This document shows, in pieces, positions 1 through 64,000 of a stretch of DNA of 64,000 nucleotides. The notes under the pieces were generated by a model. It was not told the DNA's origin. It was given only the letters and a program-made list of their open reading frames with translations, and searched no databases. Positions within the stretch are counted from its first letter, which is position 1. Every line of letters begins with the position of its first letter. A program made the position numbers and the translations under genes. Source of the stretch: Tricholoma matsutake (Eukaryota > Basidiomycota > Agaricomycetes > Agaricales > Tricholomataceae). The stretch is from NCBI GenBank assembly GCA_026075535.2, contig AP026550.1, positions 5,208,001 through 5,272,000 of the forward strand, in the 5' to 3' direction.

Positions 1-1
1 T

Positions 2-2181
2 GGGCAACGCCCCCCCCCTCACAAATCAGCAAGGACTCGAGGCCCGAAAGGGGCTCGACCTCTTCCTAAACCCCCAGCAGGGGGTGTTTCATCGTCATGG
101 GGGCGAGGACCACCTCCCCCTGTGAATTGGTCCACCAGGCCTTCGGGCAGGGGAACCTTTGCTCAGGTCGCTCGCTTCCCTGGGGGGCGAGCACCTAACA
201 CTTCCATGGATGGCCTTGTGCGACTAGCCAAGGCCTTCCCTGAACTTCCGACCGATAAGCTGGCTGACATACAGCAGCATGTGGGTCCCTCTAAACCGAA
301 GGCTGCAAAGCCATCACCTACTGTCCATAGACCGTCGAGACGACAGGTCCTGGTCCACGTTCGTCCCCCCCTTGGGGCGGAGACGAACCCTGCTGACTTC
401 TTGGATCATGTCCGAGTTACTCTCGGACTGCACCACTCTAAGCTAGTGGCTCAGTCCGCATCAATGCATGCTGGTAACCTATCAGTAGCTACAGACATCG
501 TGGCCTCCGAGGAGGACCTTCGTTGTTTTAAGGAGGCGGCCCACAAGGCGTTTCCATTCGCGTTGCAAGTAGATGCAGCGTTACCCACCTCCACATCGTA
601 CCTCAAGCTGGTCGATGTGCCGTTCGTCGCTAACGACAAGGCACTTACGCCTGACGTCGTCGTTGCACACCTGGGGAAGTCCGGAATATCAGATCTCGCA
701 GTGCTACAAGTCCCCCCCCGTGTTGTACGTGATTCGAAAATGTCGGATACGTGCACTGTCTATCTTAACATCGCTGACTCAGTCAGCGGTGCACGAGCCA
801 AGGCTCTTATCGGTCGGGGCGTCCAATTTGGACGCTACGTCGCTTACATTAGGGCTGCCAGGGCGAATCCAGGGCTGCCTATATGCCAACGGTGCTGGAA
901 GTGGGGTCACCCCACCCCAGCATGCAGAGCCCCCCAGACCAAATGTCCGGTCTGCACAGGCCCACACCGCAAGGAGCACCACCGTGCCCTCGCAGGTTGT
1001 TGTAAGGGAAACACCAAGGCGAACCCTCCCGTCCCAGCTACCCCAGAGGGGGCAGCCTATCCCCACCCGGCTAGGTGCATCAACTGCCGGAAAAATCACG
1101 CAGCCGACGACCGTCGGTGCAACTTCTTTTTTTTTTTTTTTTTTTTTTTTTGGATCAGAATTTATAACGCGGGGCTCGAACGCAGTCCGCGGAGCAAGGT
1201 ACAAACTTGGGTACTACTTTATCTACGCGTTCCCCTCGCCCATCTCCCACTCAGGTCCCCGTTTTAGCCACCTTTAGGCGGGCAGTTCCACAGACGTTGG
1301 CCTCTCAGCCAGGAAAGGCAATAATCTGGAGGGGGCGCCCCCCCCTCCCAAAGTTAGCCATTAGATCGCCCCCTGGAGCAAACGGTCCCCCAGCCACATG
1401 TCCGACCGAGGCCAGACCAGGCGCAGCAGTGTTAATTCACCGTAAATTCCCCCTTGCGGGAGGAATAACCGTCTGCGTTTTTCCAGCCAACGAGGATTGA
1501 CCACCCCAGACGAATGAGGTGGACCATCACCGTGTTGTGCACAAGTGACAGTAACAAGGCGGGTGGTTGTTCACCTGGTTATTCACCGTGACCGCCGTAA
1601 GTAGGGGGCCGAGACCCCCCTCGAGCAAATGCACCCATGTGCACGCACTCGATGACATCGTCCCCCCCGCAGTGGGGGGAAGGTATAGGGAAGCGACACC
1701 ATGTCGCCATCCCGATAATGGCCACCAGTTGGTACTAGGTGGCCGTGAGTGTAGAGGGGGATAGGCCCCTGTACTAGTTGCGGCGCTGCTGTCCACGAGG
1801 ACCTCGAGGACGACGGCGCTGTGCTGGGGACGAGGGTTCCCCAGATTGAGGCTCTGATTGAGCAGTGTGCATCGCCGCGTAGGAAGCCCGGAAGGCTGCC
1901 GGAGACGTGAGATCGAGAGGTGTCGGAACGGCTGGTAGTTCCGCCGACATCGTCTCAGACAGTCGCCAAGTGGTCGTGAATAACTCCCAGGCCATTTGGC
2001 GCCAAGCGTTCCTCTCTGCAGGAGGAACGGCGGACGTACGGACGGTACCAATCGGTGCAACTTCTGGCGACATCGCTTTGACCGAGAGTGGATCAAAGCG
2101 CGCTATGACGAGGTGAGTGCGAGACGTAACTCTCGCTCCCCTCCTTCTTACCATCCCGCAGGACGCGGTGGCCGAACGTAA
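2..2181 (+). pseudogene. LINE-A ORF1 (gag-like, zinc knuckles), split by N1
   Basis: Nucleic-acid-binding first protein of a LINE, expected to coat the element RNA. The frame is open from base 2, so its start lies upstream of the window. It runs to 1127 and resumes at 2066 after the N1 insertion; reading across the 14-bp duplication keeps phase through RRCNF-W. Three cysteine/histidine clusters are visible near bases 880-1125: CQRCWKWGHPTPAC (CX2CX4HX4C), CPVCTGPHRKEHH, and CINCRKNHAADDRRC, the usual layout for fungal LINE ORF1. The middle part (about 330-780) resembles the RNA-recognition-like region of such proteins, which is inference. The stop TAA (2179-2181) abuts the ORF2 ATG. In this copy the gene is dead because of the insert. 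Confidence 0.85.
1128..2051 (-). mobile_element. N1: 5'-truncated family-N element inside LINE-A ORF1
   Basis: Minus-strand insertion whose poly-A tail appears as a T run at about 1127-1151. The 14-bp duplication tcggtgcaacttct lies at 1114-1127 and 2052-2065. It keeps the C-terminal coding part (1774-2051, minus), ending in the arginine-rich tail RRRPRGPRGQQRRN, plus the GC-hairpin 3' region and the terminal GCGGACTGC...CCGCGTTATAAATT motif. It is the only family-N copy here that is 5'-truncated, which fits target-primed reverse transcription. Confidence 0.9.
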
Positions 2182-5100
2182 ATGAGGGACAGACTTAGAT
2201 CTACCCCACAGTTACGTATATTTAGCCAAAATGTAAATCGAAATTGGGGTTACATGGACTCGATACTGGCAGATTTCGTAGATGATTATGATTTGCTTTT
2301 TATCCAAGAGCCGCCTTGGCGACTGATAAGACACGCCCCGTCTGCCCACAACAGGGAAGGGGAGGAAGTTATAGGCGCACCGATGAGCCCAAACTGGGGA
2401 ACGTTGGTGCGCCCCTCGGGCATTGATTCCCCCCCATGCGTTGCTGTCTACTTTGCAAACAGCATTGCTAATCTAAGACCAGGCCTCAGACGAGATCTGA
2501 TCGACGATCGGGACATCCTCCTGTTCTCACTGGGAATAGGGGAGGACGTCATGTTACTCGCTAACGTTTACTCGGATAGCCAACACTCAGCCATCACGCT
2601 GACCACTTAGTGGAAACGGCTACGGCATTAGGCCTGACTAGAGCTCTACCAGTAGTGGAGGGCCCTACCCACTTCCCCCCACAACAGGGCTTTCACCCCA
2701 CGGTGATCGACCTGATGTTCGTACCTGCAGATCTCAGATTTGTATTGTACTGCGAGATTGTACCTGAAGCCAGGGGAACGTCTGACCACGCCCCCCTGAC
2801 GTTAGTTCTACCTGGTCCGGGATCTTTGGTTCCGGTTACCAAGTGGTCCATCAAAAAAGGATCCGAGGAGGAAGCATCTTATCGAGATGCTGTCTCCTCC
2901 GCTTTAATTCCGTGGCTAAATTGGCATGGAAATACATCGGCAGAGATCGATGAGGTCGTTTCGGCGATATCAACGATCTTAAACAAGGCATGGGAAAACC
3001 ATGCCAAGGAATCCCGCCTCGGCAAGTCGTCCAAAGGCTGGTGGACAGACGAATGCAGTGGTGCCCTAGACGCTTACAGAGCCTCTCGAGACGAGGGAGA
3101 CTGGAAGCTCTATAGGAAAGTCATGCGACACGCAAAGCGCGACTTCTTCGACGACCGTATCCAGGAAGTGGCTACGATGAACAGACGACCCTGGGACTTG
3201 ATGTCTTGGACTCGTCAACGTAACCTCCCGTCATACGAGGCAATCTCCTATCGGGGAGAACCTTGTAATGATCTGGACTCCCTTTGGGCCGCCCTTGATG
3301 GGTCCTATAACGCTGCCTCAGATCGAGTAGTCGATCTGAGCATTCTCGACGACCTTGATCCGGTGCCTGAAAGGGCCTGGATCTCGTTCTCCGTTACGGA
3401 AATGAAAGAAGCGCTAAACGCGTGCTCTTCCCGTTCCGCTCCAGGTCCCGATCATGTTACGTGGTCGCACCTAAAACACTGGTGTAGCAACCCAGAAGTG
3501 GCAGGGCTCATCACCCGCATTGCTGAGGCGTGCATCACCGCTGGCCACTGGCCAGATCACTTTAAGGAGTCCCTGTCGGTTATTATCCCGAAGCCAGGGA
3601 AGCCTAATTACTCTACCCCTAAGTCGTTCAGGCCCATTGTGCTTCTGAACACTCTGGGCAAATTAGTCGAAAAGATGTTGTCAAGACGACTACAGTTCGA
3701 CGGTGTTGCACACGAGGCTTTCGAGCAAAACCAGTTCGGAGGCGTCGCCCAGCGCTCCACTGAGGACGCAGGTATCTACCTTACCCACCTGGTCAGGGCT
3801 GGGTGGGCCAAGGGACTCAAAACGAGCGTCGTCGCTTTCGACATCGCTCAATTCTTCCCCTCCTTGAACCACCAGGTTCTATTGGAGATCATCTCTCGGT
3901 CGGGGTTCCCTGCGCAAGTAGTGAACTTCTTCCGTTCTTACCTTGTCGGCCGCAAAACGACCTACAAATGGAACGCTTTCTCATCTGGCTCCTTTGCAGC
4001 CGATGTGGGAGTAGGCCAAGGCTCTGCTTTGTCCCCTGTCTTATCGGCGTTGTACCTATCGCCCATTATGAAGCTCTTCAGAAGGAGCGAAATCGGCAGA
4101 GATGTCGATCTCATGTCCTATGTGGACGATGGCACTCTCATCGCCCGCTCTCCACAGCTGGAGGATAACCTCCCCCTGCTCAAAAAAGCGTATGGCTGGA
4201 TTTTCCAGGCATTCACCTCCCTCGGACTTGTCCTAGAACACGACAAGTCTGAAATATTTCATTTCTCAAGGGCGAGGAGGTTCACTCCCCTACCCATCGA
4301 TCTTGGATTTGCCCCCTATACGGGCAATACCCCTCTCAAGCCCAAGGTTACCTGGAGGTACCTCGGCTTCTTTTTCGATCGCAAACTCTCCTTCAAGGAG
4401 CACACGCGATTCTACTCCACCAAAGCCCTTACTACCGCAAGAGCGATGGGAATGCTCGGCAATTCTGTCAGAGGGCTAACCCCCATGCAGAAACGCCTCT
4501 TGTACCGCTCGTGTGTTGTGCCTATCATGACATACGGACTGAGACTCTGGCACTTCAAAGGCGCTCGCGTCAAGGGTGTCATCAAAACATTGGCCCAGGT
4601 GCAGTCCATCGCTGCTCGCTGGATCCTTGGTGCATTCCGTACCACCCCCATTGGTGGTTTGGAGAGTATCGCAGGACTGCTGCCTATGCAGCTGTTACTG
4701 TGTCGTCTAGTCGATAGAGGGGTATTCAGAACCCCCCTATTGGCCCCATCACACCCCCTACGAGCGATCTTAGGGCCCAATCACGTCGGCACCACCCACT
4801 CTCATGAGCTAGGTCTCTGGGGAGGGAACGTGCTCGACACACTTAACCTGCAAGGCCCATCTGTCGCCTCGGCCGCAGCTCTGGCCCTCGTACCAGGCGA
4901 TGAACTCAACCCCTTTGGGGAAGAAAACACACCTGGAAACAGAGTGAAGGACTTATTCCCCACTCGCTTCGCCTCTCACCGCCTCACCTCTAAGGAGGAT
5001 GGAGCGAGGAATTCTTACAGGGGTGACCTCGACAAAGCCTGGGCTGCTGCCCAGGTAGAGGATGACACTCTCGTCATTGCAGTGGACACCTCGGTGCCCA

Positions 5101-5942
5101 CTGATGCTAAATTCCAAGCAGTCGCCTGCGCTCTTGTCTTCGGACAGGGAGAGCAGGTCGATCGCATTGTCTCAGCCTCTGGGAGGAGAACCCCCCCGGA
5201 GGTCGAACTCTTCGCTCTCCAACTAGGCGTATCCGCTGCGTGCAGCAGAGGATGCAAAAAGTTGGTGATCTTCTCGGATTCTACCACGGGCATCGAGTCC
5301 CTAATCGATCCAAAACCACGTTCTGGGCAAATCTTTGCCCTGGACGCCTGTCGCTCCCTTCGTCCCTGGCTAGCTGGAGACGAGGAGAGGAACGTAACAT
5401 TCTGGCATGTCCCCTCGAAGTTCGAGTGGAACGTGCACAAGATGGCTCACGATGTGGCTACATCTACCAAGATCTCTGTGGGCAGACACCCGCGGACGTC
5501 TTTAGATTACCTTAAAAACCAGGTCGAAAAGGCCGTTTGTAAGGATTGGCACACTCGGTTCGCAGACCCTGCGTACTGTGGACGACACTTCTATCAACTC
5601 AAAGGAGTCGGTGGAAAACCAGTATTACCCTCGACCCACAAAGGTGGGCCTTGGCTGAAAGTAATGGGAAACAACACTACTGTGACTTCCCGTTCGACTC
5701 GTATGATCACTGGCCATGCTCCTATAGGGGAGTATCGTCAACGTTTATCCCTTGATGGGGAATACCAGTGTTGGTGCCTTGGTCCTGAGATACAAACTCG
5801 AGACCACTTACTACGCGTCTGCCCCAAGGTGGATCGCAAAGAAACTCGCGCAAGCCCCGACTCCGTCGAGGGCTTTCACGAATTCATGGACAACAACCCA
5901 GCCCTTGGGTCGTTCAACTCACTTGCGTGGGATCCAGGATAG
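2182..5942 (+). pseudogene. LINE-A ORF2: endonuclease-RT-RNase H, broken in the endonuclease
   Basis: The enzyme that nicks the target and copies the element RNA. The first block (2182-2610) is an APE-like endonuclease start (FSQNV, FIQEPPW). The frame then changes and the second block (2610-5942) resumes near the endonuclease end (GTSDHAPL). The central part with the GDFN-type motif is missing, so cleavage activity should be lost. The RT domain spans roughly residues 270-600 of the second block, with IPKPGKPN, the FDIAQFFPSL region and the catalytic YVDD at about residues 504-507 (base 4119). RNase H follows from about residue 820 with VDTS, ELFAL and SDST, then WNVHKMAHD. A CWC...H...C finger lies near base 5760. 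From RT onward the frame is intact for over 1,000 codons, suggesting a recent copy. Confidence 0.9.
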
Positions 5943-6489
5943 GTTGTGCGCGCAGGGCGTATGACCCCCGTCTGGTTCTAGCTAGTGTTATCGGTATGTC
6001 GGGGTGGCCGTAGGGCACCAGACGAGTCCGTTAACCCTCATAAAGGGGGCCCACCCGTGTTCAGGAGCGACTGTCAGGGAGGGGGGACATGACCCTAGAT
6101 ACTGGTTCGGGGAGGCGCCTGAGCGCTTCCAGATCCTCTGTCGGTTATGCGTTATGACGACTCCAGTCGACTACGCTTTCCTTTCCGAGCTGAGAGGCTC
6201 ACGTCGGGGCGGCAGTATCCCCTAAATCTTGCACTCATACCCGTAGGGATTCGAGGACACGACATCGTCAAGCTCGAGTTGTCGGTACGCCACCACTGGC
6301 AAGTCCGTTTACTCGATAAAGGGGGCCCCCTTAGTGGTCAGCGCAGCTATCCAGGTGGTTGGTGCGAAGATCAGCAGGAGGAGGACTTGGGCTGGGCGTA
6401 GTGTACCTCATTTGTATGTCTCTACCGCGGACTGCGATCGGGCGCCGCGTTATAAACTTTTGACCCAAAAAAAAAAAAAAAAAAAAAAA
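5943..6489 (+). other. LINE-A 3' UTR and poly-A tail
   Basis: No coding potential. It carries two copies of a motif ending in ATAAAGGGGGCCC about 280 bp apart (near 6030-6050 and 6305-6330) and ends with TTTGTATGTCTCTACC, a GCGG...CCGC stem-loop, GTTATAAA, TTGACCC and A23. The same terminal ~75 bases, with small changes, close every family-N element in this window, so this is the likely recognition site for the LINE reverse transcriptase (inference). Confidence 0.75.
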
Positions 6490-6956
6490 TGAGAGTGGGT
6501 AGTGCCGACGTGATTAGGCCCTAAGATAGCTCTTAGGGGGTGTGTGGGAGCCAATAGAGGGGTTCTGAATACCCCTCTGTCGACTAAGCGACGCAATAAC
6601 AGCTGCATAGGCAGCAGTCCTGCGATACTTTCCAGGCCACCAATTGGGGTGGTTCTGAACGCACCGAGGATCCAACGTGCAGCGATGGACTGCACTTGGG
6701 CCAGCGTTTTGATGACCCCCTTGACGCGAGCGCCTTTGAAGTGCCATAGTCTGAGTCCGTATGTCATAATAGGTACGACACACGAACAGTACAGAAGGCG
6801 TTTCTGCATAGGGGTTAGCCCTCTGACAGAATTGCCGAGCATTCCCATCGCCCTCGCCGTAGTGAGGGCTTTGGTGGAGTAGAACCGCGTGTGCTCCCTA
6901 AAGGAGAGTTTGCAGTCGAAGAAACAGCCGAGGTACCTCCAGGTAACCTTGGGTTT

Positions 6957-8817
6957 TTTTTTTTTTTTTTTGGGTCAACAATTTATAACGCGGGGCTCGA
7001 TCGCAGTCCGCGGAGCAGGATACAAACTTGGGTACTACTATAACTACGCTTCCCCTTACCCATATCCTACCCAGGTCCTCGTTTTAGCCACTTTAGGCGG
7101 GCAGTGCCACAGACGTTGGCCTCTCAGCCAGGAAAGGCAATAATCTGGAGGGGGGGACCCCCTCCCGAAGCTAGCCATTAGATCGTCAGCTGGTGCGAAG
7201 CGGTCCCCCGGCCACATATCCAACCGAAGTCAGATCAGGCACAGTGGTGTCAATTCACCGTAAATCCCCCCTTGCGGGAGGAATAACCGTCCGCATACTC
7301 CCAGCCAACGAGGATTGACCACCCCGGACGAACGAGGTGGACCATCACCGTGTCATGCACGAGTAACAGTAATGTGGCAGCTGGTTGTTCACCTGGTTAT
7401 TCACCGGAACCGCCGTAAGCAGGGGGCCAAAGCCCCCCTCGAGCAAATGCACTGCCAGCACATGCACTCGATAGCAATTTCCCCCCCGCAGCGGGGAGAA
7501 CGTAAAGGGTAGCGACATTTGTCACCAACCCGACAGCAGCCAGCGGACTGGCGGTGATGGGTGTGGAGCGGAATGCCCCACACAAGTAGCAGCACGGCCA
7601 TCTGTGATGATGACGGCACTGTACTGGGAACGAGGGTTCCCCAGATTAGAGCTCTGCTAGAGCTGTTGGCATCGCCACACAGGAAGCTGGAACAGCTGCC
7701 GGAGGCGTAGGATCATTGGAACGATCGTCTCTGGTTGTCCGCTTGGGTATCAGGAGCAAGTTAGTACTGGTATATGATGCTAGTGATAGAAATACGCAGC
7801 GTGCAGTGTAAGCGAGGGCCTCCTGCCTAGCAAGAGAGTCCACGTAGTCGTCAGGGTCGGGGAGGTCCTCCCCAGCCCACAGATCTCAAACTGCCTAGGG
7901 CAGCTGCTACCTCCAGTTCGTTCTGTGAGAACTGGGTGTCGTAGTCTTGGGCATCATCACCAACGATGTCACCCATAATCAAGGTGGGGTCGTGAAGGCC
8001 CCAGCGTGTGGTTTGGTCTCTGTTCAGCCGTTTGGGCATTGAGAGTGAGTTAGCACAGGTAAATGACGATAACAGTCAAAATACGTAGCGTAAGGTCGAT
8101 AACAGATGGCCCCTTATCTCAGTTCCAGGTCCACCCGATACAGCCTCCAAACGCTCCGAGGGGGCGAACAGGCCGCGCATCCTGTTGCCTGGTGGGAGAA
8201 GATTGAACCCGGGTCATAACACCCTAAAAGAGTGAGCACCGGAGGTAGAGAGTTGGTGGTGAGTAGCGGCCACCAGAGCGTCGACCTAGCTGTCAGGGGG
8301 CACCATCGCCCGGCCCCTTTTAACGATGGTGTATTCCAACGGGTAGTCAGTGTAGCATGTCTCTAGTAATAGAAACTCACAGAGCATGGAGGCTGGGAGC
8401 CTCCCAGACGGCCAGCAGTCCAGTAAGAACGTCCTTCCCCCTAAGCCAGACCTCCCCCAGCTAAACAAGCGCTTCTACTTGGGCGAGCATTGAAGCAGGC
8501 ATCCCACACCCGCTCTAAGCCCCCATAGGGACCCAGACTACTCTTTCATAGACATCACTCACCTAGCCAGGATCCTCGAAGCCAAGGGGAACAAGACAGA
8601 TAGCAGTCACTGTTGGAAACAATGACCGAGACATCCCCGGAGATCGGATGGACGGATCTCTTAGCAAATCAGGGCAAGCCTGGAGACGCCGAGAGCGTTC
8701 GTGATGGTGAAATCCGATCGAAAATCGGACAAAAATTGAGGTGTCGACGTCGCGTGCAACGTTGAGCAGAGGTGTTTACCACTATTTATGGTGGTTGTAA
8801 CAAGTCAAGGAGCGTCG
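6957..8817 (-). mobile_element. N2: divergent family-N element inside LINE-C
   Basis: Bounded by the 16-bp duplication aggtaaccttgggttt at 6941-6956 and 8818-8833. The T run (6954-6971) is the tail; the 5' terminus GTCAAGGAGC (reverse complement of the family start) is at about 8804-8813. It is the most diverged member: the coding start reads MPKRLNRDQTTRWGLHDPT and many frameshifts follow. The stem of the 5' hairpin also differs from the other copies. Confidence 0.88.
7646..8039 (-). pseudogene. Remnant of the family-N ORF in N2
   Basis: Starts with ATG at 8039 (minus) and reads MPKRLNRDQTTRWGLHDP, GDIVGDDAQDYDTQFSQNE, then loses frame near 7860 (consensus DLWAGEDLSDP). A second in-frame scrap with MDSLARQEALAY continues to about 7646. 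The C-terminal half of the family protein is not recognisable. It corresponds to the N-terminal acidic region of the intact 265-271 residue proteins at 25532-26329 and 46503-47318. Function of the family is unknown; this copy is dead. Confidence 0.7.
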
Positions 8818-9151
8818 AGGTAACCTTGGGTTTGAGGGGGGTGTTGCCCGTGTAAGGGGCAAAGCCGAGATCGATGGGTAGGGGAGTAAACCGCCTCGCC
8901 CTCGAGAAGTGAAATATTTCGGACTTGTCATGTTCGAGGACAAGCCCAAGGGAGGTGAATGCCTGGAATATCCAGCCATACGCTTTTTTTAGCAGGGGGA
9001 GGTTGTCCTCCAGCTGTGGGGAGCGGGCGATGAGGGTGCCATCGTCCACATAAGACATGAGATCGACATCTCTGCCAATCTCGCTTCTTCTGAAGAGTTT
9101 TATAATGGGCGTCAGATATAGCGCCGATAGAACAGGGGACAAAGCAGAGCC

Positions 9152-11392
9152 TTTTTTTTTTTTTTTTTTGGGTCAAAAGTTTATAACGCGGCGCCCGATC
9201 GCAGTCCGCGGTAGAGACATACAAACGAAGTACACTACGCCCAGCCCAAGTCCTCCTCCTGCTGATCTTCACACCAACCACCTGGATAGCTGCAAAGGCC
9301 ACTGAGGGGGCTCCCTTTATCGAGTAAACGGACTTGCCAGTGGTGGCGTACCGACAACTCGAGCTTGACGATGTCGTGTTCCCCGAATCCCTACGGGTAT
9401 GAGTGCAAGATTTAGGGGATACTGCCGCCCCGACGTGAGCCTCTCAGCTCGGAAAGGAGGGCGCAGTCAGCGTTGCCGCTGTAGCGCACAACCGACAGCG
9501 GATCTGAAGGCGCTCAGGCGCCTCCCCGAACCGGTACCTAGGTTCGTGTCCCCCCTCCCTGACAGACGCTCCTGAACACGGGTGGGCCCCCTTTATGAGG
9601 GTTAACGGACTCGCCTGGTGCCCTACAGCCACCCCGGCATACCGATAACACTAGCTAGAACCAGACGGGGGTCATACGCCCTGCGCGCACAGCCTATCCT
9701 GGATCCCACGCGAGTGAGTTGAACGACCCTAGTGCTGGGTTATTGTCCATAAATTCAGTGAAGCCCTCGACAGAGTCAGGGCTTGCACGAGTTTCTTTGC
9801 GATCCACTTTGGGGCAGACACGTAACAGATGATCCCGAGTTTGTATGTCAGGACCAAGGCACCAGCATTGGTATTCCCCGTTAAGGGATAAGCGTTGGCG
9901 ATACTCCCCTATAGGAGCATGGCCAGTGATCATACGAGTTGAACGGGAGGTCAACGTAGTGTTGCTCCCCATTGCTTTCAGCCAAGGCCCACCTTTGTGA
10001 GTCGAGGGTACCACTGGTTTTCCCCCAACTCCTTTGAGTTGGTAGAAGTGTCGTCCGCGGTACGCCGGATCTGCGAACCGAGTGCGCCAATCCTTACAAA
10101 CGGCCTTCTCGACCTGGTTTCTAAGGTAATCTAAAGACGTCCGCGGGTGTCTGCCCACGGAGATCTTGGTAGATGTAGCTACATCGTGAGCCATCTTGTG
10201 CACGTTCCACTCGAATTTCGAGGGGACATGCCAGAATGTTACGTTCCTCCCCTCGTCCCCAGCCAGCCAGGGACGCAGGGAGCGACAAGCGTCCAGAGCA
10301 AAGATTTGCTCAGAGCGTGGTTTAGGATCGATTAGGGACTCAATGCCCATAGTAGAATCCGAAAATATCACCAACCTTTTGCATCCTCTGCTGCACGCAG
10401 CCGAGACGCCCAGTTGGAGAGCAAAGAGTTCGACTTCTGGAGGGGTTCTCCTCCCAGAAGCAGATACAACGCGATCGACCTGTTCTCCCTGTCCGAAGAC
10501 AAAAGCACAGGCGACAGCCTGAAATTTAGCATCTGTGGGCACTGAGGCGTCCACTGCCACGACAAGAGTGTCGTCCTCGACCAGGGCAGTAGCCCAGGCC
10601 TTATCGAGGTCACTCTTGTAAGAATTCCTCGCTCCATCCTCCTTAGAGGTGAGGCGGTGAGAGGAGAAACGAGTGGGGAACAGGTCCTTCACTCTATTTC
10701 CAGGTGTGTTTTCTTCCCCAAAGGGGTCGAACTCATCGCCTGGTACAAGGGCCAGAGCTGCAGCCGAAGCGACAGATGGGCCTTGCAGGTTTAATGTGTC
10801 GAGCACGTTCCCTCCCCAGAGACCTAGCTCATGAGAGTGGGTAGTACCGACGTGATTAGGCCCTAAGATCGCTCTTAGGGGGTGTGAAGGCGCCAATAGG
10901 GGGGTTCTGAACACCCCTCTGTCGACTAAACAACGCAGTAACAGCTGCATAGGCAGCAGTCCAGCGATACTTTCCAGGCCGCCGATTGGGGTGGTTCTGA
11001 ATGCACCGAGGATCCAGCGTGCAGCAATGGACTGCACCTGGGCCAGCGTTTTGATGACACCTTTGACGCGAGCGCCTTTGAAGTGCCATAGTCTGAGCCC
11101 ATATGTCATGATGGGCACGACACACGAACGGTAAAGTAGGCGTTTCTGCATAGGAGTTAACCCTCTGACAGAATTGCCGAGCATTCCCATCGCCCTCGCA
11201 GTAGTGAGGGCTTTGGTGGAGTAGAACCGCGTGTGCTCTTTGAAAGAGAGTTTGCGGTCGAAGAAGAAACCAAGGTACCTCCAGGTGATCTTGGGTTTGA
11301 GGGGGGTGTTGCCCGTGTATGGGGCAAAGCCGAGGTCGATGGGTAGGGGGGTGAACCTCCTCGCCCTTGAAAAGTGGAATATCTCAGACTTG
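9152..11392 (-). mobile_element. LINE-B: 5'-truncated LINE
   Basis: The tail is the T run 9152-9169, inserted into LINE-C. The copy covers the 3' UTR and ORF2 back to a point equal to base ~4243 of LINE-A. There it meets the tail of N3 with no visible target duplication. It is over 90% identical to LINE-A by eye across the RNase H part. Confidence 0.88.
9694..11391 (-). pseudogene. LINE-B ORF2, C-terminal part (RT end, RNase H, zinc finger)
   Basis: Open without a stop from 11391 down to 9694, but lacking the start, the endonuclease and the YVDD half of the RT domain because of 5' truncation. The RT thumb/linker (KSEIFHFSRARRF, MGMLGNSVRGLTPMQ) is followed by RNase H with VDASVPTD, ELFALQL and SDSTMG as the acidic catalytic positions, then WNVHKMAHDVA and the C-terminal finger CWC...TRDHLLRVC. 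The last residues are LGSFNSLAWDPG, the same end as LINE-A. The clean frame shows the insertion is young or was recently duplicated. Confidence 0.85.
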
Positions 11393-13602
11393 TTTTTTTT
11401 TTTTTTTTTGGATCAGAATTTATAACGCGGGGCTCGAACGCAGTCCGCGGAGCAGGGTACAAACTTGGGTACTACTCTATCTACGCATTCCCCTCACCCA
11501 TCTCCCACTCAGGTCCCCGTTTTAGCCACTTTAGGTGGGCAGTGCCACAGACGTTGGCCTCTCAGCCAGGAAAGGCAATAATCTGGAGGGGGAGCCCCCC
11601 CCTCCCGAAGTTAGCCATTAGATCGCCCGCTGGAGCAAACAGTCCCCCAGCCACATGTCCGACCAAGGCCAGACCAGGCGCAGCAGTGTTAATTCACCGT
11701 AAATCCCCCCTTGCAGGAGGAATAACCGTCTGCGTTTTTCCAGCCAATGAGGATTGACCACCCCAGATGAATGAGGTGGACCATCACCGTGTTGTGCACG
11801 AGTGACAGTAACAAGGCGGGTGGTTGTTCACCTGGTTATTCACCGTGACCGCCATAAGTAGGGGGCCGAGACCCCCCTCGAGCAAATGCACACATGTGCA
11901 TGCACTCAATGACATCGTCCCCCCCGCAGTGGGGGGAAGGTATAGGGAAGCAACACCATGTCACCATCCCGATAGTGGCCACCAGTTACTTAGTGGCCGT
12001 GAATGTAGAGGGGGATAGACCCCTGTACTAGTTGCGGCGCTGCTGTCCACGAGGACCTCGAGGACGACGGCGCCGTGCTGGGGACGAGGGTTCCCCAGAT
12101 TGAGCAGTGTGCACCGCCGCGTAGGAAGCCCGAAAAGCTGCCGGAGACGTGAGATCGAGAGGTGTCGGAACGGCTGCTAGTTCCGCCGACATTGTCTCAG
12201 ACAATCGCCAGGTGGTTGTGAATAACTCCCAGGCCATTTGGCACCATGCGTTCCTCTCTGCAGGGGGAACGGCAGATGTACGGACAGTACCAATAAACAT
12301 GGTCATCGCGTCCAGTTGGTGTAGCATGGCATGAGAGGTGGCTTCGATTTCCAACCTCTCATTCACGGATAACGGCACTTCGTCTTCCACCAACTCAGGG
12401 ATGGGGGGCAAAGGCGGTAATGGGGCAGGGGATGCCTCTGGATAGAAGAGCTCGGCCATGCCGAGCTCCTGTGAATACATGTCCTCGCGTTCGAGACTGC
12501 GAGTCCATCATTTATGTGCGACATGGACGTCCTGCGCCCACAGCACACGGTCTATCGTTTGCCTCGAGGCCAGCTTGGGGCTGCTCTCAGCGTAATTGAG
12601 GGCCTCTTGCATAGCAAGAGAGTCCTCGTCATCCTCAGGGTCAGAGAGGTCTTCTCCAGCCCATAGATCTCTAACTGCCCATAGGGCAGTAGCTACATCC
12701 GGATCCTCTTGATCGTACCGGGTGTCGTAGTCTTGGACGCCATCGTCATAGATGTCGCCTGTAATCAGGGAGGGGTCATGTAGACCCCAGCGTGGTGTTT
12801 GGGCTCTGGTTCGCTGTTTAGGCATTGAGAGGGGAAGTTAATGCTAGTGGGTGATAGTAGAAATCAAGATACGTAGCATGCCATTGATAACAGTTGGTCC
12901 CTTATCTCTATTCCGGGTCCACCTGATACTGCCTCCAAATGCTCCGAGGGGGGGACAGGCCGCACATCCTGTAACCCAGTGGGAGAAGATTGAACCCGGG
13001 TCATAACACCCTAGAAGAGTGAGCACCGGAGGTAGAGAGTTGGTGGTGAGTAGCGGCCACCAGAGCGTCGACCTAGCCGCCAGGGGGCACCATCGCCCGG
13101 CCCCTTTTAACGATGGTGTATTCCAATGGGTAGTCAGTGTAGCATGTCTCTAATAATAGAAACTCACAGAGCATGGAGGCTGGGAGCCTCCCAGACAGCC
13201 AGCAGTCCAGTAAGAATGTCCTTCCCCCTAAGCCAGACCTCCCCCAGCTAAACGAGCGCTTCTACTTGGGCGAGCGTTGAAGCAGGCATCCCACACCCAC
13301 TCTAAGCCCCCATAGGGACCCAGACTACTCTTTCATAGACATCACTCCCCTAGCCAGGATCCTCGAAGCCAAGGGGAGCGAGACAGATAGCAGTCACTGT
13401 TGGAAACAATGACCGAGACATCCCCGGAGATTGGATGGACGGATCTCTTAGCAAATCAGCCCAGGCCTGGAGACGCCGAGAGCGTTCGTGATGGCAAAAT
13501 CCGATTGCAAATCAGACCAAAATTGGAGGCTCGACGTTGCTACCAACATCGAGCAGGAGTGTTTACCACTGTTTATGGTGGTTGTAACAAGTCAAGGAGC
13601 CG
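11393..13602 (-). mobile_element. N3: full-length family-N element
   Basis: The tail T run is at 11393-11409; the 5' terminus (GTCAAGGAGC on this strand) ends at about 13600. All parts are present: hairpin-rich 5' UTR, ORF, GC-hairpin region, terminal motif. Its two flanks are different elements (LINE-B left, Gypsy A fragment right) and no target duplication is visible. Confidence 0.85.
12028..12825 (-). pseudogene. Family-N protein in N3, one in-frame stop
   Basis: Starts MPKQRTRAQTPRWGLHDPS at 12825 (minus). The frame stays constant to the end at 12028 except for one TGA where the other copies have CGA (HKRW becomes HK-stop-W near 12505). Regions as in the intact copies: basic N-terminus, acidic stretch DPEDDEDS, proline-rich PAPLPPLPPIPELVEDEVPL, and the arginine-rich tail RRRRPRGPRGQQRRN. 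One point change therefore silences an otherwise complete gene, probably through CpG deamination. The family has no function that I recognise. Confidence 0.8.
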
Positions 13603-14542
13603 AGACATCTCATTATAGAGGTCATCAATTTCATCTGTTAGGAAGTGGGTGGATGTTTTGGGTGGGGGTGTGTGTGGTCGTTCGAAGTCTTTGTTGGTGA
13701 GGAAATCTCCTCTTTGTCTGTCGGTTGATCTGTAGAACCAACGCTGTGCTGGGGTTGAGTAACGGACTAGTCTTCTGTTGTATCGGTACCAAGATGAACC
13801 TGGCTGTGGTTCCACTTCTCTTGGTGGTCGGTCTGGGGTTTGTCTAGACCCAGGTCATTGTGGTGTGTTTCAAGATGTATTGCCTACACCTAGTTAGGTG
13901 GGCTAGCAGATAGTTTAGATTTTATGTTAAGGGTGAAGTCTCACCCACTCAATCTAGTTGATGTCGTTCGACGAGGTGCTTCCTTGATGAGTCGTTTGGC
14001 ACTAGTCTTACTTGGAGCATCCGATGTAAGGTAGATAGTGCACTCTAGCAGGCCTTCTGCATAGAGTCGTTTGGGTTCACACACTAAGGGGCTTCCTTCA
14101 TGGTTTTGAGTAAGTTTACAAGTTTGCAGGTTAAGGCTGTAGATTGCCTAGATCTAAACTAAGGACATCCCTACTACGAGTTGCAGTACTTATACTAAGA
14201 GGGAGGTCCTTATCATCCAATCAGAAAGGTAGATGTGTATCAGGTAAGAATAGAAACAATAAGCCTTATGCCTTGCATGAGGCATCTGATGTCATGGACC
14301 TCATGTCAAAGGGCTGTCGTATCACAGCATGTGTGGGAATGGGTTCAGGTGCATGGAGTCACCATGCATCAAGGGTGCCTTCCATGGGAAGGAGATCAAA
14401 TGCATGTTGTTGGCATGCATCATGTGTGTGTCTGGTGTCAAGGACATGCTCTAACCATGAATCAGGGAGTGCCTCCTGTCTGGGGGGTCATCAGGTACAT
14501 TGGGTCAGTTGGGTCTCATGAGTTACAAGGAAAATTGTAGCA
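13603..14542 (-). mobile_element. A2: 5' part of a Gypsy A copy (LTR plus leader)
   Basis: Minus-strand relative of 54491-55470. From right to left: LTR 14542-13925 (starts TGCTACAATTTTCC, ends TTAACA), the self-priming site (reads atctaaacta on the minus strand) and the start of gag to 13603, where N3 begins. The gag start keeps a frame that is broken in the full copy: it joins PGSSWYRYNRRLVRYSTPAQ to DEIDDLYNEMS, showing that gag has a ~90-residue N-terminal extension. The body of the element is missing from the window. Confidence 0.85.
13925..14542 (-). repeat. Gypsy A LTR (copy A2)
   Basis: 618 bp, colinear with the LTRs at 54491-55146 and 61934-62628. It contains the U3 hairpin GCATGAGGC/GCCTCATGC near 14276-14285, the TATA region and the pentaloop hairpins. 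It lacks one U3 module, like the 5' LTR of the full element. Confidence 0.85.
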
Positions 14543-16359
14543 CCTGGTCTGTACAAACAGATCTGTGAGATGCTGAAAAAGAAGATAGAAGCAGGAGTAT
14601 ATGAGTCATTGAACTCATCATATTGGTCACGATGGTTTTGCATTGTGAAGAAAGACACAAAATCACTTTGAATAGTTCACAGTCTTGAGCCTCTTAATCA
14701 AGTAACGATACAGCACTCTGGCATCGTCCCAATCCCCACGCATCTAGCTGAACAATTTGGCGGATGCGCTTGCAGTGGAATGTTGGACTTATATGTTGCA
14801 TTCGACGAAAGCAAAGTCACAGAATCATCTCAAGATCTAACAACATTTCAGACACCTTTTGGAGCACTTCAAATTGTCACTTTACCAATGGGTTGGATGA
14901 ACTCAGTTCCAATCTTACATGATGACATAACATTTATCCTACAACCTGAAATCCCTCATATCACCATCCCTTACATCGACGACACACCAGTTAAGGGTCC
15001 AAAATCAGATTATCGAACTATTGGAGGATCTTACAAAATGATCACCAATAATCCAGGCATTCGACGCTTTGTTTGGGAACATTTTGGGAATCTAAATCAT
15101 ATAGTCCAATGCATGAAGTATTGCGGAGGAACACTTTCTGGTCTGAAACTTTACCTTTGCATCCCCAAAATAATCATTCTAGGTCATCAATGCAATATTG
15201 AAGGTTGTATGGCCAATCCCACTTGCATCACAGTGGTTAGCAAATGGGGGCCTTGTCAAAGCCTTACCAAAGTCAAGGCACTTCTAGGAACTATTGGAGT
15301 TTGTCATATCTTTATTCGAAACTTTGCTCAATGTGCTACAGCTCTAATACACCTTACATGAAAAGATGTCCCTTTCGATTTCCAACCGAAACAAATCACA
15401 GCACAGGAAGACCTGAAGCAAGCATTGATCAATTCCCCAGCAATTCGTGCTATTGACTACTCATCCGACGCCCCAGTTATCCTATCAGTCAATACTTCGT
15501 ACATCACTATTGGCTTCTTTCTCATGCAATGCGATCCCGACAACCCTCAAAAATGATATTACAGTCGATTTGGCTTGATCATGCTTAACGACCGTGAATC
15601 CCAGTTTTCGCAAGCAAAACTCAAACTCTATGGTCTATATTGCGCTCTTGGAGCACTTCGACTGTACCTAATAGGGGTCCGAAATCTAATTGTCGAAGTC
15701 GACCCAAGGTATATTAAAGGCATGCTCTTGAGCCCTGATATTGCACCTAGCGCTAGCATCAATCGATGGATCATCTCAATCCTCACTTTTCACTTCATGT
15801 TAGTTCATGTCGCAGGTACACATCATGGTCCAGACAGACTTTCAAGACGTCCTCCACAGGATGAAGATGACCAGTTTGATAACGAAAACTATTTTGGAGA
15901 CTGGATCAACCATCTTCACAGTTTCGTACACCAAATCAATCCCATTACAACTCGACCCTTCACTTCCTATCGAGTTTCGACACTCTCCCTCTCCTCAGAT
16001 CTCAGTAAGGGGGAGGATCTGACCTATGATGATGTCCCACAAACAAACAATGCAAAAAAGGAAGACAAAAGAATAATTCGCATTCAAAAATGGTTAGAGG
16101 ATTTGGTACGACCTCCAGATTTATCAGATTCCAAATATGCTACCTTCATTCGATATTGCACTGAATTCTTCTTAGATTGCAGTAAACTTTGGAGGAAGGA
16201 CTCGCACGGAGCTCATAAAATCATTGCAATTCCCAAACATCATCTCAAAGTCATTTGTGCAGCTCACGACAATATTGACACAAAATGGTCTTTGCAACAA
16301 AAGCCGTTATTTCCCTACAATCCTGGTGGCCTAACATGAAAGCAGACATCACATGGTAT
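14543..16359 (+). pseudogene. Gypsy E pol, N-terminal part: reverse transcriptase and RNase H
   Basis: Copies element RNA to DNA in Ty3/Gypsy retrotransposons. The RT signature runs SRWFCIVKK, IVHSLEPLN, LPMGWMNSVPI and the catalytic PYIDDTPVKGP (about 14968-15000). The RNase H/tether part follows with SRFGLIMLNDRESQFSQAKLKLYGL and ends HHGPDRLSRRPP. At least three in-frame TGA codons (near 14671, 15360 and 15555) sit where the family has arginine, and a small deletion breaks frame near 16310. The YIDD box with the HGPDRLSRR end marks a lineage common in Agaricomycete genomes (from memory, not searched). Cut at 16359 by Gypsy D. Confidence 0.85.
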
Positions 16360-16831
16360 TGTTAAGTTCTGAGTTGAGGGGGAAAGATGTTGGAATTCTG
16401 GTCGGACTCAAAATGGTAGAACTGACTAGCAGGAGCAGGATCCCGAAGAAAATCGGGGATGAAGATTAAATGGGGCAGAAAGGACTTGGCTTCAGTTTAT
16501 AAGAAACTGCGCCCTTCTCCTTGTCAAGTGTCCTAATTTCAAATGAAGGTGAGCAGGGAAGATCAGAGGTCTGGAGGTTATCTGGTGAGGACGAGTATAG
16601 GTGTAGAGGAAGACTTAGATAGAGATGAAGGGAAGTGAAGAGCTGGCCACTGGCCGGCTCACTTTAAGGAATCCTTGTTGGTTATCATCCCGAAGCCAGG
16701 AAAACCTAACTATTCCACTCCAAAGTTGTTCAGGCCTATCGTGCGACTGAACACTCTGGGCAAGTTAGTCGAAAAGATGCTGTCTAGGCGACTTCAGTTC
16801 AACGGTGTCGCACACGAAGCCTTCGAGCAAA

Positions 16832-18016
16832 CGTCGCTCCTTGACTTGTTACAACCACCATAAACAGTGGTAAACACTCCTGCTCGATGTTGGTAGCAAC
16901 GTCGAGACTGCAATTCTTGTCCGATTTTCGATCGGATTTCACCATCACGAACGCTCTTGGCGTCTCCAGGCTTGCCCTGATTTGCTAAGTGATCTGTCCA
17001 TCCGATCCCTGGGGATGCCCCGGTCATTGTTTTTGACAATGGCTGCTATCTGTCTTGTTCTCCTGGGCTTCGAGGATCCTGACTAGGTGAGTGTTGTCTA
17101 TGAAAGACCATGTTTATTGGTACTGTCCGTACATCTGCCGTTCCCCCTGCAGAGAGGAACGCATGGCGCCAAATGGCCTGGGAGTTATTCATGACCACCT
17201 GGCGACTGTCTGAGACGATGTCGGTGGAACTAGCAGCTGTTCCGACACCTCTCGATCTCACGTCTCCGGCAGCCTTCTGGGCTTCCTATGCGGCAATGCA
17301 CACTGCTCAATCTGGGGAACCCTCGTCCCCAGCATGGCGCCGTCGTCCTCGAGGTCCTCGTGGACAGCAGTGCCGCAACTAGTACAGGGGCCTATCCCCC
17401 TCTACATTCACAGCCACCAAGCACCAATTGGTGGCCATTATCGGGATGGTGACATGGGGTCACCTCCCTATACCTTCCCCCCGCTGCGGGGGGGACGATG
17501 TCATCGAGTGCGTGCACTTGCTTGCATTTGCTCGAGGGGGGCCCCGGCCCCCCACTTACGGTGGTTACGGTGAATAACCAGGTGAACAACCATCCGCCTC
17601 GCTACTGTCACTCATGCACAACATGGTGATGGTCCACCTCACTCACCTGGGGTGGTCAATCCTCGCTGGCTGGAAATACGCAGACGGTTATTCCTCCTGC
17701 AAGGGGGGATTTACGGTGAATTAACACTGCTGTGCCTGGTCTGGCCTTGGTCGGACATGTGGCTGGGGGACCGTTTGCTCCAGGGGGCGATCTAATGGCT
17801 AGCTTCGGGAGGGGGGGCTCCCCCTCTGGATTATTGCCTTTCCTGGCTGAGAGGCCAACGTCTGTGGCACTGCCCGCCTAAAGTGGCTAAAACGAGGACC
17901 TGGGCAGGATATGGGCGAGGGGAAGCGTAGTTATAGTAGTACCCAAGTTTGTATCATGCTCCGCGGACTGCGATCGAGCCCTGCGTTATAAATTGTTGAC
18001 CCAAAAAAAAAAAAAA
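16832..18016 (+). mobile_element. N4: internally deleted family-N element
   Basis: Begins with the family terminus CGCTCCTTGACTTGTTAC at about 16834 and ends GTTGACCC plus A14 (18003-18016). About 1 kb is missing inside: the 5' UTR at GTCTATGAAAGA (17102) joins straight to CATGTTTATTGG in the coding region. The 3' half is normal. Both flanks are LINE-4, but no target duplication is seen and LINE bases are lost. Confidence 0.88.
17110..17382 (+). pseudogene. C-terminal half of the family-N protein in N4
   Basis: Reads MFIGTVRTSAVPPAERNAWR through MAWELFMTTWRLSETMS to the basic tail RRRPRGPRGQQCRN and a TAG stop. The N-terminal acidic and proline-rich parts were removed by the internal deletion. 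An ATG sits at the new 5' edge by chance of the deletion, so a 90-residue product is possible but there is no sign that it is used. Confidence 0.7.
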
Positions 18017-20167
18017 TGAGCTAGGACTCTGGGGAGGGAATGTACTCGACACACTCACCCTACAGGGCCCATCTGTCGCTTCAGCTGCAGCACTGGCCCT
18101 TGTACCAGGCGATGAGTTTGACCCCTTTGGGGAAGAAAACACACCTGGAAACAGAGTGAAGGATTTATTCCCCACTCGCTTCTCCTCTCATCGCCTCACC
18201 TCTAAGGAGGAGGGAGCGAGGAATTCTTACAGGAGTGACCTCGACAAGGCCTGGGCTTCTGCCCAAGTAGAGGATGACACTCTCGTTGTCGCAGTGGATG
18301 CTTCGGTGCCCACAGATGCCAAATTCCAAGCTGTCGCTTGTGCTCTCATCTTTGGACAGGGGGAACAGGTAGATCGTGTTGTCTCAGCTTCTGGGAGGAG
18401 AACCCCCCCAGAAGTCGAACTCTTCACTCTCCAACTAGGCGTCTCGGCTGCCTGCAGCAGAGAATGCAAAAAGTTGGTGATTTTCTCGGATTCTACTATG
18501 GGCATCGAGTCCCTAATCGATCCAAAACCATGCTCTGGGCAAATCTTTGCCCTGGACGCTTGTCGTTCTCTTCGTCCCTGGCTAGCTGGAGACGCGGATA
18601 GAAATATTACATTCTGGCATGTCCCCTCGAAGTTTGAGTGGAACGTACACAAGATGGCTCACGATGTAGCTACATCTACCAAGATCTCTGTGGGTAGACA
18701 CCCACGGACGTCCTTAGATTACCTTAAAAATCAGGTCGAAAAGGCTGTTTGCAAGGATTGGCACACCCGGTTCTCAGACCCGGTGTATCGTGGTCGGCAT
18801 TTCTACCAACTCAAAGGAGTAGGTGGAAAACCGGTATTACCCTCGACTCACAAAGGTGGGCCTTGGCTGAAAGTTATGGGAAACAACACTGCATTGACTT
18901 CTCGTTTGACTCGTATGATCACTGGCCATGCTCCTATTGGGGAGTATCGTCAACGTCTATCCCTCGATGGGGAATACCAGTGCTGGTGCCTTGGCCCCGA
19001 GATCCAAACTCGAGACCATATATTACGCGTCTGCCACGCAGTGGACCGCAAGGAAACTCGTGCAAGCCCCGACACTGTCGAAGGCTTTCACAAATTCATG
19101 GACAATAATCCTGCACTAGGATCGTTCACCCCGCTTGCGTGGGATCCAGGATAGGTTGTGCGCGCAGGGCGTATGACCCTCGTCTGGTTCTGGCTAGTGT
19201 TATCGGTATGTCGGGGTGGCCGTAGGGCACCAGACGAGTCCATTAACCCTCATAAAGGGGGCCCACCCATGTTCAGGAGCGACTGTCAGGGAGGGGGGAC
19301 ACAACACCAGGTACTGGTTCGGGGAGGCGCCTGAGCACTTTCAGATCCAATGTCGGTTGCGCGTTACGACGACTCAGTTGACTACGCCCTCCTTTCCGAG
19401 CTGAGAGGCTCACATCGGGGCGGCAGATTCCCCTAAATCTTGCACTCATACCCGTAGGGATTCGGGGAACACAGCATCGTCAAGCTCGGGTTGTCGGTAC
19501 GCCACCACTGGCAAGTCCATTTACTCGATAAAGGGGGCCCCCTTAGTGGTCATTGCAGCTATCCAGGTGGTTGGTGCAAAGATCAGCAGGAGGAGGACTT
19601 GGGCTGGGCGTAGTGTACTCTGTTTGTATGTCTCTACCACGGACTGCGTTCGGGCATTGCGTTATAAATTTTTGACCCAAAAAAAAAAAAAAAGGGAAGT
19701 GAAGATTGACTTGGATTAAACTGAGTCACTAGGTTGGAACTTTGTTGGAACAAATGGGTGACTTTGTTGATTTACAAACTGGTGATACAAAACGAAGGTA
19801 GCTAGCTTAAATACTAAAGTCCAGAGATGACAGGGGTTTCCAAGGCTGTGATAATTGCAAACCAGCTTCTGAGGCATTTCCTGAAACTGTTTCATGTAAT
19901 TGGAAATGAGGGAATTTTGCCTGTTAGGCAGTGCTGCTGATAGGAGGTGGGCAGTGTTGCAAGGCGGCTGGACACTGCGGCGGAAACAATCGGAAATCCA
20001 GTGAGAGAAATTGTTCTTGACAGTATTTCCCCCTTAGTGCCGAGCCTACGAGGCACATGAATGTTTGAGTCCACATCGGGTATGTTGATTTTGGTGGGTT
20101 CCCAATTCTTCTTTCAACCACTACTACCACCACAAGTTCCTTCCCCATACCCAATCTTCGATGTCTT

Positions 20168-22400
20168 ACGCTCCTTGACTTGTTACAACCACCATAAACA
20201 GTGGTAAACACTCCTGCTCGATGTTGGTAGCAACGTCGAGACTCCAATTTTGGTCCGATTTTCGATCGGATTTCGCCATCACGAACGCTCTCGGCGTCTC
20301 CAGGCCTGGCCTGATTTGCTAAGAGATCCGTCCATCCGATCTCCGGGGATGTCTCGGTCATTGTTTCCAACAGTGACTGCTATCTGTCTCATTCCCCTTG
20401 GCTTCGAGGATCCTGGCTAGGTGAGTGATGTCTATGAAAGAGTAGTCTGGGTCCCTATGGGGGCTTAGAGTGGGTGTGGGATGCCTGCTTCAACGCTCGC
20501 CCAAGTAGAAGCACTCGTTTAGCTGGGGGAGGTCTGGCTTAGGGGGAAGGACGTTCTTACTGGATTGCTGGTCGTCTTTGAGGCTTCCTGCCTCCATGCT
20601 CTGTGAGTTTCTACTACTAGAGACATGCTACACTGACTACCCGTTGGAATACACCATCGCTAAAAGGGGCCGGGTGATGGTGCCCCCTGGCGGCTAGGCC
20701 TATACCTTGGTGGCCGCTTCTCACCACCATCCCTCTACCTCTGGTGCTCACTCTTATAGGGTGGTATGACCCGGGTTCAATCTTCTCCCACTAGGCAGCA
20801 GGATGTGCGGCTTGCTCGCCCCCTTGGAGCGTTCGGAGGCTGTATCGGGTGGACCCGGAATGTAGATAAGGGACCAGCCGTTATTGATTCCATGCTGCGT
20901 ATTTTGATTCTTACCATCATCTACTAGCACTAACACACACTCTCAATGCCCAAACGGCGAACCAGAGGCCAACCACCACATCGGGGTCTACGCGACCCTG
21001 CTTTGATCATGGGCGACATCTTTGATGATGGCGTCCAAGACTACGACACCCGGTTCGTGCAAGACGAATCGGAGGTAGCAGCTGCTCTCAAGGCAGCTAG
21101 AGATCTATGGGCCGGGGAAGACCTCTCCGACCCTAACGATGATGACGACGACAACTCTCTTGCCATGCAAGAGGCTCTCCTTTTTGCCGAGGGGGGGCCT
21201 AGGCTCTCCTCGAGGAAAACGATCGATCATGTACGATGGGCACTTGGTGTCGACGTCAAACACAAGCGCTGGGCTCGTAGCCTCCCTAAGGAGGATATGT
21301 ATTCACAGGAGCTTGGCATTGCTGAGCTCCTTTATCCGGAGGCATCCCCTGCCCCGCTACCACCTTGGCCCCCCATCCCCGAGCTGGTGGTGGACGAAGT
21401 GCCGCTATCTAGGGATCAGAGGTTGGAAATTGAAGCCACCTCTGATGCCATGTTGCATTTACTGGACATGATGACCTCCTTTGTAGGTACCGTCTGAGTG
21501 TCCGCGGTTCCTCTCAATGACAGGAACTCTTGGCGTCAGATGGTGTGGGAGCTCTTCACCACCACCTGGCAATTTTCAGGGAGCATGATGGAGTCGCTTT
21601 GCGCGGCATCAGCTCCCCTCGACCTTACGTCTCCGGCAGCCTTTCAGGCTTCCTATGCGGCGATGCAGGCGGCTCAGTCTGCTCCACCAGCGGCAGAGCC
21701 TCCAACTGAGGAACCCTTGTCCCCGGAACGGCGTCGTCGTCCTCGCGGGCCTCGCCAACGACCACGCCGAGCTTGAAGAAGGGGACCCCCCCTTCTATTC
21801 ACCGCCCACCAGGGCTGTTGTCGGGATGGTGACAATATGTCGCCGCCCTCTACCTTCCCCCCACTGTGGGGGGGATGATGTCATCGAGTGCATGCTCAGA
21901 GTAGCATACGCTCGAGGGGGGGCCTTGACCCCTCTACTTACAGTAGCTCCGGTGAATAACCAGCTATGGCAGTTCCGGTGAACAACCAGCTGCCTCGTCA
22001 CTGTCACTTGTGCGTGGACACAGTGATGGTCCACCTCACTCACCTGGGGTGGTCAATCCTCGTTGTCTGGTGAAAGATGGTTACTCTTCCCGCAAGGGAG
22101 GACTTACGGTGAATTGACACTGCTTGCGCCTGATCTGACTTTGGTTGGATATGTGGCCGGGGGGACCGAGATAGCACCAGACAGCGAACTAATGGCTAGC
22201 CTTTGTAGGGGGGGCCCCTCCCCTACAGATTATTGCCTTTCCTGTCTGAGAGGACAACGCTGGTATGCCCGCCATAACGTGGCTTCTGCAAGGGACCTGG
22301 TGTGGGATGTGGACATAGGGAATGCATAGTCTTAGTAGTACCTTGTTTGTATCTTGACCCGCGGACTGCGATCGAGCCCCGCGTTATAAATTGTTGACCC
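20168..22400 (+). mobile_element. N5: full-length family-N element without poly-A tail
   Basis: Flanked by a 16-bp duplication caatcttcgatgtctt at 20152-20167 and 22401-22416. The 3' end is GTTGACCC and then the duplication, with no A run. It belongs with N8 to a subfamily whose protein starts MPKR.TRGQPPHRGLRDPAL and whose 3' region differs from N3, N6 and N7. It sits exactly over the start codon of the antisense gene of Gypsy D. Confidence 0.92.
20946..21776 (+). pseudogene. Family-N protein in N5, one in-frame stop
   Basis: ATG at 20946 opens MPKRRTRGQPPHRGLRDPA, then GDIFDDGVQDYDTRF, an acidic run DPNDDDDDNS and a proline-rich part PAPLPPWPPIPELV. A single TGA at 21495-21497 replaces the CGA (arginine) seen in N8. 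The frame then continues through ELFTTTWQFSGSMMESL to RRRRPRGPRQRPRRA and the stop at 21776. Compared with N8 there are few other changes. Family function unknown; charge layout (acidic front, strongly basic end) would suit a nucleic-acid-binding protein, which is only inference. Confidence 0.82.
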
Positions 22401-22409
22401 CAATCTTCG

Positions 22410-23226
22410 ATGTCTTCGCACACAGACAAAATTGCGGCCCTCAAGGCTCAACAAGAAAAGTTAATGGAAGAGCTCCGTCTGGAGGAAGAGGCAAGGGAGG
22501 CTGAGGAGCACAGGGTTGCAGAGGAGGCTGCAAGGGAGGCAGCCCAATTAGAGGCAGAGAAGAAGGCCACAGAGGCTGATCAAAAGAAAGCGGCAGCCAC
22601 CAAGAGGGCAGAAAAAAAAGCAGAAAGCTGCAGAGGATGATGAAGGCTAGGGGAGCACCTCCCCAAAGAAGAAGGCGAAGGGGGAGGTGAGGGCAGAGGG
22701 TGCCAACATGGATATCCGGCTACAAGCCGTGATATCATGTAAAAGGTGAGTATGGTCCCTCTTGTTTATTACTGCGCTAATGTTTAGTAGATGTTCAAAT
22801 ATGAAATTGTCATGTTTCCAGGTGGGGACCCGTGGTCGTGCATGCAAGCCTTGTACCAAGGCGAAGCACAAGTGCGAGGAGGTGGTCTGGGAAGGTCAGG
22901 GGTTACTGGGAGCATCCAGGGTGGAGAGCAATGAGGGGATTGTGGAGTTGTTGAGGGAGTTGGTAGGGGCAGTCAAGGGAGTAAAGAGGGAGCTCCAGGA
23001 GCTCCGGGTGATAAGTGAGGGAGTGTTGGCCCTCCAGGATTCCCTGGTGGACATCCATGGGGCCCTGGATCCAGAGTGGAAGGAGGACGTTGAGGAGGAG
23101 GAGGAGGAGAAAGATGACAATGAAGAGGAAGAAGGAGGCGAAGAAGAGGAGGAAGGAAAGGAGGTGCAGGGAGACCTGCCCAAAGTAGCAGGGGAAGCGG
23201 GGGGTGAGGAAGTAAGGGAGGAGTAG
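22410..23226 (+). pseudogene. Gypsy D antisense gene: coiled coil plus cysteine cluster
   Basis: Lies between the end of D pol and the D 3' LTR, on the opposite strand to pol. The first part from ATG 22410 is a charged coiled coil (KIAALKAQQEKLMEELRLEE...). A frame slip at the A run near 22613 leads to SPKKKAKGE, a likely nuclear signal, and ISCKR. A GTGAGT...CAG intron probably spans 22746-22821. The next part reads RGRACKPCTKAKHKCEEVVWEG, a CX2CX6C cluster like half of a Zn2Cys6 DNA-binding domain, then helical and very acidic sequence to the stop at 23226. The phase across the intron does not fit as it stands, so this copy is probably broken. N5 separates it from its promoter region. Confidence 0.65.
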
Positions 23227-23329
23227 GAAATCTGGCAGGGTCCAGAAGAAATAAATAGAATTTTTTTTTTGTTTTCTTTGTAGGATGAATGAGAGAGAAT
23301 GGGAGCTGTTGTTAAGGATCGTATGAATG

Positions 23330-24750
23330 TTTAGGTGGGGAGAGGACCAGGTTTCCCCAGGTAACAAGTGTGATAGTCTGTAATGAGTTCCTGGGCATGA
23401 TCAAGGTCCGTAGTGGGAAACCAGGAGGTTTCTTCATCTGTTCCTTGATAACCTTCCCACTGCATGAAGTAGAGTAGTTTACATCAGCGGCAGTTGTCAA
23501 TTTTTGAGTCAAGGATTTCCACTATCTCGTACTCCAGTTCGTTGTCTATGATGACCAGAGGAGGTAGAGGTTGGATATGGTTAGGAATTGTGTTGGGGGT
23601 GTCTTCTTCCAGTTGGGAGAGATGGAATACTGGGTGGACAGCCCAGAGGTGATCTGGAAGTCGAAGGGTAACTGAGTGGGTACCCGGGCAGGCAATGATT
23701 TCGAAAGGGCCATAGAACTTTTCTGAAAGCTTCTTTGAAGGTCGTGTCATGTGTAGGTGTTCACCTTTGACAAAAGCATAATTGCTGATTTTGAAGTCAG
23801 GAGCATAAGCCCGGTGCTTGTCTGTGGGGCCTTGGTAGCACTTCTGTGCTTCAGCAAGTTGCTTCTGGAGTTCCTGATGGAGATCATCAAGGTCAACTAC
23901 AAAGTGGCATGCACATTGTGAGGCTAGTTCACGCTCCAGGAAAACTGTGATGTTTGGATGGTAACCCTTGTTGGCAAAGAAGAGTGAAACTCCGGTGGAA
24001 GCCGATGGAGCATTATTGTAAGCGAATTCTCCCAAAGGTAGGAGTTGAGACCAGTTATCCTGTTGGTAGTTGCAGAAGATCCGCAAGTACTGTTTGAGGG
24101 TCTGATTGAGGTGTTCTGTCTGTCCGTCGCCTTCTGGGTGGTAACCCAAAGTGAAGTGGATTTTCATGTCCAGGGCTTGTCCAAGAGAGCGGAAGAAATG
24201 GGAAATGAACTCGGAACCCCAGTCGCAGGTGACGTGAGAAGGAATACCGTGTTTGGAGAAAACATGCATGACAAATAGATTGGCAAGTTCTTGGGCCGTG
24301 ATTTTGTTTACTGTGGGGATGAAGATGCCCTGCTTGGAGAGACAATCCACAATGACTAGGATGGTGGTATGTCCATTGGAGTCCGGTAGTTGTTCAATGA
24401 AGTCCATGGAAATGGAGTTCCAAGGCCTTTCCAGAACCGGAAGTCGCTTGAGAAACCCATAGGGTTTGTGTCAGGCTCATTTGGAGCATTTGCAGGTAGT
24501 ACAAGACTTGCAAAAGTCCTGCACAAAGGTACAGAGGTTGGGCCAAATGTATTCCTGTCAGACAAGTTGAAGGGTCTTGTTTTGCTCGTAGTGACCTGAG
24601 AGAATGTGATTGTGCTTGTATTGTAAGACTTTGAGGCAGAGGTCTGCAATATCCGGAATGTAAATCCAGTCGAAGTGGCGGAGGAGCCCGCTGTCATCTA
24701 GGGACCAGTTTGGGGTGGATGGTGATGGAAGGTGTGAGGATGAGATAGGA
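23330..24750 (-). pseudogene. Gypsy D integrase and chromodomain
   Basis: Inserts the cDNA into the genome; the chromodomain steers it to modified chromatin. The core reads MDFIEQLPDSNG (first Asp), VTCDWGSEFISHF (second Asp; SD expected, here CD) and DGQTEHLNQTLK (Glu), then EFAYNNAPSASTGVSLFFANKGYHP. The 3' part has HLWAVHPVFHLSQLEE and a chromodomain beginning YEIVEILDSKI (about 23520-23560), whose remainder is one frame away to about 23350. A frame break upstream near 24480 and N6 at 24751 separate it from the rest of pol. Minus strand, convergent with the antisense gene ending at 23226. Confidence 0.82.
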
Positions 24751-26840
24751 CATCCCACTCCTTGACTTGTTACAACCACCATAAACAGTGGTAAACACTC
24801 CTGCTCGATGTTGGTAGCAACGTCGAGCCTCCAATTTTGGTCCGATTTTCGATCGGATTTCGCCATCACAAACGCTCTCGGCGTCTCCAGGCCTGGCCTG
24901 ATTTGCTAAGAGATCCGTCCATCCAATCTCCGGGGATGTCTCGGTCATTGTTTCCAACAGTGACTGCTATCTGTCTCACTCCCCTTGGCTTCGAGGATCC
25001 TGGCTAGGTGAGTGATGTCTATGAAAGAGTAGTCTGGGTCCCTATGGGGGCTTAGAGTGGGTGTGGGATGCCTGCTTCAACGCTCGCCCAAGTAGAAGCG
25101 CTCGTTTAGCTGGGGGAGGTCTGGCTTAGGGGGAAGGACATTCTTACTGGACTGCTGGCTGTCTGGGAGGCTCCCAGCCTCCATGCTCTGTGAGTTTCTA
25201 TTATTAGAGACATGCTACACTGACTACCCGTTGGAATACACCATTGTTAAAAGGGGCCGGGCGATGGTGCCCCCTGGCGGCTAGGTCAACGCTCTGGTGG
25301 CCGCTACTCACCACCAACTCTCTACCTCCAGTGCTCACTCTTCTAGGGTGTTATGACCCGGGTTCAATCTTCTCCCACTGGGTTACAGGATGTGCGGCCT
25401 GTCCCCCCCTCGGAGCGTTCGGAGGCAGTATCGGGTGGACCCGGAATAGAGATAAGGGACCAACTGTTATCAATGGCACGCTATGTATCTTGATTTCTAC
25501 TATCACCTACTAGCATTAACTTCCCCTCTCAATGCCTAAATGGCGAACCAGAGCCCAAACACCACGCTGGGGTCTACACGACCCCTCCCTGATTACGGGC
25601 GACATCTATGACGATGGCATCCAAGACTACGACACCCGGTACGATAAAGAGGATCCGGATGTAGCTACTGCCCTACGGGCAGTTAGAGATCTATGGGCTG
25701 GAGAAGACCTCTCCGACCCTGAGGATGACGAGGACTCTCTTGCTATGCAAGAGGCCCTCAATTACGCCGAGAGCAGCCCCAAGCTGGCCTCGAGGCAAAC
25801 GATAGACCGTGTGCTGTGGGCGCAGGACGTCCATGTCGCACATAAACGATGGACTCGCAGTCTCGAACACGAGGACATGTATTCACAGGAGCTCGGCATG
25901 GCCGAGCTCTTCTATCCGGAGGCATCCCCTGCCCCATTACCGCCTTTGCCCCCCATCCCTGAGTTGGTGGAGGACGAAGTGCCGTTATCCGTGAATGAGA
26001 GGTTGGAAATCGAAGCCACCTCTCATGCCATGCTACACCAACTGGACGCGATGACCATGTTTATTGGTACCGTCCGTACATCTGCCGTTCCCCCTGCAGA
26101 GAGGAACGCATGGCGCCAAATGGCCTGGGAGTTATTCATGACCACCTGGCGATTGTCTGAGACAATGTCGGCGGAACTAGCAGCCGTTCCGACACCTCTC
26201 GATCTCACGTCTCCGGCAGCTTTTTGGGCTTCCTATGCAGCGGTGCACACTGCTCAATCTGGGGAACCCTCGTCCCCAGCACGGCGCCGTCGTCCTCGAG
26301 GTCCTTGTGGACAGCAGCGCCGCAACTAGTACAGGGGTCTATCCCCCTCTATGTTCACGGCCACCAAGTAACTGGTGGCCACTATCGGGATGGTGACATG
26401 GTGTTGCTTCCCTATACCTTCCCCCCACTGCGGGGGGGACGATGTCATTGAGTGCATGCACATGTGTGCATTTGCTTGAGGGGGGTCTCGGCCCCCTACT
26501 TACGGTGGTCACGGTGAATAACCAGGTGAACAACCACCCGCCTCGTTACTGTCACTCATGCACAACACGGTGATGGTCCACCTCATTCGTCTGGGGTGGT
26601 CAATCCTCATTGGCTGGAAAAATGCAGACGGTTATTCCTCCCACAAGGGGGGATTTACGGTGAATTAACACTGCTGCGCCTGGTCTGGCCTTGGTCAGAC
26701 ATGTGGCTGGGGGACCTGAGTGGGAGATGGGCGAGGGGAATGCGTAGATAGAGTAGTACCCAAGTTTGTACCCTGCTCTGCGGACTGCGTTCGAGCCCCG
26801 CGTTATAAATTCTGATCCAAAAAAAAAAAAAAAAAAAAAA
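24751..26840 (+). mobile_element. N6: complete family-N element inside Gypsy D integrase
   Basis: Flanked by the 13-bp duplication ggatgagatagga at 24738-24750 and 26841-26853, with a 22-A tail at 26819-26840. The 5' terminus is CTCCTTGACTTGTTACAACC. It has the cleanest ORF of its subfamily. A GC hairpin (CCCCCC/GGGGGG) lies at about 26419-26438. Confidence 0.95.
25532..26329 (+). CDS. Family-N protein (265 aa), intact
   Basis: Uninterrupted frame from ATG 25532 to TAG. Order of parts: basic start (MPKWRTRAQTPRW, residues 1-15), GDIYDDGIQDYDTRYDKED, helix with RAVRDLWAGEDLSDPEDDED (about 45-70), a central helical region, proline-rich PAPLPPLPPIPELVEDEVP (about 130-150), a second helical block WRQMAWELFMTTWRLSETM (about 195-215), and an arginine-rich tail RRRRPRGPCGQQRRN. 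It has no zinc knuckle, RT, endonuclease or transposase motif. A 780-bp 5' UTR precedes it. I do not recognise the family. An RNA-binding ORF1-like role in a LINE-dependent element is one guess. Its persistence in several copies argues that the protein matters, but selection has not been measured. Confidence 0.75.
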   Translation: MPKWRTRAQTPRWGLHDPSLITGDIYDDGIQDYDTRYDKEDPDVATALRAVRDLWAGEDLSDPEDDEDSLAMQEALNYAESSPKLASRQTIDRVLWAQDVHVAHKRWTRSLEHEDMYSQELGMAELFYPEASPAPLPPLPPIPELVEDEVPLSVNERLEIEATSHAMLHQLDAMTMFIGTVRTSAVPPAERNAWRQMAWELFMTTWRLSETMSAELAAVPTPLDLTSPAAFWASYAAVHTAQSGEPSSPARRRRPRGPCGQQRRN

Positions 26841-26853
26841 GGATGAGATAGGA

Positions 26854-29122
26854 TCAAGAGGGAGTGAGGAATGGATGTCTTTGTGGAGTTTTTCAACATC
26901 CATGAGAATGGCTTGACGGATGATAGGAGTAGCAAGGAAAGTGGCTCGGAGGGAGGATGTCAGTTGTTCTTGAGTAAAGACTGGGCGGAAGTTGCTCAGG
27001 TTTACTGAGGTGAAGTCGCTATTTCCCCCTTTGCGGTAGACGTCCCAGCATCTAGTGAGCACATCGGGTTTAGCCCCCAGCTTACCAGGGCAGAAGCAAA
27101 TGGCTAGGTTGTACTGAGAAAGGTATTCTGACTATAGAGCTTGACGATGAGTGAGTAGCTTTGTGGTGCTGAAGTATTCCAAGTTTTTGTGATCAGTGAC
27201 CACATCTACTGGGTTTCTGGAACCTTCAAGATACTGTCGCCAGTGTTTGAAGGCTTCGAAGATAGCCAGGAGTTCCTTGTCATGAGTGTCATAGTTCAAT
27301 TCAGCCAGGTTGAAGGAATGAGAGTGGAATGCAACCAGGTGGATTTCTCCATCTGGGGTGTAGATGGAAAGAATAGCCGCTAAGGCGTCATCTGAGGTGT
27401 CTGTCTCCAGGATGATGTGGGAGTCCGGACCCATTGAGTGAGTACTGGGGCATGAGTGAATTCTTCTTTTAGTTTGTTGAAGGCTTCTTGGCATTTCTTG
27501 CCAAAGTCCCAAGGCATGTGCTTCCAGGTGAGTCTTGTGAGAGGGATGATGATGTTGAAATATCTATGAATGAACCATCAGTAGAAGTTGCAGAATCTGA
27601 GGAAGGATTGAATATCCTTAACTTTTCGAGGTTCAGGCCAGTCAAGGATGGTTTTGACTTTATCCTCGGACATCCAGAGTCCATCCGGAGAGAGGATGAA
27701 TCCCAAGTATTCCATGCTGTCTTTGTGGAACTCGCATTTCTGTGGAGCAGCATAGAGTCCATTCTTCCAGAGTCTTTGGAGAACCTCCTTGACGTGAGCC
27801 TTATGTTGACTCATGTGATTGGAGTAGATGAGGATATCATCAAGGTAGACAATGACACTGACATCTAATAGATCACTGAAGATGTCATTCATGAGGCGCT
27901 GGAAAGCAGCTGGTGCATTGGTGAGTCCGAACAGAATTACCAACCATTTGAAAGATCCATAATGCGTGCAGAAAGTGGTTTTCCATTCATCTCCCTCAGC
28001 AATGCGGACTAAGTGATAGGCATGCTGGAGGTCAATTTTGGTGAACACACGGGCTTTCCCCAGAGAGTCCAGGAGATCCAAGATTAGGGGAAGTGGGTAA
28101 CGGTCTTTCTTTGAGATGCAGTTGAGTCTGCGGTAGTTGACACAAAGTTGGAGGCTCCCATCCTTTTTTTTGACAAAGAGGATAGGAGCGCCATGTGGAG
28201 ATTTGGAGGGGCGGATGAAACCCAACCGAACATTCTCTTCGATGAATACTTGGAGGGCTTCCAGTTTGGAGGGAGAGAGAGAGTACATGTGACCTGGAGG
28301 AGGAGGAGCATTATCTTCCATCTCAATTTTGAGGTCATAGGAACAATGAGGAGGAAGGGTGTCGGCTTTCTGTTTGTTAAAGACATCTGCAAATTCGTGA
28401 TATTCCTCTGGAACATCTGAAAGATCCAGAGGGTTCCCGGATGCTAATGAGGATTTTGCTGTTAGTCCTTCTGGGGAGAATGTCATCTGAAAGGCAACAG
28501 CCCCAGGAAGTTTGCTTGCACACATGTAAGCGGCAGCATTGATGAATGAGATTTCAGGAGGTGTGAGTTTTGAGGGTTTAGTGATAACGGGGTTTTCATG
28601 GATTTCTGCTGGAAGGTTCGGAGATGAAGGTGACTCACTCAAGATAGAAGAGTCAGGAGATGTCGGGGGTGCAGGACCTCTTAGCACTGCAGAGCAGAAA
28701 TTTATTTGGCCTGAAGACCAGTCAATCAACAGATTGTATTGCTTCAGCCAGTTATGACCTAGAACTGCAGAACAGGAAGAGTCCAGCGAGGTTACATAGA
28801 ATGCCAGATTGAACACTTCACCAGATGGAAAGGTGACCAGAAGTTTCACGACTTGGGTTATGGTGGAGTTACAAGTTCCATCAAATAGTCAGAGTCTGAT
28901 CGGAGAGATGGTTTCTGTACTAAGGTGGTTGTTCCATACAAATAGTGAATCTAGGAAACAATGAGAAGAACCAGAGTTGATAAGAGTTTGGATTTTTTTT
29001 GAAAAGATTGGGAAGGGAAAGTAGGATGGTGAGGGATTCAGGATCGGAAAGAGCAGATGCGTTGAGACAGACATAAGCAGCCAAATGGGTAAGGTCAATG
29101 CAACCCTCAGCCCCAATGGCAT
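26854..29122 (-). pseudogene. Gypsy D protease, reverse transcriptase and RNase H
   Basis: Minus strand. Protease near 28960-29000 reads TLINSGSSHCF, where the catalytic DSG has become NSG (an Asp-to-Asn change of CG-to-CA type). The protease end follows at VLGHNWLKQYNLLIDW (28760). RT spans about 28420-27580 with FVKKKDGSLQLCVNYRRLN, KIDLQHAYHLVRI, FGLTNAPAAFQRLMND and the catalytic VYLDDILIYS (27846-27870). RNase H from 27512 has LETDTSDDALAAILS, ELLAIFEAF and VVTDHKNLEYF. Frame breaks occur near 27545 and between 29141 and 29122. The H2C2 linker runs to 26854, where N6 begins. Confidence 0.85.
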
Positions 29123-29140
29123 GTTCCTGAGGGTTGTGGA

Positions 29141-30548
29141 CTATTTTTTTGAGTCCATGGAGTCCGGTTTGGGCTCAACAACAGCTGCTGCACAAGCTTT
29201 GGCAGCCTTGGCCTTCTGACAATTTCTGGCCCCATGTCCTTCCTCGCCGCAGTAGAGGCAAAGTCCTCCCTTCATGCAGCACTCATGTTCCTCCCCAGTT
29301 AGTTTACCATCTTTTCCCAGCTTGTTAGAAATGGAATTCTTTGGTTTGTCCTTCTGGGAGTTATTCTTGGTTCCCAAGGAGGTGCTGGGAGAGGACGACT
29401 GGTTTGTGTGATTAGAGTTGGTTGAGGACTGAGGTTTAGGCTGATTGGAGGAGTGGGAGTGGGAGTTGGAGCTAGGAGTGCTTTTGGATTCCTTTTTCCT
29501 GGGGTTTGTGGAATTCCCAGGGGTTTTCACTTCTAAGCAGGTTTCCTCTTCCTGCATCCAATAGATGTTGTTGGCATCCTGAGCTTTAAGACGTAGAGAA
29601 GCTAGAGTATCAGGTCATCCTCCCCGTAGGACTTCTATGCGAAGATGGAGCGGAAGACTGCAGAAATACCAGTCGCATAGAGCAGCCTCATTCCAATTGA
29701 CCTGGGAAGCTAATTCCCAGAAGTCCATGTTATACTTCACTATTCTTCCACCTTTCTTCATCGTGAGTTCTGAAAGGGCTTTCTCCACGTCCCCAACAGG
29801 ATCATGAGGTCCAAAGTTGCTTTCCAACTCACTAAGGAATACCTCATAGTTCCACATCCATAGGGCGGAATTTGTTGGGTCATTTAGACCAGGTTCAAAC
29901 CAGCTAAGGGCTGACCCTTTGAGGTAGGAAAGGATGAATAGAATCTTCTTTTCATCAGAGGCAAAAACCTGAGGACAATCGTGGAAGTGAAGGTTGCATG
30001 AGACTAGGAAGTCCTGAAGCTTCTGGGGGTTTGCCCCATCGAAAGTGTCAGGGTTCCAAACTTTAATTTTCTCAGATTTGGGTGCTTGGTTCTGCCAGAG
30101 GGTTCAGAGACTATCTGAGAGCTCAAAGAGAGCATTGAGGAACCTATCTCCTGGATCAGGATTTCCACCCTCGGGAGGTTGAGGGTCAGCAGGGTTGTCA
30201 GGATTGGGGTCATCCCTGGGGCTGTCAGGACCACCAGGAAGTCTGTCCTCTTTGCCTGGACCTTCCTTGTCGAAGGGGTTAGGTTGCCTGACATTCTCCA
30301 CGTACTCAAGTGGAGTCATGTTCCGAGGGGTCTCCAGAGGTTGAGACATAAGGTTTGCACTGATGGAGGGTGCTCCAGAACCAATTTGTCAGAAGATATT
30401 GGATGGTCTGGTGGATGCACCAAAAGTTGAGGTGTGCCTAGGTGAAGGTAGTATTGAGTGGTGGATCGCTGATAATCCTGGTACTGTGCCAGCATGGTGA
30501 GAGTTTCTTGTATGTAGTTTGTTGGGTCTGAGTTTCAGTAGGAGCCAT
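29141..30548 (-). pseudogene. Gypsy D gag
   Basis: Structural protein that packages the RNA. A start ATG at 30548-30546 (minus), MAPTETQTQQTT, follows directly after a 16-C run. The frame then slips. The middle part has MSQPLETPRNMTPLEYVENV (30349) and a capsid-like block WNYEVFLSELESNFGPHDPVGD (29857-29615). The C-terminus has one zinc knuckle CLYCGEEGHGARNC (CX2CX4HX4C, about 29230-29270) after a serine/asparagine-rich linker. Stops and frameshifts break it at least three times. Pol lies in the same frame downstream, so D appears to be a fused gag-pol design, unlike A and B. Confidence 0.82.
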
Positions 30549-30602
30549 GGGGGGGGGGGGGGGGTTAGAAGTTGGAGTGTTAGAATTGACGAGAGAAGTG
30601 AG

Positions 30603-30613
30603 AGTTTGTAAAT
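30603..30613 (-). promoter_or_regulatory. Gypsy D primer-binding site (self-priming)
   Basis: On the minus strand atttacaaact begins 2 nt after the LTR end. Its exact 11-nt reverse complement lies inside the LTR at 30962-30972, 33 nt downstream of a TATTTAAG box at 31005-30998. No fit to an initiator-tRNA site (TGGTAT...) was seen. Confidence 0.75.
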
Positions 30614-30615
30614 AC

Positions 30616-31126
30616 TGTTAAGTTCTGAGTTGAGGGGAAAAGACGTCGGAATTCCGGTCAGACCCGGAATGGTAGAACTGACTAGCAGGAGTGGGATCCC
30701 AAAGGAAATCTGGGATGAAGATTAAATGGGGCAGAAAGGACTTGGCTTCAGTTTATAAGAAACTGTGCCCTTCTCCTTGTCAAGTGTCCTAATTTCAAAT
30801 GAAGGTGAGTGGAGAAGATTGGAGGTCCAGAGGCTATCTGGTGAGGATGAGTATAGGTGTAGAGGAAGACTTAGATAGAGACGAAGGGAAGTGAAGATTG
30901 ACTTGGATTAAACTGAGTGACTAGGTTGGAACTGTGTTGGAACAAATGGGTGACTTTGTTGATTTACAAACTGGTGATACAAAATGAAGGTAGCTAGCTT
31001 AAATACTAAAGTCCGGAGATGACAGGGGTTTCTGAGGCTGTGATAATTGCAAACCAGCTTCCGAGGCATTTCCTAAAACTGTTTCATGTAATTGGAAATG
31101 AGGGAATTTTGCCTGTTAGGCAGTGC
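30616..31126 (-). repeat. Gypsy D 5' LTR, missing its outer ~95 bp
   Basis: Matches the 3' LTR from its inner end up to GGCAGTGC, where it passes straight into Gypsy E sequence. The outer part present at 19929-20022 is absent. It holds the minus-strand TATTTAAG box and the self-primer segment. Confidence 0.8.
30998..31005 (-). promoter_or_regulatory. TATA box of Gypsy D
   Basis: TATTTAAG on the minus strand, 33 nt before the self-primer segment that should be the 5' end of the RNA. Confidence 0.6.
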
Positions 31127-32206
31127 CACTTGCCACCTGTGCCAGGTACAACAAACTTGAAATCTCCTTATCCCACCTACCATTGCCACACCCACACCTT
31201 TATTTGGCAAAGTCTACATCGATACCATGCAAATGCCTCCCTCAAGCGGATTCAAGTATATCGTACAAGGTCGATGTTCACTAACGACTTATCCCAAGTG
31301 GCAAAACCTTCGACGAGAAAATGCCATGACCCTCGGGGACTGGATCTTCAAAGATATCATTTGTAGATGGGGTTCACTATACAAAATTGTGAGCAATAAT
31401 GGATCAGCATTCATTGCAGTGTTGGAGTACCTTTCGAAACAATATCACATTAACCACATTCGAATTAGTGGCTACAACTCTCGTGCAAACGGAATCGTTG
31501 AACAAGCTCACTTCGATATTCGACAATCATTATTCAAAGCAGTCGATGGAGATCAGAGTAAATGGTCAGCTGGAGCACACTCAGTGTTTTGGGCAGAACA
31601 AGTTATGGTTCGTAGACGCATGGGTTGATCTCCTTACTTTGCAATTACAGGATCACACCCCCTAATCCCGCTCGACATCTCCAAAGCAACATACTTGCAA
31701 CCTCCTCCCAATTCTATTTTATTGACAACTGATCTCATCGCTCGAAGAGCAATAGCACTACAGAAATGATCATCCGACCTTGAAATTCTCTATTCGAAAG
31801 TCTATACTGCTCAACTCAAAGCTGCAAAACATTTCGAAGTCATTCACAAATGAACAATGCACAACTACAACTTCAAAAAAGGTGACCTGGTCCTACTTTG
31901 CAACATGCAAATCGAGAAATCCCTCAATCGCAAGATGTGACCTCGATATTTAGGTCTGCTCATTGTCATCGATCGAAACTATGGAGGAGCCTACATCATC
32001 TGTGAACCCAATGGATCAGTGTTTTATTGACCAGTCGCAGCCTTCCGACTCCTTCCCTATTTTGCACGAAAATCAATTCCCCTGCTGCCAAACTTCCACA
32101 ATATCGACTCCAAACAACTCAAAAAACTTTGAAACACTTCAAACGTTGATGAAGATATTCCCGAAGACCTTCCGGACTTCGAAGATGAATAATTATCCCC
32201 TTTTTT
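31127..32206 (+). pseudogene. Gypsy E integrase
   Basis: Continues pol of element E after the Gypsy D insertion. It starts in the H2C2 region (CHLCQ). The core has VYIDTMQMPPS (first catalytic Asp), IVSNNGSAF, where the family has SDNG so the second Asp is Asn, and SRANGIVEQAHFDIR (Glu present). The C-terminal part includes NYNFKKGDLVLLCN and RYLGLLIVIDRNYGGAYIICE. At least five TGA stops stand at arginine positions (for example LQK-stop-SSD, IHK-stop-TMH, RKM-stop-PRY). Several frameshifts exist. Inactive by both nonsense and catalytic changes. The reading frame ends in an acidic tail DIPEDLPDFEDE. Confidence 0.82.
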
Positions 32207-32444
32207 TGTTCGCGATCACTTACCTATGACCTCGATTTCTTTTAGTGTACAATACAAGTCATGATATCACATTATAGCGTGGTCATGCAAACTCCAAAAG
32301 GGTTTTTAAGCCATGATGATCTACTGAGCCTTTCCCTTATTCCTTTTTTTTCTTTCTTCTTTCTTTTCCTTCTTACTTTTCTTATCGCTACTTTGAGAAT
32401 CACAAAAAATCTAAATTATAAAACAGAAAGAACAACAAAATTTT

Positions 32445-33738
32445 CTACTCTTCCAACATCTCCTCCACCACTTCTATCTGCCTGCACAAAACCTCCATCT
32501 CGACCTTCAACTCCACCAACCTCATCACCAGGAATTGATGACAAGTCACAACCTCCTCATCGACATCCTCACCCTCTTCAAAAGATGCGATACTTTCACT
32601 TTTGCCTTTGCCTTTCCCTTCGACGACCTCTTTTTCTCCTTCAATGGTCTCAAAGGTCCTGCAACTGGTTTGACATCGGCGATGGGACCCACAATGTGAA
32701 TTCGAGGTACTTTTGATTCAAAGGATAGGTTAGCCTATGCCACAAAATTATATCGGATAAGTTTTGTACCTGGTTTTGGGCACAAATCTGGTTTCACAAC
32801 CCCGAATCTTCTCGCTTCACCTTTGTGAAGTCCCTGCCTCGAGACCCCTTCCCAGTAACACCCCTGCGCTGCCTGAGTGCACTTTGTGCACTTCGGGGCT
32901 CCCTCCTTGACAATGCATGACAGCTGGGATATCATCCTAGCACATTGATCGCACTATGACATTGTTAGCAATCAGAAGAAAAACATCGAAGCCAAACTGA
33001 CTGGGCCTTCAAAGTTGAGAAGTCTACCCTCAGCAAACCTCCTCTGCTTGCTTTCTACCTCGTCATCGATGATCTCATCCTCCTCATCTCCACCTCCCTC
33101 AATCTCAACTGCCTTCCACTTCCCAATCCTGATTATTGGCAATCCTCTCAAATCTTCTTCCTCATCCTCCTCTCCAGCCTCTAGCCTCTCAATTGCTCAT
33201 GCTTCCACTGCAAGCTCCACATTTCATCGCTGCAGTTCCTCCTTCAACAAAGTTTTAGCACAAAACATGGCAAGAGCTGTGTTTCAAGCATCTCCTAACA
33301 CCCCCCTCTGAGCCTCGATCTTTGCCTTCTTCACATCTTCCTCCACCCTGTGAGCCTCCTCCTCCTCCTCCCAAACTTGTCTCGCTTCATCTTCCCTTCA
33401 CTCTCACTCTACCTGCTCACTCAGATCAGCAAACAAGAAGTTCCCACCCCATGAAAGCCATTTGCGTCGAGCCATCAGTTTGAACAGCTCAAAAACCTCT
33501 TCGACAACCTGTTGCATGGTCAAGTCGCACTCTTCGCCCAAATCATCTGCCAGTTCATCATATTCCACCTGAACATATCGCGTTAGAATCCAAATATCGA
33601 ATGGGAATTGGAAACTTACCATCTTCTCACAAAACCTTTCCCCCACACTTCAAAGTTGAGGTCTTCAGCGACACCGCGATCAGGCATCGATTTGGCATAT
33701 TTGAGGACTTTGGTGTTGAGTTCAGCGAGAAGAGACAT
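32445..33738 (-). pseudogene. Gypsy E antisense gene with introns and cysteine cluster
   Basis: Convergent with E pol and placed between integrase and 3' LTR. It starts MSLLAELNTKVLKYAKSMPD at 33738 (minus). An intron of about 50 bp fits 33619-33570 (GTAAGT, CTAAC, CAG). It continues VEYDELADDLGEECDLTMQQ, then a long acidic helical stretch in which TGA replaces arginine codons at about five places. Next comes CIVKEGAPKCTKCTQAAQGCYWEG (near 32870-32915), similar in spacing to the cluster in the D antisense gene, and a probable second intron near 32640-32745 with GGCTAACC. A lysine-rich patch and a coiled coil end it at 32445. The plus-strand reading frames here are by-products. Function unknown; a DNA-binding role is a guess. 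Confidence 0.6.
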
Positions 33739-33875
33739 GATGAGATATAGTGTCGAAGGTTTAAGAGGTGACAAAGAAGAATGAGAAGTTTCTCAAGTTT
33801 TGTTTACAATTTCAACATGATCACGCAGTTTGCACATGACTCCGATCAGCTGACTGGAACAGTCAGGATTTCAGT

Positions 33876-33886
33876 AAGGGGGAGGA
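33876..33886 (+). promoter_or_regulatory. Polypurine tract of Gypsy E
   Basis: AAGGGGGAGGA just before a TGATAG that could open the 3' LTR. It primes plus-strand DNA in LTR elements. Gypsy D has a similar tract (AAGGGGGAAA on the minus strand, 20023-20037). Confidence 0.55.
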
Positions 33887-34453
33887 TGATAGGTCCACTG
33901 TGCGCTCTAAGCTCTGGGAATGTCTCCAGAGGCATCGACACATCAACACGCATGCTCCCAACCCATATGAACCCCATGACACCACTCCGAAACTACTTCA
34001 AACAATTTTGAACAATTTTAAACAATCTCGAATGACTTCAAACAACTTCACAGCACTTCGAATGCCTTCAGCCACCATACACCTATTGCACTGCCCTTCG
34101 GATACATGCAGCACACCTTGTAAGAGTTAGTGTGTCACATATCGAGCACCACCAGACATGAGGAGACACAACGATGGGATTTTAGGACATGATTGTGGTG
34201 CTTTGATATCTTGATGATTATATTGGATCAATGGGGACAGGTACCCATGATAAATCATGACTCTATATGTTTCCCTTCTCATCTTCTTTCATTTATTCTA
34301 TGATTTGCAAAGATTCTCTATTGTTTTATATCTTGCCTCATGTATGTAATGAAAGCACACTTGTGCCTTGACCACTTACGAGCGCGAACCACGTAAATTG
34401 GAACTTGATATGGATTGAAGGGGGAGTCAAGTACTAACTAAGACATCGTTCGT

Positions 34454-36648
34454 CGCTCCTTGACTTGTTACAACCACCATAAATAGTGGTAAACACCTCT
34501 GCTCAATGTTGCACGCGACGTCGACACTTCAATTTTTGTCCGATTTTCGATCGGATTTCGCCATCACAAACGCTCTCGGCGTCTCCAGGCCTGCCCTGAT
34601 TTGCTAAGAGATCCGTCCATCCAATCTCCGGGGATGTCTCGGTCATTGTTTCCAACAGTGACTGCTATCTGTCTCGTTCCCCTTGGCTTCGAGGATCCTG
34701 GCTAGGTGAGTGATGTCTATGAAAGAGTAGTCTGGGTCCCTATGGGGGCTTAGAGTGGGTGTGGGATGCCTGCTTCAATGCTCGCCCAAGTAGAAGTGCT
34801 CGTTTAGCTGGGGGAGGTCTGGCTTAGGGGGAAGGACGTTCTTACTGGACTGCTGGCTGTCTGGGAGGCTCCCAGCCTCCATGCTCTGTGAGTTTCTATT
34901 ACTAGAGACATGCTACACTGACTACCTGTTGGAATACACCATTGTTAAAAGGGGCCGGGCGATGGTGCCCCCTGACAGCTAGGTCGACGCTCTGGTGGCC
35001 GCTACTCACCACCAACCCTCTACCTCCGGTGCTCACTCTTCTAGGGTGTTATGACCCGGGTTCAGTCTTCTCCCACTGGGTGACAGGATGTGCGGCCTGT
35101 CCCCCCCTCGGAGCGTTTGGAGGCAGTATCAGGTGGACCCGGAATAGAGATAAGGGACCAACCATTATCGATGGCACGCTACGTATCTTGATTTCTACTA
35201 TCACCTACTAGCATTAACTTCCCCTCTCAATGCCTAAATGGCGAACCAGAGCCCAAACACCACGCTGGGGTCTACACGACCCCTCCCTGATTACGGGCGA
35301 CATCTATGACGATGGCGTCCAAGACTACGACACCCGGTACGATCAAGATGATCCGGATGTAGCTACTGCCCTACGGGCAGTTAGAGATCTATGGGCTGGA
35401 GAAGACCTCTCCGACCCTGAGGATGACGAGGACTCTCTTGCTATGCAAGAGGCCCTCAATTACGCTGAGAGCAGCCCCAAGCTGGCCTCGAGGCAAACGA
35501 TAGACCATGTGCTGTGGGCGCAGGACGTCCATGTCGCACATAAACGATGGACTCACAGGAGCTCGGCATGGCCGAGCTCTTCTATCCGGAGGCATCCCCT
35601 GCCCCATTACCGCCTTTGCCCCCCATCCCTGAGTTGGTGGAGGACGAAGTGCCGCTATCTGTGAATGACAGGTTGGAAATTGAAGCCACCTCTCATGCCA
35701 TGCTACACCAACTCGACGCGATGACCATGTTTATTGGTACCGTCCGTACATCCGCCGTTCCCCCTGCAGAGAGGAACGCATGGCGCCAAATGGCCTGGGA
35801 GTTATTCACGACCACCTGGCGACTGTCTGAGACGATGTCGGCGGAACTAGCAGCTGTTCCGACACCTCTCGATCTCACGTCTCCGGCAGCCTTCCGGGCT
35901 TCCTATGCGGCAATGCACACTGCTCAATCAGAGCCTCAATCTGGGGAACCCTCGTCCCCAGCACGGCGCCGTCGCCCTCGAGGTCCTCGTGGACAGCAGC
36001 GCCGCAACTAGTACAGGGGCCTATCCCCCTCTACATTCACGGCCACCAAGCACCAATTGGTGGCCATTATCGGGATGGTGACATGGTGTCGCCTCCCTAT
36101 ACCTTCCCCCCGCTGCGGGGGGGACGATGTCATCGAGTGCGTGCACTTGCTTGCATTTGCTCGAGGGGGGCCCCGGCCCCCCACTTACGGCGGTTACGGT
36201 GAATAACCAGGTGAACAACCATCCGCCTCGCTACTGTCACTCATGCACAACATGGTGATGGTCCACCTCACTCATCTGGGGTGGTCAATCCTCGCTGGCT
36301 GGAAATACGCAGACGGTTATTCCTCCGCAAGGGGGGATTTACGGTGAATTAACACTGCTGTGCCTGGTCTGGCCTTGGTCGGACATGTGGCTGGGGGACC
36401 GTTTGCTCCAGGGGGCGATCTAATGGCTAGCTTCGGGAGGGGGGGCTCCCCCTCTGGATTATTGCCTTTCCTGGCTGAGAGGCCAACGTCTGTGGCACTG
36501 CCCGCCTAAAGTGGCTAAAACGAGGACCTGGGCAGGATATGGGCGAGGGGAAGCGTAGTTATAGTAGTACCCAACTTTGTATCATGCTCCACGGACTGCG
36601 ATCGAGCCCCACGTTATAAATTGTTGACCAAAAAAAAAAAAAAAAAAA
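34454..36648 (+). mobile_element. N7: full-length family-N element in the Gypsy C LTR
   Basis: Flanked by gacatcgttcgt (34442-34453) and gacatcattcgt (36649-36660), a 12-bp duplication with one change, and a 19-A tail at 36630-36648. Same subfamily as N3 and N6. Confidence 0.93.
35230..36011 (+). pseudogene. Family-N protein in N7, 28-bp deletion
   Basis: ATG 35230 gives MPKWRTRAQTPRWGLHDPS and stays in frame to HVAHKRWT near 35552. There 28 bp present in N6 (gcagtctcgaacac...) are missing, between short repeats actcgcag/tcacag. The frame shifts and the old one stops at 35664. The correct C-terminal frame resumes at about 35553 with SQELGMAELFYPEASPAPLPP and runs to RRRRPRGPRGQQRRN at 36011. 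Apart from this slip the two halves are intact and very close to N6. Function unknown. Confidence 0.8.
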
Positions 36649-36847
36649 GACATCATTCGTGAATCAACAGTTATGCACATGATCATGTATATTAGTAATG
36701 GTCCAGGAAGACATGTGATAGAAAAGGTAATGCGTTGGTGGGAAGTAGGAAGGTAGTAAGATAATCAATGGAATTATCTTACACTCACATATATCCTCTT
36801 AAAAAAAAGCACTGGGGGGGAGGAGGATGTAAGCATGTTGAGACTCG

Positions 36848-38493
36848 CTAAGGGTGCTCTGCTTCATATAGCGCCAGTGCTTCTGTTTCCAGAAGTTCTG
36901 ATCGTGGCAACCATAGGTCGTGTTCTGGTCTGTATCCCATCCATCTCACTAGGAATTGGTGGCCTCTCCCTCTAGGCCGACAATCAAGGATTTTGTCGAC
37001 GAAATATTCTGTACTTCCATCAATAGTGACCAGTGGCTTTGGAGGAATATGTGCCCACCCTGGGAAGAGGTCATCATTGTTAGGGATGTGCATTCGCAGC
37101 TGCGTGATGTGGAAGGTAGAATAAGCTTTGGATGGTGGCGGGAGCAAGAGTTTGTATGAGGAGGATTTGGGGAAGGCTTGCGTAATTTTGTACAGTCTGT
37201 CAAATCTTGGCATGAACTTGGCTACCCGTCCATCTTTTGCGCATATATAGTCCCTCCGTTGATGAGCTGTCGCGAGCATCACTTTGTCGCCTATTCCAAA
37301 TGCTGGTTCTGGGAGTCGGTCCTTGTTAGCAAAATGTGCTTGCTGGATCTTTGCCACTAAGAGATTATCTTTAGCCACATTAGTCTCTTCCTCCATGGCT
37401 TCAATGCATGTATGCGCTGCTGTGTCTTCATCCTGGATGCTTTGTGGTGTCTCATTTAATGGTGTTGTGATCAAGGGTGGCAATAGTTTAGGTGATCATC
37501 CGGTCTTCAGTATGAATGGTGAAACCCCGGTTGACGTGTTAGGAGTGTTCATGATATCGAACCTAACTTTTGGCAATGCCTTTACCCATCCCTTCTGGTT
37601 TTGTTCAACATGGAAATGCAAGCATTGCACCATGGTCTTGTTTGAGTGCTCTGAAGACCCATTGGTCTGTGGATGGTATGCTGTAGAAAGTTTGTGACTG
37701 ATACCCATGAGTTTCATGAGCGCCTTCCAGAATTTTGAAATGAAAAGTTTGTCGCAGTCACTGATAATCTCCACAGGGCATCCATTTTCGCAGTACCACT
37801 GGTTGAAGAAAAGGAACGTGAAGTCCTCTGTGGTCATGTTATTGTGACAAGGTACAATTTGTATATCAGCGCCCAGGCAGTCCATCATCGTGATGATGGC
37901 ATCAAATCCATCATCCTTTGGTAATGGCCCGACAAAGTCAATTGCAACCGAATCAAAGCGTTTGTCGGGGATAGGTAAGGGGTGCAGCAGTCCTGCTGTC
38001 TTGGATGTGAAGGATTTGTTCCGTTGGCAGTCTGCACACCCTGGGATGTAGCTGCGCCCCAGGTCTTGCTGCATGTTTGGCCAGTAAAATCATTGCGGAG
38101 GTTCACGTAGGACTTTTCTGTGCCAAAATGACCTAAGTTATCATGTGCCAACTGGAATAGTCGCTCCCTGAGGTTTTTGTATTTCAGGATCACCAGTCTG
38201 CTGCCGATGAAGAGGAGTCCATGTTGTAGTACAATGTTCAATTTGGTGTCTAGCATGCCTTGCTTTAGATCGTCGAGTATACCCAAACACCATGGGTCCA
38301 TTTGATAGCCGTTTTTGATACACATGATGAGTTTAGGGTCTGAGTTGATGGTGAACACTGCCAATGCTACAATCGCCGACGTGTCTGTGTCCACAGAGTT
38401 GGGAAGTCTAGATAATGCATCCGCGACAGTGTTCCATTCCCCGTTGATGTACGTGATGTTGTACTCATACTGGGATAAGTACTCCATCCACCT
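36848..38493 (-). pseudogene. Gypsy C integrase and chromodomain
   Basis: Minus strand. RNase H end and linker: MEYLSQYEYNITYINGEWNT, VADALSRLPNS (38487 down). H2C2 region LAHDNLGHFGTEKSYVNLR. Integrase core: VAIDFVGPLPKDDGFD (Asp), EIISDCDKLFISKFW (Asp), HPQTNGSSEHSNKTM (Glu), so the catalytic triad is intact. GPY-like ILKTG and KLLLPPPSKAYSTFHITQLR follow, then the chromodomain FVDKILDCRPRGRGHQFLVRWMGYRPEHDLWLPRSEL near 36870-36990. Frame breaks lie near 38080 and 37490. The upstream half of pol is at 48286-49740 beyond Gypsy B. Confidence 0.88.
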
Positions 38494-38858
38494 TGTTATG
38501 ATTTGTCATAACCCACGATGACCAGATGTATGCCAGCAAGGCTGGGTACTTTAATTTTTCCATTCGACTCGACTCACCTCCGACGGAAGACGCCTTGACG
38601 CATGGTGACTCCATGCATCCGAACCCACTCCCACATGCACCGTGGTACGACAACCCCTTTACATGAGGTCTGTGACATTGGATGCCTCATGCGTAGCATG
38701 AGGCTTATCTCTTATTGTTCTCTGACATGCTGCACTGCAGCACTCCGTGGCATTGGACGCCTCATGCAAGGCATGAGGCCTGTCTTTTCTATTGTTCTTT
38801 CTATTTATACTTGATAACAATCCTACATTCCAATTGGATGATAGACATCTTCGAACTG

Positions 38859-38866
38859 TATATAAG
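38859..38866 (+). promoter_or_regulatory. TATA box of Gypsy B
   Basis: TATATAAG, 32 nt upstream of tcagcttgacct, the segment that matches the priming site and is therefore expected to be the RNA 5' end. Confidence 0.7.
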
Positions 38867-38940
38867 CCGTAGTAATACTGTCTGTATTCCTCAGCTTGAC
38901 CTAATTCAACCAACGGTCTTAGACTCAACCAGAACACTCG

Positions 38941-39190
38941 ACAACTAAGGAAGTCCCTTAGTTGTGATACACTCGAACTCGACAGCTTAGGAAGCCCCTA
39001 GCTGTGATAACCCAAACTCGACAGTTGGAAAGCCTCCAACTGTGATACACAAACCGACGGTCTACTCAGAAAGCCTATGAGTACAGAAAGCCGTGACAAC
39101 TTGAGGAAGTACCCAAGCGAAGGCAGGAAGCCCAATACACTAGGAAAGTCTCCTAGTGCAATACGAGACAGTTGGAAAGCCTCCAACTGT
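38941..39190 (+). repeat. Array of AAGYC-pentaloop hairpins in the Gypsy B leader
   Basis: At least six stem-loops: 38941-38965 (10 bp, loop aagtc), 38982-39005 (9 bp with a bulge, aagcc), 39021-39043 (9 bp, aagcc), 39063-39083 (loop aagcc; perfect 8 bp in the 3' LTR copy at 48114-48134), 39138-39158 (8 bp, aagtc), 39168-39190 (9 bp, aagcc). A weaker one at 39100-39117 has loop aagta. Stems differ; loops are kept. Confidence 0.85.
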
Positions 39191-39236
39191 AACACACAAA
39201 GCCAAGGCTGAGTTAAAGACCTATAGTCTTAACAAA

Positions 39237-39248
39237 AGGTCAAGCTGA
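39237..39248 (+). promoter_or_regulatory. Gypsy B primer-binding site (self-priming)
   Basis: aggtcaagctga starts 2 nt after the LTR. Its exact 12-nt reverse complement is at 38891-38902 in the LTR. A palindrome cacctacctaggtg follows at 39260-39273. Confidence 0.8.
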
Positions 39249-39518
39249 TCTACGAAGTCCACCTACCTAGGTGCAGACACAACATCTTTCAGACAAAGCC
39301 CAGATAGACCTCCAACAGGAGCATCATCATCAGGAAGAACCCCATGGTATAGATACCAGGGTCGACTAGTACAATACTCGGAACCAGCACAGAAGTGGTT
39401 CTCAAAGAGAACCAGTGACAAAGAACCCCGATACCTCGACAAAGAGGATTTTAGATCCTTTGATACAGAAGAAACCCCAGAACGAGATCCATTCTCCCTA
39501 TCCAACGACAATGCCAAC

Positions 39519-40370
39519 ATGTCTACCGAACCCACCACATCAACCAAGGAGATCAGGATACGAACCCCCTCCGACTTCATGGGGGACCGAACTAGAACTG
39601 CGAAGTTCTTACAAGAAGTGAAACTCTATCTGAGAGTAAACCATGGAATCTACGACACAGATGAGAAGAAGATCATCTTCGTGTTGTCCTTCATGAACAG
39701 AGGAATGGCTGCACCCTGGGCACAGACTTGGGCAGAAAGGGAAGACCTAGGAACCTGGTCTACCTTTGAAGCCATGCTCAGGACAGCGTTCATGCCAATC
39801 GACAAAGCTGGCAGGGCCAGAACCAAGATGAAGACATTGAAACAGGGACAGGACCTGGAGGACTACATTGCGCAGTTCCGAATCCTGCGAGAGAAGGTGG
39901 GAATCAATGATGACACCGCCCTCATTGAACTCTTTATGGATGGGTTGAACCCCAAGCTCCTCGAAAGAGTCTTCAACATGGAAACAATCCCAACAACCTT
40001 GGAAGGAATGATCAACGCCGCCTCCAAGTATGATGGACAGTGGAGGAGAGCAAAATCCATAACAGGGAGGCTGCAGGAGGCTTTTACAAGGAAGCTCCCG
40101 GCCTCTAAGGCAAAGGAAACCCCACTCGAGATCAACCGCCTCTCCTACCAGGAGAGGATCAAACACATGAAGAAAGGATTGTGCTTTGTGTGCCACCAGC
40201 CTCGACACAGAGCAACTGAACACAAGAAAGGGGAAAAGAGGACCGAGGACCGGCCATCCCCAAAGAATAAAGGAAAAGAAGCCTACTCTAGGATCCGAGC
40301 GATCGTAGGAGAACTAGATGAAGAAGAAAAGAAAGAAGCTCTCGCTGCAATTGAGGACGAGGGTTTTTAA
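39519..40370 (+). CDS. Gypsy B gag (283 aa or longer)
   Basis: Capsid-type protein that packages the element RNA. From ATG 39519 it reads MSTEPTTSTKEIRIRTPSDF, then a capsid region FLQEVKLYLRVNHGIYDTDEKKI through MAAPWAQTWAER, DLEDYIAQFRILREKVGI and ALIELFMDGLNPKLLERV, and a zinc-knuckle-like CFVCHQPRHRATEH near residues 220-235 (last Cys replaced by His). The same frame is open upstream from 39249 and encodes WYRYQGRLVQYSEPAQKWF, also found in Gypsy A, so the natural start was probably further 5' and its ATG has been lost. It ends EDEGF-stop; the stop overlaps the slippery site used to enter pol. Confidence 0.85.
   Translation: MSTEPTTSTKEIRIRTPSDFMGDRTRTAKFLQEVKLYLRVNHGIYDTDEKKIIFVLSFMNRGMAAPWAQTWAEREDLGTWSTFEAMLRTAFMPIDKAGRARTKMKTLKQGQDLEDYIAQFRILREKVGINDDTALIELFMDGLNPKLLERVFNMETIPTTLEGMINAASKYDGQWRRAKSITGRLQEAFTRKLPASKAKETPLEINRLSYQERIKHMKKGLCFVCHQPRHRATEHKKGEKRTEDRPSPKNKGKEAYSRIRAIVGELDEEEKKEALAAIEDEGF
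40361..40367 (+). promoter_or_regulatory. -1 ribosomal frameshift site of Gypsy B
   Basis: GGGTTTT, read as G GGT TTT in the gag frame and followed at once by the gag stop TAA. Pol is open in the -1 frame from here (GFLKRWP...SVLLATLKNQSM). Gypsy A has the same site at 56348-56354. Confidence 0.75.
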
Positions 40371-43300
40371 AGAGGTGGCCTGCCTCGATGCCAGGTACCA
40401 CCAAACTTTCCATCTGCTCTGTACTACTAGCCACTTTGAAAAATCAATCTATGCGCTTAGATGTCAAAGTGGCAGGGACGGGCAGAGGAAAAGACATCAA
40501 AACCGAAGCCCTACTCGACTCAGGAGTGGGAGGGATATTCATGAGCCATGAATTTGCAGAAAGCAGTGGATTTGAATTGCACCCCCTGGAAAGGGTAATC
40601 AGAGTCAAGAACATGGATGGAACCCCAAACAAGAGAGGGGAAATCTCCCACTGTGCCAGAGGACTCTTAACAATCAACGGAAGGACTTTCCCAATGACCT
40701 TCCTGATTGCAGGACTGGGAAAGGAATCAATCATCCTAGGTCTGCCATGGCTCAGAAGAATCAACCCAGTGATCGACTGGAAGATCGGAACCTTCCAGTT
40801 CAGGACAAAGGACAAGACTTACCCAGAGTTCTCAGATGGGAAAGGAAGAACCCTTATCGGAAGGGTGCGAACCGAGAAACCCAACGAAGGGTACCTATCA
40901 TGGCACCAGAGGGGAACTGAAAAGCAGAAGGACCCCTTTGACATGATGAAAGAAGAGCGACAGGCATGGTGCCGAAAGATTGTTGCCAAAGAACAAGAAA
41001 AGCTCGCCCTCAAGAAGAAGTCTGCCGAGGAAGAACGAGCACGATGGAAAAAGGTGGCCACCAGAGAACTGGAGAGACTGGCCACCAGAAAAGAAGAAGG
41101 ACGACTGGCATCGGCCCGAATAGTCGTGAAACTAAGGGAAATGCTTACCCCAAAGAAAGAGAAACCGATGAATGAAGAACGGCGAGTGGATTGCCAAAGA
41201 ATTGTCGCCAAGGCAAGATTAATGGGGGGAGCCCTCCATGCTGAACCAAGGAGAAACAAGATGCCTGTTGAGACAAGAAAGGCGACAATTGAAGAAATAG
41301 ACGATGAAGAGATCGCGATCACTACTCTTCAGAATGCGGAACCCATTGGGCCGCAAGATGAAGAAGACACTGGGAAGGAAAACCCAGCACAGGCAAACCA
41401 TGAACAGGCAACGGAACAGGCAACGGAACAACCGAAAGAGACACCCGAACTAAAGATTGAAGACAACGAGCTACTAGTCGCCTACATCCGAGGAGAACCT
41501 GTCATTGGAATATTCGAACCAGCTAGGACACCGCTGACAGAGGAATATGATGAGCCAAGATATGGATATTCTCAGACGACGAAGAAAATCTCTTGGATCG
41601 TGAAGGCAAAAGGATCACCACGATATGCTTATGGACAAAACATCTGGATTAGGGCAAAGACATCAGTCTCTCAACACCTGATACACAAGAAGGAAGGAGA
41701 CCCCGAACAGAAGACCCTAGATGAACTACTCCCCGAACAGTACAAGGAGTACCGACGGATATTTGAAAAGGAAGCATCGGAACGATTCCCAGAATCAAGA
41801 CCCTGGGATCATGCGATTGAACTGAAACCGGACTTTGTAGCGAAGGATTGCAGGGTTTACCCGTTGTCATTAGCAGAACAGAAGAAACTCGATGAGTTTC
41901 TTGACGAAAGCCTGCAGAAGGGATACATCTGACCATCGAAATTGCCCATGGCATCGCCATTCTTCTTCGTTGTGAAGAAGGACTCGGATGCACTATGACC
42001 CTGCCAAGATTACAGGTACTTGAATAACGGAACGATCAAGAACACCTACCCGCTGCCGCTGGTAGGAGACCTGTTGGACAAACTAAGAGGGGCAAAATGG
42101 TTTATGAAATTGGACATCCGATGGGGATATCACAACGTCAGGATCAAAGATGGGGATCAATGGAAAGCAGCCTTCAAGATGAACCGAGGGCTGTTTGAAC
42201 CAATGGTGATGTTCTTCGGATTATGCAACTCACCGGCGACCTTCCAGGCAATGATGAACGAGATATTCCGCGACATGGTCGGAGAAGGATGGCTTGTGAT
42301 TTACATGGACGACATCCTGATATTCTCCAAGGATCAGAACGAACACCAGGAAACACCAGGAAAGGACAAAGAGGGTACTGCAAAGACTGGCAGAAAATGA
42401 CTTATACCTGAAGCCAGAGAAATGCAAGTTCGATGTCCACAAAGTGGAATTCTTGGGTCTGATCATCCAACCCAACAAAATTGCCATGGACAGCACGAAA
42501 CTGGCAGGTATACAGGATTGGCCAACCCTGACAAACGTAAAGGCAGTCAGATCTTTCCTGGGATTTGGAAACTTCTACAGGAAGTTTATCGGACATTTTG
42601 CGGAGACAAGCAGACCGCTTAATGAACTGACGAAGAAGAACAAGACGTTCAACTGGACAAAGGAATGCAAACAGGCCTTTCAAACACTGAAAAGGAAATT
42701 TGCAGAAGCCCCAGTACTGCTGATGCCAGACCTGACAAAGCCATTCACAATCGAATCAGATGCCTCAAAACATGCGACAGGAGGAGTGCTGAGACAAAGG
42801 GACATGAATGGGGACTGGCACCCATGCAGATATATATCGCATGTGCTAACACCAATGGAACAGAACTACGAGATCTATGACAGGGAGCTACTAGCGATAA
42901 TACGATCGCTAGAAACCTGGAGACACTACCTGATGGGTTCAGAACACCCAGTGGTAATCCTGTCAGATCACAAAAACTTGACATACTTCCAAACAGCACA
43001 GAAACTGAACAGGCAACAGGCAAGATGGAGCTTATTCCTATCGGAATTCGACTTGCAGATCATCCATGTGCCTGGATCACAGATGGTGCAGAGCAATGCA
43101 TTGTCACAGAGAGCGGATCACATACTGGAAGAGGACAACAATAATGAAGATGTCACAATGCTGCCGGAAACAGTATTTGTGAAATTCATTGACACCGAAA
43201 TGCATGACCTACTTGCAGGGAGTATCATGAAAGATGATCTGGTAAAGAGTGCAATCGAGGCACTAAAGACCAAAGGAACACCACCGATAAAGTTGGCATT

Positions 43301-44626
43301 AGAAGACTGGAAGATAGAAGACGGCCTTCTATTCTTCCAAGACAGGTGCTACATCCCGGACAACGGAGAACTACGGAAGAAGCTGGTGCAAAAATACCAC
43401 AAAGGAGTAACCAGTGGACACCCGGGACAATGGCAAACAACTGAAATGATCAGGAGAGACTACTGGTGGCTGGGGATGATGATGTACATCAAAAACTACA
43501 TTGCTGGATGTGCAGTATGCCAGCAGATGAAGGTCAACACGCACCCGACGAACCCCTTGCTACAACCAATCAAATCTGAAGCGACAAGACCATTCGCAAT
43601 GGTGACAACAGATTTCATAACTGACCTACCTGAGTCCGGTGGTTATGATGCACTCATGGTCGTGGTAGACCATGGGCTTATGAAGGGGGTAATTTTTATC
43701 CCTTGCAGGAAAACTGTGGATGCATTGGGAGCGGCCACCCTCTATCTAGACAATGTCTACAAACGATTCAGCCTCCCAGACAAGATCATCTCCGACAGGG
43801 ATCCCAGATTTGCCTTGCAGCTTTTCCAGGAGCTAGGAAGACTGCTCGGAATCAAGCTGGCAATGAGCATGGTGTACCACCCCCAGACTGATGGGGAGAC
43901 AGAACAGGTGAACCAAGAAGTGGAAGTATACTTACGGATCTTCTGCTTGAACAACCAGGAGAATTGGAAGCACCTCCTCCCAACCATGGAGTTCATGCAC
44001 AACCAGAGAACACACTCCGTACAGAAGAACTCCCCGTTCTACCTCATGATGGGCTATGAGCCCAAGGTGATCCCACTCCCCTACCTGAAGACAAACATAC
44101 CAGCCATAGAAAAACGAATAGTTGCTCTGCAACGAGCCCGAGACAAAGTGAAGGCAACTCATGAGTTGGCCAGACAAATGATGGCGGAAAGAACGACAAG
44201 ACACTTCACCCCGTTCAAAGAAGGAGACAGAGTGTGGCTAGAAGTGAAGACCCTCAGAACAACGCACCAAACAAAGAAGCTTGCACCAAAAAGAGAAGGA
44301 CCGTTCTCTATCGAGAAGGTCCTAAGCCCACTCTCCTATTGACTGAAGTTACCAGAACAGTGGAAAATACACCTGGTATTCCACGCGGCACTTCTTTCCC
44401 CATACAAAGAAACTGAGACACATGGACCGAACTTCCCAGAACCACCGCCTGACCTGATAGAAGGCAAATCGGAGTATGAAGTGGAAGCGATCATCGGACA
44501 TAAAAAGAAAGGAAGGACCATGCACTTCTTAGTGAAGTGGGTTGGATACCTGACCTCGGAGAACTCATGGGAGCCCGAGGGAAACCTGAAACAGGCCAAG
44601 ACAATCCTAGGAACATATAAACAGTG
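40367..44626 (+). pseudogene. Gypsy B pol: protease-RT-RNase H-integrase-chromodomain
   Basis: Order of domains: aspartic protease (LLDSGVGGIF, 40510-40540; IILGLPWLRRINPVIDW), a charged repeat-rich spacer of about 200 residues, RT ([30 protein letters not shown], catalytic [10 protein letters not shown] at 42300-42330), RNase H (IESDASKHATGGVL, LSDHKNLTYF), H2C2 (HKGVTSGH...CAVCQQMK), integrase (VTTDFITDLP, IISDRDPRFA, HPQTDGETEQVNQE: D, D, E all present), and chromodomain YEVEAIIGHKKKGRTMHFLVKWVGYLTSENSWEPEG (44480-44580). Defects: TGA for arginine at 41930, 41998 and 44341, and a short duplication near 42350 (caggaaacaccaggaa) that shifts frame. Few changes would separate it from an active copy. 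Confidence 0.92.
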
Positions 44627-45164
44627 ACGACAGAACCCCCAAGACCAAGACACCCACTGAACCAACCACGAAAGAAACCACAGAATGCTCCCCACCCCAT
44701 CGACACTACACCTACCATGAACCCCAGCAAGGACTGGGCAAACGGTCATCGACCAACGACCACTGATGAACATACTCCCTGGCAGACCCGCATGGATATG
44801 CCCGCATGGGATTCCCTTCTGGATTACAAGGGACGACTGGATAAGAAGATTGTCCTCGACCTGTCCCAAATGCTGCCTCTTTGCCTGGAGGAGCACGAAG
44901 GCGGACTACACCTGGGTGAGGACCCAATACGAACAATGGTGTTTTGAGGAAGAGCGAGATGGGGAAGACTACAGCCCGGAGGATTTCTGCGTCGACTGGA
45001 CAGGGCTTCGTCCAGGCATGAGGCCACTGGTGGATGTGAACAGACCCCTGTGGATCGACCTCCTGTGGAATGCCCATTACGATGAAGAAAGCGGATATGG
45101 TCTGGTGAGAAGACTCCTGCTCGGAGAACACGGAGAGTTGGGAACGCTGCTGTGCTCCAACTGA
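44624..45164 (+). pseudogene. Gypsy B extra sense ORF before the 3' LTR
   Basis: After the chromodomain stop there are two overlapping frames. The first (44624-44947) reads MTTEPPRPRHPLNQPRKKP, then MDMPAWDSLLDYKGRLDKK. The second is convincing from about 44890 to 45164, with YTWVRTQYEQWCFEEERDGE, FCVDWTGLRPGM, PLWIDLLWNAHYDEESGYG and LLLGEHGELGTLLC. A single slip near 44890 could join them into a protein of about 180 residues. I do not recognise it. It occupies the place where errantiviruses carry env, but no signal peptide or membrane segment is visible. It is not evidently related to the extra ORFs of Gypsy A. Confidence 0.5.
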
Positions 45165-45722
45165 TTCCCTCAAACCCAACAATTCCACCCCACCTCTTGA
45201 CTAGGAAGGAGAAAAAGATTTTGATCGAAGTCAGTGACTTCGAAGATAGAGAGAGGGTGATGTTACGATTTGTCGTAACCCATGATGACCAGACGTATGC
45301 CAGCAAGGCCGGGTACTTTAATTTTTCTATTCGACTTGACTCACCTCCGACGGAAGATGCCTTGATGCATGGTGACTCCATGCACCCGAACCCACTCCCA
45401 CATGCACCGTGGTACGACAACCCCTTTACATGAGGTCCATGACATCAGATCCATGACATCAGATCCATGACATCAGACGCCTCATGCGTAGCATGAGGCT
45501 TATCTCTTATTGTTCTCTGACATGCTGCGCCACAGCACTCCGTGGCATCGGACGCCTCATGCAAGGCATGAGGCCTGTCTTTTCTATTGTTCTTTCTATT
45601 TATACTTGATAACAATCCTACATTCCAATTGGACAATAGACATCTTCGAACTGTATATAAGCCGTAGTAATACTGTCTGTATTCCTCAGCTTGACCTAAT
45701 TCAACCAACGGTCTTAGACTCA

Positions 45723-47965
45723 CATCGCTCCTTGACTTGTTACAACCACCATAAACAGTGGTAAACACTCCTGCTCGATGTTGGTAGCAACGTCGAGACT
45801 CCAATTTTCGTCCGATTTTTGATCGGATTTCACCATCACGAACGCTCTCGGCGTCTCCAGGCCTGGTTTGATTTGCTAAGAGATCCATCCATCCGATCTC
45901 CAGGGATGTCTCGGTCATTGTTTCCAACAGTGACTGCTATCTGTCTCATTCCCCTTGGCTTCGAGGATCCTGGCTAGGTGAGTGATGTCTATGAAAGAGT
46001 AGTCTGGGTCCCTATGGGGGCTTAGAGTGGGTGTGGGATGCCTGCTTCAATGCTCGCCCAAGTAGAAGCACTCGTTTAGCTAGGGGAGGTCTGGCTTAGG
46101 GGGAAGGACGTTCTTACTGGACTGCTGGTCGTCTTTGAGGCTTCCTGCCTCCATGCTCTGTGAGTTTCTACTACTAGAGACATGCTACACTGACTACCCA
46201 TTGGAATACACCATCGCTAAAAGGGGCTGGGTGATGGTGCCCCCTGGCGGCTAGGCCTACACCTTGGTGGCCGCTTCTCACCACCATCCCTCTACCTCCG
46301 GTGCTCACTCTTCTAGGGTGGTATGACCCGGGTTTGATCTTCTCCCACTAGGCAGCAGGATGTGCGGCTTGCTCGCCCCCTCGGAGCATTCGGAGGCTGT
46401 ATCGGGTGGACCCGGAATGTAGATAAGGGACCAGCCGTTATCGATTCCACGCTGCGTATTTTGATTCTTACCATCATCTACTAGCACTAACACACACTCT
46501 CAATGCCCAAACGGCAAACCAGAGGCCAACCACCACATCGGGGTCTACGCGACCCCGCTTTGATCACGGGCGACATCTTTGATGATGGCGTCCAAGACTA
46601 CGACACCCGGTTCGTGCAAGACAAATCGGAGGTAGCAGCTGCTCTCAAGGCAGCTAGAGATCTATGGGCCGGGGAAGACCTCTCCGACCCTAATGATGAT
46701 GATGACGACGACTCTCTTGCCATGCAAGAGGCTCTCATTTTCGCCGAGGGGGGGCCTAGGCTCTCCTCGAGGAAAATGATCGATCGTGTACGATGGGCAC
46801 TTGGTGTCGACGTCGAACACAAGCGCTGGGTTCGTAGCCTCCCAAAGGAGGATATATATTCACAGGAGCTCGGCATCGCTGAGCTCCTTTATCCGGAGGC
46901 ATCCCCTGCCCCGCTACCGCCTTGGCCCCCCATCCCTGAGCTGGTGGAGGACGAAGTGCCGCTATCTAGGGATCAGAGGTTGGAAATCGAAGCCACCTCT
47001 GATGCCATGTTGCATTTACTGGACATGATGACCTCCTTTGTAGGTACCGTCCGAGTGTCCGCAGTTCCTCTCAACAACAGGAACTCTTGGTGTCAGATGG
47101 CGTGGGAGCTCTTCACCACCACCTGGCAATTTTCAGGGAGCATGATGGAGTCGCTTTGCGCGGCATCAGCTCCCCTTGACCTTACGTCTCCGGCAGCCTT
47201 TCAGGCTTCCTATGCGGCGATGCAGGTGGCTCAGTCTGCTCCACCAGCGGCAGAGCCTCCAACTGAGGAACCCTTGTCCCCGGAACGGCGTCGTCGTCCT
47301 CGCGGGCCTTGCCAATGACCACGCCGAGCTTGAAGAAGGGGACCCCCCCTTCTCTTCACTGCCCACCAGGGCTGTTGTCGGGATGGTGACAATACGTCGC
47401 CGCCCTCTACTTTCCCCCCACTGCGGGGGGGATGATGTCATTGAGTGCATGCTCAGAGTAGCATACGCTCGAGGGGGGGCTTTGACCCCCCTACTTACAG
47501 TAGCTCCGGTGAATAACCAGCTATGGCAGTTCCGGTGAACAACCAGCTGCCTCGTCACTGTCACTTGTGCGTGGACACAGTGATGGTCCACCTCACTCAC
47601 CTGGGGTGGTCAATCCTCGTTGTCTGGTGAAAGACGGTTACTCTTCCCGCAAGGGAGGACTTACGGTGAATTGACACTGCTTGCGCCTGATCTGACTTTG
47701 GTTGGATATGTGGCCGGGGGGACCGAGATAGCACCAGACGGTGAACTAACAGCTAGCCTTTGTGGGGGGGGCCCCTCCCCTACAGATTATTGCCTTTCCT
47801 GTCTGAGAGGACAATGCTGGTACGCCCGCCGTAACGTGGCTTCTGCAAGGGACCTGGTGTGGGATGCGGACATAGGGAATGCGTAGTCTTAGTAGTACCT
47901 TGTTTGTATCTTGACCCGCAGACTGCGATCGAGCCCCACGTTATAAATTGTTGACCCCAAAAAAT
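45723..47965 (+). mobile_element. N8: full-length family-N element in the Gypsy B LTR
   Basis: Flanked by the 13-bp duplication ggtcttagactca at 45710-45722 and 47966-47978. The tail is very short (six A). Same subfamily as N5. Confidence 0.94.
46503..47318 (+). CDS. Family-N protein (271 aa), intact, N5/N8 subfamily
   Basis: One open frame from ATG 46503 to TGA 47318. Start MPKRQTRGQPPHRGLRDPAL, acidic DPNDDDDDDSLAMQEAL (about residues 60-78), WALGVDVEHKRWVRSLPKED, proline-rich PAPLPPWPPIPELVEDEVPL (about 133-152), helical WCQMAWELFTTTWQFSGSMM (about 195-215), C-terminal PERRRRPRGPCQ. Relative to the 25532-26329 protein it has longer acidic and alanine/proline stretches but the same order of parts. 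A stop that seems to be a CGA-to-TGA change may shorten the basic tail (N5 continues QRPRRA). No catalytic motif. Role unknown; it travels in an element that shares only its 3' end with the LINEs. Confidence 0.75.
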   Translation: MPKRQTRGQPPHRGLRDPALITGDIFDDGVQDYDTRFVQDKSEVAAALKAARDLWAGEDLSDPNDDDDDDSLAMQEALIFAEGGPRLSSRKMIDRVRWALGVDVEHKRWVRSLPKEDIYSQELGIAELLYPEASPAPLPPWPPIPELVEDEVPLSRDQRLEIEATSDAMLHLLDMMTSFVGTVRVSAVPLNNRNSWCQMAWELFTTTWQFSGSMMESLCAASAPLDLTSPAAFQASYAAMQVAQSAPPAAEPPTEEPLSPERRRRPRGPCQ

Positions 47966-48285
47966 GGTCTTAGACTCAACCAGAACACTCGACAACTAAG
48001 GAAGTCCCTTAGTTGTGATACACTCGAACTTGACAGCTTAGGAAGCCCCTAGCTGTGATAACCCAAACTTGACAGTTGGAAAGCCTCCAACTGTGATATA
48101 CGAACCGACAGTCTACTCAGAAAGCCTCTGAGTACTGAAAGCCGTGACAACTTGAGGAAGTACCCAAGCAAAGGCAGGAAGCCTGATACACTAGGAAAGT
48201 CTCCTAGTGCAATACGAGACAGTTGGAAAGCCTCCAACTGTAACACACGAAGCCGAGGCTGAGTTAAAGACCTATAGTCTTAACA

Positions 48286-50861
48286 CACCTTGCCTGGCGC
48301 TGAGATAGGTCCCTTTGGAAGTCGAAGTTTTGTAATGTCTTGTGGTCTGTGCAGATGTGAATATGTGAACCTAGTAAGTCAACCCACCATTTCTTTAAAG
48401 CTCGCATAATTGCCAACATTTCTTGCTTGTGTACTGGGTAGTTGCATTCTGCACCATTCATTTGTCTACTCTCAAACGCTACTGGACCCATGGATTCCCA
48501 GCATGGTCCAAAGGAGAGCACTGCTCCCGTTCGTCTCTTGCTTGTGTCACAGGTTACAAAAATCTTGTTCTCTCCAGGGTTTTCATGGTCAATTGTTGTC
48601 AAACAATCTCTTCCGATTATGAGTTGTTTTATGTTATCGAAGGCAGCTTGGTGATTACAAGTCCAGGTAGGGAACGTTGAGTTGCATTCTTTATGAGTGA
48701 GAGGTGATAGCACTGCAGTGTATTCAGCTAGTGTAGGAAGAAAGGATGTGATGTAGCGGACGAGCCCTAGGAATTGGTGTACATGTTTTGCTGATTTTGG
48801 TGCCGGCCAGTTTAGAATCCGTAAGACTTTAGACTGATCAGCTTCGATACCCCATGCTGAAATGTGGTGACCCAGGAAGTCTATGTCTGTGGTGAAGAGT
48901 GTAGATTTCTTCAGCAAGCAGTACAAGTGCACGCCACATAATGCTTCCAGTACCAGCTTCACATTCTGTTTATGTTCCTCCAGCATGTTAGACCAAATGA
49001 TAACGTCGTCAAGATATACATGACATATCTTTCTGATTAGATGTTTGAGGGCGAGGGTAACCCACCTCTGATGTGTTGCTGGTGAGTTTCGCATGCCCAT
49101 GGGCATGACTACCCATTCCCAGAGACCGAATGGAGTAAGGGTAGCTGTGTATTTGATGTCGTCCGGGTGAACAAGGGTCTGGAAAAATGAATTAGTCATG
49201 TCTATTTTGCCCCAGATTTTTCCTTTAGCGCAGTCCGCCAGAATGTCGTCAATCCGTGGAAGAGGGTAGTTATCTGGAACAGTCAGTTGATTCAGGTGAC
49301 AGTAGTCATTCACCCATTGGGGGAGTACAGTTGGGTTGGCCTTTGGAATGATGAATGATGGCAATGCATAAGGTGAAGAAGACGGCCGAATGCGACCTGC
49401 CACAATGTGCTGGTCAATTAGAGTCTTCCAGCCTGTTCAATACTTTCATGGACATCCATATGCATGTGAGATGGATACTGGAGCACCAGGGAGCAGTTTG
49501 ATGTGGTGGTATACCTCGCGAGGGAGATCTTTGATGTGGGGGATGTCCGAGGGGAAGCGGTCTGCGAATGTGTCTTTCATTTGATTATCCAGCTTTCTCA
49601 GCGTTGCTTCTCCTGCCAATTGTGTGATCCGTGTTTTGATTGTTGCGATGATGTCAGGTGGACCAGTAGTGAAAGCTGTCATATCAAAATGTTCTGGATT
49701 TTCCTCAAAAAGCGCCGTTAACTCCATGTGTACAAGAACTCAAGTTTTCTTGGCCTTGCTCTGCCCTGCTCTAATTTGCTGAGCCTCAAGCTTACGATGT
49801 TGAGAAGGAGGTTTCATAATTGCTTGATGGTGCAGTTTGGGATCAGGGGGGTTCAGTAAGTCATATCCTGACTCCTTTGCAATAACGGTTCGCAATTCAG
49901 CATCGACAACTATTTTATTTTTCATGAGAAAATCTAGACCGAGTATCAAGTTGGTGTGAAGGCCAGGACAGATAATTGCGTTGAGAACATGGGAGTGCCA
50001 GAGAGAGTCTTGAGACTGGATCGATAATCTACAATAATGAGTTAATACAAGCGGGGTTCTTGCATTGTTCTTCTTAGTGAAAGCTCTGGAAACAGAAAGC
50101 GGTTTGAACAGAGGTCTTGTGGTGAGGCATAATATGTCAGCGAGTTTGCTAGAAATCAAGACTGGCAAAGATCCATGGTCAATTAGCGCGTTAACGGGAG
50201 TAGCAGCACAGGTAGCTGGAGCATCAACACAGCATGTCCAACAAAGGTGTTGAGGAAGGGCAAAAGGCAAAGTCACGTACTCTTTGACCTCATTAGCATC
50301 TGCATAGTCTTCCAAGTCTCTGTTACTCTTGCTACCTTCAAAAACCACGTCTGCCTCGAAAATGGCAGCGACGGTGGTCGACGCCGCGTGTGTGGCAGCT
50401 TGTATCTTGTCATAAGCAGCTTTTGCCTTGGCTGCATTCACCGCCGTCACCTGCTTGCAATCTTCCAGGGTGAGCCGGGGGTTGGTACAGTTCTGTCCAA
50501 GGTGACCTGCATAAAAAACGCGACACTTGTAGCACCTGAGGTACTGTCTCAGGAGAGTTTTCTCATCTTTAGTGAGCAGTTTGAGAGGTGTGGTGTGGGT
50601 GACATTTGGAGGAGCAGGGGACATGGTGATGGTGATGCTGATGTTCTGCGCTGACGAGTCTCGTAAGATGTTGCCAGCTTTTGCAGCGCAGGAGACCCAT
50701 CCAGCACGGCTCGCTTGCAAATCCTGCTCTAGAAGAAGAAGCCATTCCATCCAATCCTCAAAATCTGTAATGGCGTCGAGGGTACCCTTTGTGGCTCCAG
50801 GTGCGATGCCATTGTTGGCTTTGTAAAGTCGTTTCCTTCCATCAGAGAGATGAGGAATCAA
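48286..50861 (-). pseudogene. Gypsy C gag C-terminus, protease, reverse transcriptase, RNase H
   Basis: Minus strand, continuing gag in the same frame. A zinc knuckle CYKCRVFYAGHLGQNC lies near 50490-50540, protease VNALIDHGSLPVLIS with the Asp kept near 50190 and LILGLDFLMKNKIVVD at 49930. RT from 49403: RIRPSSSPYALPSFI, WVNDYCHLNQLTVPD, KIDMTNSFFQTLVHP, MGMRNSPATHQRW, catalytic HVYLDDVIIWSN (about 48995-49030). RNase H: IFVTCDTSKRRTGAVLS, MLAIMRALKKW, ICTDHKTLQNF. It breaks at SQRQAR where Gypsy B is inserted. In-frame TGA codons at 49738, 49444 and 49435 stand at arginine positions (KT-stop-VL, CP-stop-KY-stop-TG). Otherwise the frame is whole. Confidence 0.9.
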
Positions 50862-51674
50862 GTGGAGTCAGAAACGATCATCAGAAATGTGATAAGGCAA
50901 CTTGGCTGTGCCAAGTTCGTCGTTTGCATTACGGACACTGTTGACCCAAGTGAGGAGCTCGGTCATGCCCTGAGGCAAGATCTGGTCTTGTATGAGCTTG
51001 TCCTCCCAAGAACAAGGTAAGAATTTCTTCTTGAGAGCGAGAAGAAAATCCTGGAAGCTGAGTGTGAGCAATCGAGCTTCTTCCGCATTGATCCAAGACT
51101 GGACCGCTGAGGACTCAAAGTTATAGATAATCTTCCCAACGTGGTCAGCTTCAGCGACATCCTTCACAGAAAAATAGCAACAGCAAGCTGTATCAAATTC
51201 ACAGACGGCTTTGACTGTCAGATGTCCGGGGGTGAGGAGGGGTGCAGAGGAAGGTGATGCCTGCTTAACTTCAGTGGCTGCATACAGGGGGGTAACAGTG
51301 GAAGCCATCGTGGTCGTTGTGCTGGGGGTGTCAGACTCAGAGTTGGATGCAGGGGTGCATTTGAGCGACAGTTGCTTAGCAGTGGTCACAGGGGCTGGTG
51401 TTGGGACTGGGGATGGCAATAGTGAAGAAAGGGGAGATGACAGTGTGTTTAGAGGTACAGGGGCACGTGCTCTACTCCTGGTGGTGAGCGGTGCAGCTTG
51501 TGAGGGAAGTTGAGACAGATTGTTGGTGATAGTCGTGTTGTATATGGGTGGTGAATCTGGGCGAGGCTCTTTGCCTGGGCCTGTTAAATAGGCAAGGTGG
51601 GATAATGCTGGGGTTGGGGCAGATGTCAATAGTACTGGGCTTCTACAGTTTCTGATGTGGCAGCCTCTTCTCAC
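50862..51674 (-). pseudogene. Gypsy C gag N-terminal part
   Basis: From ATG 51674 (minus): MRRGCHIRNCRSPVLLTSAP, a proline/serine/threonine-rich region, then capsid-like sequence LTVKAVCEFDTACCCYF, KIIYNFESSAVQSWINAEEARLLTLSFQDFLLAL and LPCSWEDKLIQDQIL. It ends YHISDDRF-stop at 50868; the TGA replaces an expected arginine, and the frame continues LHLIPHLSDGRKRLYKANNG into the zinc knuckle. So gag and pol of this family are one long fused frame without frameshift signal. The upstream leader (51675-51897) is A/T-rich and holds the priming region. Confidence 0.82.
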
Positions 51675-51897
51675 CCAAAAGGGGTAGATAGCAGTTGGTT
51701 ACAGTGACCTCTTGCATCTTCTTGCCCAGAAAGGGTAGATAGCCACCGGATACAGTAGAGAAATAGTTGTTTGAGGTCAGCGGTGTCACGTTTTGTTCCA
51801 CACTTCAGTATCAAGATACGTTGGGGGTTTTGGTTTCTCTGAGTTTTGAATAAGGCGTTTTGGAAAGATACTCGTCGAGTTCAAATTTAAAAAAAAG

Positions 51898-52129
51898 TGT
51901 AATGAAAGCACACTTGTGCCTTGACCACTTACGAGCGTGAACCACGTAAATTGGAACTTGATATGGATTGAAGGGGGAGTCAAGTACTAACTAAGACACC
52001 GTTCGTGAATCAACAGTTATGCACATGATTGCATATATTAGTAATGGTCCAGGAAGACATGTGATATAAAAGGTAATGCATTGGTGGGAAGTAGGAAGGT
52101 AGTAAGATAATCAATGGAATTATCTTACA
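51898..52129 (-). repeat. Gypsy C 5' LTR (232 bp)
   Basis: TGTAA...TTACA, followed by duplication atgta (52130-52134). Much shorter than the LTRs of A, B and D. No convincing TATA/self-primer pair was found. Confidence 0.92.
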
Positions 52130-52774
52130 ATGTATTCCTCATGTTTTATTTCCTTTTTAGTGTCACTTCTCCCAAACATATATAGCCCTGTACTAGCTAC
52201 TTAGAAAGACAGAATATATCATCCTCTCACACCAATTGTCTGATTTAAGAGCCATTCTCTTGAGTCCAAGCATCTCGACTTAGTCTCAAAGTTCAGTGTT
52301 TTACATCAAATTTCCTCAAACTCCTTGTACTAGCTTCTGGAAACTATTGCATATCATCTATCCCCTCTCGACACCTTTCTACATCCCTATAGTCTATCCT
52401 CAGCCATCGTCGAAAGCATCCTTGTCTTCTATAAAGTCCTTCAAACTACTTCGAACATCATCGCACCTTGTCAAACTACTTCAAACTTCATTGCACCTCT
52501 TTGTACACTCCCGAACTTCATTAAACTTTCCCTTGAACATCATCACAGCACTTTGTACGCTTTCTATCTTTATTGAACTTCTATTGGACATCATCGCAGC
52601 ACTTTGAATACTCTTGAACTTCATCGAACTTCATCAGATACCCTCTAGAGTCATTTCCATAGCCTTGGGTAACAGCAGTGATATTTAGTACCACCTTGCA
52701 ACCTTCCTCTAACTAGTGTTATACCATTTGAGCCCTTATTGTGGGTTTTGTTTGGGTTTCCTGGTCAAGTATCA

Positions 52775-54490
52775 TCACACCACAGGCAAAACCTAAGGCA
52801 GTGGGTATGGCAGTTGACAGTGCCTGAATCAGTAATTATGTAATATTGCCTTTAATGAAGAATCATCACCTGACCTTTCCACAATACAAGCCTAAGAATA
52901 GTGATGGATATGTTCCCCCCCCCGATTACCACCCGATCACCATCTCCCACGGTTGATCAACATGTGCCAGTCTCAGCTAACATTGTGCTCATCATCCCCA
53001 ATGATGAGCATGCTATTCCACTCATTCCTGGCCCTTTCCCTTCGCTTTTTTTGCCAGATAACACTTATGTATGTACATATAGTGTTAATAAGCAGTTGTT
53101 TTCGCTTTTACAGCTATATTTAACCCATAACAAGCACTCTCCCTGGTTGAGAGGAGGAGGGGGTCTCTTCTCTTCATTTGGGGGTGTCTGTAATGCATGT
53201 ATATGGCTGTATATTCATATTAATAGCTAAATACATGAATGGGGAGGGTGCTGTATGAGATGGGAAGGGGGAAATGGGGAGAAGTGACAGAATGAGGGGA
53301 GGGGGTACCATCTACTGGGATTGTACACTATCTACAGCTAGAAAAATGTATGTGGAGGGTATATGGATGTATGTAGAAGCAAGGACTGATGTTGGGAGAG
53401 CTGGGGACAAGGTGCTCTCTGTCAGTGACCTGCATAGGGAGGGAGGAGAGGTGGTCACTTACTTGCATACCTAAGCCTTCCACTTATGAAATGCACCTGG
53501 AAAGAGAGTATCATGGTCCTAATAAATGACCTGATGGACCCCCCAGAGGCCCTGCAGTTGCAAGGATAGACAGAAAAGAGCATATGTACTCAGAAAGAGA
53601 TATACTTACCCTGTGAGATCTGTGGGGCAAAAGTGTTCGCTTTCTTTGATTCCTAGGTCTAGTATAAAGGTAAAATAAAGGTCAGTAAATGTTATGACAG
53701 GGGGAGAAGATCCTGGCTCAACATGGCATGGGTTCCTCACCAGCAGAGGTGAACTTTGTTCAGCATGACTCACCCTCTGTACCTTTCATCCAAACCTCAT
53801 CATAGGCATTCAGTTGGTGCCTTTGGCCTTCATTTATAGCCTACAATTAATCCATATGGTCAGTACTTCATCCTACAAAGTAGGAATTTCACATACTGTA
53901 GTGATCCCCAAACCCCAGGGGGATCAAGTTTGTATCTATTATATTCTGAGGCAGCTGGTTTCTATAAAACCAGCTTCCTAATTTGTACCTTAGTTTACAC
54001 CAGATCACTCACTCAATCCAATTCATATGTTATCCGTGTCATTGCCCAGTGTGATCTAACTTAAACTACCCCCGACTCACTATACATACTTGTCCAGTTG
54101 GGCCATGGCTATGCCTGGCATGAACGAGTCCTCACTTCATGGACTTTTTTTCTTTAGTCTGCAATTATTTTCAACCGACTCCTGTCTCGCCACTGAAAAG
54201 ACACATAGGATACCAAGACAAACAGGAGGCAAGGCTCGAACAAAGTTAAGTAGATGGAATTGGATGAAAGACAAAATGAGCCATGAAAATGCCTTCCTGT
54301 CTTCTTAGATTAGTCTTTAGAAAAACTCACCTATCCCAATCATATGCACTATTTTTGGCTACCAAGATTGATGAGTCACAACATAAGCAGCAAATAAACT
54401 TGTTTAGTTACCGGAGATGACATCTATGCTTTTTGGACCTCCTGGTCGACGTTAATTGGCATTCTCATAAAATCTTTGTAGTATCGCAGG
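52775..54490. other. Unassigned stretch between Gypsy E and Gypsy A
   Basis: No retroelement domains recognised. It contains a 109-codon plus-strand frame at 52901-53230 (MMDMFPPPITTRSPSPTVDQ...) and, on the minus strand, splice-donor-like CAG/GTAAGT words near 53610 and 53740. This may be a decayed host gene or an old element. Nothing here can be assigned a function. Confidence 0.4.
52901..53230 (+). CDS. Hypothetical protein, doubtful
   Basis: A 109-residue frame starting MMDMFPPPITTRSPSPTVDQ and continuing HVPVSANIVLIIPNDEHAIP, then LFLPDNTYVCTYSVNKQLF and a glycine-rich patch. It has no recognisable domain and no clear promoter. The proline/serine-rich start and the hydrophobic middle are not enough to suggest a role. 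It may be an exon of a broken gene, or chance. I include it because it is the longest frame in a stretch otherwise empty of mobile elements. Confidence 0.25.
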   Translation: MMDMFPPPITTRSPSPTVDQHVPVSANIVLIIPNDEHAIPLIPGPFPSLFLPDNTYVCTYSVNKQLFSLLQLYLTHNKHSPWLRGGGGLFSSFGGVCNACIWLYIHINS

Positions 54491-54876
54491 TGTTACAATT
54501 TTCCTTGTAACTCATGGAACCCGACCGACCCAACCAACCCAACGATCCCCTCCAGACAGGAGGCACTCCATGATTCATGCCTAGGGCATGTCCTTGACAC
54601 CAGACACATGCACGACACATGCCGACTGCATGCATTCGATCCCCTTCCCATGGAAGGCACCCTTGACACATGGTGACTCCATGCACCCGAACCCATGCTG
54701 TGATACAACAGCCTCTTGACATGAGGTCCATGATGTCGGACTCTCACGATCGACATGCTGTGCCGCAGCATGTCCTTGACATCGGACGCCTCATGCAAGG
54801 CATGAGGCCTATTGTTTCTATTCTTACTTGATGCACATCTATCTTTCCGATTGGATGATAAGGACCTCCCTCATAG

Positions 54877-54884
54877 TATAAGTA
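54877..54884 (+). promoter_or_regulatory. TATA box of Gypsy A
   Basis: TATAAGTA, 33 nt before the self-primer segment tagtttagat. The same pair is at 62359-62366 and 62392-62403 in the 3' LTR. Confidence 0.65.
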
Positions 54885-54968
54885 CTACAACTCATAGTAG
54901 GGATGTCCTTAGTTTAGATTTAGGCAATCTACAGCTTTAACTTGTGAACTTGCGAACTTACTCGAAAC

Positions 54969-55099
54969 CACTAAGGAAGCCCCTTAGTGCATGAACCTGA
55001 ATGACTCTATGCAGAAGGCCTGCTAGAGTGCACTATCTCTCTTACGTCAGATGCTCCAAGTAAGGCTAGTGCCAAACGACTTGTCGAGGAAGCACCTCG
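54969..55099 (+). repeat. Pentaloop hairpins in the Gypsy A leader
   Basis: 54969-54989: CACTAAGG/CCTTAGTG with loop aagcc. 55004-55029: ACTCTA plus GCAG paired with CTGC plus TAGAGT, loop aaggc, one bulged T. 55085-55099: CGAGG/CCTCG with loop aagca. Same loop class as Gypsy B, unrelated stems. Confidence 0.75.
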
Positions 55100-55148
55100 T
55101 CAAATGACATTGACTAGATCAAGTGGTTGAGGCTTTGCCCTTAACATA

Positions 55149-55160
55149 AGATCTAAACTA
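55149..55160 (+). promoter_or_regulatory. Gypsy A primer-binding site (self-priming)
   Basis: agatctaaacta, 2 nt after the LTR. It is the exact reverse complement of tagtttagatct at 62392-62403 in the 3' LTR (10 of 10 first bases also match at 54910-54919 in the 5' LTR). A palindrome cacctacctaggtg follows at 55171-55184. Confidence 0.8.
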
Positions 55161-55192
55161 TCTGCTAGCCCACCTACCTAGGTGTAGGCAAT

Positions 55193-56357
55193 ATGTCTCA
55201 ATACACACCACAACAACCTGGGTCTAGACAAACCCCAGACTGACCACCAAGAGAAGCAGAACCACAGCCAGGTTCGTCTTGGTACCGATACAACGGAAGA
55301 CTAGTCCGTTACTCGACCCCAGCACAGCGTTGGTTCTACAGATCAACTGACAGACAATGAGGAGACTTCCTCACCAACAAAGACTTTGAACAACCGCACA
55401 CCCCCACCCAAAACATCCACCCGCTTCTTAACAGACAAAACCGACGACCTCTATAATGAGATGTCCAAACCTGCAACCACACCGATGACGTCCATGAAGG
55501 ACATTTGAATCCGATCACCAACAGACTTCTCAGGAGAGCAGACCAAGACTGCCAAGTTCCTGCAGGAGATAGACCTGTACCTGTGAATCAATGACCAGGT
55601 CTATGACACAAATGACAAGAAGATTATCTTCATGCTGTCCTTCATGAATGGAGGGACAGCAGCTGCCTGGGCGCAGGCATTTGTCAACCAGCACCAGTCT
55701 GAGGGACTAGGTGAATACGCAGACTTCTGACAGAAGGTCCTAGAGGCCTTCTCACCAATCGACGACACCGGAACAGCAAAGACTGAGATCAAAAATCTCA
55801 AACAGGGTTCAGGGAACCTCGAAGAATATGTGGCGAACTTCCGCATCCTGAAAGACAGGACGGGAATCACAGAAGACACAGCCATGATCAAATATTTCAT
55901 GGACAGACTGCACCCCAAATTACTGAAGAGGGTACATACAATGGAAACAGTACCCAACACTCTTGAGGGCTGGATAAAGGCAGCCTCAAAATATGAAGGC
56001 CAATGGAAACGGGCCATGGCAATCCTGGGGAAGACCAGGCAGAACCAGAAGATAAAGGAAACAATGAAGAAAGGACAGCCCTCTCTTGACATCAACCGAC
56101 TGATGAACCAAGAATGCATGGAACACCTCCGAAAGGGACTGTGTTTCATCTGCCACCAACCCGGACACTGATCGTCTGATCACAAGGATGGAAAGGACCC
56201 CACCCAGACGGGGTCAGCGCCTCCTCCTTACCGAAACCGCTTCACCCAGAAAAAGACTGGGGTGGACACCTACCAGAAGATCCGCACAATGCTGGATGAA
56301 CTAGATAAAGAAGAAAAAGAACGAGCCCTCAACCTCATGAAGGAATTGGGTTTTTAG
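55193..56357 (+). pseudogene. Gypsy A gag
   Basis: ATG 55193 opens MSQYTPQQPGSRQTPD; the N-terminal part holds SSWYRYNGRLVRYSTPAQRW, shared with Gypsy B and fragment A2. A 2-bp deletion relative to A2 near 55400 shifts frame. The main capsid part begins MSKPATTPMTSMKDI at 55461, with FLQEIDLYL, YDTNDKKIIFMLSFMNGGTA, LEEYVANFRILKDRTGI and YFMDRLHPKLLKRVHTME. A knuckle CFICHQPGH...SSDH lies near 56140. TGA replaces arginine at five or more sites (for example KDI-stop-IRS, YL-stop-IND, DF-stop-QKV, GH-stop-SSD). It ends ELGF-stop at the slippery site. Confidence 0.88.
56348..56354 (+). promoter_or_regulatory. -1 ribosomal frameshift site of Gypsy A
   Basis: GGGTTTT (G GGT TTT in gag frame) directly before the gag stop TAG. 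The -1 frame is open to pol and encodes GFLEQRPDTTP...SVLLATMNRQSM, which aligns with the same stretch in Gypsy B. Confidence 0.75.
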
Positions 56358-59300
56358 AACAGCGGCCTGATACGACGCCAGTCACCGCTGTAGTCTCCCT
56401 AGGGTCTGTACTCTTAGCTACCATGAATAGACAATCTATGCACCTGTCTATTTGGGTAGCTGAGTCAGACAATGGGAAAGACGTCGCAACAAATGCGCTC
56501 CTCGACTCTGGAGCAGGAGGAGTCTTTATTGACTCGAAATTTGTTGAACGAGAAGGGATCAAGACATATCCCTTAGGCTATACCATCCGGGCCACAAATG
56601 TAGATAGAACCCTGAACAGACAGGGAACAATCACAAGATATGTGAAAGGGAAACTCCACATCAATGGATGGAGCTGCCCAATGGAATACCTAGTCGCTGG
56701 ACTAGGCAAGGAATCGGTAATCCTGGGCCTGTCATGGCTGCAGGAGGTGAACCTGATCATTGACTGGAAGAAGGGAACTCTTGAGTTCCGAGATGAAGAA
56801 CGATGGGCTCAGATCAAACGAATCTTGGAAAAGACAAGAAGAGCCAAATGGGCCCTCCCAAACACTCTAAACCTTCCTAGGGTAGATGCCGAAAGGGAGG
56901 TGCCAAATGACAGAATGGCACGAATTCGACGCATCGTAGCCAAGACGAGACAAAGACTCTCCGAAGAAAAGAAGAGAAACCTTGCTCGAGCACGACTAGC
57001 CATGGCAAAGACGAGAGAAAGGCTCGCTGAAGAAAAAGAGAGGAGCCTTGCCCAAGCCCGATTGGCCATGGCAAAAACAAGAGAAAGGCTTTCAGAGAGG
57101 AAAGCAAAAGAACTAAATTCTGTCCAGATAGCTGTCGCAAAAACCAGGAGCAGAAACACTCCTAAAGAACCCAGGAACCTCGAAGCAGCACGACGGGCCG
57201 TTGCCAAAACCCAAGAGAACCAGAAGAAGAAACAACTGGAAAAGGGTAAAGACAATGAATGCGACAGGACACGACGAATTGTACAAAAGATGAAGGAATT
57301 GCTAAACTCCACAGGGGAGGGAAGCACTGGCAAAAGGAATGTGAAAACGACACCACGAAACAGGACAAATGACCCTCGACAGAAGACTACCCCAACCCAT
57401 GATTATAGGACCCCAGATCATGGTACCATCAACGCTGAAGTACCTATACCCAGGGAAACTCCCCCTCAAGTAAAGGTCAAAGAAGTACCAGATGAGGAAC
57501 TACTGGCAGACACTGGCATGGAAATACGAGTAATGGAAGAAACCCATGAACAAGATGCGACAGACCTCCTGATTGCATATGTACGAGGAGAACCGGTCAT
57601 TGGCATATTCGAACCACCAGAAGAACCACCCCTCACCAAGGAACACCGAGGACCGACCCATACATACATATGGAAAACGAACACGATCTCCAGGATTACG
57701 AAAGCCAAGGACTCCCCACAATATGTATTCTCAAAGAGCGCATGGATCAGAGCAAAGACATCCATTTCCCAGCGACTCGCGCATGAACAAGACGAGGGAA
57801 GGGAGGCCAGCAAACAGACCCTGGATGACCTACTGCCACCAGAATACCAGAAATACAGACAGGTATTTGAAAAAGCTGCATCTGAACGATTCCCGGAATC
57901 AAGACTGTGGGATCATGTGATTGATCTGAAGGAAGGCTTTGTACCGAAGGATTGCAAAGTCTACCCATTGACGCCAAAAGAACAAGAGAAACTCAATGAG
58001 TTTCTAGATGAAAACCTGGAGAAAGGATACATCCGACCATTGAAATCACCCATGGCATCCCCGTTCTTCTTCATGTCGAAGAAGGACTCCGATGCTCTAT
58101 GACCTTGCCAAGACTATCGCTATCTGAATGAAGGAATGATCTGGAACAACTACCCCCCGCCACTGATCAGAGACCTCTTGGACAAGCTGAAGGGAGCGAG
58201 ATTTTTCATGAAACTTGATATTCAATGGGGATATCATAATGTACAGATAAAGAAAGGAGACAAGTGGAAGGCAGCATTCAAGACTAACTGAGGGCTATTT
58301 GAGCCAATGGTGATGTTCTTTGGGCTGTGCAACTCACCGGCAACATTCCAGGTGATGATGAACGATCTCTTCTGAGATATGCTGGATGAAGGATGGCTCG
58401 TCATCTATATGGACGACATCCTGATCTTCTCGAAAACGGAAGAAGAACACTGGATAAGGACCAAAAGGGTCCTCAAATGACTATGACAATGCAATCTCTA
58501 CCTGAAAATAGAGAAGTGCAAGTTCAACGTGCAAGAAGTTGACTTCTTGGGTATGATTGTCAGGCCCAACGAACTTGCAATGGACAACACAAAGCTGGCT
58601 GGGATCAAGGACTGGCCCATGCCAAAGACAGTGAAAGATGTAAGATCCTTCCTAGGATTTGGAAACTTCTATTGACAATTCATCAGACACTTCACGGATC
58701 TGGCCAGACCGCTAGACAATGTGACAAAGAAGAACCAGAAATTTGAATGGATGAATGACTGCCAGCAGTCGTTCAATGCGCTAAAAAGGAAGTTCAATGA
58801 AGCCCCAGTACTGCTGATGCCAGATGCAACGAAACCATTTGTGGTGGAATCTGACGCCTCAAAATTTGCGACAGGCACAGTACTCAGACAACAGGATGCC
58901 AACGGAGACTGGCACCCATGCAGCTATATCTCGCATTCTTTCAATGAAGCGGAAAGAAATTACGAGATATATGACAGGGAACTACTGGGAGTGATCTGAG
59001 CGCTAGAGACATGGAGACACTACCTACAGGGGACGCCGTTCCCTGTGACGGTACTGTCCGATCACAAGAACCTGACGTACTTCTGTCAGCCACAGAAACT
59101 AAACCGACAACAGGCTAGATGGGCCATTTACTTGTCACAATTCGACCTGAAGCTACAACACGTACCAGGATCACAGATGGTACAATCTGACGCCCCATCG
59201 AGGAGAGCAGATCACATAGCTGAAGAAGACACCGATAACGAGGACAAGACCATCCTCGCTGACGAACTGTTCATCAAAATGATCGACACTGAGCTCCAGG

Positions 59301-60765
59301 GAGCCCTGGTCTCAGCAATAATGAAGGACAACCTTGTAAATGACGCTTTACGAGCCCTGAAGAACAATGGAACCCCCCCAATCAAGTCTGCATTGGAGGA
59401 CTGGAAATTTGAAGATGGCCTGCTCTTTTTCAAAGACAGGTGCTATGTGCCACAGGACGAAACCCTCTGCCAAGCAATCATATGGAAATACCATGATAGC
59501 ATCACGACAGGACACCCTGGACAATGGCAAACAATTGAACTGATCCAACGAGACTACTGGTGGCCAGGAATGACCAACTTCATAAAGAAATACATCGAAG
59601 GCTGCACAAAATGCCAGCAAATGAAGATCAACACCCACCCGATGACCCCACCCCTGACACCAATATCATCCAATGCCAGCAGACCATTTGAGCTGGTAAC
59701 GACAGATTTTATTATGGACCTGCCCATAATAAATGGATTTGACTCAATCATGGTCGTGGTAGACCATGGTCTTATGAAGGGGGTAATTTTTATCCCTTGC
59801 ACAAAGACAATCGACGCACTTGGCGCTGCAGACCTCTACCTGTGCCATGTGTACACAAGATTTGGACTCCCCGGAAGAATCATCTCAGACAGAGACCCTC
59901 GATTCACATCCAAACTCTTCCAAGAACTCGGACGACTGCTCGGAATCAAGCTATCCATTAGCACCGCCTATCACCCCCAGACCAACGGAGAAATGGAGTG
60001 AGTAAACCAAGAGCTAGAGGTTTACCTCCGCATGTTCTGTTCGAACAAACCCGAAGATTGGGAGCGTTATCTCCCAATGGCAGAATTCATGCACAACCAG
60101 AAGACGCACTCCGCAGTAAAACACTCACCATTTTACTTAATGATGGGATATCAACCACGTGCTATCCCCACCCCATATGAAAAGATGAACGTGCTGGCCA
60201 CCAAACAGAGAATCCAAGGACTTCTCTCTGCGAGAAGGAAAGCTCTTGCCGCACACGAACTAGCCAGACAGGCTATGGCTGCCCAAATGAAAGGGCGATA
60301 CGAACCATTCAAGGTTGGAGAACAAGTATGGCTTGACTCCAAGAACCTGAAGATTGGCTACCCAATGAGAAAACTGGTGCCAAAACGAGAAGGGCCCTTT
60401 GTGATTGAAGATGCCTTGTCGAGAACAACATACCGATTGAAGATGCCTTGTTGAGAACAACATACTGATTGAAACTGCCGCCGAGATGGAAGATCCACCC
60501 AGTGTTCCATGTGGCTTTACTCACGCGATACCATGAGAATGACACTCACGGGCAAAACTTCCTGACTCCACCACCTGACCTTGTGGAAGGAGAAAACGAA
60601 TATGAAGTGGAAGCGATCATCGCACACAAGAAGCATGGCAAGACACGCCGTTACCTTGTGAAATGGGTTGACTACCCGACATCTGAAAACACATGGGAAC
60701 CCAAATCAAACCTAAAGAATGCCCCCGAGATCCTGACGGCATATAAGAAGAGGTACCACCTCTGA
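56354..60765 (+). pseudogene. Gypsy A pol: protease-RT-RNase H-integrase-chromodomain
   Basis: Protease LLDSGAGGVFIDSKF (56500-56540) and VILGLSWLQEVNLIIDW. A long spacer (56800-57340) repeats RARLAMAKTRERLAEEK-like units, three or more. [32 protein letters not shown], catalytic [10 protein letters not shown] (about 58405-58435). RNase [25 protein letters not shown]2C2: HDSITTGH...CTKCQQMK. Integrase: VTTDFIMDLP, IISDRDPRFT, HPQTNGEME (D, D, E kept). Chromodomain YEVEAIIAHKKHGKTRRYLVKWVDYPTSENTWEPK (60600-60720). Eight or more TGA codons replace arginine between 58100 and 60002. A 32-bp tandem duplication at 60411-60474 shifts frame just before the chromodomain. Confidence 0.92.
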
Positions 60766-60812
60766 TGGAAACCCAAAACCCCCCCTCTCTTCCCACAACG
60801 ACACTCCCCAAT

Positions 60813-61538
60813 ATGCCTGCTGAACGATGATTCACCCGAGAATACCTATGAAACCGATTGAACGCTGACACCCTTCGCATTCACCTCGCCCACGATCCAC
60901 CGAAATACCATCTAGCCAGGATGTGCTTCTACTATGCGAGCACTATCAAACAGATGGAATGAAATCTAGAAGAAGCAATGAATGATGCAGATGCCCTGGG
61001 GATTGAGCAAACGATCCAGGAAATGATTGCACCGCAGTCAGACAGACTGAGAACAGCTGAGGAGAGACCTCACACCCCTTTAGGTCAACACAGATGACCA
61101 CCGACCTCGCCCTCGCCATTCAGCGAGTGGAGCAACAGAGATGAATGACGAGCTCCCTCTGGAGACTCCTCCCATTCTATGAAGAACCCTAAGATTGTGC
61201 CTAGGGCACCTGAAGTAATCGATCTGACCACCCCCGAACCTGAACCAAAAACCACCCAACCGCCTTGGTCCCCCCCACACATGAGACATGCCAGATGTTT
61301 CATCTGCCAAGAGATAGGCCATTTTGGCCTGATTTGCCCACAATATATTTGCAAGTATTGCAAACAGTGAGGCCCCGGACACTATAGGATGAACTGCCCA
61401 GAGAAACCTTGGAAGGATCGAGAGACTGATCAAAAAGAAGCCAAACACAGACAGCAGCTCTTCTTTAACTCCGGATACGATGATTTTGATGACAATGTGA
61501 TGGGAAATATGACAGGAGAGCCATATGGAAGGATTTAA
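60813..61538 (+). pseudogene. Gypsy A accessory ORF: double zinc-knuckle protein
   Basis: A single frame of 241 codons from ATG 60813 to TAA 61536-61538, broken only by about six TGA codons, several next to CGA codons and at likely arginine positions (AER-stop-FTRE, YL-stop-NRL, QME-stop-NLE). N-terminal part is helical (NADTLRIHLAHDPPKYHLARM, EAMNDADALGIEQTIQEMI). An acidic linker VIDLTTPEPEPK leads to two knuckles: CFICQEIGHFGLICP (CX2CX4HX4C, about 61297-61340) and CKYCKQ-stop-GPGHYRMNCP (CX2CX6HX4C). The end is acidic (GYDDFDDNVMG). It is separate from gag, whose own knuckle lies 5 kb upstream. Not recognised as any known Gypsy domain; an RNA-binding or silencing-related role is speculation. 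Confidence 0.7.
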
Positions 61539-61577
61539 AAGGTGGAGCTCAAGACGATGGCATGACAAGACAGACCC

Positions 61578-61796
61578 ATGCTCGCAGGAATTACGATCCT
61601 TGCCATCGTCATTGGCATGACCCTGGCTGTAGCGGCAGCCCTAACCTTCGCATTTTGCCTCTACACCATCTTCCGAACAGAACCTGAACCCCCAATTACA
61701 GACGTTGCATTTGCCATCCTGCAACGCCCCCCTTTCAATGATACTACCGACTCCTTGACACCGCTACCTAGGGCAGCACGAACCAGAAGAACCTGA
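61578..61796 (+). CDS. Gypsy A small membrane protein (72 aa)
   Basis: Begins MLAGITILAIVIGMTLAVAA 39 bp after the zinc-knuckle stop and in the same phase. Residues 3-31 form one long hydrophobic segment, ending CLYTIF. A positively charged residue follows (FRTEPEPP) and then a polar tail of about 40 residues ending PRAARTRRT. So it looks like a single-pass membrane or signal-anchor protein. It sits where env lies in env-carrying Gypsy elements, but it has no ectodomain, glycosylation pattern or furin site, so calling it env is not justified. It has no internal stop, unlike every other ORF of this element, though it is short. Confidence 0.5.
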   Translation: MLAGITILAIVIGMTLAVAAALTFAFCLYTIFRTEPEPPITDVAFAILQRPPFNDTTDSLTPLPRAARTRRT

Positions 61797-61920
61797 TCAT
61801 AGTCCGAGTTCGGACATGAATTATTCCTCCATCATACCCCTCAACCCTGACCCACCCACGCCTGATCAGACCACAAAGGAGAGACGAAGATTTAGGTCGA
61901 AGTGTGGAACTTTCGACCAT

Positions 61921-61933
61921 AGCGGGGGGGTAA
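61921..61933 (+). promoter_or_regulatory. Polypurine tract of Gypsy A
   Basis: agcgggggggtaa, ending at the first base of the 3' LTR. It primes plus-strand synthesis. Confidence 0.7.
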
Positions 61934-62628
61934 TGTTACAATTTTCCTTGTAACTCATGGAACCCAACCGGCCCGACCGACCCGACAATCCCCTCCAGAC
62001 AGGAGGCACTCCATGATTCATGCCTAGGGCATGTCCTTGACACCAGACACACGCATGATGCATGCCGACTGCATGCATTCAATCCCCTTCCCGTGGAAGG
62101 CACCCTTGACGCATGGTGACTCCATGCACCCGAACCCACTCCCACACATGCTGTGATACAACAGCCTCTTGACATGAGGTCTGTGACGTCGGACACCTCA
62201 TGCTAAGCATGAGGCTTATCTCTTATTGTTTCCTGACATGCTGCGCCACAGCACTCTGTGACATTGGACACCTCATGCAAGGCATGAGGCCTATTGTTTC
62301 TATTCTTACTTGATACACATCTATCTTTCCGATTGGATGATAAGGACCTCCCTCATAGTATAAGTACTGCAACTCGTAGTAGGGATGTCTTTAGTTTAGA
62401 TCTAGGCAATCTACAGCTTTAACTTGTGAACTTGTGAACTTACTCGAAACCACTAAGGAAGCCCCTTAGTGCGTGAATCTGAATGACTCTATGCAGAAGG
62501 CCTGCTAGAGTGCACTATCTCTCTTACGTCAGACACTCTGAGTAAGGCTAGTGCCAAATGACTTGTCGAGGAAGCACCTCGTCAAACGACATTGACTAGA
62601 TCGAGTGGTTGAGGCTTTGCCCTTAACA
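61934..62628 (+). repeat. Gypsy A 3' LTR (695 bp)
   Basis: Has two U3 hairpin modules (about 62196-62216 and 62269-62289), 39 bp longer than the 5' LTR. It holds the perfect 12-nt self-primer (62392-62403). Confidence 0.95.
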
Positions 62629-62664
62629 GCAGGACCCCCAAAAATCCCCCTATATGTATCAGCT

Positions 62665-62800
62665 GAATCCAGATAAAATTTGACATTTTGGCAGTCAGGT
62701 ATGTGCCAATCCAGATAAGATTCCCAATTTCAATGTGTATGCTGAGAATCCAGATAAAATTAGTGTAATCAGTAGGTATGTTCCCAATCCAGATAAGCTT
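62665..62800 (+). repeat. Fourfold AATCCAGATAA motif
   Basis: The 16-mer (g/c)aatccagataa(a/g)(a/c)tt occurs at 62665, 62707, 62746 and 62785. The first and third agree, as do the second and fourth with their preceding gtatgt, so it is a ~80-bp tandem duplication of a pair. Confidence 0.75.
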
Positions 62801-64000
62801 TCAGGGTAACCTGGAGTGTTCAACTTGAAGAAATATACTGAAATATATCACAGAAAATTAGCAATAGGAATAGACAATATATTCAAAGTAAGGGTCAGAA
62901 GACTCAGAACAGCATCAATACTCATACTCTTCCAAATTCTCTTGCCAGGTGTTCAAAAATGGCTATTCTCGACCTATCTCAGGCTGGGGATAGTAGTGTT
63001 TTGTTCAACAAGACACAGTGGATTGGCTGCAGAAAATGCTTCCCAGAATTCCCTCCGGCAAACCTGCAAGAATATTGCAAGGCCTTGCTGACTATGGTCA
63101 CCATCGCCATCATCATTTGTGGCCATCGCTTTGTGGCTGTCTCCTCATGATCGCCGCAGTCATCCTCTGCTATCATTTCCCTATCATTGGTCTTCCCCCA
63201 TTCGCACTGTTCTCCCTGCCATTGGCTCATCCCTGTCAGCTCATCACCCTGCTTGCAGAGGCTGTCTTTATTGTGGTCATTGTCCCTCTGTTGTCCTTAT
63301 CCTTGTCATCCCCATCCCCGTCCCAGCCATTCTCTTCCTCATCCCCTGGTCCCCGCTGTTGTTCTCCATCCTCTCACTGTCGGTGTTGTTCTCATTGTTG
63401 TTTCCCCCCTGGCCCTGTCATTGTGGTGCCCTCTCACCATCTTCGATGTCCAACCTGCGAGCAACTGCTCACAGCGGCAGGGGTCTGGTAAATGGGTGCT
63501 GGTGGTCATCGTCATCATCTGCACCTTGCCATTCATCCTCGTCACTGGGCCAAGTTGTCCCCATCGTTGTCCTGATCCATTATCCACCCTGCGATCAGAT
63601 ACTCGCAGCAGTGGTGCAGATGTAGGTCTGCTGTCCTGGTGCTGTCTTGTGGTAATAGAACCTAAATATCAAAACACAACATTTGTTACTGTAAAAGAAC
63701 AGGAAATGGGCCACCTAAGGGTAAAGGGTCTTTGGGTGAGAATGTGTGACCCTTGCCGCTTGCTTGGGTGTTTCAATGGGTAGACAAATGTCCTGAGATG
63801 TTGTGTAGACAGCAAAAATGGACAAAAAGCAACTTGATCAGGTTAGGTGGATGATTTGCCACATGGGCCACAAATATGGAGATGATCATGAAGTGGGCCA
63901 CCAAGGGTTTTACCAAGTAGTTACTAACACAATCCTATATATTTTGACCCTATTACATTGACATATATATTCTCTACTTCCCAAAATATTTTCAGAATTT
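62801..64000. other. Unassigned right end of window
   Basis: No element recognised. 63180-63480 is C/T-rich with overlapping open frames in all three plus-strand phases, which indicates composition bias and not genes. The last 200 bases are A/T-rich. Confidence 0.4.

Follow-up and report, generated by a model that had tools for sequence, protein, structure and literature searches.

Introduction

How LTR retrotransposons choose the RNA that they package is poorly known, and to our knowledge no LTR retrotransposon features a packaging signal in which several stem-loops offer one motif to one capsid protein. For Ty1, the packaging signal lacks a precise definition so far, as stated in an excerpt of PMC8396678. 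The concept of stem-loops that share a loop and serve one capsid protein is already known from alphaviruses and hepatitis B virus, whose packaging signals are described as several stem-loops with one loop motif and one capsid protein (PMC8233893 and PMC7612645, respectively). Both differ from the array presented here, which is clustered and a candidate signal: the alphavirus signal lies in the coding region of the virus, employs another motif, has a demonstrated function and bears no relationship to the array, while the signals of hepatitis B virus are dispersed over the genome and were studied in vitro.

In retrotransposons of the Tf1 type (Tf1, Tj1), the primer-binding site (PBS) is complementary to the 5' end of the element's RNA, and RNA structures let both pair (excerpts of PMC7175516 and PMC4600332). 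A hairpin of Tf1 matters whereas its loop sequence does not, according to a passage of PMC5445492. The element described below resembles Tf1 and Tj1 in that its PBS complements the RNA 5' end, predicted in our case, but differs from them by an array of hairpins with a fixed loop, which is absent from the consulted passages of PMC7175516, PMC4600332 and PMC5445492. Fungal LTR elements with a hairpin where the 5' LTR ends also include the GalEa Copia elements, in which it is called the Conserved Hairpin Site. However, this is one hairpin directly after the LTR, with conserved arms and the loop as its least conserved part, hence the reverse pattern, and no self-primer was found in GalEa elements, as far as the excerpt of PMC5445492 reports. 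Finally, marY1 is likewise a Ty3/Gypsy element of Tricholoma matsutake; its LTR of 426 bp and total length of 6,047 bp, as printed in a passage of PMC10211490, set it apart from our element with its LTR of 741 bp by these lengths alone. A search of the open full-text literature by titles and the beginnings of abstracts, with most subscription journals outside its reach, yielded no description of such an array among the matches listed.

Structure of the element and its predicted self-primer

The window, i.e., the whole analysed stretch of 64,000 nucleotides from T. matsutake, harbours a Ty3/Gypsy element, referred to as family B, with the following features outside the hairpin array:

38489-38493 and 48286-48290, target-site duplication CACCT on both flanks of the element
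38494-39234, + strand, 5' LTR of 741 bp (TGTTA...TAACA) with a TATA box at 38858-38866, followed by R-U5
38891-38902, + strand, predicted RNA 5' end and self-primer TCAGCTTGACCT, a perfect 12-nt complement of 39237-39248
38915-38927, + strand, 5' side of closing stem S, with 99.0% of cells paired in 65 copies
39209-39221, + strand, 3' side of closing stem S, the long-range partner of 38915-38927
39237-39248, + strand, PBS AGGTCAAGCTGA, 2 bases beyond the LTR end
39519-40370, + strand, gag ORF (PF03732), whose product has a single CCHH-type Cys/His knuckle
47958-48285, + strand, second half of the 3' LTR, in which the array recurs, its hairpins located at 47992, 48072, 48114, 48189 and 48219

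The 3' LTR starts at 45261, is preceded by a purine tract and is split between 45722 and 47958. An insert of about 2.2 kb within this LTR (45723-47957) carries an ORF of 271 aa at 46503-47318. The Pfam domains occur in the order of Ty3/Gypsy elements, namely Gag (PF03732), protease (PF08284), RNase H of RT (PF17919/PF17917) and the zinc-binding domain of integrase (PF17921), while the rve core remained under the Pfam cut-off and the stretch of the RT core lay outside the scan. The Gag knuckle of the window element is present as a single copy of the form CX2CX4HX4H; a CCHH knuckle is also found in P0001-P0005 and P0010, while the distant relatives P0011, P0012 and P0019 feature CCHC.

The PBS adjoins the 5' LTR and is complementary to the predicted 5' end of the RNA, as in elements of the Tf1 type. 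This complementarity extends over 10, 12, 11 and 10 nt in the four divergent B copies L101-L104, and self-priming of the Tf1 kind is well supported by the sequence. With regard to a tRNA-type PBS, inspection by eye revealed no TGG at the LTR junction of either family B or its sister family X, which is treated below.

The gag frame remains open for about 90 codons 5' of the ATG at 39519 (39249-39518) and contains no in-frame AUG in the copy of the window. The upstream extension is kept in family X as WYRY.GRLV.YS.PAQ.WF. One in-frame codon (39282-39284) reads ACA in the window, and among 44 B copies it is ACG in 32, ACA in 6, ATG in 5 and CCG in 1; the matching codon of 12 X copies is ACG in 5, ATG in 4 and ACA in 3. 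Since both ATG and ACA are products of CpG decay of ACG, this distribution suggests that Gag may use a non-AUG start. Given this kept extension with its in-frame ACG, and given that from 38891 onwards a single AUG precedes 39344, located at 39077 and created by an A that breaks one of the hairpins (H4), the structured, AUG-poor leader might control translation by steering ribosomes to the non-AUG start of Gag. Such a function would require neither a fixed pentaloop nor repeated units, and we regard it as a very unlikely account of the array.

The hairpin array in R-U5

Between 38941 and 39190, eight stem-loops follow one another, six of them strong and two (H5 and H6) weaker:

38941-38965, + strand, H1, 10 bp, an extra unit carried by 30 of the 65 rows; loop AAGTC in 28 of these
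38982-39005, + strand, H2, 9 bp with one bulged T; loop AAGCC
39021-39043, + strand, H3, 9 bp; loop AAGCC in 62/65
39063-39083, + strand, H4; loop AAGCC in 64/65, stem interrupted in the 5' LTR by the A at 39077
39100-39117, + strand, H5, weaker, with a bulged A; loop AAGTA in 60/64 and AAGCA in 3/64 rows with letters
39122-39132, + strand, H6, weak, 3 bp
39138-39158, + strand, H7, 8 bp; loop AAGTC in 59/65 and AAGCC in 4/65
39168-39190, + strand, H8, 9 bp, stem identical to that of H3; loop AAGCC in 62/64, missing in L104

An earlier note on this DNA had announced six good stem-loops within 250 bp, each with an aagcc or aagtc loop, and H1-H4, H7 and H8 agree with it in number as well as in loop sequence. 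The difference that it saw between the two LTRs in H4 is also real, as the 3' copy (48114-48134) pairs perfectly over 8 bp and the stem is intact in most other copies, too. Its placement of the array in the leader needs correction: the hairpins are part of the LTR and belong to R-U5, which is why both LTRs carry the array.

In a hairpin search with free choice of the loop, performed on 60 copies, AAGCC or AAGTC was found in 264 of 330 hairpins. Most of the remaining 66 lie outside the array, and the next classes were AGC (36) and ACCTATAG (11) at the PBS and the LTR end. The array consists of several stem-loops with a common loop motif and with stems that vary yet stay paired, and in the strong hairpins, as judged by eye, the stem top has a purine on the 5' side and a pyrimidine on the 3' side. 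By eye, too, the loop AAGCCU could pair with AGGCUU of U3.

Folding of the region is stronger than expected by chance, with z = -5.9 for 38900-39250 and z = -8.1 for 38893-39248, and in each case none of 100 shuffles folded as well. The antisense strand folds nearly as well (z = -8.0), and folding energy alone can therefore not distinguish the strands. When no structure was given, RNAalifold recovered the same main hairpins from 65 aligned rows except for H1, which is lacking in 35 of these rows and for this reason drops out. Rfam yielded no match in the window at the gathering score.

The loop is more telling than the clustering. On the + strand of the 64-kb window there are 45 perfect hairpins with a stem of at least 7 bp and a 5-nt loop, 11 of which display AAG[CT][CA]; all 11 reside in LTRs, four in the 5' LTR and five in the 3' LTR of the element and two in the sister element, and the - strand of the window contains no perfect hairpin of this loop type. 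The two arrays comprise 4 and 5 perfect hairpins (stem of at least 7 bp, loop of 3-9) per 260 nt, compared to a maximum of 2 in 20 mononucleotide shuffles. Nevertheless, clustering alone is the weaker argument, because two copies of one G+C-rich sequence (17312-17553 and 35941-36182) also reach four perfect hairpins each, with unrelated loops, and because the window as a whole is rich in hairpins, with 122 of them versus 14-28 in shuffles.

Copies and subfamilies in the genome

The T. matsutake assembly (13 contigs, 161,040,721 bases) was searched on the DNA level with the array of the window and with a divergent array, and in each search 40 candidates were scored, out of 1073 and 1089, respectively. 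An alignment of 65 rows was assembled from 30 loci of each DNA search, the locus L055 from a pattern search and four loci retrieved via gag. It comprises 30 rows of subfamily I, 8 of subfamily II and 23 of subfamily III in addition to the divergent L101-L104. Subfamily I possesses both H1 and H2, while the first unit of subfamily II is H1-like and its H3 is altered, and the first unit of subfamily III is H2-like. The number of units varies by copy: 30 of the 65 rows have the additional unit H1, L104 is devoid of H8, and some genomic copies contain neighbouring H7- and H8-like units 32 bases apart.

A pattern of H7 with fixed flanks and loop and a free stem gave 640 matches genome-wide, as opposed to 14 when the pattern was reversed, and the corresponding numbers with H3 were 882 and 6. 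Among 51 of the 640 H7-pattern sequences that were read, 46 pair at all eight positions when G-U is counted, four miss one pair, and one misses four; the latter was taken as a chance match and left out of the event counts. A first pattern in which the stem ends were fixed was abandoned: it hit 28 places, and most of the ten that were folded turned out to be unrelated sequence, although L044, L045 and L055 had arrays and L056 a partial one. A search of viral contigs with the Gag alignment returned 245 stretches that fit a pattern, none of which encodes a relative.

Covariation and constraint

Over 76 pairs in the 65 rows, 98.7% of 4571 cells are paired, compared to 98.2% after shuffling. Two-sided changes affect 8 pairs (36 cells), where 3.8 pairs (12.5 cells) are expected and none of 500 shuffles reaches 8, although these numbers are no probabilities, since the shuffles ignore relatedness and the structure was taken from one row. 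When the partners were slid by 1-3 columns, at most three two-sided pairs emerged. The seeming covariation of an outer stem around H4 (39057-39094, + strand) was discarded as what looks like independent CpG decay on each side: its states CG 27, TG 19, CA 11 and TA 8 come close to the expectation for independent decay. Without this stem, which accounts for 2 pairs and 10 cells, six pairs and 26 cells are left, two pairs each in H2, H3 and H7. In H2 they separate subfamilies, and in H3 they occur in the 8 rows of subfamily II, where the change, common to all eight rows, may stem from exchange with another unit. The cleanest case is H7 in L101 and L103, where a C-G to G-C flip is accompanied by a G-C to A-U change, so that the arms read CAGTAAGA/TCTTACTG versus CACTAGGA/TCCTAGTG, while one copy on chromosome 1 displays the C-G to G-C flip only. 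The two-sided changes are few events, seen in several rows. A comparison of paralogues, in which 44 of 44 stems were paired, was set aside, as these stems had been chosen as perfect, which makes the figure a result of selection and no test.

Minor-allele cells in subfamily I amount to 4.7% in linkers and 0.4% in stems. This roughly tenfold difference in young copies arises from the CpG sites, which are located in the linkers, and had to be dropped as evidence for constraint: after removal of these sites, variation is found at 9 of 94 sites in stems, 10 of 91 in linkers (p = 0.81 for stems versus linkers) and 3 of 26 in loops, which gives no sign of extra stem constraint within subfamily I. As most copies presumably decay neutrally, young copies neither demonstrate nor exclude constraint in the active lineage. 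With all 65 rows and CpG sites removed, minor letters make up 3.5% of cells in linkers, 1.4% in stems and 0.8% in loops, and in III-type rows 1.2%, 0.3% and 0.6%, respectively; these percentages lean towards constraint, with subfamilies pooled in the 65-row figures. The loci L001-L030 and L059-L088 exhibit strong decay focused on CpG sites, as in methylated repeats.

With regard to the earlier note, whose interpretation is partly supported, the absence of covariation that was to speak against its idea is not what the alignment displays, given the excess of two-sided pairs over shuffles that disregard relatedness. Its picture of variable stems below a fixed loop applies between subfamilies, where pairing is kept and loops are mostly AAG-Y-C/A; within subfamily I, stems vary as often as linkers after removal of CpG sites. 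A rough count by eye of sites changed between B subfamilies gives about 2 of 30 for loops and 12 of 106 for stems, i.e., rates that do not clearly differ. What speaks for the loop is the comparison of the hairpins with one another and with family X.

Part of the array has arisen by tandem duplication, as the TRF periods of 38 and 41 bp indicate, so that the identity of the loops is partly inherited and the argument from identical loops is weakened accordingly. A non-adaptive explanation starts from a single hairpin that underwent tandem duplication; the arms would stay complementary through arm-templated repair or through template switching while the RNA is reverse-transcribed, and the loops would resemble one another by descent. 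The identical stems of H3 and H8, the neighbouring extra units in some copies and the lack of extra stem constraint in subfamily I after CpG removal are all consistent with it. It leaves unexplained, however, why loops stay alike while stems diverge and why a parallel layout with different sequences exists in family X, and we consider it clearly unlikely.

One-sided changes in the strong stems comprise 15 G-U pairs, 9 A-C pairs and 11 transversion mismatches, i.e., no clear excess of G-U. This lack of a clear difference between G-U and A-C, together with the nearly equal fold of the antisense strand, would also accord with a host factor or a role on the DNA level, the array being a Dicer substrate, a target of a host RNA-binding protein or a set of DNA-binding sites downstream of the promoter. 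A DNA-binding dimer would, however, need fixed half-sites, whereas the arms of these hairpins vary without loss of pairing, and altogether we deem such roles most improbable.

The sister family X

Family X was found through a genome search with the Gag relative P0005 and is represented in the window by a second element:

about 54491-62628, Ty3/Gypsy element of family X, self-primed by sequence, with a shorter hairpin array of its own
54910-55160, + strand, leader of family X with the self-primer at 54910-54921 and the PBS at 55149-55160
54969-54989, 55004-55029 and 55081-55103, + strand, hairpins of family X

Perfect hairpins of the form gcctcatgc-NNN-gcatgaggc occur in the U3 of both families (38684-38704, 38759-38779 and 54788-54808). 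Tandem repeats of 30 and 51 bp at 52441-52632 are perhaps located near the 5' end of a Gypsy element on the minus strand, whose reading frames flank them.

Sixteen stretches upstream of gag matches comprise 9 with the X array, 4 with the B array and 3 with neither (L093, L095 and L100), though L093 and L095 contain the X leader further down. The X self-primer TAGTTTAGATCT and its PBS AGATCTAAACTA are complementary over 12 nt in 6 of 9 copies and over 9 nt in two, while no such match was found in one. The first hairpin, CACTAAGG-AAGCC-CCTTAGTG, is still similar to H1 and displays AAGCC in 10 and AAGCA in 1 of 11 copies. X2 has a bulged stem and the loop AAGGC (7/11) or AAGCC (4/11), X3 has a different loop, and X4, which H5 of family B resembles, has AAGCA in 11/11. 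AAG-Y-C/A is accordingly not universal, the exceptions being X3, H6 and the AAGGC form of X2. Closing stem, self-primer and PBS of family X are unlike those of B in sequence but the same in layout, and the fold of the X leader (L096) reaches z = -6.9. Layout and loop type are thus kept while most helices differ in sequence. No other observation argues as strongly for the importance of both RNA fold and loop, but the comparison covers two families, related ones from a single genome.

In both families the primer/PBS duplex and the closing stem flank the array, an arrangement that would also suit a mere scaffold: by compacting R-U5, the hairpins would bring self-primer and PBS together and allow cleavage by RNase H, like the structure near the primer of Tf1, with the loops left unread, just as the loop sequence of the Tf1 hairpin is without importance in the passage quoted above. 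For this purpose a single hairpin would seem sufficient, however, and the recurrence of AAG-Y-C/A on different stems in two families finds no explanation, so that a scaffold alone appears unlikely, though worth serious consideration.

Proposed reading and significance

The reading that we favour, with confidence slightly short of even, is that R-U5 of a self-primed Ty3/Gypsy element carries loop-specific hairpins as repeated binding sites. One protein would bind all these loops; the most likely candidate is the Gag that the element itself encodes, which would contact them with its only Cys/His knuckle. This reading draws on features discernible in the sequences themselves, namely the complementarities, the pairing, the compensated changes between subfamilies and the layout of the sister family with other sequences. 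According to it, the RNA 5' end would fold back onto the PBS just beyond the LTR (12 bp) and a second long-range stem would close R-U5, inside of which a row of hairpins of 8-10 bp would present the pentaloop AAG-Y-C/A on stem tops whose 5' arm has purines and whose 3' arm has pyrimidines. Each such loop exposes one G, and retroviral nucleocapsids favour exposed G in loops. Several weak sites could then confer avidity and thereby selection of the element RNA for packaging, while the fold would keep primer and PBS together. Because the sites would be interchangeable, the number of units could change by tandem gain and loss, and the stems would be free to drift as long as pairing lasts.

In its most specific form, which is possible but rather doubtful, the array would constitute an expandable, clustered packaging signal of loop-specific Gag-binding hairpins in the R-U5 of self-primed fungal retrotransposons. 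Its units would be interchangeable, their loops being recognised by a Gag with one knuckle, and it would have been kept across the divergence of families while primer, PBS and closing stem have changed. Several hundred genomic matches (640 for the H7 pattern) make the family a natural collection of variants that differ in stem, loop and number of units. Binding rules could be derived from these genomic variants and then examined with short RNAs and a single recombinant protein. If true, the self-priming RNA fold, as known from Tf1, would moreover gain a further layer through the loop-defined array.
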